A DNA stretch of 64,000 bases, taken from contig CP136062.1 in NCBI GenBank assembly GCA_032622095.1, positions 158,404,875-158,468,874 of the forward strand, written 5' to 3'. A program made the position numbers and the translations under genes. How positions within the stretch are numbered: the first letter of the stretch is position 1; each line of letters begins with the position of its first letter. Shown one piece after another: positions 1 through 64,000 of this stretch. Below the pieces are notes generated by a model, which was not told the DNA's origin, did no database searches, and worked only from the letters and a program-made list of their open reading frames with translations. This DNA is from Siphonodentalium dalli. Its lineage: Eukaryota > Mollusca > Scaphopoda > Gadilida > Siphonodentaliidae.

Positions 1-82
1 AACCCAGACCCACGCTATGGTGGCAGAACATGTCCAGGCAGTGCGTCAGGTTTCCAGGCGTGTAAATCGAAACCATGTGCAG
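1..82 (+). CDS. Partial TSR (thrombospondin type-1) exon, 3' part
   Basis: This is the 3' end of a TSR exon cut by the window edge. Reading from base 1 it encodes the C-terminal 27 residues of a TSR, starting at NPDPRYGGR and ending KSKPCA, with the fourth to sixth cysteines of the domain. It ends with a phase-1 donor, CAG|GTAACC at 82/83. It matches 37172-37253 in the downstream copy with one difference seen, GAC for GCC, which replaces the Ala of the usual NPAP turn by Asp. The 5' part, with the Trp motif and the first three cysteines, lies before the window. By homology the whole exon would be 171 bp. No other domain is visible, so the parent protein cannot be named beyond a multi-TSR extracellular protein. 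Confidence 0.85.
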
Positions 83-864
83 GTAACCTCATTACATACG
101 TTATACGACCCTATCCATATGAGTTCAACCTACCAGTATTCCCACAAGAGTTGTTGGTTACTTGTTCTACTAATTCCAATCATCGATTGAGGTATTTAAC
201 ATTGCATATTCACATTTTCGACTTGTGTATGATAGGAAATATACCCGCAATAAGTGAAAAATATATATCAAGAATTAGATCACACCATGAATCTGTACTT
301 GGCTAATACCAGTATAGATCATATTCCACCAGTACAAAACCTTGGAACTTTTTGACGTTTTGACAGGGAACCTTATAAAGTCTAAAACATAACATGGGGA
401 AATTATTTCTTAGTTATTATCTGTTACTTAATAATCTACTCCACTGAAGGTGAAGATCCCAACTCGAGATTGCATGCTTTTCTGTGACTTTTCTGAGCGA
501 CGCAAATAAAAATCGCTCACAAAGTGACTTAAATCGTAAAATCATGAAGTTGGCCCTTCATCTACAGTGAAGTACATTATTAAGGAACAAGTAATAACCA
601 AGAAATATATTTCTCGCGTTATTTTTTTTGACTTTGTAAGGTTTTTTGCTGGTGGAATATGATCTCTACAGACTGTGTGCGTTAGCCATAGTAGAGTTTC
701 GTGACATGATCAAGAATAGGTTCTGGTTTAATAGGCACCCATTACTCACGGTAGACCGCAGAACTGTATATAGTTCAAAATTGCACTTGAGAGTGGAATG
801 GCAGTGGCAATTGCTAGTTTGACGAAAAAGTGATACCCAACATTTATGTTTGCTTTCCCATCGA

Positions 865-1105
865 TTTCCCCGCCCCTCTCCACGGAGATTTTAATGTCTG
901 GAGAGCGTCGGTTTCTTATTAAGATAATTATAGTGGCCTGCTTCTACGAAAAAGATATACATTTGCCCATATGATGTTTGTGGCAAATGTGTCACGCCTT
1001 GTATACAGTTATGTCAAGAATTTCCCCGCCCCTCTCCACGGAGGTTTTAATGCCTGGAGAGAGTCTTTCTTATTAAGAGAGGTTTCTTATTAAGAAAATT
1101 ATATA
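865..1105. repeat. Two-copy direct repeat
   Basis: A segment starting TTTCCCCGCCCCTCTCCACG at 865 recurs at 1021. Both copies continue through a CTGGAGAG stretch into TTTCTTATTAAGA, and they lie about 156 bp apart. It recurs at about 38036-38274 with a 2-bp shortening of the GAGAGAG run. No coding potential. Confidence 0.7.
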
Positions 1106-1501
1106 TATACCTTTATTTCCTCCGCAACGGAGAGTTTAACATTATACATCATACACGAGTTTAGAGTTTCAACATATTGGTGACAAAAATAAACATCAAT
1201 TTATCACATGGTTTTATACACAAAATATGCGCAATACAATTTCAATGAGATATGTGCATTGCAACTGTTGGCCTCGTGTATTTATGATTTCGCGGAACAC
1301 TTCAACTGGATAATTAAACGAGTATCTGTCTGATGGAGAAAGATGGAGTTGTCTGCGATATAGCTTTATTTGCGTTATAGAGTTATTGAGTTATTATCAC
1401 GTTTAGTTAGATGCCAATCCGACTAATTACAAATTATTCATGTATATCTTGTTTTCTGTCTTCGATCAGAGCGGTTCGTGAGCTGTTTATATGTGATCCA
1501 T

Positions 1502-2029
1502 TTAGTCCACAGATTCTAGGCTCATCATATCCGTATATATGTTCCACAGCTTGAATGCATTGCGAGCAAGAAACAAGGCGAATTGCTTAATATCATTTAC
1601 GAGGTCGCGAATGGATGGCGGGATACATGCAAGAAATATCATCAACTGATCTATGGGGTTCAAGTTGTCAATATATAAGAAGAAACATGGTATACCGAAA
1701 TCCTCTATGACGTTGAACCATATTTCGATTCTTGTTTCGGCTAAGGCGGGACATAAGAGAATTGCATGCTCGATTTCGTTTTCAAAAAGTTTATGACATA
1801 TCTGACACTTCCCGTGTACTGGGGACAAGGCCCGGGCCAGGATTTTGGCTATTTCTAGAAATTCAAGCTTATGTTGAGGATAGCTTCTACATGCTAGCCA
1901 AAGAGGTGAAATTGACAGTGAACTGTGATTATTTGCGAATGGTACTAGGTAATGTTCATTTCGTAATCTTGTCGAAAAGTGTTGTTTTGTTTTTTGATAA
2001 ATTTGCACGGGTGGCCGCCGGCCGCGCAT
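1502..2029 (-). pseudogene. LINE (non-LTR retrotransposon) ORF2 C-terminal fragment
   Basis: This 175-codon minus-strand frame looks like the tail of a non-LTR retrotransposon polyprotein. Around residues 73-92 it has a zinc-knuckle-like pattern, CQIC followed by HAILLC (Cys-x2-Cys, then His-x4-Cys), and then PALAETR. That arrangement is typical of the small Cys/His module after the reverse transcriptase in many mollusc and insect LINE ORFs. No reverse transcriptase (the YxDD region is absent) or endonuclease lies upstream, so the copy is 5'-truncated and not autonomous. It lies antisense within a TSR-gene intron. The copy at 38671-39198 translates identically. The family name is uncertain. 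A host gene is unlikely given its isolation. Confidence 0.6.
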
Positions 2030-2246
2030 ATTTAGCGATTTTTCTGCCTACTGGTGTGGGATACTGGTGTGTCCCACACCATTTTCAGTGCTATTCTCTG
2101 TATTTATAATTTTAAAACACCTGGGTGGTTGGGGTGATAGGCTACGGGGTAGGCCGAGAAGAGAGCGAACGAGTGGGGCTATGCTTACATAACATTGTAC
2201 ACATGACCCGATTTAAACACTCATCGTTCGTTTTGACGTCGTAAAC

Positions 2247-2448
2247 TAATGCCCTAAATAATCGACTCCTTAACCAGAAATATGGGTAACTTTTCAGGAT
2301 TTAGTCGGAAATGTGGCTTGTTGCCATTCATCGGAAAGATCTCACTGAGAGCTTTCCGATGAATGGCAAAAAGCCATATTTCCAACCAAATCCTGAAAAA
2401 ATTACCATAATTCTGTTATGGTTATGCAGTGGATTATTTAGGGCATTA
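2247..2448. mobile_element. Foldback MITE-like element with TA flanks
   Basis: The termini are inverted repeats: ATGCCCTAAATAATC at 2249-2263 and its exact complement at 2432-2446. Each is bordered by TA, as expected for a TA target-site duplication. Inside, long imperfect arms around GCCATTCATCGGAAAG and CTTTCCGATGAATGGC (about 2321-2363) meet at a roughly 12-nt loop, so most of the 200 bp can fold into one hairpin. There is no ORF. The TA duplication suggests a non-autonomous Tc1/mariner-type element, but no transposase is present to confirm it. Confidence 0.75.
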
Positions 2449-3662
2449 CTGTAGTTGTATGACCAGTTAACATTCATCAATGGTGTTCTTTATATAATTA
2501 TATGGTTAATTAACCTTCAGCGAACACACTAAACACAATGCAAGGAATGACATAGGACACGACATAGTATTGTGGGAACAAAAGTTCAAAAATTATTCCA
2601 TGTATACGTGTAAGTTGAAGCAAGGCATGTATATTTTCAACATAAGGATGGGTTGTGCAAAATACATGGACTTTATTCTACTTTTTATAGTCACGTGGCC
2701 GCGTGACCTCCATATCCATGATGGCTGCCTTCATAAGCAAACATCCAGGATATTTACGAGAATTTTTCTGCGTTTTGTCCGAATTTACCACAAACAGCCG
2801 TGGTATGTCCCTAGATCACTTGATCGACATTCCTTTACAGTTTACTGGTTCATGAGACGCAGCACGTGTGCTCAAGACGGTCAGAGTCAATATTATTTGT
2901 TGTTTTGCGATTCTCGTTTTAAGGCCTCTCATCCGATGTGTTGTGTTGTTATTATAAAGCCATTTTACGTAGGACCTAGGCTACCACTGTTCTCGTATAT
3001 AATTCACAGATGAAGACTTTGGTGTATTAATAAGTTTATTCTATCACGATGTATTAATAATTTATCGTATATTATTTCTGTTTTGCGCGCAGTTATCTAT
3101 ATATAAACACTTGCTTGTGTTTCTCTTTTTTTATCGTTACCGGAATAGTCCAAGTTATATTATATATTTTATATTTATATAAAGTTTGCATATATATGCG
3201 AAGACTTGCACAGTTATTAGATAGTTATCATCTCGTAAACATTCCAATTTCCAGATGCCCTTAGTCGTGTGACAATAAAAAGCGTTTCGTTTTAATTTAT
3301 CGTAACTCGGTGAAACACAAATAATTCGGTTTATTGCTGTCGGATTTAATAAATTATAATTAAGCCATTCATTAGCAATATCGTATAATAAGATCATTTT
3401 CATATCCATGTATATATTACACATTACACCATGTACAAGCCTTAATTTCAATTGTTGACATGCTACCATAAAGTTTTTCTATGAACACGCACGCTCTCTC
3501 GATTCTGTGCTTTTAACATCGCCACTCACCACCACCATTAAATAATAGTGATGACGTCATATAGGTGGACACAATTAACTCCGACTCCGATTCCGTGTTT
3601 TAAATTAGTCTACTCATTTGGCGTCATATTGGCTTAATTATTACGCGATTGTTTTGTGACTT

Positions 3663-3777
3663 GGATCGTTGTGATCATAATAAGGGTGGCTTTCCTGGAT
3701 CATTGTGATCATAATAGGGGTGGCTTTCCGATTGTTATGGGACTTGGGTCGTTGTGATCATAATAGGGGTGGCTTTC
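3663..3777. repeat. Three-copy short tandem repeat
   Basis: A roughly 32-bp unit containing GTGATCATAATAGGGGTGGC occurs three times, starting near 3663, 3698 and 3746. The third copy is separated from the second by about 16 bp. The TGATCA core is palindromic. It recurs at 40832-40946. Non-coding. Confidence 0.8.
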
Positions 3778-6700
3778 ATTTTTTCAGCTTCTTTGTAAAT
3801 ACTAAAATTTAGAAATACTATGTCCTGACAATATTGTTGACAGGGCATATTACTTTTGTAAGCTCTTCTGTAACGGAGGTCAATACATAAATAATAATAA
3901 ATACCATGTGTATGTCATAGCAGTATCTCATATAAGCTAGTCTCACATGTGGAACCTCGCATAGATAAGAGAATACACTTGCTCACAATGTTGTTTGGTC
4001 AAAGTATGTGTAAATGCGAGAGTCGCGGTTGAGTTAGATGTTTATCCGGGGTCATGCCGTCATGGATGATTTCCATTTCAACAATTAACTCCGACAATAT
4101 TATTGTGTAATCACTGATAGACCAGCCCGCTTTTCACCTGTGTACATATGGGTTATTGTTCCAGTTTGATTGTTTCTAATCAGCTGTCCGTCGGTGGTCA
4201 CACACCTTGAGTATTACCAATTCGACGTTACAATAAACAACTCGAAATATTGCAAATAAGCCAATCCATAGTCGGACTAGAAACCCCATTCGTACGCAGC
4301 GACAATGTTCGGAAATTCATACTCAATGACAATATATCACAAACACAAACAATGCTTTGATGTACTATAAGCTTACATATTCTATTACGTGTTCAAATAT
4401 ATAAAAATAAAAGTGACCTCCTGTCTCGACTGGTTAGGCTAGAATGAACTCTCACCAAACTATAATCCTCTGACAACAACTATCTAATAACAACTTCTCA
4501 TTGGTCGACATGACAATGATCTCTCCACCCCCAATTTACGTTAACTCACGTACTGTGAATACAATTTGTTCGTGCTAATCCAAGTAAATGCTCGAAAAAT
4601 ATCATTATAAGCTATTATTATAAATACTAACTGATGATGGTACGTGTACTCTCTTGTGCATGGTATAATTGTTGCGCATTCGAGGGAATTAAATGTGCGT
4701 GTTCATGTACATGTATGTTCATATATGTATGGATGAAATAGGATGGCACGTTTCAACGGATTCAAACTTAATGGACAATCAGTTCAATAATCTAAATCTG
4801 AGTGCGTCGTGGAGACGTGGACATACATGTATATACACAGGGACGGGTCTAGGGCCTGATTTGGAGGTGTGGGACAGTTCATCTTGGGAATTTCCAACTG
4901 CACCAAACCTTGAATTTCACCAAACTCACAAGTTCGCGTAAATCCATGTACGCACCACGTTGGGCTTTAATCTATCTTTCCACTCACTGTAATCCTCTAG
5001 GCGGCACCGTATTGAGCGATTTCCTTTAGATCTGAACCTGTGTTTAAACCTGGAAATTGCCCAATCCTAACATGTTTAGTGGTCTGACGTCAAGCAACTT
5101 GAACCCCGGTTTGATTCAGTTAAATTAGATAGCTGTTTAACTGACAAAGGGGATGGGACAAAGACATAATATTATCGACCGACCCTTGTTATGGCCATGT
5201 GTGAGAATGTGTTTTAATCTGAACCCTAAAACTTGCAAAACCGTAGCATCCTGACTTGCCTTAAGATTTCCAATTGTTGGACATTTTCCAATCTTGACAC
5301 ACCTCTCATGTTGGATAATTTCCAACTGATGGCCGTTTCAGTCTAACAATTTGGCCAAAACCATAAGCAAATGTAGCCTAACAAAATCACCACTAATAAA
5401 TTGTTGGAAAATCAAACTACGAGAACAATATCAACATATTGTTGATGTCAAATTTCCAACTAATGTCGTGTCAGGTATGAAATTTCCAGATTTTGAATAG
5501 TTTGATTAAATTTGGGATGAGCCACCCCCATCGCCACGGCCCTCTATACATGGACACGGTCAACGCCTAAGTAAAATGAAACGTGCAAACGGAAAATATG
5601 ATTCGCTATGTTGAAACCTATATATATAATATATAATATATAATCCAATCCGAATGATTAGACACCAATTTGTAGAGATGTGTGCGACGAAAAGATCTCA
5701 AAACTGACAATGACCATGATTTGGTGCGACACTCACTTCACAGATTGTCTATGAACTCAAACAAACCTTTAACAATGTTGTTTTAATATCTTTAAAATTA
5801 CCAATAGCAATACCTGATAGTTTGAGTAGGTTATTAATAAGTTCGGCATTTCCATTTCTAAAATTGTTCACTTCACTATACTGCCCAACCATACCTCTAG
5901 CAGGAAAAGGCTAGATGTTGACAGGTGTACAGCAATATCATATTTCAGTTCAGTGAGAACTAAAAGGAAAAACAATTAACAAGTAAAGGAGACACATGAA
6001 TATATGCGTACCTTCGCCGGCGATGTGTAAACACTCTGCATTAAACTTCGCCGGTTAACGGGATCGTCGCTTAGATCACTCACCGGCTATGTGTAAATGG
6101 CACATACATTTCAGGAAGCTCCAGTCATGGAAGGGTTAATGGAACATTCGTCTTATTAAAATATATGTGGACACTAGGTGATCGGCAAACCTGCCTATGT
6201 CACAAGTGTATTACCCCCACTATCATATCCTTCATCCCATATTACAGACATAGTATGGCCATTCAAATAAGTCGTAGAAGTATCTACTGAAGTGTAAATT
6301 GGCAACTTTCGTCGTCTCGGCATTTCGTCATCTTGTCAGCATATCAAAGTACATGGGTATCAAATGCATCTTTACTAAACCGCACGACACGAGAGGTAAC
6401 AATTAAGCAGTGTGCAGTGCTACTAACATTTGCCTTCAAGTACATGTATGATTGATTCTTGTGAGATAATTCCATGCTATTTACATGCACATTTTGGTGG
6501 CATCGCAAAAGGTGGAAATACCAGTTTATTCTCTAGTTTCTAGTTTCTTTTCTAGTTATATTTGGTGCAGATTCATTTTATAAACATTTTCGCATTTGTC
6601 TTCTGTCACATTGTAGCTTTCTGTATCGAAACACCTGCGAGAGAATGCCAGACATATTTGCGAGTATGCTCACACGGCCTTAACCCTTTCAGTGCCAAGT

Positions 6701-7254
6701 CCGATTTTTGTATCAACCCATATTTCCTTGATCATTTTTCAAATTTATTGATTATAATTATGTGGTACATTGATGGAAAGAGCTCTCGAAGAGAAATAAA
6801 CAAGCATCTTATGTCGCATTGTTTATATATTCAAGTATCTTAGGTTTTACATTAATTTATTTTAAACCTGCCATGTGTGGGGTGCTCTTAACCAAAGGAG
6901 GGGTTTCCATTTCTAAACTGATAGCCGCTATGAATGCCGTTCAGTGATACGAAGTCTTCTAATTCCCCAGCATTTAAGATTTCAGTGATGGTGCCGCGAA
7001 GGAGTCCAATCATATTATGTATCACAAACAATTCGAAAAAGGTGAATAATTTCAATTAACAGCTTCGCACTGCAGCTGCAAAGGTCCACATATTGTTAAT
7101 ATTTGCCAGGTTTGAAAACAGTTGAACTGGGTATGAAGGAGTGCAAGCTCGTACAGAACTACATATGCTGCGAACAATATATGTCTCAAAAAGCGAAATA
7201 ACTACACAATGAACTCCGACCGAGCCCATGGTCACAGGTTCAAATGTTCATGTG

Positions 7255-7530
7255 TTAAAGGTGCTCAATCCGATCAGACGCTCCTAAATTACTATTTATT
7301 TGGCTTCGGTGGTAAAACATATTTGATTCGAGTCGTGGAACCCACCCACCAAAGCTCAGGGTGATCAGATATCGATTTTTGAAGTTTGTTAATTTCTCGA
7401 GATGTAGCCCAGAAACACGTGGTCAAACGGACAAATTGCGGATGAAGATGGATAACGAATCAATTTTTTTTACCCCCGAAGCCAAAGAAATTGTAATTTA
7501 GGAGCGTCTGATCGGATTGAGTACCGTTAA
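7255..7530. mobile_element. TTAA-flanked inverted-repeat element (MITE)
   Basis: A left arm of about 75 bp (7255-7332) has its near-complement at 7455-7530. The shared core CTCAATCCGATCAGACGCTC matches exactly. Both ends are bordered by TTAA, like piggyBac-type non-autonomous elements, although the tip sequences (AGGTGC and CGGTAC) are not a canonical piggyBac end. No ORF of transposase size. The interior (GATTCGAG, GGAACCCA, GATCAGATATCGAT) is the parent-like version of a segment found in every half-unit of the TSR array. Confidence 0.7.
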
Positions 7531-7740
7531 TAGAAACAAACTGTGATAAGAATAAAAATAAAATGGCCAAAAAATATAGAGAAAAAAAGCTCGGTCACGA
7601 TTCCGTACACTCCAATGGCTAAGAGTCGTTGTGTTATTATAATTAACATACACTTCACAATCATACCGGTAAATATAGTCCGCGGAGCATGTTACTAACT
7701 GTATTCTGTTGCCTGAAAACTTAAAGATGCATAATCCTAA

Positions 7741-8131
7741 TAATTTGATTCGAGTCGAGGAACCCACGCATCAAATCTCCGAGTGATCAGATATCTATTT
7801 TGGAAATCTATTATTTTTCACCGCCGATAATTTTTATAGTGGCCCAGTAAACAGTCGACGAGAAGACTGTCTCTGACCAAATTGCGGATGAAGATGGATA
7901 ACTCTAAAAGCAAGTGGCTTTTTTGTCAGATATTTGACAAAGCTTCAAAATTTCGTTGAAAAATTGTTGATAAATAATAGTTTTTGATAATTTTATACTA
8001 GTTATAGTTGACTGTGGTAGCATTGTTTTTGGGCAATTACTCGATTCTGATAATTGAAGCGGCATTTAAAAAAATGTTGTTGTTGGAATCTGATTATATG
8101 GGGACCATTGAATCGGATTGAGTACCCTTAA
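7741..8131. mobile_element. Second, degraded copy of the TTAA element
   Basis: From 7741 the sequence repeats the interior of the 7255-7530 element (TTTGATTCGAGTCG, GGAACCCACGC, GATCAGATATC, then CAAATTGCGGATGAAGATGG). It ends at 8112-8131 with ATCGGATTGAGTACCCTTAA, the right-end motif plus TTAA. A left terminus is missing or diverged, so this may be a nested or composite insertion with the neighbouring copy. It ends only about 80 bp before the TSR exon at 8210. Confidence 0.6.
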
Positions 8132-8209
8132 AGTGCCTTTTCATTTAAAAATGAAATAAGATGAAAGATTAGTCGGGCACATTTTAACTTATATCGTGAA
8201 CAATTATAG

Positions 8210-8380
8210 GCAATGGTAACTGGAGTAATTGGTCACGATGGAGTGTATGCGGCGCGAAATGTGGACGTGGCAGAAGGACACGGGCAAGGACTTGTACTAA
8301 CCCCGCCCCAGTCCACGGTGGCAAAAAGTGTGAGGGCAGGGCCAAATCATCTGGGCCTTGTAATTCAAAACCATGTCCAG
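8210..8380 (+). CDS. TSR (thrombospondin type-1) exon, divergent type
   Basis: This 171-bp exon lies between acceptor ATTATAG and donor CAG|GTAATA, phase 1 on both sides, and encodes one complete TSR. Numbering the split codon as residue 1, the Trp ladder is W5-SN-W8-SR-W11 and the six cysteines are C14, C18, C29, C41, C51 and C56. Arginines 20, 22, 23, 25 and 27 supply the Trp/Arg stack of the fold. CGAKCG has Lys where POFUT2 substrates carry Ser/Thr before the second Cys, so O-fucose is not expected. WSNWSRW fits C-mannosylation. It differs from the array exons at many residues (VHGGKK for RYGGRR, Glu42, GRAKSS for GKALVS), so it is an older member of the family. The frame stops three codons past the donor, as expected of an intron. 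Confidence 0.9.
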
Positions 8381-8562
8381 GTAATATATGAATGGTTATT
8401 CTATAATTAATCATTTTAAGATGTATTTATGTTGTCTGCTAATTTTCATGAACCCAATTTTACACTTATCTAGTTTTGCTACATGTTAGACTCCATATTG
8501 TGTTTTATAGTTCCAGCCACTTCCTTTATTACAGCGGAGTTTGTCATTGACTGAAGCAGTGC

Positions 8563-8770
8563 GTGCATAAAGATACCCATGATCTCCCACTGATGTGCAT
8601 AAAGTCACACGGGATCTCCCAGATGTGCGTAAAGTCACACGGGATCTCCCAAATGTGCACAAAGTCAAACAGGATTTCCCAAATGTCAATAACGTCACCG
8701 GCGTCTCCCAAATGTGCATGAAGTCACACATGATCTCCCGTGTGTGCACAACGTCAAACATGATCTAAAT
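8563..8770. repeat. Minisatellite, about 30-bp unit
   Basis: About seven imperfect copies of a 26-31 bp unit with the core GATCTCCCAAATGTGC followed by AAAGTCACAC. Copies diverge by scattered substitutions. The repeat keeps one minus-strand frame open (91 codons), which is a by-product of the unit length and not a gene. The second copy at 45732-45939 has the same number of units. Confidence 0.85.
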
Positions 8771-9512
8771 GTACACTTAATGAATTTATATCCCATGTTA
8801 GTAACATTCCCAACAAGCAGCAGTACAAAGCAGCAACACATTTGTTTATGAAACTTATTCGAAGAAACATGGCATTATTAAAAAAACACACTATTTTCTT
8901 TTAGTCACAATTCTATTGGAAAATATTTTAAAACGATAGCTTTTCGAACAAAAATGTAACCTTGACCAGGGTCACGTTGTCTTTTCGAAAATGGCCAAAA
9001 ACAATTTAATTTGGCCAAATTTTTGGCCTGTGTTTTTAAACCCAAATTCGGAAATTGATTTAAAAAAACACAAATTGATTTTGTAACGGGGGCGACATGA
9101 GAATCAAATTTATAGTATGATCATCTTCTAATTGATTGGGCGATACAGCTTAATGTGTAACACGTGGGCCACCAATTGCAATCACACATGTAATGTTTTA
9201 TGGTTTATAACGTACATACCAAAGTAAAGTTAAATAGCCAAAATAGATAATTTTGAACGTTAACAAGAGTTCCCATATTTTGAAACTGTTGAAATGACAC
9301 CGGAAGCGTCATCAGTTGCTAGCGCGTGATTCATGACTTCCTAAACGGTTGCCATGTTGATCCTTTTCGGCACTTAACTAGCAAGAAGGTATATGTACTA
9401 ATCAAGCTATGCCCCGGTCGTAGCCGTCGCATCCGGCTAAAATTACCGACAAGATCATGCTTACGGGGAAGTTAACATTTTTGGGCCCAACCCATTCCCG
9501 TGTAGTTTCAGC

Positions 9513-9988
9513 AATTATTATAAGTTATTTTAGAAAACACCTTTATAGGTAATAAATCAGTAAGATATCATAGAAACATCATATCTATAATCAGTATAAC
9601 ATTTGTGACTCAATCACAGAAACATATCTATATTTAGTATAACTTTTGTGACTCAAAGTCAATGTCCGTCATGAAGTAATATTTATAGATGTTGTACATA
9701 ACATTTATTTGCAAGTCTTTACATTTTCCTGATGAATCTACAACACATCCGGCTTTCCAGAGTGGAAATTCCAATGATCATATTGCTAGAACGTTTGTAA
9801 ACAAACAGGTTGACGTGTCTTACAGCACGCAGATTGACATTTGTGTGATGAAATCCTATCCAAAAGAAGATAAAGTTGCTACATCCTTTAATGCGAAAGA
9901 GTCTAAACACATTGCCATCCTCATCAAAGGCGGTTATATGGTCTTTCATTTTTTGTGATGCCTTGTTTAAGGTTTAATTTGGAGAGGT
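9513..9988. repeat. Direct repeat, left member (paired with 13563-13833)
   Basis: AATTATTATAAGTT through AGGTAATAA (9513-9557), and the stretch from the AGAGTGGA motif near 9760 to GGAGAGGT (9988), both recur at 13563-13833. There the two parts are directly joined; here they are separated by about 200 bp. That insert includes a two-copy CAGTATAACATTTGTGACTC-like repeat (about 9568-9662). An 89-codon plus frame (9689-9958) spans it, but the sister copy has an in-frame TGA, so I do not call it a gene. Confidence 0.75.
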
Positions 9989-10200
9989 CTTCCAGCGAGT
10001 AGTGATATGCGTCCACATTTACGTATATCAGTAAAGTATCCAACAACTTCCCGTGTCCAGGCGTTCATCTGCCAAATGAAAAAGGAAATTGTGTTGGCAT
10101 CTCATAAGTAAGAGGATAATTAGCAACAGGTGACCGATACAATTATGTTGGTCATCAGTAAATAAAAAGATATATCTAAAGATACCCGCTGGGTCGATTA

Positions 10201-10402
10201 GACGAGTAGTTGCAAGGTTCCATACCGCAAAATTTATAAGGATATCTAACTTGCCTGTAAAACAAGATATATATTTAAATGTGTACTTTGTGTTAAGTTG
10301 GGCGAGTAGTTACAAGGTTTAAATCATAGGATTTTTAATTTAAAAATAGATTATATAGTTAAAGTTTCGTTATTTCCATGTGGACGAGTAGTTACAAGGT
10401 TT
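10201..10402. repeat. Three spaced copies of GACGAGTAGTTRCAAGGTT
   Basis: The motif occurs at 10201, 10302 and 10383, each followed by about 80-100 bp of AT-rich sequence. It looks like a decayed three-copy tandem repeat. The copy-2 equivalents start at about 47370. Confidence 0.6.
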
Positions 10403-11419
10403 TATCCCATAGATTATTTAATAAACATGTTCTGTGTTCTCACGGGAAGTTATCATTTTTGGGCCCAATTCATTCCCGTGTAGTTTTTAGCTCACCTGAG
10501 ACGAAGTCTCCGGTGGAGCTATAGTCATCACTCCTCGTCCGTCTGTCCGTCCGTCTGTCCGTCTGTCTGTACGTCCGTCTGCCCGTCCGTCAAGAATCAT
10601 CTTCTCCGCCAAAACTTTAAGACGGAACGGGTTCATATTTGGTGTGGATGTTCCATAGGTGAATCACATTCAGATTTGTTCAAATGAGGTCATCAAGTCA
10701 ATTAGTTGAGAAAGCAGGGCCACAACTCTATTCCTTCATAGTAATTCTTATAACGACTTTTTTCCAGAACTATTAGGCCGAATTGGTTCATATTTGGTAT
10801 GGATGTTCCCTAGGTGACTCACATTCAGATTTGTTCAAATGAGTCACCAGGTTGATTAGTTGAGAAACCAGGGCCATAACTCTTTCCCTCCATAGTAATT
10901 ATTTTAAACATCTTCTTCTCAAATACCATCAGGCCAAATGGGTTCATATTTGGTATGAAGGATCCTTGGTTGACTGGGGTTCAAATTTGTTCAAATGAGG
11001 TCACTGGGTCAAATGTGGGTGGGGCCAGGGACATAACTCAAAAATCAAAATTTCAGATTAAACTCTTTAACCAAAAAAGAAAAGAATAGAAAAGAAATGA
11101 TATATTAAAAAATAAAAGAATATTTAAAAACTGTGGAATTGTTTTTTTTATTAAAATATTTTAAAAAAAATAAAATAAATTGTATGCTTCTGCCACCATG
11201 GCCTGGTCCCAAAAATAAAATTTACTCAAATTCTTGACAGAATCATTAATAAGAAGCATTTACTTTGGCTGTAACTGTAAGTGCTGGTTATGCCTACACA
11301 ATCAAGTCAAATGAAATCTTGACATTTTTATAAACATTCCTTGCAGATCTGCTAGAAGTCATTAATTCCCAATCTACCATGTATTGTTGAAATCAGGACA
11401 AATAGCATGTCTGTCATTT

Positions 11420-11512
11420 GCAGAATGAGGTCTCCAGAGGGTGAATTTAGTGATGCTTTCCCGCACAGCGGCCTAGCATCACCAAATTCACCTTCTGGAG
11501 ACCTCATTCTGC
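11420..11512. repeat. Palindrome P1, 38-bp arms
   Basis: The left arm is 11420-11457, the loop is 17 nt, and the right arm is 11475-11512, with two mismatches over 38 bp. The arms start GCAGAATGAGGTCTCCAGAG and end CTGGAGACCTCATTCTGC. It can form a stable hairpin or cruciform. Confidence 0.9.
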
Positions 11513-11712
11513 TTAGGCCTCATCTTCTGGGAAGTATCTATAGTATCAAAATAACATTGTTGTTAGTTACATTTCCCTTCTTGGAAGTTTGTATATCCCC
11601 TAATTTGCAGAAGATAAATTCATAATTGAGGTGCCCAATGGGTGAACATCACCAACTTCAACTGGGGAACTTCAATCTTATCCTAGGTCTGCCATTGCAG
11701 TTGAGGCCCTTA

Positions 11713-11805
11713 GCAGAATGAGGTCCTCAGAGGGTGAATTTAGTGATGCTAGCCCGCTGTGCGGGATAGCGTCACTAAATTCACCCTCTGAGGACCTCAT
11801 TCTGC
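11713..11805. repeat. Palindrome P2, 45-bp arms with 3-nt loop
   Basis: The arms at 11713-11757 and 11761-11805 are complementary except at two positions, with TGT as the loop. The distinctive stem stretch is TCCTCAGAG opposite CTCTGAGGA. P1 reads TCTCCAGAG and P4 TCCCCAGAG at this place, each with a matching change on the opposite arm. Confidence 0.9.
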
Positions 11806-11902
11806 AAATGACAGACACACTATCACGCTATTTCAAGGCTTGATTGTATAATACATTGTGTTGCTTGAGGCCAGGCATGCACAATGTAGGAACAGACACG
11901 CT

Positions 11903-11969
11903 TTTAGTGATGCTATCCCGCACAGCGGGCTAGCATCACCAAATTCACCCTATGGAGACCTCATTCTGC
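11903..11969. repeat. Half palindrome P3
   Basis: The inner hairpin is 11903-11921 and 11925-11943 (19-bp arms, ACA loop, one or two mismatches), followed by the complete distal right arm down to CTCATTCTGC. The distal left arm is missing; ACAGACACGC precedes the break. It belongs to a tandem unit of about 457 bp: GCTTAGGCCTCATCTTCTG follows at 11511, 11968 and 12425. Confidence 0.8.
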
Positions 11970-12170
11970 TTAGGCCTCATCTTCTGGGAAGTATCTATAG
12001 TATAAAATTTACATTGTTGTTAGATAAATTTCCCTTCTAGGAAGTTTCTATATCCCCTAATTTGCAGAAGATAAAATTCATAATTGAGGTGCCCAATGTG
12101 TCAACATCACCAACTTCAACTGGGGAACTTCAATCTTATTCTAGGTCTTCCATAGCAGTTGAGGGCCTTA

Positions 12171-12263
12171 GCAGAATGAGGTCCCCAGAGGGTGAATTTA
12201 GTGATGCTAGCCTGCTGTGCGGGATAGCGTCACTAAATTCACCCTCTGGGGACCTCATTTTGC
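12171..12263. repeat. Palindrome P4, 45-bp arms
   Basis: Same layout as P2, with the stem variant TCCCCAGAG opposite CTCTGGGGA and a TGT loop. The right end reads ATTTTGC against GCAGAAT, leaving one terminal mismatch. The sequence following it (ACAGACACACTATCAC) repeats that after P2 at a distance of 458 bp. Confidence 0.88.
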
Positions 12264-12360
12264 AAATGACAGACACACTATCACACTATTTCAAAGCTTG
12301 ATTGTATAATACATTGTGTTGCTTGAGGCCAGCATGCACAATGTAGGAACAGACAAGCCT

Positions 12361-12426
12361 TTTGTGATGCTATCCCGCACAGCGGGCTAGCATCACCAAA
12401 TTCACCCTCTGGAGACCTCATTCTGC
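12361..12426. repeat. Half palindrome P5
   Basis: Inner hairpin TGATGCTATCCCGC / GCGGGCTAGCATCA plus a full right distal arm with the P1-type stem stretch CTGGAGA, again without the left distal arm. It is the last of the series. The interspersed-repeat units resume after about 12600. Confidence 0.8.
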
Positions 12427-13562
12427 TTAGGCCTCATCTTCTGTGAAGTATCTATAGTATCAAATTTACATTGTTGTTAGTTAAATTTCCCTTCTAGGAA
12501 GTTTCTATATCCCCTAATTTGCAGAAGATAAAATTCATAATTGTGGTGCCCAATGGGTGAATATCACCAACTTCAACTTGGGAACTTAAATATTATCCTT
12601 ATCAGATTGAAAATGGGATCAATAAGTCAAATAAGGGCAGAGCCAGAGACTTAACTATTTCTCTACATAGTAATTCTTAAAATATGTTTGCAAGAACTAG
12701 TTGGCTTATATAGCATGGAATGATCTTCCTTGACTGCAATTCAGATTTTTTCAAATGGGGTCACCTAGTCAAATAGGGGCCAAGCGAAGGACAGTTTCCC
12801 TCTTAGTATGCTTCCTTCACAAGGACCATCAGGTCTATTTTACTGATATTTATGATATGTATGAAGGGTTCTTTGGTGTCTGGGATTCAAATTTATTCAG
12901 ATGGGGTCACCAGGTTAAATAGGGTGGGGCCAGGTACATAACTATATGTCTCTATAGTAATTCTTAAAATGTCTTCTCAAGAGAGGTTGGACTATTTAGC
13001 TTACATACAGTATGGAGGAATCAGGAGGATCCTTTAGTGACTGAGATTCAGATTTGTTAAAATGAGGTCAACCTGTCAAGAAATGGCGGGCTATGGGGAG
13101 TTAACACTTTTGTGTCTAATAAAATCATTGAAATACCAAATTCATTAAAACATCTACCTTGGAACCACCTGACTGATTAGTCTGACATACATGTATTGTG
13201 TTTTGGGTCCATGGATAATTGGGCTTCAAACATGTCTAAATGGTTTTAGAAAAATGCGCTTCTGATATTGGAAATTTCCAATAATTGAGAAAGTTTGAGG
13301 TGTACTTGGGAGTCTGGAGCCCGGTCGGGAGGGGACTTGTTGAGCTGGAGGAGGGGGTGACCAGTAGAGTACAGTTGGTAATTTCAAGGTGATGTTTTCA
13401 CCCATATACATACTTGAAGTCTCTCTAGCCACATATCCTGTTTAAATCTACTTCTTTTAAAGTGATTATAAAAAGTGATGACTGTTGTGGTCTCCAGAGT
13501 CCCAGTCTTATCAGTCGTTGCAGTCTGGTGAGCGACCCCATAGTCATTGGCTGTCTTGTTAT

Positions 13563-13833
13563 AATTATTATAAGTTGTTTTAGAAAACACCTCTATAGGT
13601 AATAAGAGTGGACATTCTGATGTTCATATTGCTAGAAGGTTTGTAAACAACCAGGTTGACGTGTCTTACTACACGCAGAATGACATTTGAGTGATGGAAT
13701 CCGATCCAAAAGAAGATAAATTTACTACCTCCTTTAATGCGAAAGAGTCTGAACATATTGTCATCTTCATCAAAGGCGGTCATATGGTCTTCAGGGTTTG
13801 CGATGTCTTGTTTAAGGTTTGATTTGGAGAGGT
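13563..13833. repeat. Direct repeat, right member (paired with 9513-9988)
   Basis: Matches the outer parts of 9513-9988 with scattered substitutions and lacks that copy's roughly 200-bp insert. A TGT to TGA change interrupts the shared frame. Together the pair brackets the 10.5-13.1 kb repeat block, as if that block had been inserted between two copies of a duplicated segment. Confidence 0.75.
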
Positions 13834-13845
13834 GAGTAGTTAAGG

Positions 13846-16800
13846 GTCATGTCAAGTTCAACCAGCGTTTGTTCCAAAATTACCAACAACTGTTGTGCCA
13901 GACATGAACATTCCAACTGGTGGGTGCCAAAGCTGCGTGGGTTAGACACTTAGACACACCCAAAACACATCATATTCCCTGCCCCTAGTCCAGCGTACTA
14001 GAGATGCAGCTTAGTGCCATCAAGTCTTTTGAATTCCAGTTGTGTATAACTGAGATCTGTTTGCTGTGAACTATTGTCACTTCATCATCATTTTAGAGAT
14101 GCTAAGTCCGATTATAACACCTCCAAACTACTATTTTTCGGCTTCTGTGGTAAACAAAAGTTATATTTGATTCGAGGAACCCAACATTCAAAGATCAGAG
14201 CTACTAGATATCGATTATTGAAGTCTATTTATTTTCTACACCCCATATTCCATATATGGCGATAACCTTAACTGGAATTCCCCAGCACATGTTATCATAA
14301 ATGTTAATAAACATCTTTCACGTGTGATCGCCATGATATTGTACTTGGTTTATGTTGTGCCTAAAAATAACACTGGATCAGGAATAATTGAACAAATGTA
14401 CCCGATCGCCAGCTGTCAAAAGTTGGTGTCGCTTTTGTTTCTGGTAGACACTTTTGTCGGCTTTTTTCCGAAAATCTTTTCCGATCACAACAAAAAGAAA
14501 CATCACATGTCCATATATATCCGTTGGAATTTTTACCAAGTTAATACAAATTCGAGGTGTATAAAATAAATATATTTCGTTAATCGATACGTAATAGCTC
14601 TTAGCTTTGAAGGCGAATGCTTCGACTATAACAAGAAATATGTGTTCACCCCTAATGAGAAGAAATAGTAATGTATGGGTATTAAAAATGCCTAAAAATG
14701 ATCACTGGATCAGGAATAATTAAACAAATGTACCCGATTGCCAGCCGTCAAAATGTAGTGTCGCTTATGTTTCTGGTGAACATTTTCGTCGGCTTTTTTC
14801 TGAGAATCATTTCCGATCACCACTAAAAGAAACATCACATATCCGTATATATTTCCGTTGGAATTTTTACCAAGCTAATAAACATTTGAGGTGTATATAA
14901 TAAATACATTTCATTAAACGGACACCTAATAGCTCTTAGCTTTGAAGGGTGAGTCCTTCGACAATAACAAGAAATATTTGTTCACCCCTAATGAGAAGGA
15001 ATACTAATATAAGGGTACTAAATCTTGCAACGCACCTTTAACCATGACCCATGAGCAAGTTTCACATTATTAACCATATTAACATATCTAACATAGTTAC
15101 CTTCCCACAAATTATTCTAGACATTGATTCATGTCAATGTTTCCCCTATTCCAGAATCAACGAAATATGTTAGTTAAATCTCCCGATGACCATGTTAATT
15201 GCTTCGATTTTCTTCTGGAATTCCCCAGCACGTGTCATAATAAATGTAAATAAACATCTTTCACGTGTGATCGGCATGATATTGTTCTTGGCTTATGTTG
15301 TGCCTCAAATTATCACTGGATCAGGAATAAGCAACAAAATGTACCTGATTGCCAGCTATCAAAAGATAGTTTCGCTTTTGTTTCTGGTAGACATTTTCGT
15401 CGGCTTTTTTCCGAGAATCATTTCCTATCACCACTAAATGAAAATCACATATCCGTATATATTTCCGTTGGAATTTTTACCAAGCTAATAAAACTTTGAG
15501 GTTTATATAATAAATACATTTCATTAATCGGATACGTAATAGATCTTAGCTTTGAAGGGCGAGTCTTTCGACAATAACAAGAAATATTTGTTCACCCCTA
15601 ATGAGAAGGAAAAGTAATATAAGTGTACTAAATCAGACAAAGCATCTTTAACCATGAGCAAGTTTCACATTTTTAACCATATTAACAAATCTAGCATAGT
15701 TACCTTCCCACAAATTATTCTAGACATTGATTCATGTCAATGTCTCCAGATTACAGAATCAAAGAAAGTAGTTAGTTAAATCTCGCGATGATAATGTTGA
15801 TTCCTTCGATTTTTTCTTACTTCTGTTCAAAATTGAGACATAATCGTGGCATGAAAGTTCAATACGGAAAATCATGAAATATTGAGTTAAGGTTGGCGTC
15901 AAGTTCAACCAGCATTCCCAGATTACTAACAAAATTAATGTTGTGCCAAAGTTGGGTGGGTTAGACTCTTTCCAAACACATCATATCCCCATGTCCCTCG
16001 ACCAGCGTACTATGCATGTAGTTTAATGCCAGTATGTGTTTTGAATTCCAGCTGTGATAACTGAGATCTGTATGCTGTGAAATATTTGTCGCTTCATCGT
16101 CATTTTAGAGATACTTAGTCCGATATTATCACCTCCAATTTAATATGTTTCGGGTTCTGTTGTGAAAACACTGAAAAGTCTCATATGAGTGGAGGAACCC
16201 AACATTCAAAGCTCAGAGTTATTATAAATCGATTATTGACATCTATGTAGTTTATTCACCTCAAATTCCACTGGAATTCCCCAGCAATTATCAAAATATA
16301 TGTAAATAATACATATTCACTTGGGATCTTGTACTTGTTTTATAATGTGCCTAAAAATTATCACTGGATCAGGAATAATTGAACAAATGTACCCGATTGC
16401 CAGCCATCAAAAGGTAGTGTCGCTTTTGTTTCTGGTAGACATTTTCGTCGGCTTTTTTCCAACAATCATTTCCGATCACCACTAAATGAAACATCACATA
16501 TCCGTATATATTTCCGTTGGAATTTTTACCAAGCTAATAAATATTTGAGGTGTATATAATAAATACATTTCATTAAACGGATACCTAATAGCTCTTAGCT
16601 TTGAAGGGTGAGTCCTTCGACAATAACAAGAAATATTTGTTCACCCCTAATGAGAAGGAATAGTAATATAAGGGTACTAAATCTTGCAACGCACCTTTAA
16701 CCATGACCCATGAGCAAGTTTCACATTATTAACCATATTAACAAATCTAACATAGTTACCTTCCCACAAATTATTCTAGACATTGATTCATGTCAATGTT

Positions 16801-16862
16801 TCCCCTATTCCAGAATCAACGAAATATGTTAGTTAAATCTCCCGATGACCATGTTAATTGCT
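13846..16862 (+). repeat. Left edge of TSR array: exon-less half-units
   Basis: Array homology begins at about 13846 (GTCATGTCAAGTTCAACCAG). Three half-units without a TSR exon follow. The first (about 13846-14690) is the most diverged. The second (about 14691-15208) ends in TTCGATTTT and jumps at 15209 straight to CTGGAATTCCCCAGC, which removes an exon and roughly 800 bp compared with the unit at 19.3-20.1 kb. The third ends in the recurrent exon-deletion junction near 15815. Hydrophobic frames at 14324-14569 and 15186-15437 fall in these spacers and are not supported as genes. Confidence 0.75.
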
Positions 16863-16873
16863 TCGATTTTCAG

Positions 16874-17044
16874 TGAATGGTAAGTGGACCCCCTGGGCAC
16901 GGTGGAGTCGATGTAACAAAAAATGTGGACGTGGAAGAAGGATCAGGAAAAGACGGTGTACGAACCCCGCCCCACGCTACGGTGGCAGAAGATGTCCAGG
17001 CAAAGCGTTGGTGTCAGGGGTGTGTAACTCCAAACCATGTCCAG
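16874..17044 (+). CDS. TSR exon, array 1 unit 1
   Basis: This 171-bp exon, acceptor GATTTTCAG and donor CCAG|GTAATA, is phase 1-1 and encodes one TSR of 57 residues. The split first codon is G|TG (Val) when joined to a preceding array exon. Trp are at 5, 8 and 11 (W-TP-W-AR-W) and Cys at 14, 18, 29, 41, 51 and 56, the pattern of group-1 TSRs. The B-strand region RRIRKRR (22-28) is a dense basic cluster. The exon has 17 Lys/Arg and no Asp/Glu. CNKKCG lacks the Ser/Thr for O-fucose. Leu46 is coded TTG. I place the start at the acceptor because a stop codon lies in frame 19 bp upstream of it. The frame runs on past the donor to a stop at 17284-17286, which I take as intron. Confidence 0.92.
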
Positions 17045-18235
17045 GTAATATATTACAATACGAATTAATCTTTAAACATATTATGAGAAAGAATCGGGCA
17101 ACAACGATAATTACACATATGTGTTCATTACGGTTCCGTTGTCGTTTGATACCTAAAGTTATTATCCGTTTTCTTATACTCGGTCTGGTTGCGTCGGTTA
17201 CGAGAGCTTCCAAATGTTATTGGTATTACTTCTGTTCACAATTGAGACATAATCGTGGCATGAAAGTTCAATGCGGCAAATCATGAATTATTGAGTTAAG
17301 TTTAACGTCAAGTTCAACCAGCATTCCCAAATTACTAACAAATGTTTTGACAAAGTTGGGTGGATTAGACACCTTCCAAACACATCATATTCCCATGTCC
17401 CTCGACCAGCGTACTGTAAATGTAGTTTAGTGCCAGTAAGTCTTTTGAATTCCAGCTGTGGTAATTGAGATATGTGTGCTGTGAAATATTTGTCGCATCA
17501 TAGAGATACCTAGTCGATTTCATCACCTCCAAATTAACATTTTTCGGGTTCTGTTGAGAAAAGTTTCATTTGAGTCGAGGAACCCAGCATTCAAAGCTCA
17601 GTGCTATTAGATATCGATCGTTGACATCTATGTAGTTTATTCATCTCAAATTCCACTGGAATTCCCCAGCAAGTGTCAAAATAAATGTAAATAAAACATA
17701 TGCATGTGGGATATTGTACTTGTTTTATGATATGCCTAAAAATGATCACTGGATCAGGAATAATTAAACAAATGTACCCGATTACCAGCCATCAAAATGT
17801 AGTGTCGCTTTTGTTTCTGGTAGACATTTTCGTCGGCTTTTTTCCGAGAATCATTTCCTATCACCACTAAATGAAAATCACATATCCGTATATATTTCCG
17901 TTGGAATTTTTTACCAAGCTAATACAACTTTGAGGTTTATATAATAAATACATTTCATTAATCGGATACGTAATAGCTCTTAGCTTTGAAGGGCGAGTCC
18001 TTCGACAATAACAAGAAATATTTGTTCACCCCTAATGAGAAGGAAAAGTAATATAAGTGTACTAAATCAGACAAAGCACCTTTAACCATGACCCATGAGC
18101 AAGTTTCACATTTTTAACCATATTAACAAATCTAGCATAGTTACCTTCCCACAAATTATTCTAGACATTGATTCATGTCAATGTCTCCAGATTACAGAAT
18201 CAAAGAAATAAGTTAGTTAAATCTCGCGATGACAA

Positions 18236-18320
18236 TGTTGATTCCTTCGATTTTTTCTTACTTCTGTTCAAAATTGAGACATAATCGTGGCATGAAAGTT
18301 CAATACGGAAAATCATGAAT
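18236..18320 (+). pseudogene. Exon-deletion junction in half-unit B (representative)
   Basis: Half B keeps the sequence that normally precedes the exon (TCGCGATGACAATGTTGATTC, then CTTCGATTTT) and the sequence found about 185 bp after it (ACTTCTGTTCA, AATTGAGACATAATCGTGGC). The acceptor, the 171-bp exon, the donor and the intervening intron, some 355 bp in all, are gone. The same junction is present in every B half at the positions given under the arrays, so one deletion happened before the 2.45-kb unit was amplified. Confidence 0.85.
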
Positions 18321-19304
18321 TATTGAGTTAAGGTTGGTGTCAAGTTCAACCAGCATTCCCAGATTACTAACAAAATTAATGTTGTGCCAAAGTTGGTGGG
18401 TTAGACTCTTTCCAAACACATCTATCCCCATGTCCCTCGACCAGCGTACTGTGCATGTAGTTTAGTGTGTTTTGAATTCCAGCTGTGATAACTGAGATCT
18501 GTATGCTGTGAAATATTTGTCGCTTCATCGTCATTTTAGAGATACTTAGTCCGATATTATCACCTCCAATTTAATATGTTTCGGGTTCTGTTGTGAAAAC
18601 ACTGAAAAGTATGATATGTGTGGAGGAACCCAACATTCAAAGCTCAGAGTTATTATATATCGATTATTGACATCTATGTAGTTTATTCACCTCAAACTCC
18701 ACTGGAATTCCCCAGCAATTATCAAAATATATGTAAATGATACATATTCACGTGGGATCTTGTACTTGTTTTATAATGTGCCTAAAAATTATCACTGGAT
18801 CAGGAATAATTGAACAAATGTACCCGATTGCCAGCCATCAAAAGGTAGTGTCGCTTTTGTTTCTGGTAGACATTTTCGTCGGCTTTTTTCCGACAATCAT
18901 TTCCGATCACCACTAAATGAAACATCACATATCCGTATATATTTCCGTTGGAATTTTTACCAAGCTAATAACAAGTTGAGGTGTATATAATAAACACATT
19001 TCATTAAACGGACACCTAATAGCTCTTAGCTTTGAAGGGTGAGTCCTTCGACAATAACAAGAAATATTTGTTCACCCCTAATGAGAAGGAATACTAATAT
19101 AAGGGTACTAAATCTTGCAACGCACCTTTAACCATGACCCATGAGCAAGTTTCACATTATTAACCATATTAACATATCTAACATAGTTACCTTCCCACAA
19201 ATTATTCTAGACATTGATTCATGTCAATGTTTCCCCTATTCCAGAATCAACGAAATATGTTAGTTAAATCTCCCGATGACCATGTTAATTGCTTCGATTT
19301 TCAG

Positions 19305-19475
19305 TGAATGGTAAGTGGACCCCCTGGGCACGGTGGAGTCGATGTAACAAAAAATGTGGACGTGGAAGAATGATCAGGAAAAGACGGTGTACGAACCCCG
19401 CCCCACGCTACGGTGGCAGAAGATGTCCAGGCAAAGCGCTGGTGTCAGGGGTGTGTAACTCCAAACCATGTCCAG
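19305..19475 (+). CDS. TSR exon, array 1 unit 2 (Arg23Met)
   Basis: Same 171-bp phase 1-1 exon as unit 1, with all three Trp and six Cys. One replacement is seen: AGG to ATG at codon 23 gives GRGRMIRKRR, which lowers the basic charge of the heparin-site-like cluster by one. Leu46 is coded CTG. The read-through frame after the donor has LVALVTRAS where unit 1 has LVASVTRAS. The unit 4 read-through shares that Leu, and 56474-56644 in the second array shares both the Met and the Leu. These markers tie units 2 and 4 as one subtype in a 4.88-kb alternation. Confidence 0.92.
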
Positions 19476-21754
19476 GTAATATATTACAATACGAATTAAT
19501 CTTTAAACATATTATGAGAAAGAATCGGGCAACAACGATAATTACACATATGTGTTCATTACGGTTCCGTTGTCGTTTGATACCTAAAGTTATTATCCGT
19601 TTTCTTATACTCGGTCTGGTTGCGTTGGTTACGAGAGCTTCCAAATGTTATTGGTATTACTTCTGTTCACAATTGAGACATAATCGTGGCACGAAAGTTC
19701 AATGCGGCAAATCATGAATTATTGAGTTAAGTTTAACGTCAAGTTCAACCAGCATTCCCAAATTACTAACAAATGTTTTGACAAAGTTGGGTGGATTAGA
19801 CACCTTCCAAACACATCATATACCCATGTCCCTCGACCAGCGTACTGTGAATGTAGTTTAGTGCCAGTAAGTCTTTTGAATTCCAGCTGTGATAATTGAG
19901 ATCTGTGTGCTGTGAAATATTTGTCGCATCATCGTCATTTTAGAGATATGTAGTCGATTTCATCACCTCCAAATTAATATGTTTCGGGTTCTGTTGAGAA
20001 ACGTTTCATTTGAGTCGAGGAACCCAACATTCAAAGCTCAGTGCTAATAGATATCGATTATTGACATATATGTAGTTTATTCACCTCCAATTCCACTGGA
20101 ATTCCCCAGCACGTGTCATAATAAATGTAAATAAACATCTTTCACGTGTGATCGGCATGATATTGTTCTTGGCTTATGTTGTGCCTCAAATTATCACTGG
20201 ATCAGGAATAAGCAACAAAATGTACCTGATTGCCAGCTATCAAAAGATAGTTTCGCTTTTGTTTCTGGTAGACATTTTCGTCGGCTTTTTTCCGAGAATC
20301 ATTTCCTATCACCACTAAATGAAAATCACATATCCGTATATATTTCCGTTGGAATTTTTACCAAGCTAATAAAACTTTGAGGTTTATATAATAAATACAT
20401 TTCATTAATCGGATACGTAATAGCTCTTAGCTTTGAAGGGCGAGTCTTTCGACAATAACAAGAAATATTTGTTCACCCCTAATGAGAAGGAAAAGTAATA
20501 TAAGTGTACTAAATCAGACAAAGCACCTTTAACCATGAGCAAGTTTCACATTTTTAACCATATTAACAAATCTAGCATAATTACCTTCCCACAAATTATT
20601 CTAGACATTGATTCATGTCAATGTCTCCAGATTACAGAATCAAAGAAAGTAGTTAGTTAAATCTCGCGATGATAAAGCTGATTCCTTCGATTTTTTCTTA
20701 CTTCTGTTCAAAATTGAGACATAATCGTGGCATGAAAGTTCAATACGGAAAATCATGAACTATTGAGTTAAGGTTGGCGTCAAGTTCAACCAGCATTCCC
20801 AGATTACTAACACAATTAATGTTGTGCCAAAGTTGGGTGGGTTAGACTATGTCCAAACACATCATATCCCCATGTCCCTCGACCAGCGTACTCTGCATGT
20901 AGTTTAATGCCAGTATGTGTTTTGAATTCCAGCTGTGATAACTGAGATCTGTATGCTGTGAAATATTTGTCGCTTCATCGTCATTTTAGAGATACTTAGT
21001 CCGATATTATCACCTCCAATTTAATATGTTTCGGGTTCTGTTGTGAAAACACTGAAAAGTCTCATATGAGTGGAGGAACCCAACATTCAAAGCTCAGAGT
21101 TATTATAAATCGATTATTGACATCTATGTAGTTTATTCACCTCAAATTCCACTGGAATTCCCCAGCAATTATCAAAATATATGTAAATAATACATATTCA
21201 CTTGGGATCTTGTACTTGTTTTATAATGTGCCTAAAAATTATCACTGGATCAGGAATAATTGAACAAATGTACCCGATTGCCAGCCATCAAAAGGTAGTG
21301 TCGCTTTTGTTTCTGGTAGACATTTTCGTCGGCTTTTTTCCAACAATCATTTCCGATCACCACTAAATGAAACATCACATATCCGTATATATTTCCGTTG
21401 GAATTTTTACCAAGCTAATAAATATTTGAGGTGTATATAATAAATACATTTCATTAAACGGATACCTAATAGCTCTTAGCTTTGAAGGGTGAGTCCTTCG
21501 ACAATAACAAGAAATATTTGTTCACCCCTAATGAGAAGGAATAGTAATATAAGGGTACTAAATCTTGCAACGCACCTTTAACCATGACCCATGAGCAAGT
21601 TTCACATTATTAACCATATTAACAAATCTAACATAGTTACCTTCCCACAAATTATTCTAGACATTGATTCATGTCAATGTTTCCCCTATTCCAGAATCAA
21701 CGAAATATGTTAGTTAAATCTCCCGATGACCATGTTAATTGCTTCGATTTTCAG

Positions 21755-21925
21755 TGAATGGTAAGTGGACCCCCTGGGCACGGTGGAGTCGATGTAACAA
21801 AAAATGTGGACGTGGAAGAAGAATCAGGAAAAGACGGTGTACGAACCCCGCCCCACGCTACGGTGGCAGAAGATGTCCAGGCAAAGCGTTGGTGTCAGGG
21901 GTGTGTAACTCCAAACCATGTCCAG
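21755..21925 (+). CDS. TSR exon, array 1 unit 3
   Basis: Complete TSR exon with the same protein sequence as unit 1. The only exon difference noticed is AGG to AGA at Arg23, which is silent. Leu46 is TTG. The flanking intron matches unit 1 rather than its nearest neighbours: both have a shortened GCATCATAGAGATACC stretch downstream and TTACCAGCC further on. Its position (4881 bp after unit 1) has no equivalent in the second array, where 58924 falls in exon-less DNA. Confidence 0.92.
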
Positions 21926-24186
21926 GTAATATATTACAATACGAATTAATCTTTAAACATATTATGAGAAAGAATCGGGCAACAACGATAATTACACATA
22001 TGTGTTCATTACGGTTCCGTTGTCGTTTGATACCTAAAGTTATTATCCGTTTTCTTATACTCGGTCTGGTTGCGTCGGTTACGAGAGCTTCCAAATGTTA
22101 TTGGTATTACTTCTGTTCACAATTGAGACATAATCGTGGCATGAAAGTTCAATGCGGCAAATCATGAATTATTGAGTTAAGTTTAACGTCAAGTTCAACC
22201 AGCATTCCCAAATTACTAACAAATGTTTTGACAAAGTTGGGTGGATTAGACACCTTCCAAACACATCATATTCCCATGTCCCTCGACCAGCGTACTGTGA
22301 ATGTAGTTTAGTGCCAGTAAGTCTTTTGAATTCCAGCTGTGGTAATTGAGATATGTGTGCTGTGAAATATTTGTCGCATCATAGAGATACCTAGTCGATT
22401 TCATCACCTCCAAATTAACATTTTTCGGGTTCTGTTGAGAAAAGTTTCATTTGAGTCGAGGAACCCAGCATTCAAAGCTCAGTGCTATTAGATATCGATC
22501 GTTGACATCTATGTAGTTTATTCATCTCAAATTCCACTGGAATTCCCCAGCAAGTGTCAAAATAAATGTAAATAAAACATATGCATGTGGGATATTGTAC
22601 TTGTTTTATGATATGCCTAAAAATGATCACTGGATCAGGAATAATTAAACAAATGTACCCGATTACCAGCCATCAAAATGTAGTGTCGCTTTTGTTTCTG
22701 GTAGACATTTTCGTCGGCTTTTTTCCGAGAATCATTTCCTATCACCACTAAATGAAAATCACATATCCGTATATATTTCCGTTGGAATTTTTTACCAAGC
22801 TAATACAACTTTGAGGTTTATATAATAAATACATTTCATTAATCGGATACGTAATAGCTCTTAGCTTTGAAGGGCGAGTCCTTCGACAATAACAAGAAAT
22901 ATTTGTTCACCCCTAATGAGAAGGAAAAGTAATATAAGTGTACTAAATCAGACAAAGCACCTTTAACCATGACCCATGAGCAAGTTTCACATTTTTAACC
23001 ATATTAACAAATCTAGCATAGTTACCTTCCCACAAATTATTCTAGACATTGATTCATGTCAATGTCTCCAGATTACAGAATCAAAGAAATAAGTTAGTTA
23101 AATCTCGCGATGACAATGTTGATTCCTTCGATTTTTTCTTACTTCTGTTCAAAATTGAGACATAATCGTGGCATGAAAGTTCAATACGGAAAATCATGAA
23201 TTATTGAGTTAAGGTTGGTGTCAAGTTCAACCAGCATTCCCAGATTACTAACAAAATTAATGTTGTGCCAAAGTTGGGTGGGTTAGACTCTTTCCAAACA
23301 CATCTATCCCCATGTCCCTCGACCAGCGTACTGTGCATGTAGTTTAGTGTGTTTTGAATTCCAGCTGTGATAACTGAGATCTGTATGCTGTGAAATATTT
23401 GTCGCTTCATCGTCATTTTAGAGATACTTAGTCCGATATTATCACCTCCAATTTAATATGTTTCGGGTTCTGTTGTGAAAACACTGAAAAGTATGATATG
23501 TGTGGAGGAACCCAACATTCAAAGCTCAGAGTTATTATATATCGATTATTGACATCTATGTAGTTTATTCACCTCAAACTCCACTGGAATTCCCCAGCAA
23601 TTATCAAAATATATGTAAATGATACATATTCACGTGGGATCTTGTACTTGTTTTATAATGTGCCTAAAAATTATCACTGGATCAGGAATAATTGAACAAA
23701 TGTACCCGATTGCCAGCCATCAAAAGGTAGTGTCGCTTTTGTTTCTGGTAGACATTTTCGTCGGCTTTTTTCCGACAATCATTTCCGATCACCACTAAAT
23801 GAAACATCACATATCCGTATATATTTCCGTTGGAATTTTTACCAAGCTAATAACAAGTTGAGGTGTATATAATAAATACATTTCATTAAACGGACACCTA
23901 ATAGCTCTTAGCTTTGAAGGGTGAGTCCTTCGACAATAACAAGAAATATTTGTTCACCCCTAATGAGAAGGAATACTAATATAAGGGTACTAAATCTTGC
24001 AACGCACCTTTAACCATGACCCATGAGCAAGTTTCACATTATTAACCATATTAACATATCTAACATAGTTACCTTCCCACAAATTATTCTAGACATTGAT
24101 TCATGTCAATGTTTCCCCTATTCCAGAATCAACGAAATATGTTAGTTAAATCTCCCGATGACCATGTTAATTGCTTCGATTTTCAG

Positions 24187-24357
24187 TGAATGGTAAGTGG
24201 ACCCCCTGGGCACGGTGGAGTCGATGTAACAAAAAATGTGGACGTGGAAGAAGGATCAGGAAAAGACGGTGTACGAACCCCGCCCCACGCTACGGTGGCA
24301 GAAGATGTCCAGGCAAAGCGCTGGTGTCAGGGGTGTGTAACTCCAAACCATGTCCAG
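24187..24357 (+). CDS. TSR exon, array 1 unit 4
   Basis: Complete TSR exon, Trp 5/8/11 and six Cys intact, Arg23 retained (AGG). Leu46 is CTG and the read-through marker is LVALVTR, like unit 2. The intron marker TATACCCATG about 340 bp downstream is also shared only with unit 2 and its 56474 counterpart. So units 3-4 look like a copy of units 1-2, apart from the Met23 change private to the unit 2 lineage. Splice sites are the same as in unit 1. Confidence 0.92.
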
Positions 24358-26636
24358 GTAATATATTACAATACGAATTAATCTTTAAACATATTATGAG
24401 AAAGAATCGGGCAACAACGATAATTACACATATGTGTTCATTACGGTTCCGTTGTCGTTTGATACCTAAAGTTATTATCCGTTTTCTTATACTCGGTCTG
24501 GTTGCGTTGGTTACGAGAGCTTCCAAATGTTATTGGTATTACTTCTGTTCACAATTGAGACATAATCGTGGCATGAAAGTTCAATGCGGCAAATCATGAA
24601 TTATTGAGTTAAGTTTAACGTCAAGTTCAACCAGCATTCCCAAATTACTAACAAATGTTTTGACAAAGTTGGGTCGATTAGACACCTTCCAAACACATCA
24701 TATACCCATGTCCCTCGACCAGCGTACTGTGAATGTAGTTTAGTGCCAGTAAGTCTTTTGAATTCCAGCTGTGATAATTGAGATCTGTGTGCTGTGAAAT
24801 ATTTGTCGCATCATCGTCATTTTAGAGATATGTAGTCGATTTCATCACCTCCAAATTAATATGTTTCGGGTTCTGTTGAGAAACGTTTCATTTGAGTCGA
24901 GGAACCCAACATTCAAAGCTCAGTGCTAATAGATATCGATTATTGACATATATGTAGTTTATTCACCTCCAATTCCACTGGAATTCCCCAGCACGTGTCA
25001 TAATAAATGTAAATAAACATCTTTCACGTGTGATCGGCATGATATTGTTCTTGGCTTATGTTGTGCCTCAAATTATCACTGGATCAGGAATAAGCAACAA
25101 AATGTACCTGATTGCCAGCTATCAAAAGATAGTTTCGCTTTTGTTTCTGGTAGACATTTTCGTCGGCTTTTTTCCGAGAATCATTTCCTATCACCACTAA
25201 ATGAAAATCACATATCCGTATATATTTCCGTTGGAATTTTTACCAAGCTAATAAAACTTTGAGGTTTATATAATAAATACATTTCATTAATCGGATACGT
25301 AATAGCTCTTAGCTTTGAAGGGCGAGTCTTTCGACAATAACAAGAAATATTTGTTCACCCCTAATGAGAAGGAAAAGTAATATAAGTGTACTAAATCAGA
25401 CAAAGCACCTTTAACCATGAGCAAGTTTCACATTTTTAACCATATTAACAAATCTAGCATAGTTACCTTCCCACATATTATTCTAGACATTGATTCATGT
25501 CAATGTCTCCAGATTACAGAATCAAAGAAAGTAGTTAGTTAAATCTCGCGATGATAAAGCTGATTCCTTCGATTTTTTCTTACTTCTGTTCAAAATTGAG
25601 ACATAATCGTGGCATGAAAGTTCAATACGGAAAATCATGAACTATTGAGTTAAGGTTGGCGTCAAGTTCAACCAGCATTCCCAGATTACTAACACAATTA
25701 ATGTTGTGCCAAAGTTGGGTGGGTTAGACTATGTCCAAACACATCATATCCCCATGTCCCTCGACCAGCGTACTCTGCATGTAGTTTAATGCCAGTATGT
25801 GTTTTGAATTCCAGCTGTGATAACTGAGATCTGTATGCTGTGAAATATTTGTCGCTTCATCGTCATTTTAGAGATACTTAGTCCGATATTATCACCTCCA
25901 ATTTAATATGTTTCGGGTTCTGTTGTGAAAACACTGAAAAGTCTCATATGAGTGGAGGAACCCAACATTCAAAGCTCAGAGTTATTATAAATCGATTATT
26001 GACATCTATGTAGTTTATTCACCTCAAATTCCACAGGAATTCCCTAGCAATTATCAAAATATATGTAAATAATACATATTCACTTGGGATCTTGTACTTG
26101 TTTTATAATGTGCCTAAAAATTATCACTGGATCAGGAATAATTGAACAAATGTACCCGATTGCCAGCCATCAAAAGGTAGTGTCGCTTTTGTTTCTGGTA
26201 GACATTTTCGTCGGCTTTTTTCCAACAATCATTTCCGATCACCACTAAATGAAACATCACATATCCGTATATATTTCCGTTGGAATTTTTACCAAGCTAA
26301 TAACAATTTGAGGTGTATATAATAAATACATTTCATTAAACGGACACCTAATAGCTCTTAGCTTTGAAGGGTGAGTCCTTCGACAATAACAAGAAATATT
26401 TGTTCACCCCTAATGAGAAGGAATACTAATATAAGGGTACTAAATCTTGCAACGCACCTTTAACCATGACCCATGAGCAAGTTTCACATTATTAACCATA
26501 TTAACATATCTAACATAGTTACCTTCCCACAAATTATTCTAGACATTGATTCAGGTCAATGTTTCCCCTATTCCAGAATCAACGAAATATGTTAGTTAAA
26601 TCTCCCGATGACCATGTTAATTGCTTCGATTTTCAG

Positions 26637-26807
26637 TGAATGGTAAGTGGACCCCCTGGGCACGGTGGAGTCGATGTAACAAAAAATGTGGACGTGGAAG
26701 AAGGATCAGGAAAAGACGGTGTACGAACCCCGCCCCACGCTACGGTGGCAGAAGATGTCCAGGCAAAGCGCTGGTGTCAGGGGTGTGTAACTCCAAACCA
26801 TGTCCAG
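26637..26807 (+). CDS. TSR exon, array 1 unit 5
   Basis: Complete TSR exon with the consensus protein, Leu46 CTG, and the LVASVTR read-through marker. Its upstream half carries two private variants shared with unit 6: GATTCAGGTCAATG (for GATTCATGTCAATG) about 85 bp before the exon, and CCACAGGAATTCCCTAGC about 600 bp before it. These show that units 5 and 6 come from the most recent single-unit duplication in this array. Confidence 0.92.
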
Positions 26808-29086
26808 GTAATATATTACAATACGAATTAATCTTTAAACATATTATGAGAAAGAATCGGGCAACAACGATAATTACACATATGTGTTCATTACGGTTCC
26901 GTTGTCGTTTGATACCTAAAGTTATTATCCGTTTTCTTATACTCGGTCTGGTTGCGTCGGTTACGAGAGCTTCCAAATGTTATTGGTATTACTTCTGTTC
27001 ACAATTGAGACATAATCGTGGCATGAAAGTTCAATGCGGCAAATCATGAATTATTGAGTTAAGTTTAACGTCAAGTTCAACCAGCATTCCCAAATTACTA
27101 ACAAATGTTTTGACAAAGTTGGGTGGATTAGACACCTTCCAAACACATCATATTCCCATGTCCCTCGACCAGCGTACTGTGAATGTAGTTTAGTGCCAGT
27201 AAGTCTTTTGAATTCCAGCTGTGATAATTGAGATCTGTGTGCTGTGAAATATTTGTCGCATCATCGTCATTTTAGAGATATGTAGTCGATTTCATCACCT
27301 CCAAATTAATATGTTTCGGGTTCTGTTGAGAAACGTTTCATTTGAGTCGAGGAACCCAACATTCAAAGCTCAGTGCTAATAGATATCGATTATTGACATA
27401 TATGTAGTTTATTCACCTCCAATTCCACTGGAATTCCCCAGCACGTGTCATAATAAATGTAAATAAACATCTTTCACGTGTGATCGGCATGATATTGTTC
27501 TTGGCTTATGTTGTGCCTCAAATTATCACTGGATCAGGAATAAGCAACAAAATGTACCTGATTGCCAGCTATCAAAAGATAGTTTCGCTTTTGTTTCTGG
27601 TAGACATTTTCGTCGGCTTTTTTCCGAGAATCATTTCCTATCACCACTAAATGAAAATCACATATCCGTATATATTTCCGTTGGAATTTTTACCAAGCTA
27701 ATAAAACTTTGAGGTTTATATAATAAATACATTTCATTAATCGGATACGTAATAGCTCTTAGCTTTGAAGGGCGAGTCTTTCGACAATAACAAGAAATAT
27801 TTGTTCACCCCTAATGAGAAGGAAAAGTAATATAAGTGTACTAAATCAGACAAAGCACCTTTAACCATGAGCAAGTTTCACATTTTTAACCATATTAACA
27901 AATCTAGCATAGTTACCTTCCCACATATTATTCTAGACATTGATTCATGTCAATGTCTCCAGATTACAGAATCAAAGAAAGTAGTTAGTTAAATCTCGCG
28001 ATGATAAAGCTGATTCCTTCGATTTTTTCTTACTTCTGTTCAAAATTGAGACATAATCGTGGCATGAAAGTTCAATACGGAAAATCATGAACTATTGAGT
28101 TAAGGTTGGCGTCAAGTTCAACCAGCATTCCCAGATTACTAACACAATTAATGTTGTGCCAAAGTTGGGTGGGTTAGACTATGTCCAAACACATCATATC
28201 CCCATGTCCCTCGACCAGCGTACTCTGCATGTAGTTTAATGCCAGTATGTGTTTTGAATTCCAGCTGTGATAACTGAGATCTGTATGCTGTGAAATATTT
28301 GTCGCTTCATCGTCATTTTAGAGATACTTAGTCCGATATTATCACCTCCAATTTAATATGTTTCGGGTTCTGTTGTGAAAACACTGAAAAGTCTCATATG
28401 AGTGGAGGAACCCAACATTCAAAGCTCAGAGTTATTATAAATCGATTATTGACATCTATGTAGTTTATTCACCTCAAATTCCACAGGAATTCCCTAGCAA
28501 TTATCAAAATATATGTAAATAATACATATTCACTTGGGATCTTGTACTTGTTTTATAATGTGCCTAAAAATTATCACTGGATCAGGAATAATTGAACAAA
28601 TGTACCCGATTGCCAGCCATCAAAAGGTAGTGTCGCTTTTGTTTCTGGTAGACATTTTCGTCGGCTTTTTTCCAACAATCATTTCCGATCACCACTAAAT
28701 GAAACATCACATATCCGTATATATTTCCGTTGGAATTTTTACCAAGCTAATAACAATTTGAGGTGTATATAATAAATACATTTCATTAAACGGACACCTA
28801 ATAGCTCTTAGCTTTGAAGGGTGAGTCCTTCGACAATAACAAGAAATATTTGTTCACCCCTAATGAGAAGGAATACTAATATAAGGGTACTAAATCTTGC
28901 AACGCACCTTTAACCATGACCCATGAGCAAGTTTCACATTATTAACCATATTAACATATCTAACATAGTTACCTTCCCACAAATTATTCTAGACATTGAT
29001 TCAGGTCAATGTTTCCCCTATTCCAGAATCAACGAAATATGTTAGTTAAATCTCCCGATGACCATGTTAATTGCTTCGATTTTCAG

Positions 29087-29257
29087 TGAATGGTAAGTGG
29101 ACCCCCTGGGCACGGTGGAGTCGATGTAACAAAAAATGTGGACGTGGAAGAAGGATCAGGAAAAGACGGTGTACGAACCCCGCCCCACGCTACGGTGGCA
29201 GAAGATGTCCAGGCAAAGCGCTGGTGTCAGGGGTGTGTAACTCCAAACCATGTCCAG
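29087..29257 (+). CDS. TSR exon, array 1 unit 6
   Basis: Complete TSR exon that appears identical to unit 5, including the upstream GATTCAGGTCAATG and CCACAGGAATTCCCTAGC variants, exactly 2450 bp downstream. The intron after it begins to diverge from unit 5 (GTGTTTCGGG for ATGTTTCGGG, CCATTTCCAC for CCAATTCCAC, CACGTTTCAT for CACGTGTCAT). So the duplicated block ends within this intron. Confidence 0.92.
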
Positions 29258-31536
29258 GTAATATATTACAATACGAATTAATCTTTAAACATATTATGAG
29301 AAAGAATCGGGCAACAACGATAATTACACATATGTGTTCATTACGGTTCCGTTGTCGTTTGATACCTAAAGTTATTATCCGTTTTCTTATACTCGGTCTG
29401 GTTGCGTCGGTTACGAGAGCTTCCAAATGTTATTGGTATTACTTCTGTTCACAATTGAGACATAATCGTGGCATGAAAGTTCAATGCGGCAAATCATGAA
29501 TTATTGAGTTAAGTTTAACGTCAAGTTCAACCAGCATTCCCAAATTACTAACAAATGTTTTGACAAAGTTGGGTGGATTAGACACCTTCCAAACACATCA
29601 TATTCCCATGTCCCTCGACCAGCGTACTGTGAATGTAGTTTAGTGCCAGTAAGTCTTTTGAATTCCAGCTGTGATAATTGAGATCTGTGTGCTGTGAAAT
29701 ATTTGTCGCATCATCGTCATTTTAGAGATATGTAGTCGATTTCATCACCTCCAAATTAATGTGTTTCGGGTTCTGTTGAGAAACGTTTCATTTGAGTCGA
29801 GGAACCCAACATTCAAAGCTCAGTGCTAATATATATCGATTATTGACATATATGTAGTTTATTCACCTCCATTTCCACTGGAATTCCCCAGCACGTTTCA
29901 TAATAAATGTAAATAAACATCTTTCACGTGTGATCGGCATGATATTGTTCTTGGCTTATGTTGTGCCTCAAATTATCACTGGATCAGGAATAAGCAACAA
30001 AATGTACCTGATTGCCAGCTATCAACAGATAGTTTCGCTTTTGTTTCTGGTAGACATTTTCGTCGGCTTTTTTCCGAGAATCATTTCCTATCACCACTAA
30101 ATGAAAATCACATATCCGTTTATATTTCCGTTGGAATTTTTACCAAGCTAATAAAACTTTGAGGTTTATATAATAAATACATTTCATTAATCGGATACGT
30201 AATAGCTCTTAGCTTTGAAGGGCGAGTCTTTCGACAATAACAAGAAATATTTGTTCACCCCTAATGAGAAGGAAAAGTAATATAAGTGTACTAAATCAGA
30301 CAAAGCACCTTTAACCATGAGCAAGTTTCACATTTTTAACCATATTAACAAATCTAGCATAGTTACCTTCCCACAAATTATTCTAGACATTGATTCATGT
30401 CAATGTCTCCAGATTACAGAATCAAAGAAAGTAGTTAGTTAAATCTCGCGATGATAATGCTGATTCCTTCGATTTTTTCTTACTTCTGTTCAAAATTGAG
30501 ACATAATCGTGGCATGAAAGTTCAATACGGAAAATCATGAAATATTGAGTTAAGGTTGGCGTCAAGTTCAACCAGCATTCCCAGATTACTAACAAAATTA
30601 ATGTTGTGCCAAAGTTGGGTGGGTTAGACTATGTCCAAACACATCATATCCCCATGTCCCTCGACCAGCGTACTCTGCATGTAGTTTAATGCCAGTATGT
30701 GTTTTGAATTCCAGCTGTGATAACTGAGATCTGTATGCTGTGAAATATTTGTCGCTTCATCGTCATTTTAGAGATACTTAGTCCGATATTATCACCTCCA
30801 ATTTAATATGTTTCGGGTTCTGTTGTGAAAACACTGAAAAGTCTCATATGAGTGGAGGAACCCAACATTCAAAGCTCAGAGTTATTATAAATCGATTATT
30901 GACATCTATGTAGTTTATTCACCTCAAATTCCACTGGAATTCCCCAGCAATTATCAAAATATATGTAAATAATACATATTCACTTGGGATCTTGTACTTG
31001 TTTTATAATGTGCCTAAAAATTATCACTGGATCAGGAATAATTGAACAAATGTACCCGATTGCCAGCCATCAAAAGGTAGTGTCGCTTTCGTTTCTGGTA
31101 GACATTTTCGTCGGCTTTTTTCCAACAATCATTTCCGATCACCACTAAATGAAACATCACATATCCGTATATATTTCCGTTGGAATTTTTACCAAGCTAA
31201 TAAATATTTGAGGTGTATATAATAAATACATTTCATTAAACGGATACCTAATAGCTCTTAGCTTTGAAGGGTGAGTCCTTCGACAATAACAAGAAATATT
31301 TGTTCACCCCTAATGAGAAGGAATAGTAATATAAGGGTACTAAATCTTGCAACGCACCTTTAACCATGACCCATGAGCAAGTTTCACATTATTAACCATA
31401 TTAACAAATCTAACATAGTTACCTTCCCACAAATTATTCTAGACATTGATTCATGTCAATGTTTCCCCTATTCCAGAATCAACGAAATATGTTAGTTAAA
31501 TCTCCCGATGACCATGTTAATTGCTTCGATTTTCAG

Positions 31537-31707
31537 TGAATGGTAAGTGGACCCCCTGGGCACGGTGGAGTCGATGTAACAAAAAATGTGGACGTGGAAG
31601 AAGGATCAGGAAAAGACGGTGTACGAACCCCGCCCCACGCTACGGTGGCAGAAGATGTCCAGGCAAAGCGTTGGTGTCAGGGGTGTGTAACTCCAAACCA
31701 TGTGCAG
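31537..31707 (+). CDS. TSR exon, array 1 unit 7 (last, Pro57Ala)
   Basis: Complete TSR exon. Up to Cys56 it follows the consensus (Leu46 TTG), but it ends KPCA instead of KPCP (CCA to GCA at the last full codon), as in the exon at 37083-37253. The donor is still GTAATA, but the intron then departs from all other units after about 10 bp (ATATCACATTGG), and the read-through frame stops after 17 codons. The right edge of the tandem array therefore lies at or just inside the 3' end of this exon. Confidence 0.92.
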
Positions 31708-31990
31708 GTAATATATCACATTGGCAAACATTATTATTATATGCAATTTGATGAAGAAGCCTAAAATTGGTCTCGGTTTTATTACACCGTGGTCCAGATC
31801 TGTAGATTAAAAGAGGTCATTTGTGGCATTGTCCCATTTCATGTCCATGTCATAAAACATGGTAATCGTTATCGGCTTTTTTTCGATCATTGCAAGTCAT
31901 GGACATTTTTTTCCTATGGCTTTGCCAGAAACATGACTATATGAGCGTATATGAGCGTATATGACCAAGGACACGGTCGCATGCGAAATT

Positions 31991-32365
31991 GGACCCGATT
32001 TGACCTTGAATTGACCATTTTTAAGGTCACGGTCAGGTCGGGGTCATGATTTGGCCCGTCCAAAACACTCCCCGGACAAAAGTTAACTTGGGTATCAAAT
32101 TTCGTAGAAATCCGCCAGTTTTACCCGATTTGACCTTGAATTGACCATTTTGAAGGTCAATGTCAGGTCTTGGTCACGATCTGACCCGTCCGGACAAAAG
32201 TACGCCTAGGTATCAAATTTCAATGAAATCCGCCAGTTGTATCCGATTTAACCTTGAATTGACCATTTTGAAGGTCAAGGTCAGGTAGGGTCACGATTTG
32301 ACTCGTCCAAAACACTCACCGGTTAAAAGTATCCCTAGGTATAAAATTTTGTCGAAATCCTCCAG
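31991..32365. repeat. Three-copy tandem repeat, 118-130 bp unit
   Basis: Units start near 31993, 32123 and 32241, each with CCGATTTGACCTTGAATTGA, then AAGGTCAAGGTCAGGT, GTCACGATTTGACCCGTCC and AATCCGCCAGTT. Repeats rich in GACCTT/AAGGTC are widespread in mollusc genomes as far as I recall. AGGTCA-like half-sites are frequent here but probably incidental. Confidence 0.8.
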
Positions 32366-32439
32366 TTTTATATTGTAGATTTTAAATACTAAGCTACATC
32401 TTGAACTAACAAGGACGTGTAAAGGTAGCGCTTGAAAAA

Positions 32440-32760
32440 CAGCATGTATTATGTGATTGGTCTGCCCATCCTCTGTCTGGCGACCATCTGTCCGTTCGTT
32501 AGCAATTTTGGTTTCCGGATGATGACTTTAGTTTCGTTTATTTTATCGGAACTAAATTTGGTGTGTGAGTTTTCTAAACCAAATTTCAGACCAGGTTCGA
32601 ATTTAGGTTCGTTTGGTTGTTCTTTGCTGACTTATGGCTCTTTTCGACTTAGAATTTTCAATATATAAGTTACCGAATGATACTTTTAGCTTGGTTTATG
32701 TTACACGAACCAAATTTTAAGTTTTCCAGACCAAAATACACTGTCAAGTTCAAACATTGG
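32440..32760. repeat. Probable dispersed repeat, internally duplicated
   Basis: TCCGTTCGTTAGCAATTTTG is followed by GATGACTTTAGTTTCGTTTA and GTTTTCTAAACCAAATTTCA. A diverged second copy (ACTTTTAGCTTGGTTTATG, GTTTTCCAGACCAAAATAC) begins about 200 bp later. The 78-codon frame 32432-32668 lies inside it and has no recognisable domain. Confidence 0.4.
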
Positions 32761-33196
32761 TTTGATCCGAATATGTATACTATGGCTGTTCGTAAATGTA
32801 CAACAAATCCTATTACCATACCTTGTTTTTATATGTCCATTTGACTTAGAAAATTCAGCGTCCGCCTATAGTAACATTTTCAATACTACACTTTAGTGTC
32901 ACTGCCATTTTTTGTTTTTGTACAGTTCATAAAAGACACCGGGCGTATTTTTCCACGCTCTTGTTTTAGTTTCATAGGGATTCGGGATTCCACAACATTG
33001 CCACTAAAATTCCCGAACAGAATTCCGAACACTAAATTTTCTTTAAAACTCTTTAAAACTTACCACACAATGACGGCCACTTTTTCGTTCAAATGCCGGC
33101 CAATTTGCGATCAAACCCCGTCCAATTGAATCCTTCCCGATTCCGGCATATTTAATATAGTTACATTCTCATAGTAAAAGCTCCCGATGAAAAAAT

Positions 33197-33219
33197 GTGT
33201 AAATCGTAACCATGTCCAG
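33197..33219 (+). pseudogene. Remnant of a TSR exon 3' end
   Basis: GTGTAAATCGTAACCATGTC then CAG matches the last 23 bases of TSR exons (residues ACKSKPCP), with one change. It is preceded at once by CTCCCGATGA, the motif that lies about 55 bp upstream of intact exons, so most of the exon was deleted. The donor position reads AT instead of GT, so it could not splice. Confidence 0.6.
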
Positions 33220-34978
33220 ATATTATTTTACACAAATAATATGTAGTCTGAATCAGGCTTTAGCCAGTGCTACTTGCTAAAGCAGCTTTTTGAAAATCTG
33301 AATATTCCAGAGAGATCTATATCTTCAAACCAATGGAATCAATTTGAGCAAATAGAACACATAACTGTTGAAAGCGTTGGTCTATTAGACACCTTTTTTC
33401 ATGATGAAAGACGACATAAAATTATTACGAATAGCTATTTTAATCGAATTTTTTTCTCATGGTCCGAAAACATTTTTGGAAAAGTGACGACCACGTGACT
33501 GTTGCTTGTCGCTCGCAGTGATTAAGTTGTACTTAATTATGCTGTGTCGTCATAGCTTAGCGCTTTGTTTTATTGTTTATGTGGGTTTTTTTTTGCAAGA
33601 TTATCCTGTTTCACGACGACAAATGATATGATTACCACTATTGTATAGAACTAACCCCACATGGTGATACAAATTTCAGGACATAACCTCAGAGTCATCT
33701 CCCCCAATCAGGAGCTGAAAAACTATTTGTGAGTTTTGTTGAAAATTCTAAACAGTAATCCTAACAATGGATAGGGAAGAACGACAATGAATAGAAAGAA
33801 CACAAATTCTGGTCCCCTAGTACCCTCTTCGTAATAATTATATGTTGTCGTTCATTACCCAAAAGGTTTATATTGTGTCGTACAGAATAGTGTTGGCGCA
33901 ATTTGACAGACTGCTATGAAAATAATCCTTCCTGGTGTCAAAATAAAATCAATTTTCCTCACCAAAATAAATATACACCAGTTAGTGCACTGCATGCCAA
34001 TATCAGCTTCCACTTGTCTGTGTTCAACCAACTCAAGTAATGACTTGTCTCGTAATTTAGCCTCACAAATTATAACCCTTGACTTGCAACATTAACACTA
34101 GTTCCGGATATTGTTATTGGCGTCTCCCAAGGGCATACTTCGGAGTACGGCTTTGGCCATACCAATATGGCAAAGGTGAATGATATCCTTCTAAATGCAT
34201 TGATCAGGACCAGGCACCATCACTGCCCAATGCATTTCCGATAAGTTCAGCTCCAATGTTAGCAATCCTGCCATTCCTGATATGCCCAATTAACTTATTA
34301 AGAGTATTGGAACAACTAATTGATCATAATTTTTGAGCAGTACACGTAGTTATGATAAGTTGCTTCATATTGCGTGCATACATGTATGCACTTTCCAATA
34401 TATAGCTGCATAGGCCTATTCCTCATTTATGTGCCATGGCTATGAACTGCCGGGAAAGTGCATGGGCTAAATGTGTACGTGGTATTGATGTGCGGATGTT
34501 TGTAATTTTAGTTGTTAAGATGCATGTATCGCCAACCGTAGAAATGTCACTCACAAGTGCCAAATTCAGTCATTCCGGTATAGGCTATAGCATTTTTGCA
34601 ACCAGCCTGCATGCCGCATTAATTGCAATGTACATGCAATTTGGTGGAGGATTTAGTTGAGCAAACTTCTCATTACTTCGGAAGTGATACCCGATTTCAT
34701 GTTCTCCACATTCCATGTGCTGTCAGCCAATGCTAAGATGGTGGATGCACATGTACTTTTCAGATATTATCGTACACTGCTGAAGTTAGACAATATATTT
34801 CCGGGAAAAAGCCTGGTTAATAATCATGACATTTTAACTTTGAAGTAAATATTCCGAGTTCGAAACTTGCACATTGTCACAGTTTCACGACCGATATCAG
34901 AATACAGAGTGCGTGTTACATTGAACCTACACAATAAACCAACAGAGACCAGCAACTATGTCGACTGTTCTCTAAGTA

Positions 34979-35107
34979 TTTGCACATGGATACATTTAGA
35001 TAAAAGTTTGTTATTCACAGCTTATCTTTCTTCTGTGATGTGTAGCTCGATGGCAATGGTCAGTCGAGAGACTGGTGCTCAATTAAATTTAACTAGCATG
35101 CAGTTGG
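34979..35107. repeat. Direct repeat, left member (paired with 36163-36290)
   Basis: The roughly 130-bp segment from TTTGCACATGGATACATT to CAGTTG recurs 1.18 kb downstream with few differences. Shared core: GTCAGTCGAGAGACTGGTGC, itself a short palindrome (AGTCGAGAGACT). It lies upstream of a TSR exon remnant in both cases and marks the old half-unit period. Confidence 0.75.
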
Positions 35108-35581
35108 GCTGCGTTGTTGGAACATCGACATGTTATATAAATCAAATTTGGTAACTACATGTATACATAACATCACTGGAGCTTGATATACCCCACTCGT
35201 CTGATATATACACTAGTACTCCACATTCCCCTCACCAACTTCTGCAGTGACATACATCGGCGAATGTAATTATGTAATTGTCACTCACTCATGTATATAA
35301 TCTACTTGAAATACCACCGATGTCAGGATCGAGCCTATTTACTCAATATTGCAGTAAATATTACTGATTTACTTTTTTCTAACTACTTCTATATGCATGT
35401 ATATATCAGTAAACCAAGTAAAACGCGTCATTTTGAATGCAATGTGAAACAATTTCCCCACGGCAGCCCACCCCCGAACCCCCTCCTACAAGAGGAGACT
35501 ATTGTGTTCTCACCACTCACTGGTTTTCAGCTCGGATAATGTTTCACAGCATATGTATATTGTGCCCCATATTATTCGGCC

Positions 35582-35639
35582 GTACGAATAATTGTATGCC
35601 CGCTATGCCCCTGTCTCCGACGTGTAAAGCAATGTCCAG
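35582..35639 (+). pseudogene. Remnant of a TSR exon, internally deleted
   Basis: GTACGAAT, then CCCGCTATG, then CGTGTAAAGC and AATGTCCAG|GTATAA, correspond to the second half of a TSR exon with two or three deletions. The stretch between CGCTATG and the final Cys codons is missing. The donor GT is retained, but the frame is broken and no Trp motif can be aligned upstream. Confidence 0.4.
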
Positions 35640-36162
35640 GTATAAATTACAAAGATAATAGTGATTCTTCATGCGCATTCTGAAAAAGGTGTTAGCAAGA
35701 ATTAGCTGTTTCTTTTTTCGAGAAATGAAAAATGTTGCGTAGAAGCTATGTATATCTAAAAACTAGTGCATAAATTGGAATTTACCATTTGAAAAGCTAT
35801 AACACGTAACGAGTTCAAGCATGTGTTTATTTTCTCAGACTTCTTCCGAAATAATTCTCCTTGGTTTTTTTTTTAGACAAAATCAATATTGCCTACCAAA
35901 ATGAATATACACATGTAAGTGTAGTACATGATAATATCGGCTTCCACTTTTTTATGTTTGGCAAACACAAGACAAATTTAATTTTGTATTTATAAATATT
36001 TTTATCAAACCCATGTCACCAAATTATAACTCACACGTGATCTCTCTTTAAATTTAAAACGTACAAATAGTTCAAAAATCGAAAAATATGGCCAGATTAC
36101 AACGAATGTAGTTCAGTGGCATCGTGTTGTTTGTATTGGTTTATAATTGTGAGGAACTTAGA

Positions 36163-36290
36163 TTTGCACATGGATACATTCAGATAAAAGTTTGTTATTC
36201 AAACTTAATCTTTCTTCTGAAATGTGTGGCTCGATGGTAATGGTCAGTCGAGAGACTGGTGCTCAATTAAATTTAACTAGCTTTCAGTTG
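36163..36290. repeat. Direct repeat, right member (paired with 34979-35107)
   Basis: Second copy of the segment containing GTCAGTCGAGAGACTGGTGC. It ends 182 bp before the stop-containing TSR exon at 36473. A 68-codon frame (36192-36398) crosses it and is not supported. Confidence 0.75.
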
Positions 36291-36472
36291 AGCAGCTTGA
36301 GCTGTTCAATTCGCAGTAATTTTGTGATGGTTATAAATTGGTCACTTCAGCCTGAACTCACGTTATTTGTCATTTACAAACGTTGGTGTGGGTATTAGTG
36401 ATGCCGAATGTATGGCATGTGTTAGTTAAGTTTCCTGGAGGCAATATTTATTCCATTCCGAATGATGTTCAG

Positions 36473-36643
36473 TGAATGGTAAGTGGGCAAACTGGGCATC
36501 GTGAACTCCGTGCAACGCAAAATGTGGACGTGGAAGAAGGACCAGGAAAAGGCTATGTACTAATCTCGTCCCACGCTATGGCGACAGAACATGTCCAGGC
36601 AAACCGCTAACGTCTCAGGCGTGTAAATCGAAACCATGTCCAG
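36473..36643 (+). pseudogene. TSR exon with premature stop (Trp11 to TGA)
   Basis: A full-length 171-bp TSR exon with intact splice sites (GATGTTCAG acceptor, CCAG|GTATTA donor), both phase 1, and no frameshift. The third Trp of the WxxWxxW motif, codon 11 at 36502-36504, is TGA instead of TGG. All six Cys codons are present. Other departures are PA to LV at 32-33 and Gly38 to Asp in the otherwise constant RYGGR. Inclusion would truncate the protein; skipping would keep the frame, since the exon is symmetric. It is most likely a pseudo-exon. A sequencing error or heterozygous allele is possible for a single G/A change, but the extra substitutions at conserved sites favour real decay. Confidence 0.8.
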
Positions 36644-37082
36644 GTATTATATTACAATGTTATTTTTTCCGGATAATTTGGTACATTTGTTGAAACAATA
36701 TCCTTCCTGATTTTAAAGAGAAAATATCAGCTTTCACACCTTTCTCTTTTCATAATGATTCAACTCAAGTTAAATGCAATTTAGCCTTTAAAAATATTTT
36801 TCTCGTCAAAGAAAAGTCACCTAGTAGAATCTAACAAATAATTTCCCTTCGAGTTTCCGCATTTAACACTAGATGTCTAGTTTAGTATGAATCTAGGTCA
36901 GTGGTATAAGGTCACGAATGTCAAGCTGGGAAGAACTGAAAATGACAGCGACAACGTGCTCAACTCAACGCCAGCTGAACATGATTTCGGTCCTGACATA
37001 GTATAGTATAAGCAGGCTGTAGGCCTGTTCTACTAACATTCCACGAAAAAAATATCTGATTCAAATCACAAACTATTTTCAG
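36644..37082 (+). other. Short intron, 439 bp
   Basis: Runs from donor GTATTA to acceptor CTATTTTCAG. Its 5' part has the ATATCCTTCCTG and AATATCAGCTTTCAC motifs also seen at about 33905-34075 and 35845-36040. Nothing else recognisable. It is the shortest interval between exon-like blocks in the window. Confidence 0.7.
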
Positions 37083-37253
37083 TGAATGGTAGGTGGGGCA
37101 ACTGGGCAGCGTGGACTTCGTGCAACGCACTATGTGGAAGTGGAAAAAGGTCGAGGAGAAGGCTGTGTAACAACCCAGCCCCACGCTATGGTGGCAGAAC
37201 ATGTCCAGGCAGTGCGTCAGGTTTCCAGGCGTGTAAATCGAAACCATGTGCAG
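37083..37253 (+). CDS. TSR exon opening duplication copy 2
   Basis: A complete 171-bp phase 1-1 TSR exon, of which 1-82 is the partial duplicate. Trp ladder W5-GN-W8-AA-W11; Cys 14, 18, 29, 41, 51, 56; basic cluster KRSRRR at 22-27; ends KSKPCA. CNALCG has Leu where O-fucosylated TSRs have Ser/Thr. It has no Asp or Glu. It is more similar to the stop-containing exon 610 bp upstream (shared NGxWxNWA, RTCPG, ACKSKPC) than to the array exons, so those two are a local pair. The frame stays open 75 codons past the donor to 37477 without recognisable content. Because 1-82 matches it, another exon of this type must start just before the window. Confidence 0.92.
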
Positions 37254-38670
37254 GTAACCTCATTACATACGTTATACGACCCTATCCATATGAGTTCAAC
37301 CTACCAGTATTCCCACAAGAGTTGTTGGTTACTTGTTCTACTAATTTCAATCATCGATTGAGGTATTTAACATTGCATATTCACATTTTCGACTTGTGTA
37401 TGATAGGAAATATACCCGCAATAAGTGAAAAATATATATCAAGAATTAGATCACACCATGAATCTGTACTTGGCTAATACCAGTATAGATCATATTCCAC
37501 CAGTACAAAACCTTGGAACTTTTTGACGTTTTGACAGGGAACCTTATAAAGTCTAAAACATAACATGGGGAAATTATTTCTTAGTTATTATCTGTTACTT
37601 AATAATCTACTCCACTGAAGGTGAAGATCCCAACTCGAGATTGCATGCTTTTCTGTGACTTTTCTGAGCGACGCAAATAAAAATCGCTCACAAAGTGACT
37701 TAAATCGTAAAATCATGAAGTTGGCCCTTCATCTACAGTGAAGTACATTATTAAGGAACAAGTAATAACCAAGAAATATATTTCTCGCGTTATTTTTTTT
37801 GACTTTGTAAGGTTTTTTGCTGGTGGAATATGATCTCTACAGACTGTGTGCGTTAGCCATAGTAGAGTTTCGTGACATGATCAAGAATAGGTTCTGGTTT
37901 AATAGGCACCCATTACTCACGGTAGACCGCAGAACTGTATATAGTTCAAAATTGCACTTGAGAGTGGAATGGCGGTGGCAATTGCTAGTTTGACGAAAAA
38001 GTGATACCCAACATTTATGTTTGCTTTCCCATCGATTTCCCCGCCCCTCTCCACGGAGATTTTAATGTCTGGAGAGCGTCGGTTTCTTATTAAGATAATT
38101 ATAGTGGCCTGCTTCTACGAAAAAGATATACATTTGCCCATATGATGTTTGTGGCAAATGTGTCACGCCTTGTATACAGTTATGTCAAGAATTTCCCCGT
38201 CCCTCTCCACGGAGGTTTTAATGCCTGGAGAGTCTTTCTTATTAAGAGAGGTTTCTTATTAAGAAAATTATATATATACCTTTATTTCCTCCGCAACGGA
38301 GAGTTTAACATTATACATCATACACGAGTTTAGAGTTTCAACATATCGGTGACAAAAATAAACATCAATTTATCACATGGTTTTATACACAAAATATGCG
38401 CAATACAATTTCAATGAGATATGTGCATTGCAACTGTTGGCCTCGTGTATTTATGATTTCGCGGAACACTTCAACTGGATAATTAAACGAGTATCTGTCT
38501 GATGGAGAAAGATGGAGTTGTCTGCGATATAGCTTTATTTGCGTTATAGAGTTATTGAGTTATTATCACGTTTAGTTAGATGCCAATCCGACTAATTACA
38601 AATTATTCATGTATATCTTGTTTTCTGTCTTCGATCAGAGCGGTTCGTGAGCTGTTTATATGTGATCCAT

Positions 38671-39198
38671 TTAGTCCACAGATTCTAGGCTCATCATATC
38701 CGTATATATGTTCCACAGCTTGAATGCATTGCGAGCAAGAAACAAGGCGAATTGCTTAATATCATTTACGAGGTCGCGAATGGATGGCGGGATACATGCA
38801 AGAAATATCATCAACTGATCTATGGGGTTCAAGTTGTCAATATATAAGAAGAAACATGGTATACCGAAATCCTCTATGACGTTGAACCATATTTCGATTC
38901 TTGTTTCGGCTAAGGCGGGACATAAGAGAATTGCATGCTCGATTTCGTTTTCAAAAAGTTTATGACATATCTGACACTTCCCGTGTACTGGGGACAAGGC
39001 CCGGGCCAGGATTTTGGCTATTTCTAGAAATTCAAGCTTATGTTGAGGATAGCTTCTACATGCTAGCCAAAGAGGTGAAATTGACAGTGAACTGTGATTA
39101 TTTGCGAATGGTACTAGGTAATGTTCATTTCGTAATCTTGTCGAAAAGTGTTGTTTTGTTTTTTGATAAATTTGCACGGGTGGCCGCCGGCCGCGCAT
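38671..39198 (-). pseudogene. LINE ORF2 C-terminal fragment, copy 2
   Basis: Translates identically to the fragment at 1502-2029, with the same CQIC...HAILLC zinc-knuckle-like motif and no reverse transcriptase upstream. It was copied as part of the 37-kb duplication and is not an independent insertion, because flanking sequence is the same on both sides. Confidence 0.6.
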
Positions 39199-39415
39199 AT
39201 TTAGCGATTTTTCTGCCTACTGGTGTGGGATACTGGTGTGTCCCACACCATTTTCAGTGCTATTCTCTGTATTTATAATTTTAAAACACCTGGGTGGTTG
39301 GGGTGAGAGGCTACGGGGTAGGCCGAGAAGAGAGCGAACGAGTGGGGCTATGCTTACATAACATTGTACACATGACCCGATTTAAACACTCATCGTTCGT
39401 TTTGACGTCGTAAAC

Positions 39416-39617
39416 TAATGCCCTAAATAATCGACTCCTTAACCAGAAATATGGGTAACTTTTCAGGATTTAGTCGGAAATGTGGCTTGTTGCCATTCAT
39501 CGGAAAGATCTCACTGAGAGCTTTCCGATGAATGGCAAAAAGCCATATTTCCAACCAAATCCTGAAAAAATTACCATAATTCTGTTATGGTTATGCAGTG
39601 GATTATTTAGGGCATTA
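39416..39617. mobile_element. Foldback MITE-like element, copy 2
   Basis: Same TA-flanked 202-bp element as 2247-2448, with identical termini and flanks, carried by the segmental duplication. Confidence 0.75.
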
Positions 39618-40831
39618 CTGTAGTTGTATGACCAGTTAACATTCATCAATGGTGTTCTTTATATAATTATATGGTTAATTAACCTTCAGCGAACACACTA
39701 AACACAATGCAAGGAATGACATAGGACACGACATAGTATTGTGGGAACAAAAGTTCAAAAATTATTCCATGTATATGTGTAAGTTGAAGCAAGGCATGTA
39801 TATTTTCAACATAAGGATGGGTTGTGCAAAATACATGGACTTTATTCTACTTTTTATAGTCACGTGGCCGCGTGACCTCCATATCCATGATGGCTGCCTT
39901 CATAAGCAAACATCCAGGATATTTACGAGAATTTTTGCGCGTTTTGTCCGAATTTACCACAAACAGCCGTGGTATGTCCCTAGATCACTTGATCGACATT
40001 CCTTTACAGTTTACTGGTTCATGAGACGCAGCACGTGTGCTCAAGACGGTCAGAGTCAATATTATTTGTTGTTTTGCGATTCTCGTTTTAAGGCCTCTCA
40101 TCCGATGTGTTGTGTTGTTATTATAAAGCCATTTTACGTAGGACCTAGGCTACCACTGTTCTCGTATATAATTCACAGATGAAGACTTTGGTGTATTAAT
40201 AAGTTTATTCTATCACGATGTATTAATAATTTATCGTATATTATTTCTGTTTTGCGCGCAGTTATCTATATATAAACACTTGCTTGTGTTTCTCTTTTTT
40301 TATCGTTACCGGAATAGTCCAAGTTATATTATATATTTTATATTTATATAAAGTTTGCATATATATGCGAAGACTTGCACAGTTATTAGATAGTTATCAT
40401 CTCGTAAACATTCCAATTTCCAGATGCCCTTAGTCGTGTGACAATAAAAAGCGTTTCGTTTTAATTTATCGTAACTCGGTGAAACACAAATAATTCGGTT
40501 TATTGCTGTCGGATTTAATAAATTATAATTAAGCCATTCATTAGCAATATCGTATAATAAGATCATTTTCATATCCATGTATATATTACACATTACACCA
40601 TGTACAAGCCTTAATTTCAATTGTTGACATGCTACCATAAAGTTTTTCTATGAACACGCACGCTCTCTCGATTCTGTGCTTTTAACATCGCCACTCACCA
40701 CCACCATTAAATAATAGTGATGACGTCATATAGGTGGACACAATTAACTCCGACTCCGATTCCGTGTTTTAAATTAGTCTACTCATTTGGCGTCATATTG
40801 GCTTAATTATTACGCGATTGTTTTGTGACTT

Positions 40832-40946
40832 GGATCGTTGTGATCATAATAAGGGTGGCTTTCCTGGATCATTGTGATCATAATAGGGGTGGCTTTCCGA
40901 TTGTTATGGGACTTGGGTCGTTGTGATCATAATAGGGGTGGCTTTC
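40832..40946. repeat. Three-copy short tandem repeat, copy 2
   Basis: Same three GTGATCATAATAGGGGTGGC-type units as at 3663-3777. Confidence 0.8.
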
Positions 40947-43900
40947 ATTTTTTCAGCTTCTTTGTAAATACTAAAATTTAGAAATACTATGTCCTGACAA
41001 TATTGTTGACAGGGCATATTACTTTTGTAAGCTCTTCTGTAACGGAGGTCAATACATAAATAATAATAAATACCATGTGTATGTCATTGCAGTATCTCAT
41101 ATAAGCTAGTCTCACATGTGGAACCTCGCATAGATAAGAGAATACACTTGCTCACAATGTTGTTTGGTCAAAGTATGTGTAAATGCGAGAGTCGCGGTTG
41201 AGTTAGATGTTTATCCGGGGTCATGCCGTCATGGATGATTTCCATTTCAACAATTAACTCCGACAATATTATTGTGTAATCACTGATAGACCAGCCCGCT
41301 TTTCACCTGTGTACATATGGGTTATTGTTCCAGTTTGATTGTTTCTAATCAGCTGTCCGTCGGTGGTCACACACCTTGAGTATTACCAATTCGACGTTAC
41401 AATAAACAACTCGAAATATTGCAAATAAGCCAATCCATAGTCGGACTAGAAACCCCATTCGTACGCAGCGACAATGTTCGGAAATTCATACTCAATGACA
41501 ATATATCACAAACACAAACAATGCTTTGATGTACTATAAGCTTACATATTCTATTACGTGTTCAAATATATAAAAATAAAAGTGACCTCCTGTCTCGACT
41601 GGTTAGGCTAGAATGAACTCTCACCAAACTATAATCCTCTGACAACAACTATCTAATAACAACTTCTCATTGGTCGACATGACAATGATCTCTCCACCCC
41701 CAATTTACGTTAACTCACGTACTGTGAATACAATTTGTTCGTGCTAATCCAAGTAAATGCTCGAAAAATATCATTATAAGCTATTATTATAAATACTAAC
41801 TGATGATGGTACGTGTACTCTCTTGTGCATGGTATAATTGTTGCGCATTCGAGGGAATTAAATGTGCGTGTTCATGTACATGTATGTTCATATATGTATG
41901 GATGAAATAGGATGGCACGTTTCAACGGATTCAAACTTAATGGACAATCAGTTCAATAATCTAAATCTGAGTGCGTCGTGGAGACGTGGACATACATGTA
42001 TATACACAGGGACGGGTCTAGGGCCTGATTTGGAGGTGTGGGACAGTTCATCTTGGGAATTTCCAACTGCACCAAACCTTGAATTTCACCAAACTCACAA
42101 GTTCGCGTAAATCCATGTACGCACCACGTTGGGCTTTAATCTATCTTTCCACTCACTGTAATCCTCTAGGCGGCACCGTATTGAGCGATTTCCTTTAGAT
42201 CTGAACCTGTGTTTAAACCTGGAAATTGCCCAATCCTAACATGTTTAGTGGTCTGACGTCAAGCAACTTGAACCCCGGTTTGATTCAGTTAAATTAGATA
42301 GCTGTTTAACTGACAAAGGGGATGGGACAAAGACATAATATTATCGACCGACCCTTGTTATGGCCATGTGTGAGAATGTGTTTTAATCTGAACCCTAAAA
42401 CTTGCAAAACCGTAGCATCCAGACTTGCCTTAAGATTTCCAATTGTTGGACATTTTCCAATCTTGACACACCTCTCATGTTGGATAATTTCCAACTGATG
42501 GCCGTTTCAGTCTAACAATTTGGCCAAAACCATAAGCAAATGTAGCCTAACAAAATCACCACTAATAAATTGTTGGAAAATCAAACTACGAGAACAATAT
42601 CAACATATTGTTGATGTCAAATTTCCAACTAATGTCGTGTCAGGTATGAAATTTCCAGATTTTGAATAGTTTGATTAAATTTGGGATGAGCCACCCCCAT
42701 CGCCACGGCCCTCTATACATGGACACGGTCAACGCCTAAGTAAAATGAAACGTGCAAACGGAAAATATGATTCGCTATGTTGAAACCTATATATATAATA
42801 TATAATATATAATCCAATCCGAATGATTAGACACCAATTTGTAGAGATGTGTGCGACGAAAAGATCTCAAAACTGACAATGACCATGATTTGGTGCGACA
42901 CTCACTTCACAGATTGTCTATGAACTCAAACAAACCTTTAACAATGTTGTTTTAATATCTTTAAAATTACCAATAGCAATACCTGATAGTTTGAGTAGGT
43001 TATTAATAAGTTCGGCATTTCCATTTCTAAAATTGTTCACTTCACTATACTGCCCAACCATACCTCTAGCAGGAAAAGGCTAGATGTTGACAGGTGTACA
43101 GCAATATCATATTTCAGTTCAGTGAGAACTAAAAGGAAAAACAATTAACAAGTAAAGGAGACACATGAATATATGCGTACCTTCGCCGGCGATGTGTAAA
43201 CACTCTGCATTAAACTTCGCCGGTTAACGGGATCGTCGCTTAGATCACTCACCGGCTATGTGTAAATGGCACATACATTTCAGGAAGCTCCAGTCATGGA
43301 AGGGTTAATGGAACATTCGTCTTATTAAAATATATGTGGACACTAGGTGATCGGCAAACCTGCCTATGTCACAAGTGTATTACCCCCACTATCATATCCT
43401 TCATCCCATATTACAGACATAGTATGGCCATTCAAATAAGTCGTAGAAGTATCTACTGAAGTGTAAATTGGCAACTTTCGTCGTCTCGGCATTTCGTCAT
43501 CTTGTCAGCATATCAAAGTACATGGGTATCAAATGCATCTTTACTAAACCGCACGACACGAGAGGTAACAATTAAGCAGTGTGCAGTGCTACTAACATTT
43601 GCCTTCAAGTACATGTATGATTGATTCTTGTGAGATAATTCCATGCTATTTACATGCACATTTTGGTGGCATCGCAAAAGGTGGAAATACCAGTTTATTC
43701 TCTAGTTTCTAGTTTCTTTTCTAGTTATATTTGGTGCAGATTCATTTTATAAACATTTTCGCATTTGTCTTCTGTCACATTGTAGCTTTCTGTATCGAAA
43801 CACCTGCGAGAGAATGCCAGACATATTTGCGAGTATGCTCACACGGCCTTAACCCTTTCAGTGCCAAGTCCGATTTTTGTATCAACCCATATTTCCTTGA

Positions 43901-44423
43901 TCATTTTTCAAATTTATTGATTATAATTATGTGGTACATTGATGGAAAGAGCTCTCGAAGAGAAATAAACAAGCATCTTATGTCGCATTGTTTATATATT
44001 CAAGTATCTTAGGTTTTACATTAATTTATTTTAAACCTGCCATGTGTGGGGTGCTCTTAACCAAAGGAGGGGTTTCCATTTCTAAACTGATAGCCGCTAT
44101 GAATGCCGTTCAGTGATACGAAGTCTTCTAATTCCCCAGCATTTAAGATTTCAGTGATGGTGCCGCGAAGGAGTCCAATCATATTATGTATCACAAACAA
44201 TTCGAAAAAGGTGAATAATTTCAATTAACAGCTTCGCGCTGCAGCTGCAAAGGTCCACATATTGTTAATATTTGCCAGGTTTGAAAACAGTTGAACTGGG
44301 TATGAAGGAGTGCAAGCTCGTACAGAACTACATATGCTGCGAACAATATATGTCTCAAAAAGCGAAATAACTACACAATGAACTCCGACCGAGCCCATGG
44401 TCACAGGTTCAAAGGTTCATGTG

Positions 44424-45300
44424 TTAAAGGTGCTCAATCCGATCAGACGCTCCTAAATTACTATTTATTTGGCTTCGGTGGTAAAACATATTTGATTCGA
44501 GTCGTGGAACCCACCCACCAAAGCTCAGGGTGATCAGATATCGATTTTTGAAGTTTGTTAATTTCTCGAGATGTAGCCCAGAAACACGTGGTCAAACGGA
44601 CAAATTGCGGATGAAGATGGATAACGAATCAATTTTTTTTACCCCCGAAGCCAAAGAAATTGTAATTTAGGAGCGTCTGATCGGATTGAGTACCGTTAAT
44701 AGAAACAAACTGTGATAAGAATAAAAATAAAATGGCCAAAAAATATAGAGAAAAAAAACTCGGTCACGATTCCGTACACTCCAATGGCTAAGAGTCGTTG
44801 TGTTATTATAATTAACATACACTTCACAATCATACCGGTAAATATAGTCTGCGGAGCATGTTACTAACTGTATTCTGTTGCCTGAAAACTTAAAGATGCA
44901 TAATCCTAATAATTTGATTCGAGTCGAGGAACCCACGCATCAAATCTCCGAGTGATCAGATATCTATTTTGGAAATCTATTATTTTTCACCGCCGATAAT
45001 TTTTATAGTGGCCCAGTAAACAGTCGACGAGAAGACTGTCTCTGACCAAATTGCGGATGAAGATGGATAACTCTAAAAGCAAGTGGCTTTTTTGTCAGAT
45101 ATTTGACAAAGCTTCAAAATTTCGTTGAAAAATTGTTGATAAATAATAGTTTTTGATAATTTTATACTAGTTATAGTTGACTGTGGTAGCATTGTTTTTG
45201 GGCAATTACTCGATTCTGATAATTGAAGCGGCATTTAAAAAAATGTTGTTGTTGGAATCTGATTATATGGGGACCATTGAATCGGATTGAGTACCCTTAA
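44424..45300. mobile_element. TTAA-flanked inverted-repeat elements, copy 2
   Basis: Repeats 7255-8131: the complete inverted-repeat element at 44424-44699 and its degraded relative at 44910-45300 ending GAGTACCCTTAA. A few substitutions distinguish the copies (for example GTCTGCGG for GTCCGCGG between them). Confidence 0.68.
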
Positions 45301-45378
45301 AGTGCCTTTTCATTTAAAAATGAAATAAGATGAAAGATTAGTCGGGCACATTTTAACTTATATCGTGAACAATTATAG

Positions 45379-45549
45379 GCAATGGTAACTGGAGTAATTG
45401 GTCACGATGGAGTGTATGCGGCGCGAAATGTGGACGTGGCAGAAGGACACGGGCAAGGACTTGTACTAACCCCGCCCCAGTCCACGGTGGCAAAAAGTGT
45501 GAGGGCAGGGCCAAATCATCTGGGCCTTGTAATTCAAAACCATGTCCAG
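45379..45549 (+). CDS. TSR exon, divergent type, copy 2
   Basis: Duplicate of the 8210-8380 exon with no difference seen in the 171 bp: acceptor ATTATAG, donor CAG|GTAATA, WSNWSRW motif, six Cys, CGAKCG without an O-fucose acceptor, Glu42 as the only acidic residue. The split first codon G|GC makes Gly after a preceding TSR exon. It lies 8.1 kb after the exon at 37083 and 8.5 kb before the first exon of array 2, the same spacing as in copy 1. Confidence 0.9.
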
Positions 45550-45731
45550 GTAATATATGAATGGTTATTCTATAATTAATCATTTTAAGATGTATTTATG
45601 TTGTCTGCTAATTTTCATGAACCCAATTTTACACTTATCTAGTTTTGCTACATGTTAGACTCCATATTGTGTTTTATAGTTCCAGCCACTTCCTTTATTA
45701 CAGCGGAGTTTGTCATTGACTGAAGCAGTGC

Positions 45732-45939
45732 GTGCATAAAGATACCCATGATCTCCCACTGATGTTCATAAAGTCACACGGGATCTCCCAGATGTGCGTA
45801 AAGTCACACGGGATCTCCCAAATGTGCACAAAGTCAAACAGGATTTCCCAAATGTCAATAACGTCACCGGCATCTCCCAAATGTGCATGAAGTCACACAT
45901 GATCTCCCGTGTGTGCACAACGTCAAACATGATCTAAAT
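45732..45939. repeat. Minisatellite, copy 2
   Basis: About seven units like those at 8563-8770, with three point differences noticed (GTTCAT, GGCATC and TGTGCACTT variants). The unit number has not changed since the duplication, unusual for a tandem repeat unless the duplication is young. Confidence 0.85.
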
Positions 45940-47657
45940 GTGCACTTAATGAATTTATATCCCATGTTAGTAACATTCCCAACAAGCAGCAATACAAAGC
46001 AGCAACACATTTGTTTATGAAACTTATTCGAAGAAACATGGCATTATTAAAAAAACACACTATTTTCTTTTAGTCACAATTCTATTGGAAAATATTTTAA
46101 AACGATAGCTTTTCGAACAAAAATGTAACCTTGACCAGGGTCACGTTGTCTTTTCGAAAATGGCCAAAAACAATTTAATTTGGCCAAATTTTTGGCCTGT
46201 GTTTTTAAACCCAAATTCGGAAATTGATTTAAAAAAACACAAATTGATTTTGTAACGGGGGCGACATGAGAATCAAATTTATAGTATGATCATCTTCTAA
46301 TTGATTGGGCGATACAGCTTAATGTGTAACACGTGGGCCACCAATTGCAATCACACATGTAATGTTTTATGGTTTATAACGTACATACCAAAGTAAAGTT
46401 AAATAGCCAAAATAGATAATTTTGAACGTTAACAAGAGTTCCCATATTTTGAAACTGTTGAAATGACACCGGAAGCGTCATCAGTTGCTAGCGCGTGATT
46501 CATGACTTCCTAAACGGTTGCCATGTTGATCCTTTTCGGCACTTAACTAGCAAGAAGGTATATGTACTAATCAAGCTATGCCCCGGTCGTAGCCGTCGCA
46601 TCCGGCTAAAATTACCGACAAGATCATGCTTACGGGGAAGTTAACATTTTTGGGCCCAACCCATTCCCGTGTAGTTTCAGCAATTATTATAAGTTATTTT
46701 AGAAAACACCTTTATAGGTAATAAATCAGTAAGATATCATAGAAACATCATATCTATAATCAGTATAACATTTGTGACTCAATCACAGAAACATATCTAT
46801 ATTTAGTATAACTTTTGTGACTCAAAGTCAATGTCCGTCATGAAGTAATATTTATAGATGTTGTACATAACATTTATTTGCAAGTCTTTACATTTTCCTG
46901 ATGAATCTACGACACATCCGGCTTTACAGAGTGGACATTCCAATGATCATATTGCTAGAACGTTTGTAAACAAACAGGTTGACGTGTCTTACAGCACGCA
47001 GATTGACATTTGTGTGATGAAATCCTATCCAAAAGAAGATAAAGTTGCTACATCCTTTAATGCGAAAGAGTCTAAACACATTGCCATCCTCATCAAAGGC
47101 GGTTATATGGTCTTTCATTTTTTGTGATGCCTTGTTTAAGGTTTAATTTGGAGAGGTCTTCCAGCGAGTAGTGATATGCGTCCACATTTACGTATATCAG
47201 TAAAGTATCCAACAACTTCCCGTGTCCAGGCGTTCATCTGCCAAATGAAAAAGGAAATTGTGTTGGCATCTCATAAGTAAGAGGATAATTAGCAACAGGT
47301 GACCGATACAATTATGTTGGTCATCAGTAAATAAAAAGATATATCTAAAGATACCCGCTGGGTCGATTAGACGAGTAGTTGCAAGGTTCCATACCGCAAA
47401 ATTTATAAGGATATCTAACTTGCCTGTAAAACAAGATATATATTTAAATGTGTACTTTGTGTTAAGTTGGGCGAGTAGTTACAAGGTTTAAATCATAGGA
47501 TTTTTAATTTAAAAATAGATTATATAGTTAAAGTTTCGTTATTTCCATGTGGACGAGTAGTTACAAGGTTTTATCCCATAGATTATTTAATAAACATGTT
47601 CTGTGTTCTCACGGGAAGTTATCATTTTTGGGCCCAATTCATTCCCGTGTAGTTTTT

Positions 47658-50279
47658 AGCTCACCTGAGACGAAGTCTCCGGTGGAGCTATAGTCATCAC
47701 TCCTCGTCCGTCTGTCCGTCCGTCTGTCCGTCTGTCTGTACGTCCGTCTGCCCGTCCGTCAAGAATCATCTTCTCCGCCAAAACTTTAAGACGGAACGGG
47801 TTCATATTTGGTGTGGATGTTCCATAGGTGAATCACATTCAGATTTGTTCAAATGAGGTCATCAAGTCAATTAGTTGAGAAAGCAGGGCCACAACTCTAT
47901 TCCTTCATAGTAATTCTTATAACGACTTTTTTCCAGAACTATTAGGCCGAATTGGTTCATATTTGGTATGGATGTTCCCTAGGTGACTCACATTCAGATT
48001 TGTTCAAATGAGTCACCAGGTTGATTAGTTGAGAAACCAGGGCCATAACTCTTTCCCTCCATAGTAATTATTTTAAACATCTTCTTCTCAAATACCATCA
48101 GGCCAAATGGGTTCATATTTGGTATGAAGGATCCTTGGTTGACTGGGGTTCAAATTTGTTCAAATGAGGTCACTGGGTCAAATGTGGGTGGGGCCAGGGA
48201 CATAACTCAAAAATCAAAATTTCAGATTAAACTCTTTAACCAAAAAAGAAAAGAATAGAAAAGAAATGATATATTAAAAAATAAAAGAATATTTAAAAAC
48301 TGTGGAATTGTTTTTTTTATTAAAATATTTAAAAAAAAATAAAATAAATTGTATGCTTCTGCCACCATGGCCTGGTCCCAAAAATAAAATTTACTCAAAT
48401 TCTTGACAGAATCATTAATAAGAAGCATTTACTTTGGCTGTAACTGTAAGTGCTGGTTATGCCTACACAATCAAGTCAAATGAAATCTTGACATTTTTAT
48501 AAACATTCCTTGCAGATCTGCTAGAAGTCATTAATTCCCAATCTATCATGTATTGTTGAAATCAGGACAAATAGCATGTCTGTCATTTGCAGAATGAGGT
48601 CTCCAGAGGGTGAATTTAGTGATGCTTTCCCGCACAGCGGCCTAGCATCACCAAATTCACCTTCTGGAGACCTCATTCTGCTTAGGCCTCATCTTCTGGG
48701 AAGTATCTATAGTATCAAAATAACATTGTTGTTAGTTACATTTCCCTTCTTGGAAGTTTGTATATCCCCTAATTTGCAGAAGATAAATTCATAATTGAGG
48801 TGCCCAATGGGTGAACATCACCAACTTCAACTGGGGAACTTCAATCTTATCCTAGGTCTGCCATTGCAGTTGAGGCCCTTAGCAGAATGAGGTCCTCAGA
48901 GGGTGAATTTAGTGATGCTAGCCCGCTGTGCGGGATAGCGTCACTAAATTCACCCTCTGAGGACCTCATTCTGCAAATGACAGACACACTATCACGCTAT
49001 TTCAAGGCTTGATTGTATAATACATTGTGTTGCTTGAGGCCAGGCATGCACAATGTAGGAACAGACACGCTTTTAGTGATGCTATCCCGCACAGCGGGCT
49101 AGCATCACCAAATTCACCCTATGGAGACCTCATTCTGCTTAGGCCTCATCTTCTGGGAAGTATCTATAGTATAAAATTTACATTGTTGTTAGATAAATTT
49201 CCCTTCTAGGAAGTTTCTATATCCCCTAATTTGCAGAAGATAAAATTCATAATTGAGGTGCCCAATGTGTCAACATCACCAACTTCAACTGGGGAACTTC
49301 AATCTTATTCTAGGTCTTCCATAGCAGTTGAGGGCCTTAGCAGAATGAGGTCCCCAGAGGGTGAATTTAGTGATGCTAGCCTACTGTGCGGGATAGCGTC
49401 ACTAAATTCACCCTCTGGGGACCTCATTTTGCAAATGACAGACACACTATCACACTATTTCAAAGCTTGATTGTATAATACATTGTGTTGCTTGAGGCCA
49501 GCATGCACAATGTAGGAACAGACAAGCCTTTTGTGATGCTATCCCGCACAGCGGGCTAGCATCACCAAATTCACCCTCTGGAGACCTCATTCTGCTTAGG
49601 CCTCATCTTCTGTGAAGTATCTATAGTATCAAATTTACATTGTTGTTAGTTAAATTTCCCTTCTAGGAAGTTTCTATATCCCCTAATTTGCAGAAGATAA
49701 AATTCATAATTGTGGTGCCCAATGGGTGAATATCACCAACTTCAACTTGGGAACTTAAATATTATCCTTATCAGATTGAAAATGGGATCAATAAGTCAAA
49801 TAAGGGCAGAGCCAGAGACTTAACTATTTCTCTACATAGTAATTCTTAAAATATGTTTGCAAGAACTAGTTGGCTTATATAGCATGGAATGATCTTCCTT
49901 GACTGCAATTCAGATTTTTTCAAATGGGGTCACCTAGTCAAATAGGGGCCAAGCGAAGGACAGTTTCCCTCTTAGTATGCTTCCTTCACAAGGACCATCA
50001 GGTCTATTTTACTGATATTTATGATATGTATGAAGGGTTCTTTGGTGTCTGGGATTCAAATTTATTCAGATGGGGTCACCAGGTTAAATAGGGTGGGGCC
50101 AGGTACATAACTATATGTCTCTATAGTAATTCTTAAAATGTCTTCTCAAGAGAGGTTGGACTATTTAGCTTACATACAGTATGGAGGAATCAGGAGGATC
50201 CTTTAGTGACTGAGATTCAGATTTGTTAAAATGAGGTCAACCTGTCAAGAAATGGCGGGCTATGGGGAGTTAACACTTT
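47658..50279. repeat. Mollusc-type repeat block with palindromes, copy 2
   Basis: Repeats 10489-13110. The GTCC/GTCT tract is at 47705-47760. The palindromes are at 48589-48681, 48882-48974, 49340-49432, and the half palindromes at 49072-49138 and 49530-49595. One difference near a loop (GCCTACTG for GCCTGCTG) falls in the fourth palindrome. Confidence 0.75.
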
Positions 50280-53200
50280 TGTGTCTAATAAAATCATTGA
50301 AATACCAAATTCATTAAAACATCTACCTTGGAACCACCTGACTGATTAGTCTGACATACATGTATTGTGTTTTGGGTCCATGGATAATTGGGCTTCAAAC
50401 ATGTCTAAATGGTTTTAGAAAAATGCGCTTCTGATATTGGAAATTTCCAATAATTGAGAAAGTTTGAGGTGTACTTGGGAGTCTGGAGCCCGGTCGGGAG
50501 GGGACTTGTTGAGCTGGAGGAGGGGGTGACCAGTAGAGTACAGTTGGTAATTTCAAGGTGATGTTTTCACCCATATACATACTTGAAGTCTCTCTAGCCA
50601 CATATCCTGTTTAAATCTACTTCTTTTAAAGTGATTATAAAAAGTGATGACTGTTGTGGTCTCCAGAGTCCCAGTCTTATCAGTCGTTGCAGTCTGGTGA
50701 GCGACCCCATAGTCATTGGCTGTCTTGTTATAATTATTATAAGTTGTTTTAGAAAACACCTCTATAGGTAATAAGAGTGGACATTCTGATGTTCATATTG
50801 CTAGAAGGTTTGTAAACAACCAGGTTGACGTGTCTTACTACACGCAGAATGACATTTGAGTGATGGAATCCGATCCAAAAGAAGATAAATTTACTACCTC
50901 CTTTAATGCGAAAGAGTCTGAACATATTGTCATCTTCATCAAAGGCGGTCATATGGTCTTCAGGGTTTGCGATGTCTTGTTTAAGGTTTGATTTGGAGAG
51001 GTGAGTAGTTAAGGGTCATGTCAAGTTCAACCAGCGTTTGTTCCAAAATTACCAACAACTGTTGTGCCAGACATGAACATTCCAACTGGTGGGTGCCAAA
51101 GCTGCGTGGGTTAGACACTTAGACACACCCAAAACACATCATATTCCCTGCCCCTAGTCCAGCGTACTAGAGATGCAGCTTAGTGCCATCAAGTCTTTTG
51201 AATTCCAGTTGTGTATAACTGAGATCTGTTTGCTGTGAACTATTGTCACTTCATCATCATTTTAGAGATGCTAAGTCCGATTATAACACCTCCAAACTAC
51301 TATTTTTCGGCTTCTGTGGTAAAAAAAAGTTATATTTGATTCGAGGAACCCAACATTCAAAGATCAGAGCTACTAGATATCGATTATTGAAGTCTATTTA
51401 TTTTCTACACCCCATATTCCATATATGGCGATAACCTTAACTGGAATTCCCCAGCACATGTTATCATAAATGTTAATAAACATCTTTCACGTGTGATCGC
51501 CATGATATTGTACTTGGTTTATGTTGTGCCTAAAAATAACACTGGATCAGGAATAATTGAACAAATGTACCCGATCGCCAGCTGTCAAAAGGTGGTGTCG
51601 CTTTTGTTTCTGGTAGACACTTTTGTCGGCTTTTTTCCGAAAATCTTTTCCGATCACAACAAAAAGAAACATCACATGTCCATATATATCCGTTGGAATT
51701 TTTACCAAGTTAATACAAATTCGAGGTGTATAAAATAAATATATTTCGTTAATCGATACGTAATAGCTCTTAGCTTTGAAGGCGAATGCTTCGACTATAA
51801 CAAGAAATATGTGTTCACCCCTAATGAGAAGAAATAGTAATGTATGGGTATTAAAAATGCCTAAAAATGATCACTGGATCAGGAATAATTAAACAAATGT
51901 ACCCGATTGCCAGCCGTCAAAATGTAGTGTCGCTTATGTTTCTGGTGAACATTTTCGTCGGCTTTTTTCTGAGAATCATTTCCGATCACCACTAAAAGAA
52001 ACATCACATATCCGTATATATTTCCGTTGGAATTTTTACCAAGCTAATAAACATTTGAGGTGTATATAATAAATACATTTCATTAAACGGACACCTAATA
52101 GCTCTTAGCTTTGAAGGGTGAGTCCTTCGACAATAACAAGAAATATTTGTTCACCCCTAATGAGAAGGAATACTAATATAAGGGTACTAAATCTTGCAAC
52201 GCACCTTTAACCATGACCCATGAGCAAGTTTCACATTATTAACCATATTAACATATCTAACATAGTTACCTTCCCACAAATTATTCTAGACATTGATTCA
52301 TGTCAATGTTTCCCCTATTCCAGAATCAACGAAATATGTTAGTTAAATCTCCCGATGACCATGTTAATTGCTTCGATTTTCTTCTGGAATTCCCCAGCAC
52401 GTGTCATAATAAATGTAAATAAACATCTTTCACGTGTGATCGGCATGATATTGTTCTTAACTTATGTTGTGCCTCAAATTATCACTGGATCAGGAATAAG
52501 CAACAAAATGTACCTGATTGCCAGCTATCAAAAGATAGTTTCGCTTTTGTTTCTGGTAGACATTTTCGTCGGCTTTTTTCCGAGAATCATTTCCTATCAC
52601 CACTAAATGAAAATCACATATCCGTATATATTTCCGTTGGAATTTTTACCAAGCTAATAAAACTTTGAGGTTTATATAATAAATACATTTCATTAATCGG
52701 ATACGTAATAGCTCTTAGCTTTGAAGGGCGAGTCTTTCGACAATAACAAGAAATATTTGTTCACCCCTAATGAGAAGGAAAAGTAATATAAGTGTACTAA
52801 ATCAGACAAAGCATCTTTAACCATGAGCAAGTTTCACATTTTTAACCATATTAACAAATCTAGCATAGTTACCTTCCCACAAATTATTCTAGACATTGAT
52901 TCATGTCAATGTCTCCAGATTACAGAATCAAAGAAAGTAGTTAGTTAAATCTCGCGATGATAATGTTGATTCCTTCGATTTTTTCTTACTTCTGTTCAAA
53001 ATTGAGACATAATCGTGGCATGAAAGTTCAATACGGAAAATCATGAAATATTGAGTTAAGGTTGGCGTCAAGTTCAACCAGCATTCCCAGATTACTAACA
53101 AAATTAATGTTGTGCCAAAGTTGGGTGGGTTAGACTCTTTCCAAACACATCATATCCCCATGTCCCTCGACCAGCGTACTATGCATGTAGTTTAATGCCA

Positions 53201-54042
53201 GTATGTGTTTTGAATTCCAGCTGTGATAACTGAGATCTGTATGCTGTGAAATATTTGTCGCTTCATCGTCATTTTAGAGATACTTAGTCCGATATTATCA
53301 CCTCCAATTTAATATGTTTCGGGTTCTGTTGTGAAAACACTGAAAAGTCTCATATGAGTGGAGGAACCCAACATTCAAAGCTCAGAGTTATTATAAATCG
53401 ATTATTGACATCTATGTAGTTTATTCACCTCAAATTCCACTGGAATTCCCCAGCAATTATCAAAATATATGTAAATAATACATATTCACTTGGGATCTTG
53501 TACTTGTTTTATAATGTGCCTAAAAATTATCACTGGATCAGGAATAATTGAACAAATGTACCCGATTGCCAGCCATCAAAAGGTAGTGTCGCTTTTGTTT
53601 CTGGTAGACATTTTCGTCGGCTTTTTTCCAACAATCATTTCCGATCACCACTAAATGAAACATCACATATCCGTATATATTTCCGTTGGAATTTTTACCA
53701 AGCTAATAAATATTTGAGGTGTATATAATAAATACATTTCATTAAACGGATACCTAATAGCTCTTAGCTTTGAAGGGTGAGTCCTTCGACAATAACAAGA
53801 AATATTTGTTCACCCCTAATGAGAAGGAATAGTAATATAAGGGTACTAAATCTTGCAACGCACCTTTAACCATGACCCATGAGCAAGTTTCACATTATTA
53901 ACCATATTAACAAATCTAACATAGTTACCTTCCCACAAATTATTCTAGACATTGATTCATGTCAATGTTTCCCCTATTCCAGAATCAACGAAATATGTTA
54001 GTTAAATCTCCCGATGACCATGTTAATTGCTTCGATTTTCAG

Positions 54043-54213
54043 TGAATGGTAAGTGGACCCCCTGGGCACGGTGGAGTCGATGTAACAAAAAATGTGGACG
54101 TGGAAGAAGGATCAGGAAAAGACGGTGTACGAACCCCGCCCCACGCTACGGTGGCAGAAGATGTCCAGGCAAAGCGTTGGTGTCAGGGGTGTGTAACTCC
54201 AAACCATGTCCAG
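54043..54213 (+). CDS. TSR exon, array 2 unit 1
   Basis: Counterpart of 16874-17044 with no difference seen in the exon: consensus TSR, Leu46 TTG, Arg23 AGG, donor GTAATA. The read-through frame after the donor is likewise the LVASVTR type and runs to 54455. One intron change noted downstream is AATTTCAG for AATTCCAG near 54620. Confidence 0.92.
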
Positions 54214-56473
54214 GTAATATATTACAATACGAATTAATCTTTAAACATATTATGAGAAAGAATCGGGCAACAACGATAATTACACATATGTGTTCATTAC
54301 GGTTCCGTTGTCGTTTGATACCTAAAGTTATTATCCGTTTTCTTATACTCGGTCTGGTTGCGTCGGTTACGAGAGCTTCCAAATGTTATTGGTATTACTT
54401 CTGTTCACAATTGAGACATAATCGTGGCATGAAAGTTCAATGCGGCAAATCATGAATTATTGAGTTAAGTTTAACGTCAAGTTCAACCAGCATTCCCAAA
54501 TTACTAACAAATGTTTTGACAAAGTTGGGTGGATTAGACACCTTCCAAACACATCATATTCCCATGTCCCTCGACCAGCGTACTGTGAATGTAGTTTAGT
54601 GCCAGTAAGTCTTTTGAATTTCAGCTGTGGTAATTGAGATATGTGTGCTGTGAAATATTTGTCGCATCATAGAGATACCTAGTCGATTTCATCACCTCCA
54701 AATTAACATTTTTCGGGTTCTGTTGAGAAAAGTTTCATTTGAGTCGAGGAACCCAGCATTCAAAGCTCAGTGCTATTAGATATCGATCGTTGACATCTAT
54801 GTAGTTTATTCATCTCAAATTCCACTGGAATTCCCCAGCAAGTGTCAAAATAAATGTAAATAAAACATATGCATGTGGGATATTGTACTTGTTTTATGAT
54901 ATGCCTAAAAATGATCACTGGATCAGGAATAATTAAACAAATGTACCCGATTACCAGCCATCAAAATGTAGTGTCGCTTTTGTTTCTGGTAGACATTTTC
55001 GTCGGCTTTTTTCCGAGAATCATTTCCTATCACCACTAAATGAAAATCACATATCCGTATATATTTCCGTTGGAATTTTTTACCAAGCTAATACAACTTT
55101 GAGGTTTATATAATAAATACATTTCATTAATCGGATACGTAATAGCTCTTAGCTTTGAAGGGCGAGTCCTTCGACAATAACAAGAAATATTTGTTCACCC
55201 CTAATGAGAAGGAAAAGTAATATAAGTGTACTAAATCAGACAAAGCACCTTTAACCATGACCCATGAGCAAGTTTCACATTTTTAACCATATTAACAAAT
55301 CTAGCATAGTTACCTTCCCACAAATTATTCTAGACATTGATTCATGTCAATGTCTCCAGATTACAGAATCAAAGAAATAAGTTAGTTAAATCTCGCGATG
55401 ACAATGTTGATTCCTTCGATTTTTTCTTACTTCTGTTCAAAATTGAGACATAATCGTGGCATGAAAGTTCAATACGGAAAATCATGAATTATTGAGTTAA
55501 GGTTGGTGTCAAGTTCAACCAGCATTCCCAGATTACTAACAAAATTAATGTTGTGCCAAAGTTGGTGGGTTAGACTCTTTCCAAACACATCTATCCCCAT
55601 GTCCCTCGACCAGCGTACTGTGCATGTAGTTTAGTGTGTTTTGAATTCCAGCTGTGATAACTGAGATCTGTATGCTGTGAAATATTTGTCGCTTCATCGT
55701 CATTTTAGAGATACTTAGTCCGATATTATCACCTCCAATTTAATATGTTTCGGGTTCTGTTGTGAAAACACTGAAAAGTATGATATGTGTGGAGGAACCC
55801 AACATTCAAAGCTCAGAGTTATTATATATCGATTATTGACATCTATGTAGTTTATTCACCTCAAACTCCACTGGAATTCCCCAGCAATTATCAAAATATA
55901 TGTAAATGATACATATTCACGTGGGATCTTGTACTTGTTTTATAATGTGCCTAAAAATTATCACTGGATCAGGAATAATTGAACAAATGTACCCGATTGC
56001 CAGCCATCAAAAGGTAGTGTCGCTTTTGTTTCTGGTAGACATTTTCGTCGGCTTTTTTCCGACAATCATTTCCGATCACCACTAAATGAAACATCACATA
56101 TCCGTATATATTTCCGTTGGAATTTTTACCAAGCTAATAACAAGTTGAGGTGTATATAATAAACACATTTCATTAAACGGACACCTAATAGCTCTTAGCT
56201 TTGAAGGGTGAGTCCTTCGACAATAACAAGAAATATTTGTTCACCCCTAATGAGAAGGAATACTAATATAAGGGTACTAAATCTTGCAACGCACCTTTAA
56301 CCATGACCCATGAGCAAGTTTCACATTATTAACCATATTAACATATCTAACATAGTTACCTTCCCACAAATTATTCTAGACATTGATTCATGTCAATGTT
56401 TCCCCTATTCCAGAATCAACGAAATATGTTAGTTAAATCTCCCGATGACCATGTTAATTGCTTCGATTTTCAG

Positions 56474-56644
56474 TGAATGGTAAGTGGACCCCCTGGGCAC
56501 GGTGGAGTCGATGTAACAAAAAATGTGGACGTGGAAGAATGATCAGGAAAAGACGGTGTACGAACCCCGCCCCACGCTACGGTGGCAGAAGATGTCCAGG
56601 CAAAGCGCTGGTGTCAGGGGTGTGTAACTCCAAACCATGTCCAG
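56474..56644 (+). CDS. TSR exon, array 2 unit 2 (Arg23Met)
   Basis: Counterpart of 19305-19475, including the Met at residue 23 and Leu46 CTG, so that replacement predates the 37-kb duplication. All Trp and Cys positions are intact. One substitution is seen in the following intron (TTATTCTCGG for TTATACTCGG). Downstream sequence stays in register with copy 1 for only about 1.4 kb before the switch near 58060. Confidence 0.92.
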
Positions 56645-59600
56645 GTAATATATTACAATACGAATTAATCTTTAAACATATTATGAGAAAGAATCGGGCA
56701 ACAACGATAATTACACATATGTGTTCATTACGGTTCCGTTGTCGTTTGATACCTAAAGTTATTATCCGTTTTCTTATTCTCGGTCTGGTTGCGTTGGTTA
56801 CGAGAGCTTCCAAATGTTATTGGTATTACTTCTGTTCACAATTGAGACATAATCGTGGCACGAAAGTTCAATGCGGCAAATCATGAATTATTGAGTTAAG
56901 TTTAACGTCAAGTTCAACCAGCATTCCCAAATTACTAACAAATGTTTTGACAAAGTTGGGTGGATTAGACACCTTCCAAACACATCATATACCCATGTCC
57001 CTCGACCAGCGTACTGTGAATGTAGTTTAGTGCCAGTAAGTCTTTTGAATTCCAGCTGTGATAATTGAGATCTGTGTGCTGTGAAATATTTGTCGCATCA
57101 TCGTCATTTTAGAGATATGTAGTCGATTTCATCACCTCCAAATTAATATGTTTCGGGTTCTGTTGAGAAACGTTTCATTTGAGTCGAGGAACCCAACATT
57201 CAAAGCTCAGTGCTAATAGATATCGATTATTGACATATATGTAGTTTATTCACCTCCAATTCCACTGGAATTCCCCAGCACGTGTCATAATAAATGTAAA
57301 TAAACATCTTTCACGTGTGATCGGCATGATATTGTTCTTGGCTTATGTTGTGCCTCAAATTATCACTGGATCAGGAATAAGCAACAAAATGTACCTGATT
57401 GCCAGCTATCAAAAGATAGTTTCGCTTTTGTTTCTGGTAGACATTTTCGTCGGCTTTTTTCCGAGAATCATTTCCTATCACCACTAAATGAAAATCACAT
57501 ATCCGTATATATTTCCGTTGGAATTTTTACCAAGCTAATAAAACTTTGAGGTTTATATAATAAATACATTTCATTAATCGGATACGTAATAGCTCTTAGC
57601 TTTGAAGGGCGAGTCTTTCGACAATAACAAGAAATATTTGTTCACCCCTAATGAGAAGGAAAAGTAATATAAGTGTACTAAATCAGACAAAGCTCCTTTA
57701 ACCATGAGCAAGTTTCACATTTTTAACCATATTAACAAATCTAGCATAATTACCTTCCCACAAATTATTCTAGACATTGATTCATGTCAATGTCTCCAGA
57801 TTACAGAATCAAAGAAAGTAGTTAGTTAAATCTCGCGATGATAAAGCTGATTCCTTCGATTTTTTCTTACTTCTGTTCAAAATTGAGACATAATCGTGGC
57901 ATGAAAGTTCAATACGGAAAATCATGAACTATTGAGTTAAGGTTGGCGTCAAGTTCAACCAGCATTCCCAGATTACTAACACAATTAATGTTGTGCCAAA
58001 GTTGGGTGGGTTAGACTATGTCCAAACACATCATATCCCCATGTCCCTCGACCAGCGTACTGTGAATGTAGTTTAGTGCCAGTAAGTCTTTTGAATTCCA
58101 GCTGTGATAACTGAGATCTGTGTGCTGTGTAATAATTGTCGCTTCATCGTCATTTTAGAGATACCTAGTCGATTTCATCACCTCCAAATTAATATGTTTC
58201 GGGTTCTGTTGTGAAAACACTGAAAAGTCTCATATGAGTGGAGGAACCCAACATTCAATGCTCAGAGCTATTATATATCGATTATTGACATCTATGTAGT
58301 TTATTCACCTCAAATTCCACTGCAATTCCCCAGCAATTATCAAAATATATGTAAATAATACATATTCACGTGGGATCTTGTACTTGTTTTATAATGTGCC
58401 TAAAAATTATCACTGGATCAGGAATAATTAAACAAATGTACCCGATTACCAGCCATCAAAATGTCGTGTCGCTTTTGTTTCTGGTAGACATTTTCGTCGG
58501 CTTTTTTCCGAGAATCATTTCCTATCACCACTAAAAGAAAATCACATATCCGTATATATTTCCGTTGGAATTTTTACCAAGCTAATAAAACTTTGAGGTT
58601 TATATAATAAATACATTTCATTAATCGGATACGTAATAGCTCTTAGCTTTGAAGGGCGAGTCCTTCGACAATAACAAGAAATATTTGTTCACCCCTAATG
58701 AGAAGGAAAAGTAATATAAGTGTACTAAATCAGACAAAGCACCTTTAACCATGAGCAAGTTTCACATTTTTAACCATATTAACAAATCTAGCATAGTTAC
58801 CTTCCCACAAATTATTCTAGACATTGATTCATGTCAATGTCTCCAGATTACAGAATCAAAGAAAGTAGTTAGTTAAATCTCGCGATGATAATGTTGATTC
58901 CTTCGATTTTTTCTTACTTCTGTTCAAAATTGAGACATAATCGTGGCATGAAAGTTCAATACGGAAAATCATGAAATATTGAGTTAAGGTTGGCGTCAAG
59001 TTCAACCAGCATTCCCAGATTACTAACAAAATTAATGTTGTGCCAAAGTTGGGTGTTTTGAATTCCAGCTGTGATAACTGAGATCTGTATGCTGTGAAAT
59101 ATTTGTCGCTTCATCGTCATTTTAGAGATACTTAGTCCGATATTATCACCTCCAATTTAATATGTTTCGGGTTCTGTTGTGAAAACACTGAAAAGTCTCA
59201 TATGAGTGGAGGAACCCAACATTCAAAGCTCAGAGTTATTATAAATCGATTATTGACATCTATGTAGTTTATTCACCTCAAATTCCACTGGAATTCCCCA
59301 GCAATTATCAAAATATATGTAAATAATACATATTCACTTGGGATCTTGTACTTGTTTTATAATGTGCCTAAAAATTATCACTGGATCAGGAATAATTGAA
59401 CAAATGTACCCGATTGCCAGCCATCAAAAGGTAGTGTCGCTTTTGTTTCTAGTAGACATTTTCGTCGGCTTTTTTCCAACAATCATTTCCGATCACCACT
59501 AAATGAAACATCACATATCCGTATATATTTCCGTTGGAATTTTTACCAAGCTAATAACAATTTGAGGTGTATATAATAAATACATTTCATTAAACGGACA

Positions 59601-59890
59601 CCTAATAGCTCTTAGCTTTGAAGGGTGAGTCCTTCGACAATAACAAGAAATATTTGTTCACCCCTAATGAGGAGGAATACTAATATAAGGGTACTAAATC
59701 TTGCAACGCACCTTTAACCATGACCCATGAGGAAGTTTCACATTATTAACCATATTAACATATCTAACATAGTTACCTTCCCACAAATTATTCTAGACAT
59801 TGATTCATGTCAATGTTTCCCCTATTCCAGAATCAACGAAATATGTTAGTTAAATCTCCCGATGACCATGTTAATTGCTTCGATTTTCAG

Positions 59891-60061
59891 TGAATGGTAA
59901 GTGGACCCCCTGGGCACGGTGGAGTCGATGTAACAAAAAATGTGGACGTGGAAGAAGGATCAGGAAAAGACGGTGTACGAACCCCGCCCCACGCTACGGT
60001 GGCAGAAGATGTCCAGGCAAAGCGCTGGTGTCAGGGGTGTGTAACTCCAAACCATGTCCAG
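59891..60061 (+). CDS. TSR exon, array 2 unit 3
   Basis: Complete consensus TSR exon of the CTG/LVASVTR subtype, so it matches array 1 units 5 and 6 and not unit 3. Unlike those two it lacks the upstream GATTCAGGTC variant. Private variants nearby include GAGGAGGAATAC and CATGAGGAAG upstream. It follows the double exon-less stretch, so the previous TSR exon is 3.4 kb away. Confidence 0.92.
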
Positions 60062-62340
60062 GTAATATATTACAATACGAATTAATCTTTAAACATATTA
60101 TGAGAAAGAATCGGGCAACAACGATAATTACACATATGTGTTCATTACGGTTCCGTTGTCGTTTGATACCTAAAGTTATTATCCGTTTTCTTATACTCGG
60201 TCTGGTTGCGTCGGTTACGAGAGCTTCCAAATGTTATTGGTATTACTTCTGTTCACAATTGAGACATAATCGTGGCATGAAAGTTCAATGCGGCAAATCA
60301 TGAATTATTGAGTTAAGTTTAACGTCAAGTTCAACCAGCATTCCCAAATTACTAACAAATGTTTTGACAAAGTTGGGTGGATTAGACACCTTCCAAACAC
60401 ATCATATTCCCATGTCCCTCGACCAGCGTACTGTGAATGTAGTTTAGTGCCAGTAAGTCTTTTGAATTCCAGCGGTGATAATTGAGATCTGTGTGCTGTG
60501 AAATATTTGTCGCATCATCGTCATTTTAGAGATATGTAGTCGATTTCATCACCTCCAAATTAATATGTTTCGTGTTCTGTTGAGAAACGTTTCATTTGAG
60601 TCGAGGAACCCAACATTCAAAGCTCAGTGCTAATAGATATCGATTATTGACATATATGTAGTTTATTCACCTCCAATTCCACTGGAATTCCCCAGCACGT
60701 GTCATAATAAATGTAAATAAACATCTTTCACGTGTGATCGGCATGATATTGTTCTTGGCTTATGTTGTGCCTCAAATTATCACTGGATCAGGAATAAGCA
60801 ACAAAATGTACCTGATTACCAGCTATCAAAAGATAGTTTCGCTTTTGTTTCTGGTAGACATTTTCGTCGGCTTTTTTCCGAGAATCATTTCCTATCACCA
60901 CTAAATGAAAATCACATATCCGTATATATTTCCGTTGGAATTTTTACCAAGCTAATAAAACTTTGAGGTTTATATAATAAATACATTTCATTAATCGGAT
61001 ACGTAATAGCTCTTAGCTTTGAAGGGCGAGTCTTTCGACAATAACAAGAAATATTTGTTCACCCCTAATGAGAAGGAAAAGTAATATAAGTGTACTAAAT
61101 CAGACAAAGCACCTTTAACCATGAGCAAGTTTCACATTTTTAACCATATTAACAAATCTAGCATAGTTACCTTCCCACAAATTATTCTAGACATTGATTC
61201 ATGTCAATGTCTCCAGATTACAGAATCAAAGAAAGTAGTTAGTTAAATCTCGCGATGATAATGTTGATTCCTTCGATTTTTTCTTACTTCTGTTCAAAAT
61301 TGAGACATAATCGTGGCATGAAAGTTCAATACGGAAAATCATGAAATATTGAGTTAAGGTTGGCGTCAAGTTCAACCAGCATTCCCAGATTACTAACAAA
61401 ATTAATGTTGTGCCAAAGTTGGGTGGGTTAGACTCTTTCCAAACACATCATATCCCCATGTCCCTCGACCAGCGTACTCTGCATGTAGTTTAATGCCAGT
61501 ATGTGTTTTGAATTCCAGCTGTGATAACTGAGATCTGTATGCTGTGAAATATTTGTCGCTTCATCGTCATTTTAGAGATACTTAGTCCGATATTATCACC
61601 TCCAATTTAATATGTTTCGGGTTCTGTTGTGAAAACACTGAAAAGTCTCATATGAGTGGAGGAACCCAACATTCAAAGCTCAGAGTTATTATAAATCGAT
61701 TATTGACATCTATGTAGTTTATTCACCTCAAATTCCACTGGAATTCCCCAGCAATTATCAAAATATATGTAAATAATACATATTCACTTGGGATCTTGTA
61801 CTTGTTTTATAATGTGCCTAAAAATTATCACTGGATCAGGAATAATTGAACAAATGTACCCGATTGCCAGCCATCAAAAGGTAGTGTCGCTTTTGTTTCT
61901 AGTAGACATTTTCGTCGGCTTTTTTCCAACAATCATTTCCGATCACCACTAAATGAAACATCACATATCCGTATATATTTCCGTTGGAATTTTTACGAAG
62001 CTAATAAATATTTGAGGTGTATATAATAAATACATTTCATTAAACGGATACCTAATAGCTCTTAGCTTTGAAGGGTGAGTCCTTCGACAATAACAAGAAA
62101 TATTTGTTCACCCCTAATGAGAAGGAATACTAATATAAGGGTACTAAATCTTGCAACGCACCTTTAACCATGACCCATGAGCAAGTTTCACATTATTAAC
62201 CATATTAACATATCTAACATAGTTACCTTCCCACAAATTATTCTAGGCATTGATTCATGTCAATGTTTCCCTTATTCCAGAATCAACGAAATATGTTAGT
62301 TAAATCTCCCGATGACCATGTTAATTGCTTCGATTTTCAG

Positions 62341-62511
62341 TGAATGGTAAGTGGACCCCCTGGGCACGGTGGAGTCGATGTAACAAAAAATGTGGACGTG
62401 GAAGAAGGATCAGGAAAAGACGGTGTACGAACCCCGCCCCACGCTACGGTGGCAGACGATGTCCAGGCAAAGCGTTGGTGTCAGGGGTGTGTAACTCCAA
62501 ACCATGTCCAG
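62341..62511 (+). CDS. TSR exon, array 2 unit 4
   Basis: Complete TSR exon of the TTG subtype with a silent AGA to CGA change at Arg40. Protein consensus, donor GTAATA. The downstream intron has the shortened GCATCATAGAGATACC stretch typical of array 1 units 1 and 3, so the next unit would be expected to hold a CTG-type exon beyond the window. The intron is still exon-less at 64000. Confidence 0.92.
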
Positions 62512-64000
62512 GTAATATATTACAATACGAATTAATCTTTAAACATATTATGAGAAAGAATCGGGCAACAACGATAATTACACATATGTGTTCATTACGG
62601 TTCCGTTGTCGTTTGATACCTAAAGTTATTATCCGTTTTCTTATACTCGGTCTGGTTGCGTCGGTTACGAGAGCTTCCAAATGTTATTGGTATTACTTCT
62701 GTTCACAATTGAGACATAATCGTGGCATGAAAGTTCAATGCGGCAAATCATGAATTATTGAGTTAAGTTTAACGTCAAGTTGAACCAGCATTCCCAAATT
62801 ACTAACAAATGTTTTGACAAAGTTGGGTGGATTAGACACCTTCCAAACACATCATATTCCCATGTCCCTCGACCAGCGTACTGTGAATGTAGTTTAGTGC
62901 CAGTAAGTCTTTTGAATTCCAGCTGTGGTAATTGAGATATGTGTGCTGTGATATATTTGTCGCATCATAGAGATACCTAGTCGATTTCATCACCTCCAAA
63001 TTAACATGTTTCGGGTTCTGTTGAGAAAAGTTTCATTTGAGTCGAGGAACCCAGCATTCAAAGCTCAGTGCTATTAGATATCGATCATTGACATCTATGT
63101 AGTTTATTCATCTCAAATTCCACTGGAATTCCCCAGCAAGTGTCAAAATAAATGTAAATAAAACATATGCATGTGGGATATTGTACTTGTTTTATGATAT
63201 GCCTAAAAATGATCACTGGATCAGGAATAATTGAACAAATGTACCCGATTACCAGCCATCAAAATGTAGTGTCGCTTTTGTTTCTGGTAGATATTTTCGT
63301 CGGCATTTTTCCGAGAATCATTTCCTATCACCACTAAATGAAAATCACATATCCGTATATATTTCCGTTGGAATTTTTTACCAAGCTAATACAACTTTGA
63401 GGTTTATATAATAAATACATTTCATTAATCGGATACGTAATAGCTCTTAGCTTTGAAGTGCGAGTCCTTCGACAATAACAAGAAATATTTGTTCACCCCT
63501 AATGAGAAGGAAAAGTAATATAAGTGTACTAAATCAGACAAAGCACCTTTAACCATGACCCATGAGCAAGTTTCACATTTTTAACCATATTAACAAATCT
63601 AGCATAGTTACCTTCCCACAAATTATTCTAGACATTGATTCATGTCAATGTCTCCAGATTACAGAATCAAAGAAATAAGTTAGTTAAATCTCGCGATGAC
63701 AATGTTGATTCCTTCGATTTTTTCTTACTTCTATTCAAAATTGAGACATAATCGTGGCATGAAAGTTCAATACGGAAAATCATGAATTATTGAGTTAAGG
63801 TTGGTGTCAAGTTCAACCAGCATTCCCAGATTACTAACAAAATTAATGTTGTGCCAAAGTTGGGTGGGTTAGACTCTTTCCAAACACATCATATCCCCAT
63901 GTCCCTCGACCAGCGTACTGTGCATGTAGTTTAGTGTGTTTTGAATTCCAGCTGTGATAACTGAGATCTGTATGCTGTGAAATATTTGTCGCTTCATCGT

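Follow-up and report, generated by a model that had tools for sequence, protein, structure and literature searches.

A nested array of near-identical TSR exons in the scaphopod Siphonodentalium dalli, probably a coding-exon megasatellite

Organization of the locus

The window, that is the whole stretch of 64,000 nucleotides that was analysed (contig CP136062.1, positions 158,404,875 to 158,468,874, assembly GCA_032622095.1), contains seven TSP_1 exons of one type, here called A, which are 171 bp long each, have phase 1-1 and lie within 16874-31707. They start at 16874, 19305, 21755, 24187, 26637, 29087 and 31537, which results in start-to-start spacings of 2431, 2450, 2432, 2450, 2450 and 2450 bp, and all seven are bordered by an AG acceptor and a GT donor. 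A preliminary description, made from the letters alone, had reported seven 171-bp phase 1-1 TSR exons every 2431 or 2450 bp, and this could be confirmed, with the shorter spacing being 2431 or 2432 bp. The array had been delimited at 13846-31718; self-comparison recovers a periodic array at 15215-31720, but the left part (13838-15212) consists of exon-less intron blocks.

The self-comparison also detected a 37.17-kb repeat that was absent from the preliminary description. The seven-exon array sits in a cassette of this size (~37 kb) with ten TSR exons, in the order C, A exons, D, B, and the window covers cassette d and most of cassette e from a tandem run a-e. The B exon of the preceding cassette ends at window position 82. 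The 37.17-kb repeat puts four further A exons into the window (54043-62511), and the fifth A exon of cassette e lies just beyond the window edge. The features are as follows.

1..37171, +, cassette d, one repeat period from B exon to B exon with an offset of 89 bp; the following copy starts at 37172 (self-comparison)
8210..8380, +, C-type TSR exon, phase 1-1 (exon list, Pfam)
13838..15212, +, exon-less intron blocks at the left edge of the array, 78-97% identity to the unit intron (self-comparison)
15215..31720, +, seven-unit periodic array of A-type TSR exons, cassette d, intervals alpha-beta-alpha-beta-beta-beta (self-comparison, exon list, interval matrix)
16874..17044, +, A exon 1, 171 bp, phase 1-1, Leu46 TTG (exon list, Pfam TSP_1 match)
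17226..18254, +, first intron block X, ~88% identity to the second block (self-comparison)
17501..18085, +, remains of a dispersed foldback (MITE-like) element within the intron block (sequence similarity)
18258..19301, +, second intron block X', ending at the exon 2 acceptor (self-comparison)
19305..19475, +, A exon 2, R23M, Leu46 CTG (exon list)
21755..21925, +, A exon 3, Leu46 TTG (exon list)
24187..24357, +, A exon 4, Leu46 CTG (exon list)
26637..26807, +, A exon 5, Leu46 CTG, mosaic tail with GATTCAGGTC upstream (exon list, interval comparison)
29087..29257, +, A exon 6, Leu46 CTG, mosaic tail with GATTCAGGTC upstream (exon list, interval comparison)
31537..31707, +, A exon 7, P57A, Leu46 TTG (exon list, self-comparison)
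36473..36643, +, D-type TSR exon, in-frame TGA at 36502-36504, splice sites intact (exon reading)
37083..37253, +, B-type TSR exon, phase 1-1 (exon list, Pfam)
45379..45549, +, C exon, cassette e (exon list)
54043..54213, +, A exon 1, cassette e (exon list)
56474..56644, +, A exon 2, cassette e (exon list)
58910..59053, +, deletion scar, cassette e (self-comparison, interval matrix, cassette comparison)
59891..60061, +, A exon 3, cassette e (exon list)
62341..62511, +, A exon 4, cassette e (exon list)

Identity of the encoded domain

The A, C and B exons match Pfam TSP_1 (PF00090) with 39.2, 39.4 and 50.9 bits, all above the cut-off of 21.6, and six cysteines (C14, C18, C29, C41, C51, C56) and three tryptophans (W5, W8, W11) are invariant in two A exons, one B exon and one C exon. 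For the elongated TSR fold the indications are tentative: the best AlphaFold2 model has a pLDDT of 81.6, the other four 39-49, and Foldseek gave three matches at E <=0.001, with thrombospondin-1 TSRs first and two other TSR proteins next, mostly at an rmsd of 2.2-4.6. The best PDB sequence matches are thrombospondin-1 and properdin. With the TSRs of thrombospondin-1, properdin and UNC5 the A-exon domain, which we take to be a group 1 TSR, shares the six cysteines, the three tryptophans and the 57-residue module, whereas it differs from them by its very basic character (17 Lys+Arg, no Asp+Glu), by its many near-identical copies and by the lack of the motif C-x-x-S/T-C-x-x-G, at which TSRs carry fucose and which is not present in the A exon. 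The Pfam scan covered ten window ORFs, three with TSRs and seven others, out of 191 ORFs of at least 45 aa; in the seven non-TSR ORFs no other domain was above the cut-off, and the matches below it were zf-RVT (E 0.088) and ECSIT_N (E 0.074).

Repeat levels and exchange between units

The intron unit is a doubled block of ~1.04 kb, and a related 1308-bp unit has one such block instead of two. The foldback element in the intron block has similar stretches with inverted ends on other chromosomes, and its inverted arms (17574-17615/17965-18006) are 76% identical. A strand-folding test of this element was unremarkable (z -0.78), even though inverted repeats can be read at its ends. The introns had been described as being as similar as the exons, and counting bears this out: with gap columns excluded, 4/171 exon and 38/1421 upstream intron sites vary among the seven window units, and 8/171 and 74/1350 among the 28 units of cassettes a-e. 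That the exons are as variable as the introns fits a recent copying of whole units. The similarity between units stops 13 bp 3' of A exon 7.

Exon-to-exon intervals (26 compared) fall into two classes, alpha with 2260-2263 bp and beta with 2279 bp, apart from one beta of 3246 bp. The divergence is 0.09-1.11% within alpha and 0.09-1.45% within beta, but 2.40-3.60% (mean 3.2%) between the classes, so that the array has the ordered classes, tighter within than between, of a higher-order repeat. Alpha and beta alternate strictly in cassettes b and c, and not in d and e. The alternating pair that had been proposed for units 1-4 of the window array is upheld by its interval order alpha-beta-alpha and by this divergence. 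The markers on which the proposal was based were also found on re-reading, that is, the Leu46 codon (TTG, CTG, TTG, CTG, CTG, CTG, TTG in A exons 1-7), the serine or leucine in the read-through (S, L, S, L, S, S for exons 1-6) and GATTCAGGTC, which has two exact matches in the window (26548 and 28998; 0.10 expected by chance), 89 bp before A exons 5 and 6 and nowhere else in it.

For units 5-6, single-unit duplications had been suggested, and intervals 4-5 and 5-6 indeed differ by only 0.13%. However, both are mosaic, with a beta body and a tail common to b5-6 and c5-6; what was doubled is a mosaic interval, so that more than a plain one-unit duplication took place. The intervals b5-6 and c5-6 likewise carry GATTCAGGTC. 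It is further present in a1-2, b6-7 and c6-7, whereas d6-7 and the four e intervals lack it. The mosaic introns record exchange between units. The preliminary description further held that a domain can be gained or lost here, which is supported by the mosaic intervals at diagnostic sites and by the number of A exons in the cassettes a-f of this one genome (2, 7, 7, 7, 5 and 5), f being a sixth array at 158.77 Mb, 311 kb away. In cassette e, 142 bp corresponds to 4047 bp of d, with two fewer A exons and a remaining intron of 3246 bp.

Coding state and alternative explanations

We regard it as doubtful, though it deserves serious consideration, that the exons are mere passengers, in which case a former TSR gene region would be amplifying as a megasatellite with dead or dying exons and no useful splicing. 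Purifying selection was looked for in the array and none was visible: five of the eight exon changes alter the protein, which at ~3 altering to 1 silent under random change leaves selection invisible. As the array bears no sign of purifying selection, we can only infer that the A exons are used. The D exon, present once per cassette, has an in-frame TGA at the third Trp position in 6/6 copies (5/5 read; the sixth also listed with one TGA), and if D is included in a transcript, translation would stop there. The earlier claim that a 57-residue domain can be gained or lost at no cost to the frame holds for the A exons, with their 57 codons and phase 1-1, but has to be qualified on account of the D stop. 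Frameshifted A exons lie at 158.037-158.042 Mb (a 1-nt insertion in 3/6 A exons of the 158.03-Mb group), none of the three J2 exons has an AG acceptor (AA stands in its place), K exons have lost the third TSR cysteine and gained one elsewhere, a 2.66/7.45-kb array family has 18 shortened TSR matches, and intron blocks occur without exons.

Against this stands that A, B and C keep their splice sites, six cysteines and three tryptophans, and AG/GT sites flank 53/53 matches of 58 residues in a 250-kb stretch. Near 158 Mb, 36/39 A exons are open (33/33 in cassettes a-f), an argument of small weight because few mutations separate them. The diverged TSR exon types suggest long-term coding constraint: among 55 exon-type pairs, omega is <=0.6 in 35 of the 38 with dS >=0.5 (range 0.20-0.72; the pairs are not independent). 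Evidence in the other direction comes from the 17 pairs with dS <0.5, of which only five have an omega <=0.6 and four are >1. Values for the A exon are 1.20 against G1, 1.10 against B, 0.99 against J3, 1.27 against K9 and 1.40 against Kx. The D exon differs from its open sister G1 by a dN of 0.08 and a dS of 0.26, indicating that D was probably coding until recently.

It is rather unlikely that the cassettes are individual tandem genes, or that D serves as an alternative end, so that a short protein of about seven A modules would be made and gene number would vary, in place of one giant gene. The repetition of C, A exons, D and B in every cassette and the position of the D stop directly after the A array would fit this arrangement. 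However, in the cassette only TSR exons of symmetric phase 1-1 were recognised, and no signal peptide, initial exon or terminal exon came to light. This argument is weak, as the Pfam scan covered ten ORFs; a comparison with older neighbouring segments gave, among the matches listed (up to 60 rows per segment), TSR exons with their flanks, intron blocks, a minisatellite and near-identical DNA.

That part of the repeats arose by faulty assembly, with alleles or read overlaps placed end to end, is improbable. Over the ~9.25 kb compared, array f has 99.97-100% identity to e, and the divergence between the adjacent cassettes b and c is just 0.21%, as might be expected from such an error. Two alleles, however, cannot give five tandem cassettes, and the cassettes diverge by up to 1.06% (b-e), vary in exon number and have indels: one of 56 bp is confined to b, one of ~470 bp separates b and c from d and e, and one of 3.9 kb is confined to e. 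No N occurs in the window or in the 250-kb stretch. A simple haplotype duplication as source of the 37-kb repeat was rejected, as there are five tandem cassettes, each with its own differences. A Dscam-like array, in which one out of several equivalent exons is selected by splicing, is hardly credible: tandem symmetric exons with separate introns are present as in such arrays, but the seven window exons are 0-3 nucleotides apart instead of diverged and peptide-changing, so that choosing among nearly identical peptides changes almost nothing, which makes the mutually exclusive splicing of these copies unlikely. Moreover, all exons of symmetric phase 1-1 can be spliced to one another.

A probable coding-exon megasatellite in flux

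We think that the locus is probably a coding-exon megasatellite, encoding a very basic group-1 TSR, that stays in flux through unequal exchange. A phase 1-1 exon for a single domain would have been copied together with the intron on several levels, one nested in the other, namely the ~1.04-kb intron block, the 2.43/2.45-kb exon unit, the 4.88-kb alternating pair, the ~37-kb ten-exon cassette and the copy 311 kb away. Exchange between units, of which the introns bear the traces, adds, removes and homogenises exons, possibly by unequal crossing-over or by gene conversion, and one or more deletions, with an intron of odd size left behind, contributed to this. As each exon is symmetric in phase, the reading frame survives a changed exon number, and the protein could readily become longer or shorter.

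The product would be a long secreted or surface protein, or several of them, consisting mostly of TSRs. In Semaphorin-5A, basic residues of TSR4 form a sulphated-glycan site (PMC10978931). Judged from charge and homology, the copy number of the A exons would determine how many modules with 17 Lys+Arg are present, and with it the avidity for sulphated glycans and other polyanions. Selection would then act on total number and charge and not on single copies, so that individual copies could drift and die. A bolder version, to which we give very little credence, is a self-resizing adhesive locus, in which exchange at at least four levels would make TSR number extremely variable between individuals and the D stop would act as a switch between a short and a giant product. 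This stop might be passed if D is skipped or recoded in RNA, where A-to-I editing, for instance, could turn UGA into UGG and so bring back the conserved tryptophan.

Comparison with known arrays

The tandem units of a whole domain exon plus introns, the introns being as alike as the exons, and the 171-bp phase 1-1 A exons make the array probably a megasatellite of the LPA, DMBT1 and NBPF kind, with a different domain and more nested levels, although the neighbouring D exon has a stop. The kringle IV type 2 VNTR of human LPA has 5.6 kb per unit, 1 to ~40 units and synonymous subtypes KIV-2A/B/C, and the accessible text cites a reference whose title speaks of high exon and intron conservation (PMC11462820). 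Whole domain exons plus introns form tandem units there as well. However, the domain is a kringle with two exons, a nested cassette is not described in that text, and variation between people is proven for LPA, whereas the TSR locus is known from one assembly. In human DMBT1, 2.9-kb units form a 13-fold SRCR array (PMC2588610), and alleles have 7-21 SRCR domains according to the accessible part of a further report (PMC9038570). This array also lies within a gene and its unit is a domain exon, but the domain is SRCR instead of TSR and no nested cassette is described in that part. The human NBPF 3mer higher-order repeats (Olduvai triplets) likewise have coding units in higher-order repeats, with monomers of ~1.6 kb in the text available, but are triplets of Olduvai domains, whereas alternating pairs of TSRs are found here.

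In titles and abstract openings, which cover part of the literature on tandem arrays of TSR exons, no such TSR locus is described. The published coding megasatellites that we found (LPA, DMBT1, NBPF) are all human and hard to sequence, and the TSR locus is an independent animal example. Intermediate states are frozen in one genome (a unit with one block, a strictly alternating pair, an interval of mosaic origin and the deletion of two exons), which makes the locus well suited for tracing how arrays grow and decay. For DMBT1, the bacterial binding of a short isoform is given as 30-40% below that of a longer one in the accessible text (PMC9038570), and if the TSR array is expressed and variable, it would offer a natural series that links domain number to binding strength.

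The A-exon array and its cassettes

The window corresponds to G000:C2:158404875-158468874 (+) in a genome of 2.23 Gb and 9 contigs. As the preliminary description held, it contains seven 171-bp phase 1-1 TSR exons, here called A exons, each with an AG acceptor and a GT donor. They belong to cassette d, one of a series of tandem repeats, and start at:

16874, +, A exon 1, 171 bp, phase 1-1
19305, +, A exon 2, 171 bp, phase 1-1
21755, +, A exon 3, 171 bp, phase 1-1
24187, +, A exon 4, 171 bp, phase 1-1
26637, +, A exon 5, 171 bp, phase 1-1
29087, +, A exon 6, 171 bp, phase 1-1
31537, +, A exon 7, 171 bp, phase 1-1

The spacings are thus 2431, 2450, 2432, 2450, 2450 and 2450 bp. A Pfam scan of unit 1 (a unit being an A exon with its intron) found a complete TSP_1 domain in its exon (39.2 bits, cut-off 21.6), from which the other window A exons differ pairwise by 0-3 bases. 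A profile from four window exons matched thrombospondin-1 and properdin in the PDB, where 39 distinct sequences had an E value of at most 0.001. Of five AlphaFold2 models, the top one (pLDDT 81.6, against 39-49 for the other four) tentatively matches thrombospondin-1 TSRs.

The array is itself part of a larger repeat. In a self-comparison, window positions 1-21751 match 37172-58910 at 99.55%, and a comparison of the window plus 186 kb more of the genome delimited five tandem cassettes, each with the exon order C, A exons, D, B.

Tandem cassettes, delimited by sequence comparison: length, number of A exons, order of exon-to-exon intervals
a: partial; 2
b: 37,668 bp; 7; alpha-beta-alpha-beta-alpha-beta
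c: 37,552 bp; 7; alpha-beta-alpha-beta-alpha-beta
d: 37,171 bp; 7; alpha-beta-alpha-beta-beta-beta
e: 33,214 bp; 5; alpha-beta-beta-alpha

Mismatch amounts to 0.21% between b and c, 0.63% for both c-d and d-e, and 1.06% between b and e. Cassette e has lost 3.9 kb with two exons, and 142 bp stand there in place of 4047 bp in d. A sixth array, f, lies at 158.770-158.781 Mb with at least 5 A exons, and near C2:214.01 and 214.06 Mb there is an A-like exon with part of its intron; these genome-wide counts are lower bounds, with 150 of 1608 candidates scored. At three loci compared, about 9.25 kb, f is 99.97-100% identical to e, bar the first 268 bp of one, and this copy is either very recent or an assembly fault. 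From G000:C2:158768788 onward it lies 311 kb away from its counterpart at 158458-158469 kb, and the shift between matching exons rises to 327 kb further on, so that about 16 kb differs in between. At 158.028-158.043 Mb, three intact A exons are found together with three carrying a 1-nt insertion.

Exchange between units

Among the 26 exon-to-exon intervals, those of class alpha measure 2260-2263 bp and those of class beta 2279 bp, with a single beta exception of 3246 bp; distances come to 0.09-1.11% inside alpha, 0.09-1.45% inside beta and 2.40-3.60% between them. The interval order in cassette d agrees with the alternating pair in units 1-4 and the subsequent single-unit pattern that had been read from the window. 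In a mosaic test, 91 columns were diagnostic, including 36 indel columns; they show d4-5 (the interval between A exons 4 and 5 of cassette d) and d5-6 to be beta outside a tail of pattern 'aaba', located 292-333 bp upstream of the exon, and b5-6, c5-6, e2-3 and e4-5 have this tail too. GATTCAGGTC, the marker 89 bp upstream of the exon, occurs in b5-6, c5-6, d4-5, d5-6, a1-2, b6-7 and c6-7, and is absent from d6-7 and from the e intervals; outside d, tail and marker are combined only in b5-6 and c5-6. The simplest account would be that a beta interval exchanged sequence with one like b5-6 and that the mosaic product was then doubled to give d4-5 and d5-6, which are 0.13% apart. Unit exchange, previously proposed as unequal crossing-over, thereby gains sequence evidence beyond the geometry of the array, but the mosaic does not tell crossing-over from conversion.

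Variation and selection

Introns had been described as being as similar as the exons, and indeed both vary alike: leaving out gap columns, 4/171 exon and 38/1421 upstream intron sites are variable among the seven window units, and 8/171 and 74/1350 among the 28 units of cassettes a-e. The 8 exon changes comprise 5 protein-altering and 3 silent ones, where all possible single changes in the A exon would give 361 altering, 123 silent and 29 stop. Exons thus vary like introns, and over so short a time no selection on the array A exons can be seen. The open frames say little in this respect, since 8 changes predict less than half a stop.

Between exon types, omega is at most 0.6 in 35 of the 38 pairs with dS >= 0.5 (55 pairs in all), and among the 17 closer pairs it is at most 0.6 in 5 and above 1 in 4, values that are rough with 57 codons per exon and exons shared between pairs. 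For A, the equally rough values range within this set from 0.30 (vs C) to 1.20 (vs G1); comparison with J3 gives 0.99, and with K types 0.66-1.40.

Relatives of the A exon

Each interval consists of two adjoining blocks of ~1.04 kb, about 88% identical to each other. The related K exons at 158.017-158.024 Mb have a period of 1.30-1.31 kb with one block per unit, and an alignment of A with K units gives 91.5% across the first 745 bp and 85% thereafter. As K units have a single block and align with A units, the A unit looks like a K-type unit plus one extra exon-less block. A stretch of ~585 bp inside the block (window 17501-18085) has inverted ends, and pieces of it with 65-87% identity are dispersed in both orientations on C1, C2, C3, C5, C6, C7, C8 and C9, which suggests a decayed element, MITE-like in our reading, that came along in the block.

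Exon D has an in-frame TGA at the third-Trp position (window 36502-36504) in all five copies read, the splice sites being intact and the frame otherwise open; a sixth copy has one TGA. Its relative G1, at 158485575, has an open frame with Trp at that position, and as dN is 0.08 and dS 0.26 between the two, D probably still coded for protein until recently. The AG acceptor is missing in 3/3 J2 exons, the third TSR cysteine is gone from K exons, which have a new one elsewhere, and 18 matches in a 2.66/7.45-kb family are shortened TSRs. Like the stop in D, these defects speak against a simple gene. The 7.45-kb array of this family (G000:C2:158517563-158550000), with two shortened TSRs per unit, is preceded by the 2.63-2.66-kb version and reaches the end of the stretch examined (158550000). 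D/B-like exons with short introns and a period of 604-615 bp lie at G000:C2:158485575-158487409, and the alignment of their 615-bp unit with the A unit covers the exon plus 10 bp only. Within the J-type repeats, near 158307772 and 158312497, a TSR fragment of 31 residues is encoded on the other strand (-).

Charge and comparison with known arrays

The peptide of most A exons has 17 Lys+Arg, that of two variants 16, and Asp/Glu are lacking; K exons have 16-21 Lys+Arg, G, B and C 10-12, and H, near the downstream end, 6-8. A scan of the A exon did not find what we take to be the usual O-fucose motif. Repeated A modules may, by analogy, confer avidity for polyanions; in Semaphorin-5A, a glycosaminoglycan site is built from basic TSR residues, according to PMC10978931.

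PMC2588610 counts 23 human arrays that are wholly intragenic with domain exons in their units, including DMBT1 (2.9 kb x 13) and LPA. LPA KIV-2 has 5.6-kb units with silent subtypes, and NBPF is reported to have higher-order repeats that are coding. In DMBT1, bacterial binding changes with allele length, and most transcripts of the single cell-line model examined agreed with the genomic number. By its anatomy, known here from the genome sequence of one assembly, the locus fits this kind of domain-exon array, which is defined also by transcription and by variation between individuals, and it is a candidate member. What sets it apart, in our view, are the nested levels and the intermediate states visible within one genome. 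The preliminary description is confirmed and extended in what it observed, and its interpretation finds partial support.

Two further features of the window are:

11446-12599 and 48615-49768, 457-bp tandem repeat, 94% matches, inverted internal parts
1505-2047, -, 181-codon open frame, zf-RVT match below cut-off (E 0.088), possibly a LINE remnant

TSR exon arrays are also found on C6 (43191873-43196621 and 43235902-43238732; spacing about 1.26 kb and 498 bp), and tandem amplification of TSR exons is therefore not confined to this locus.
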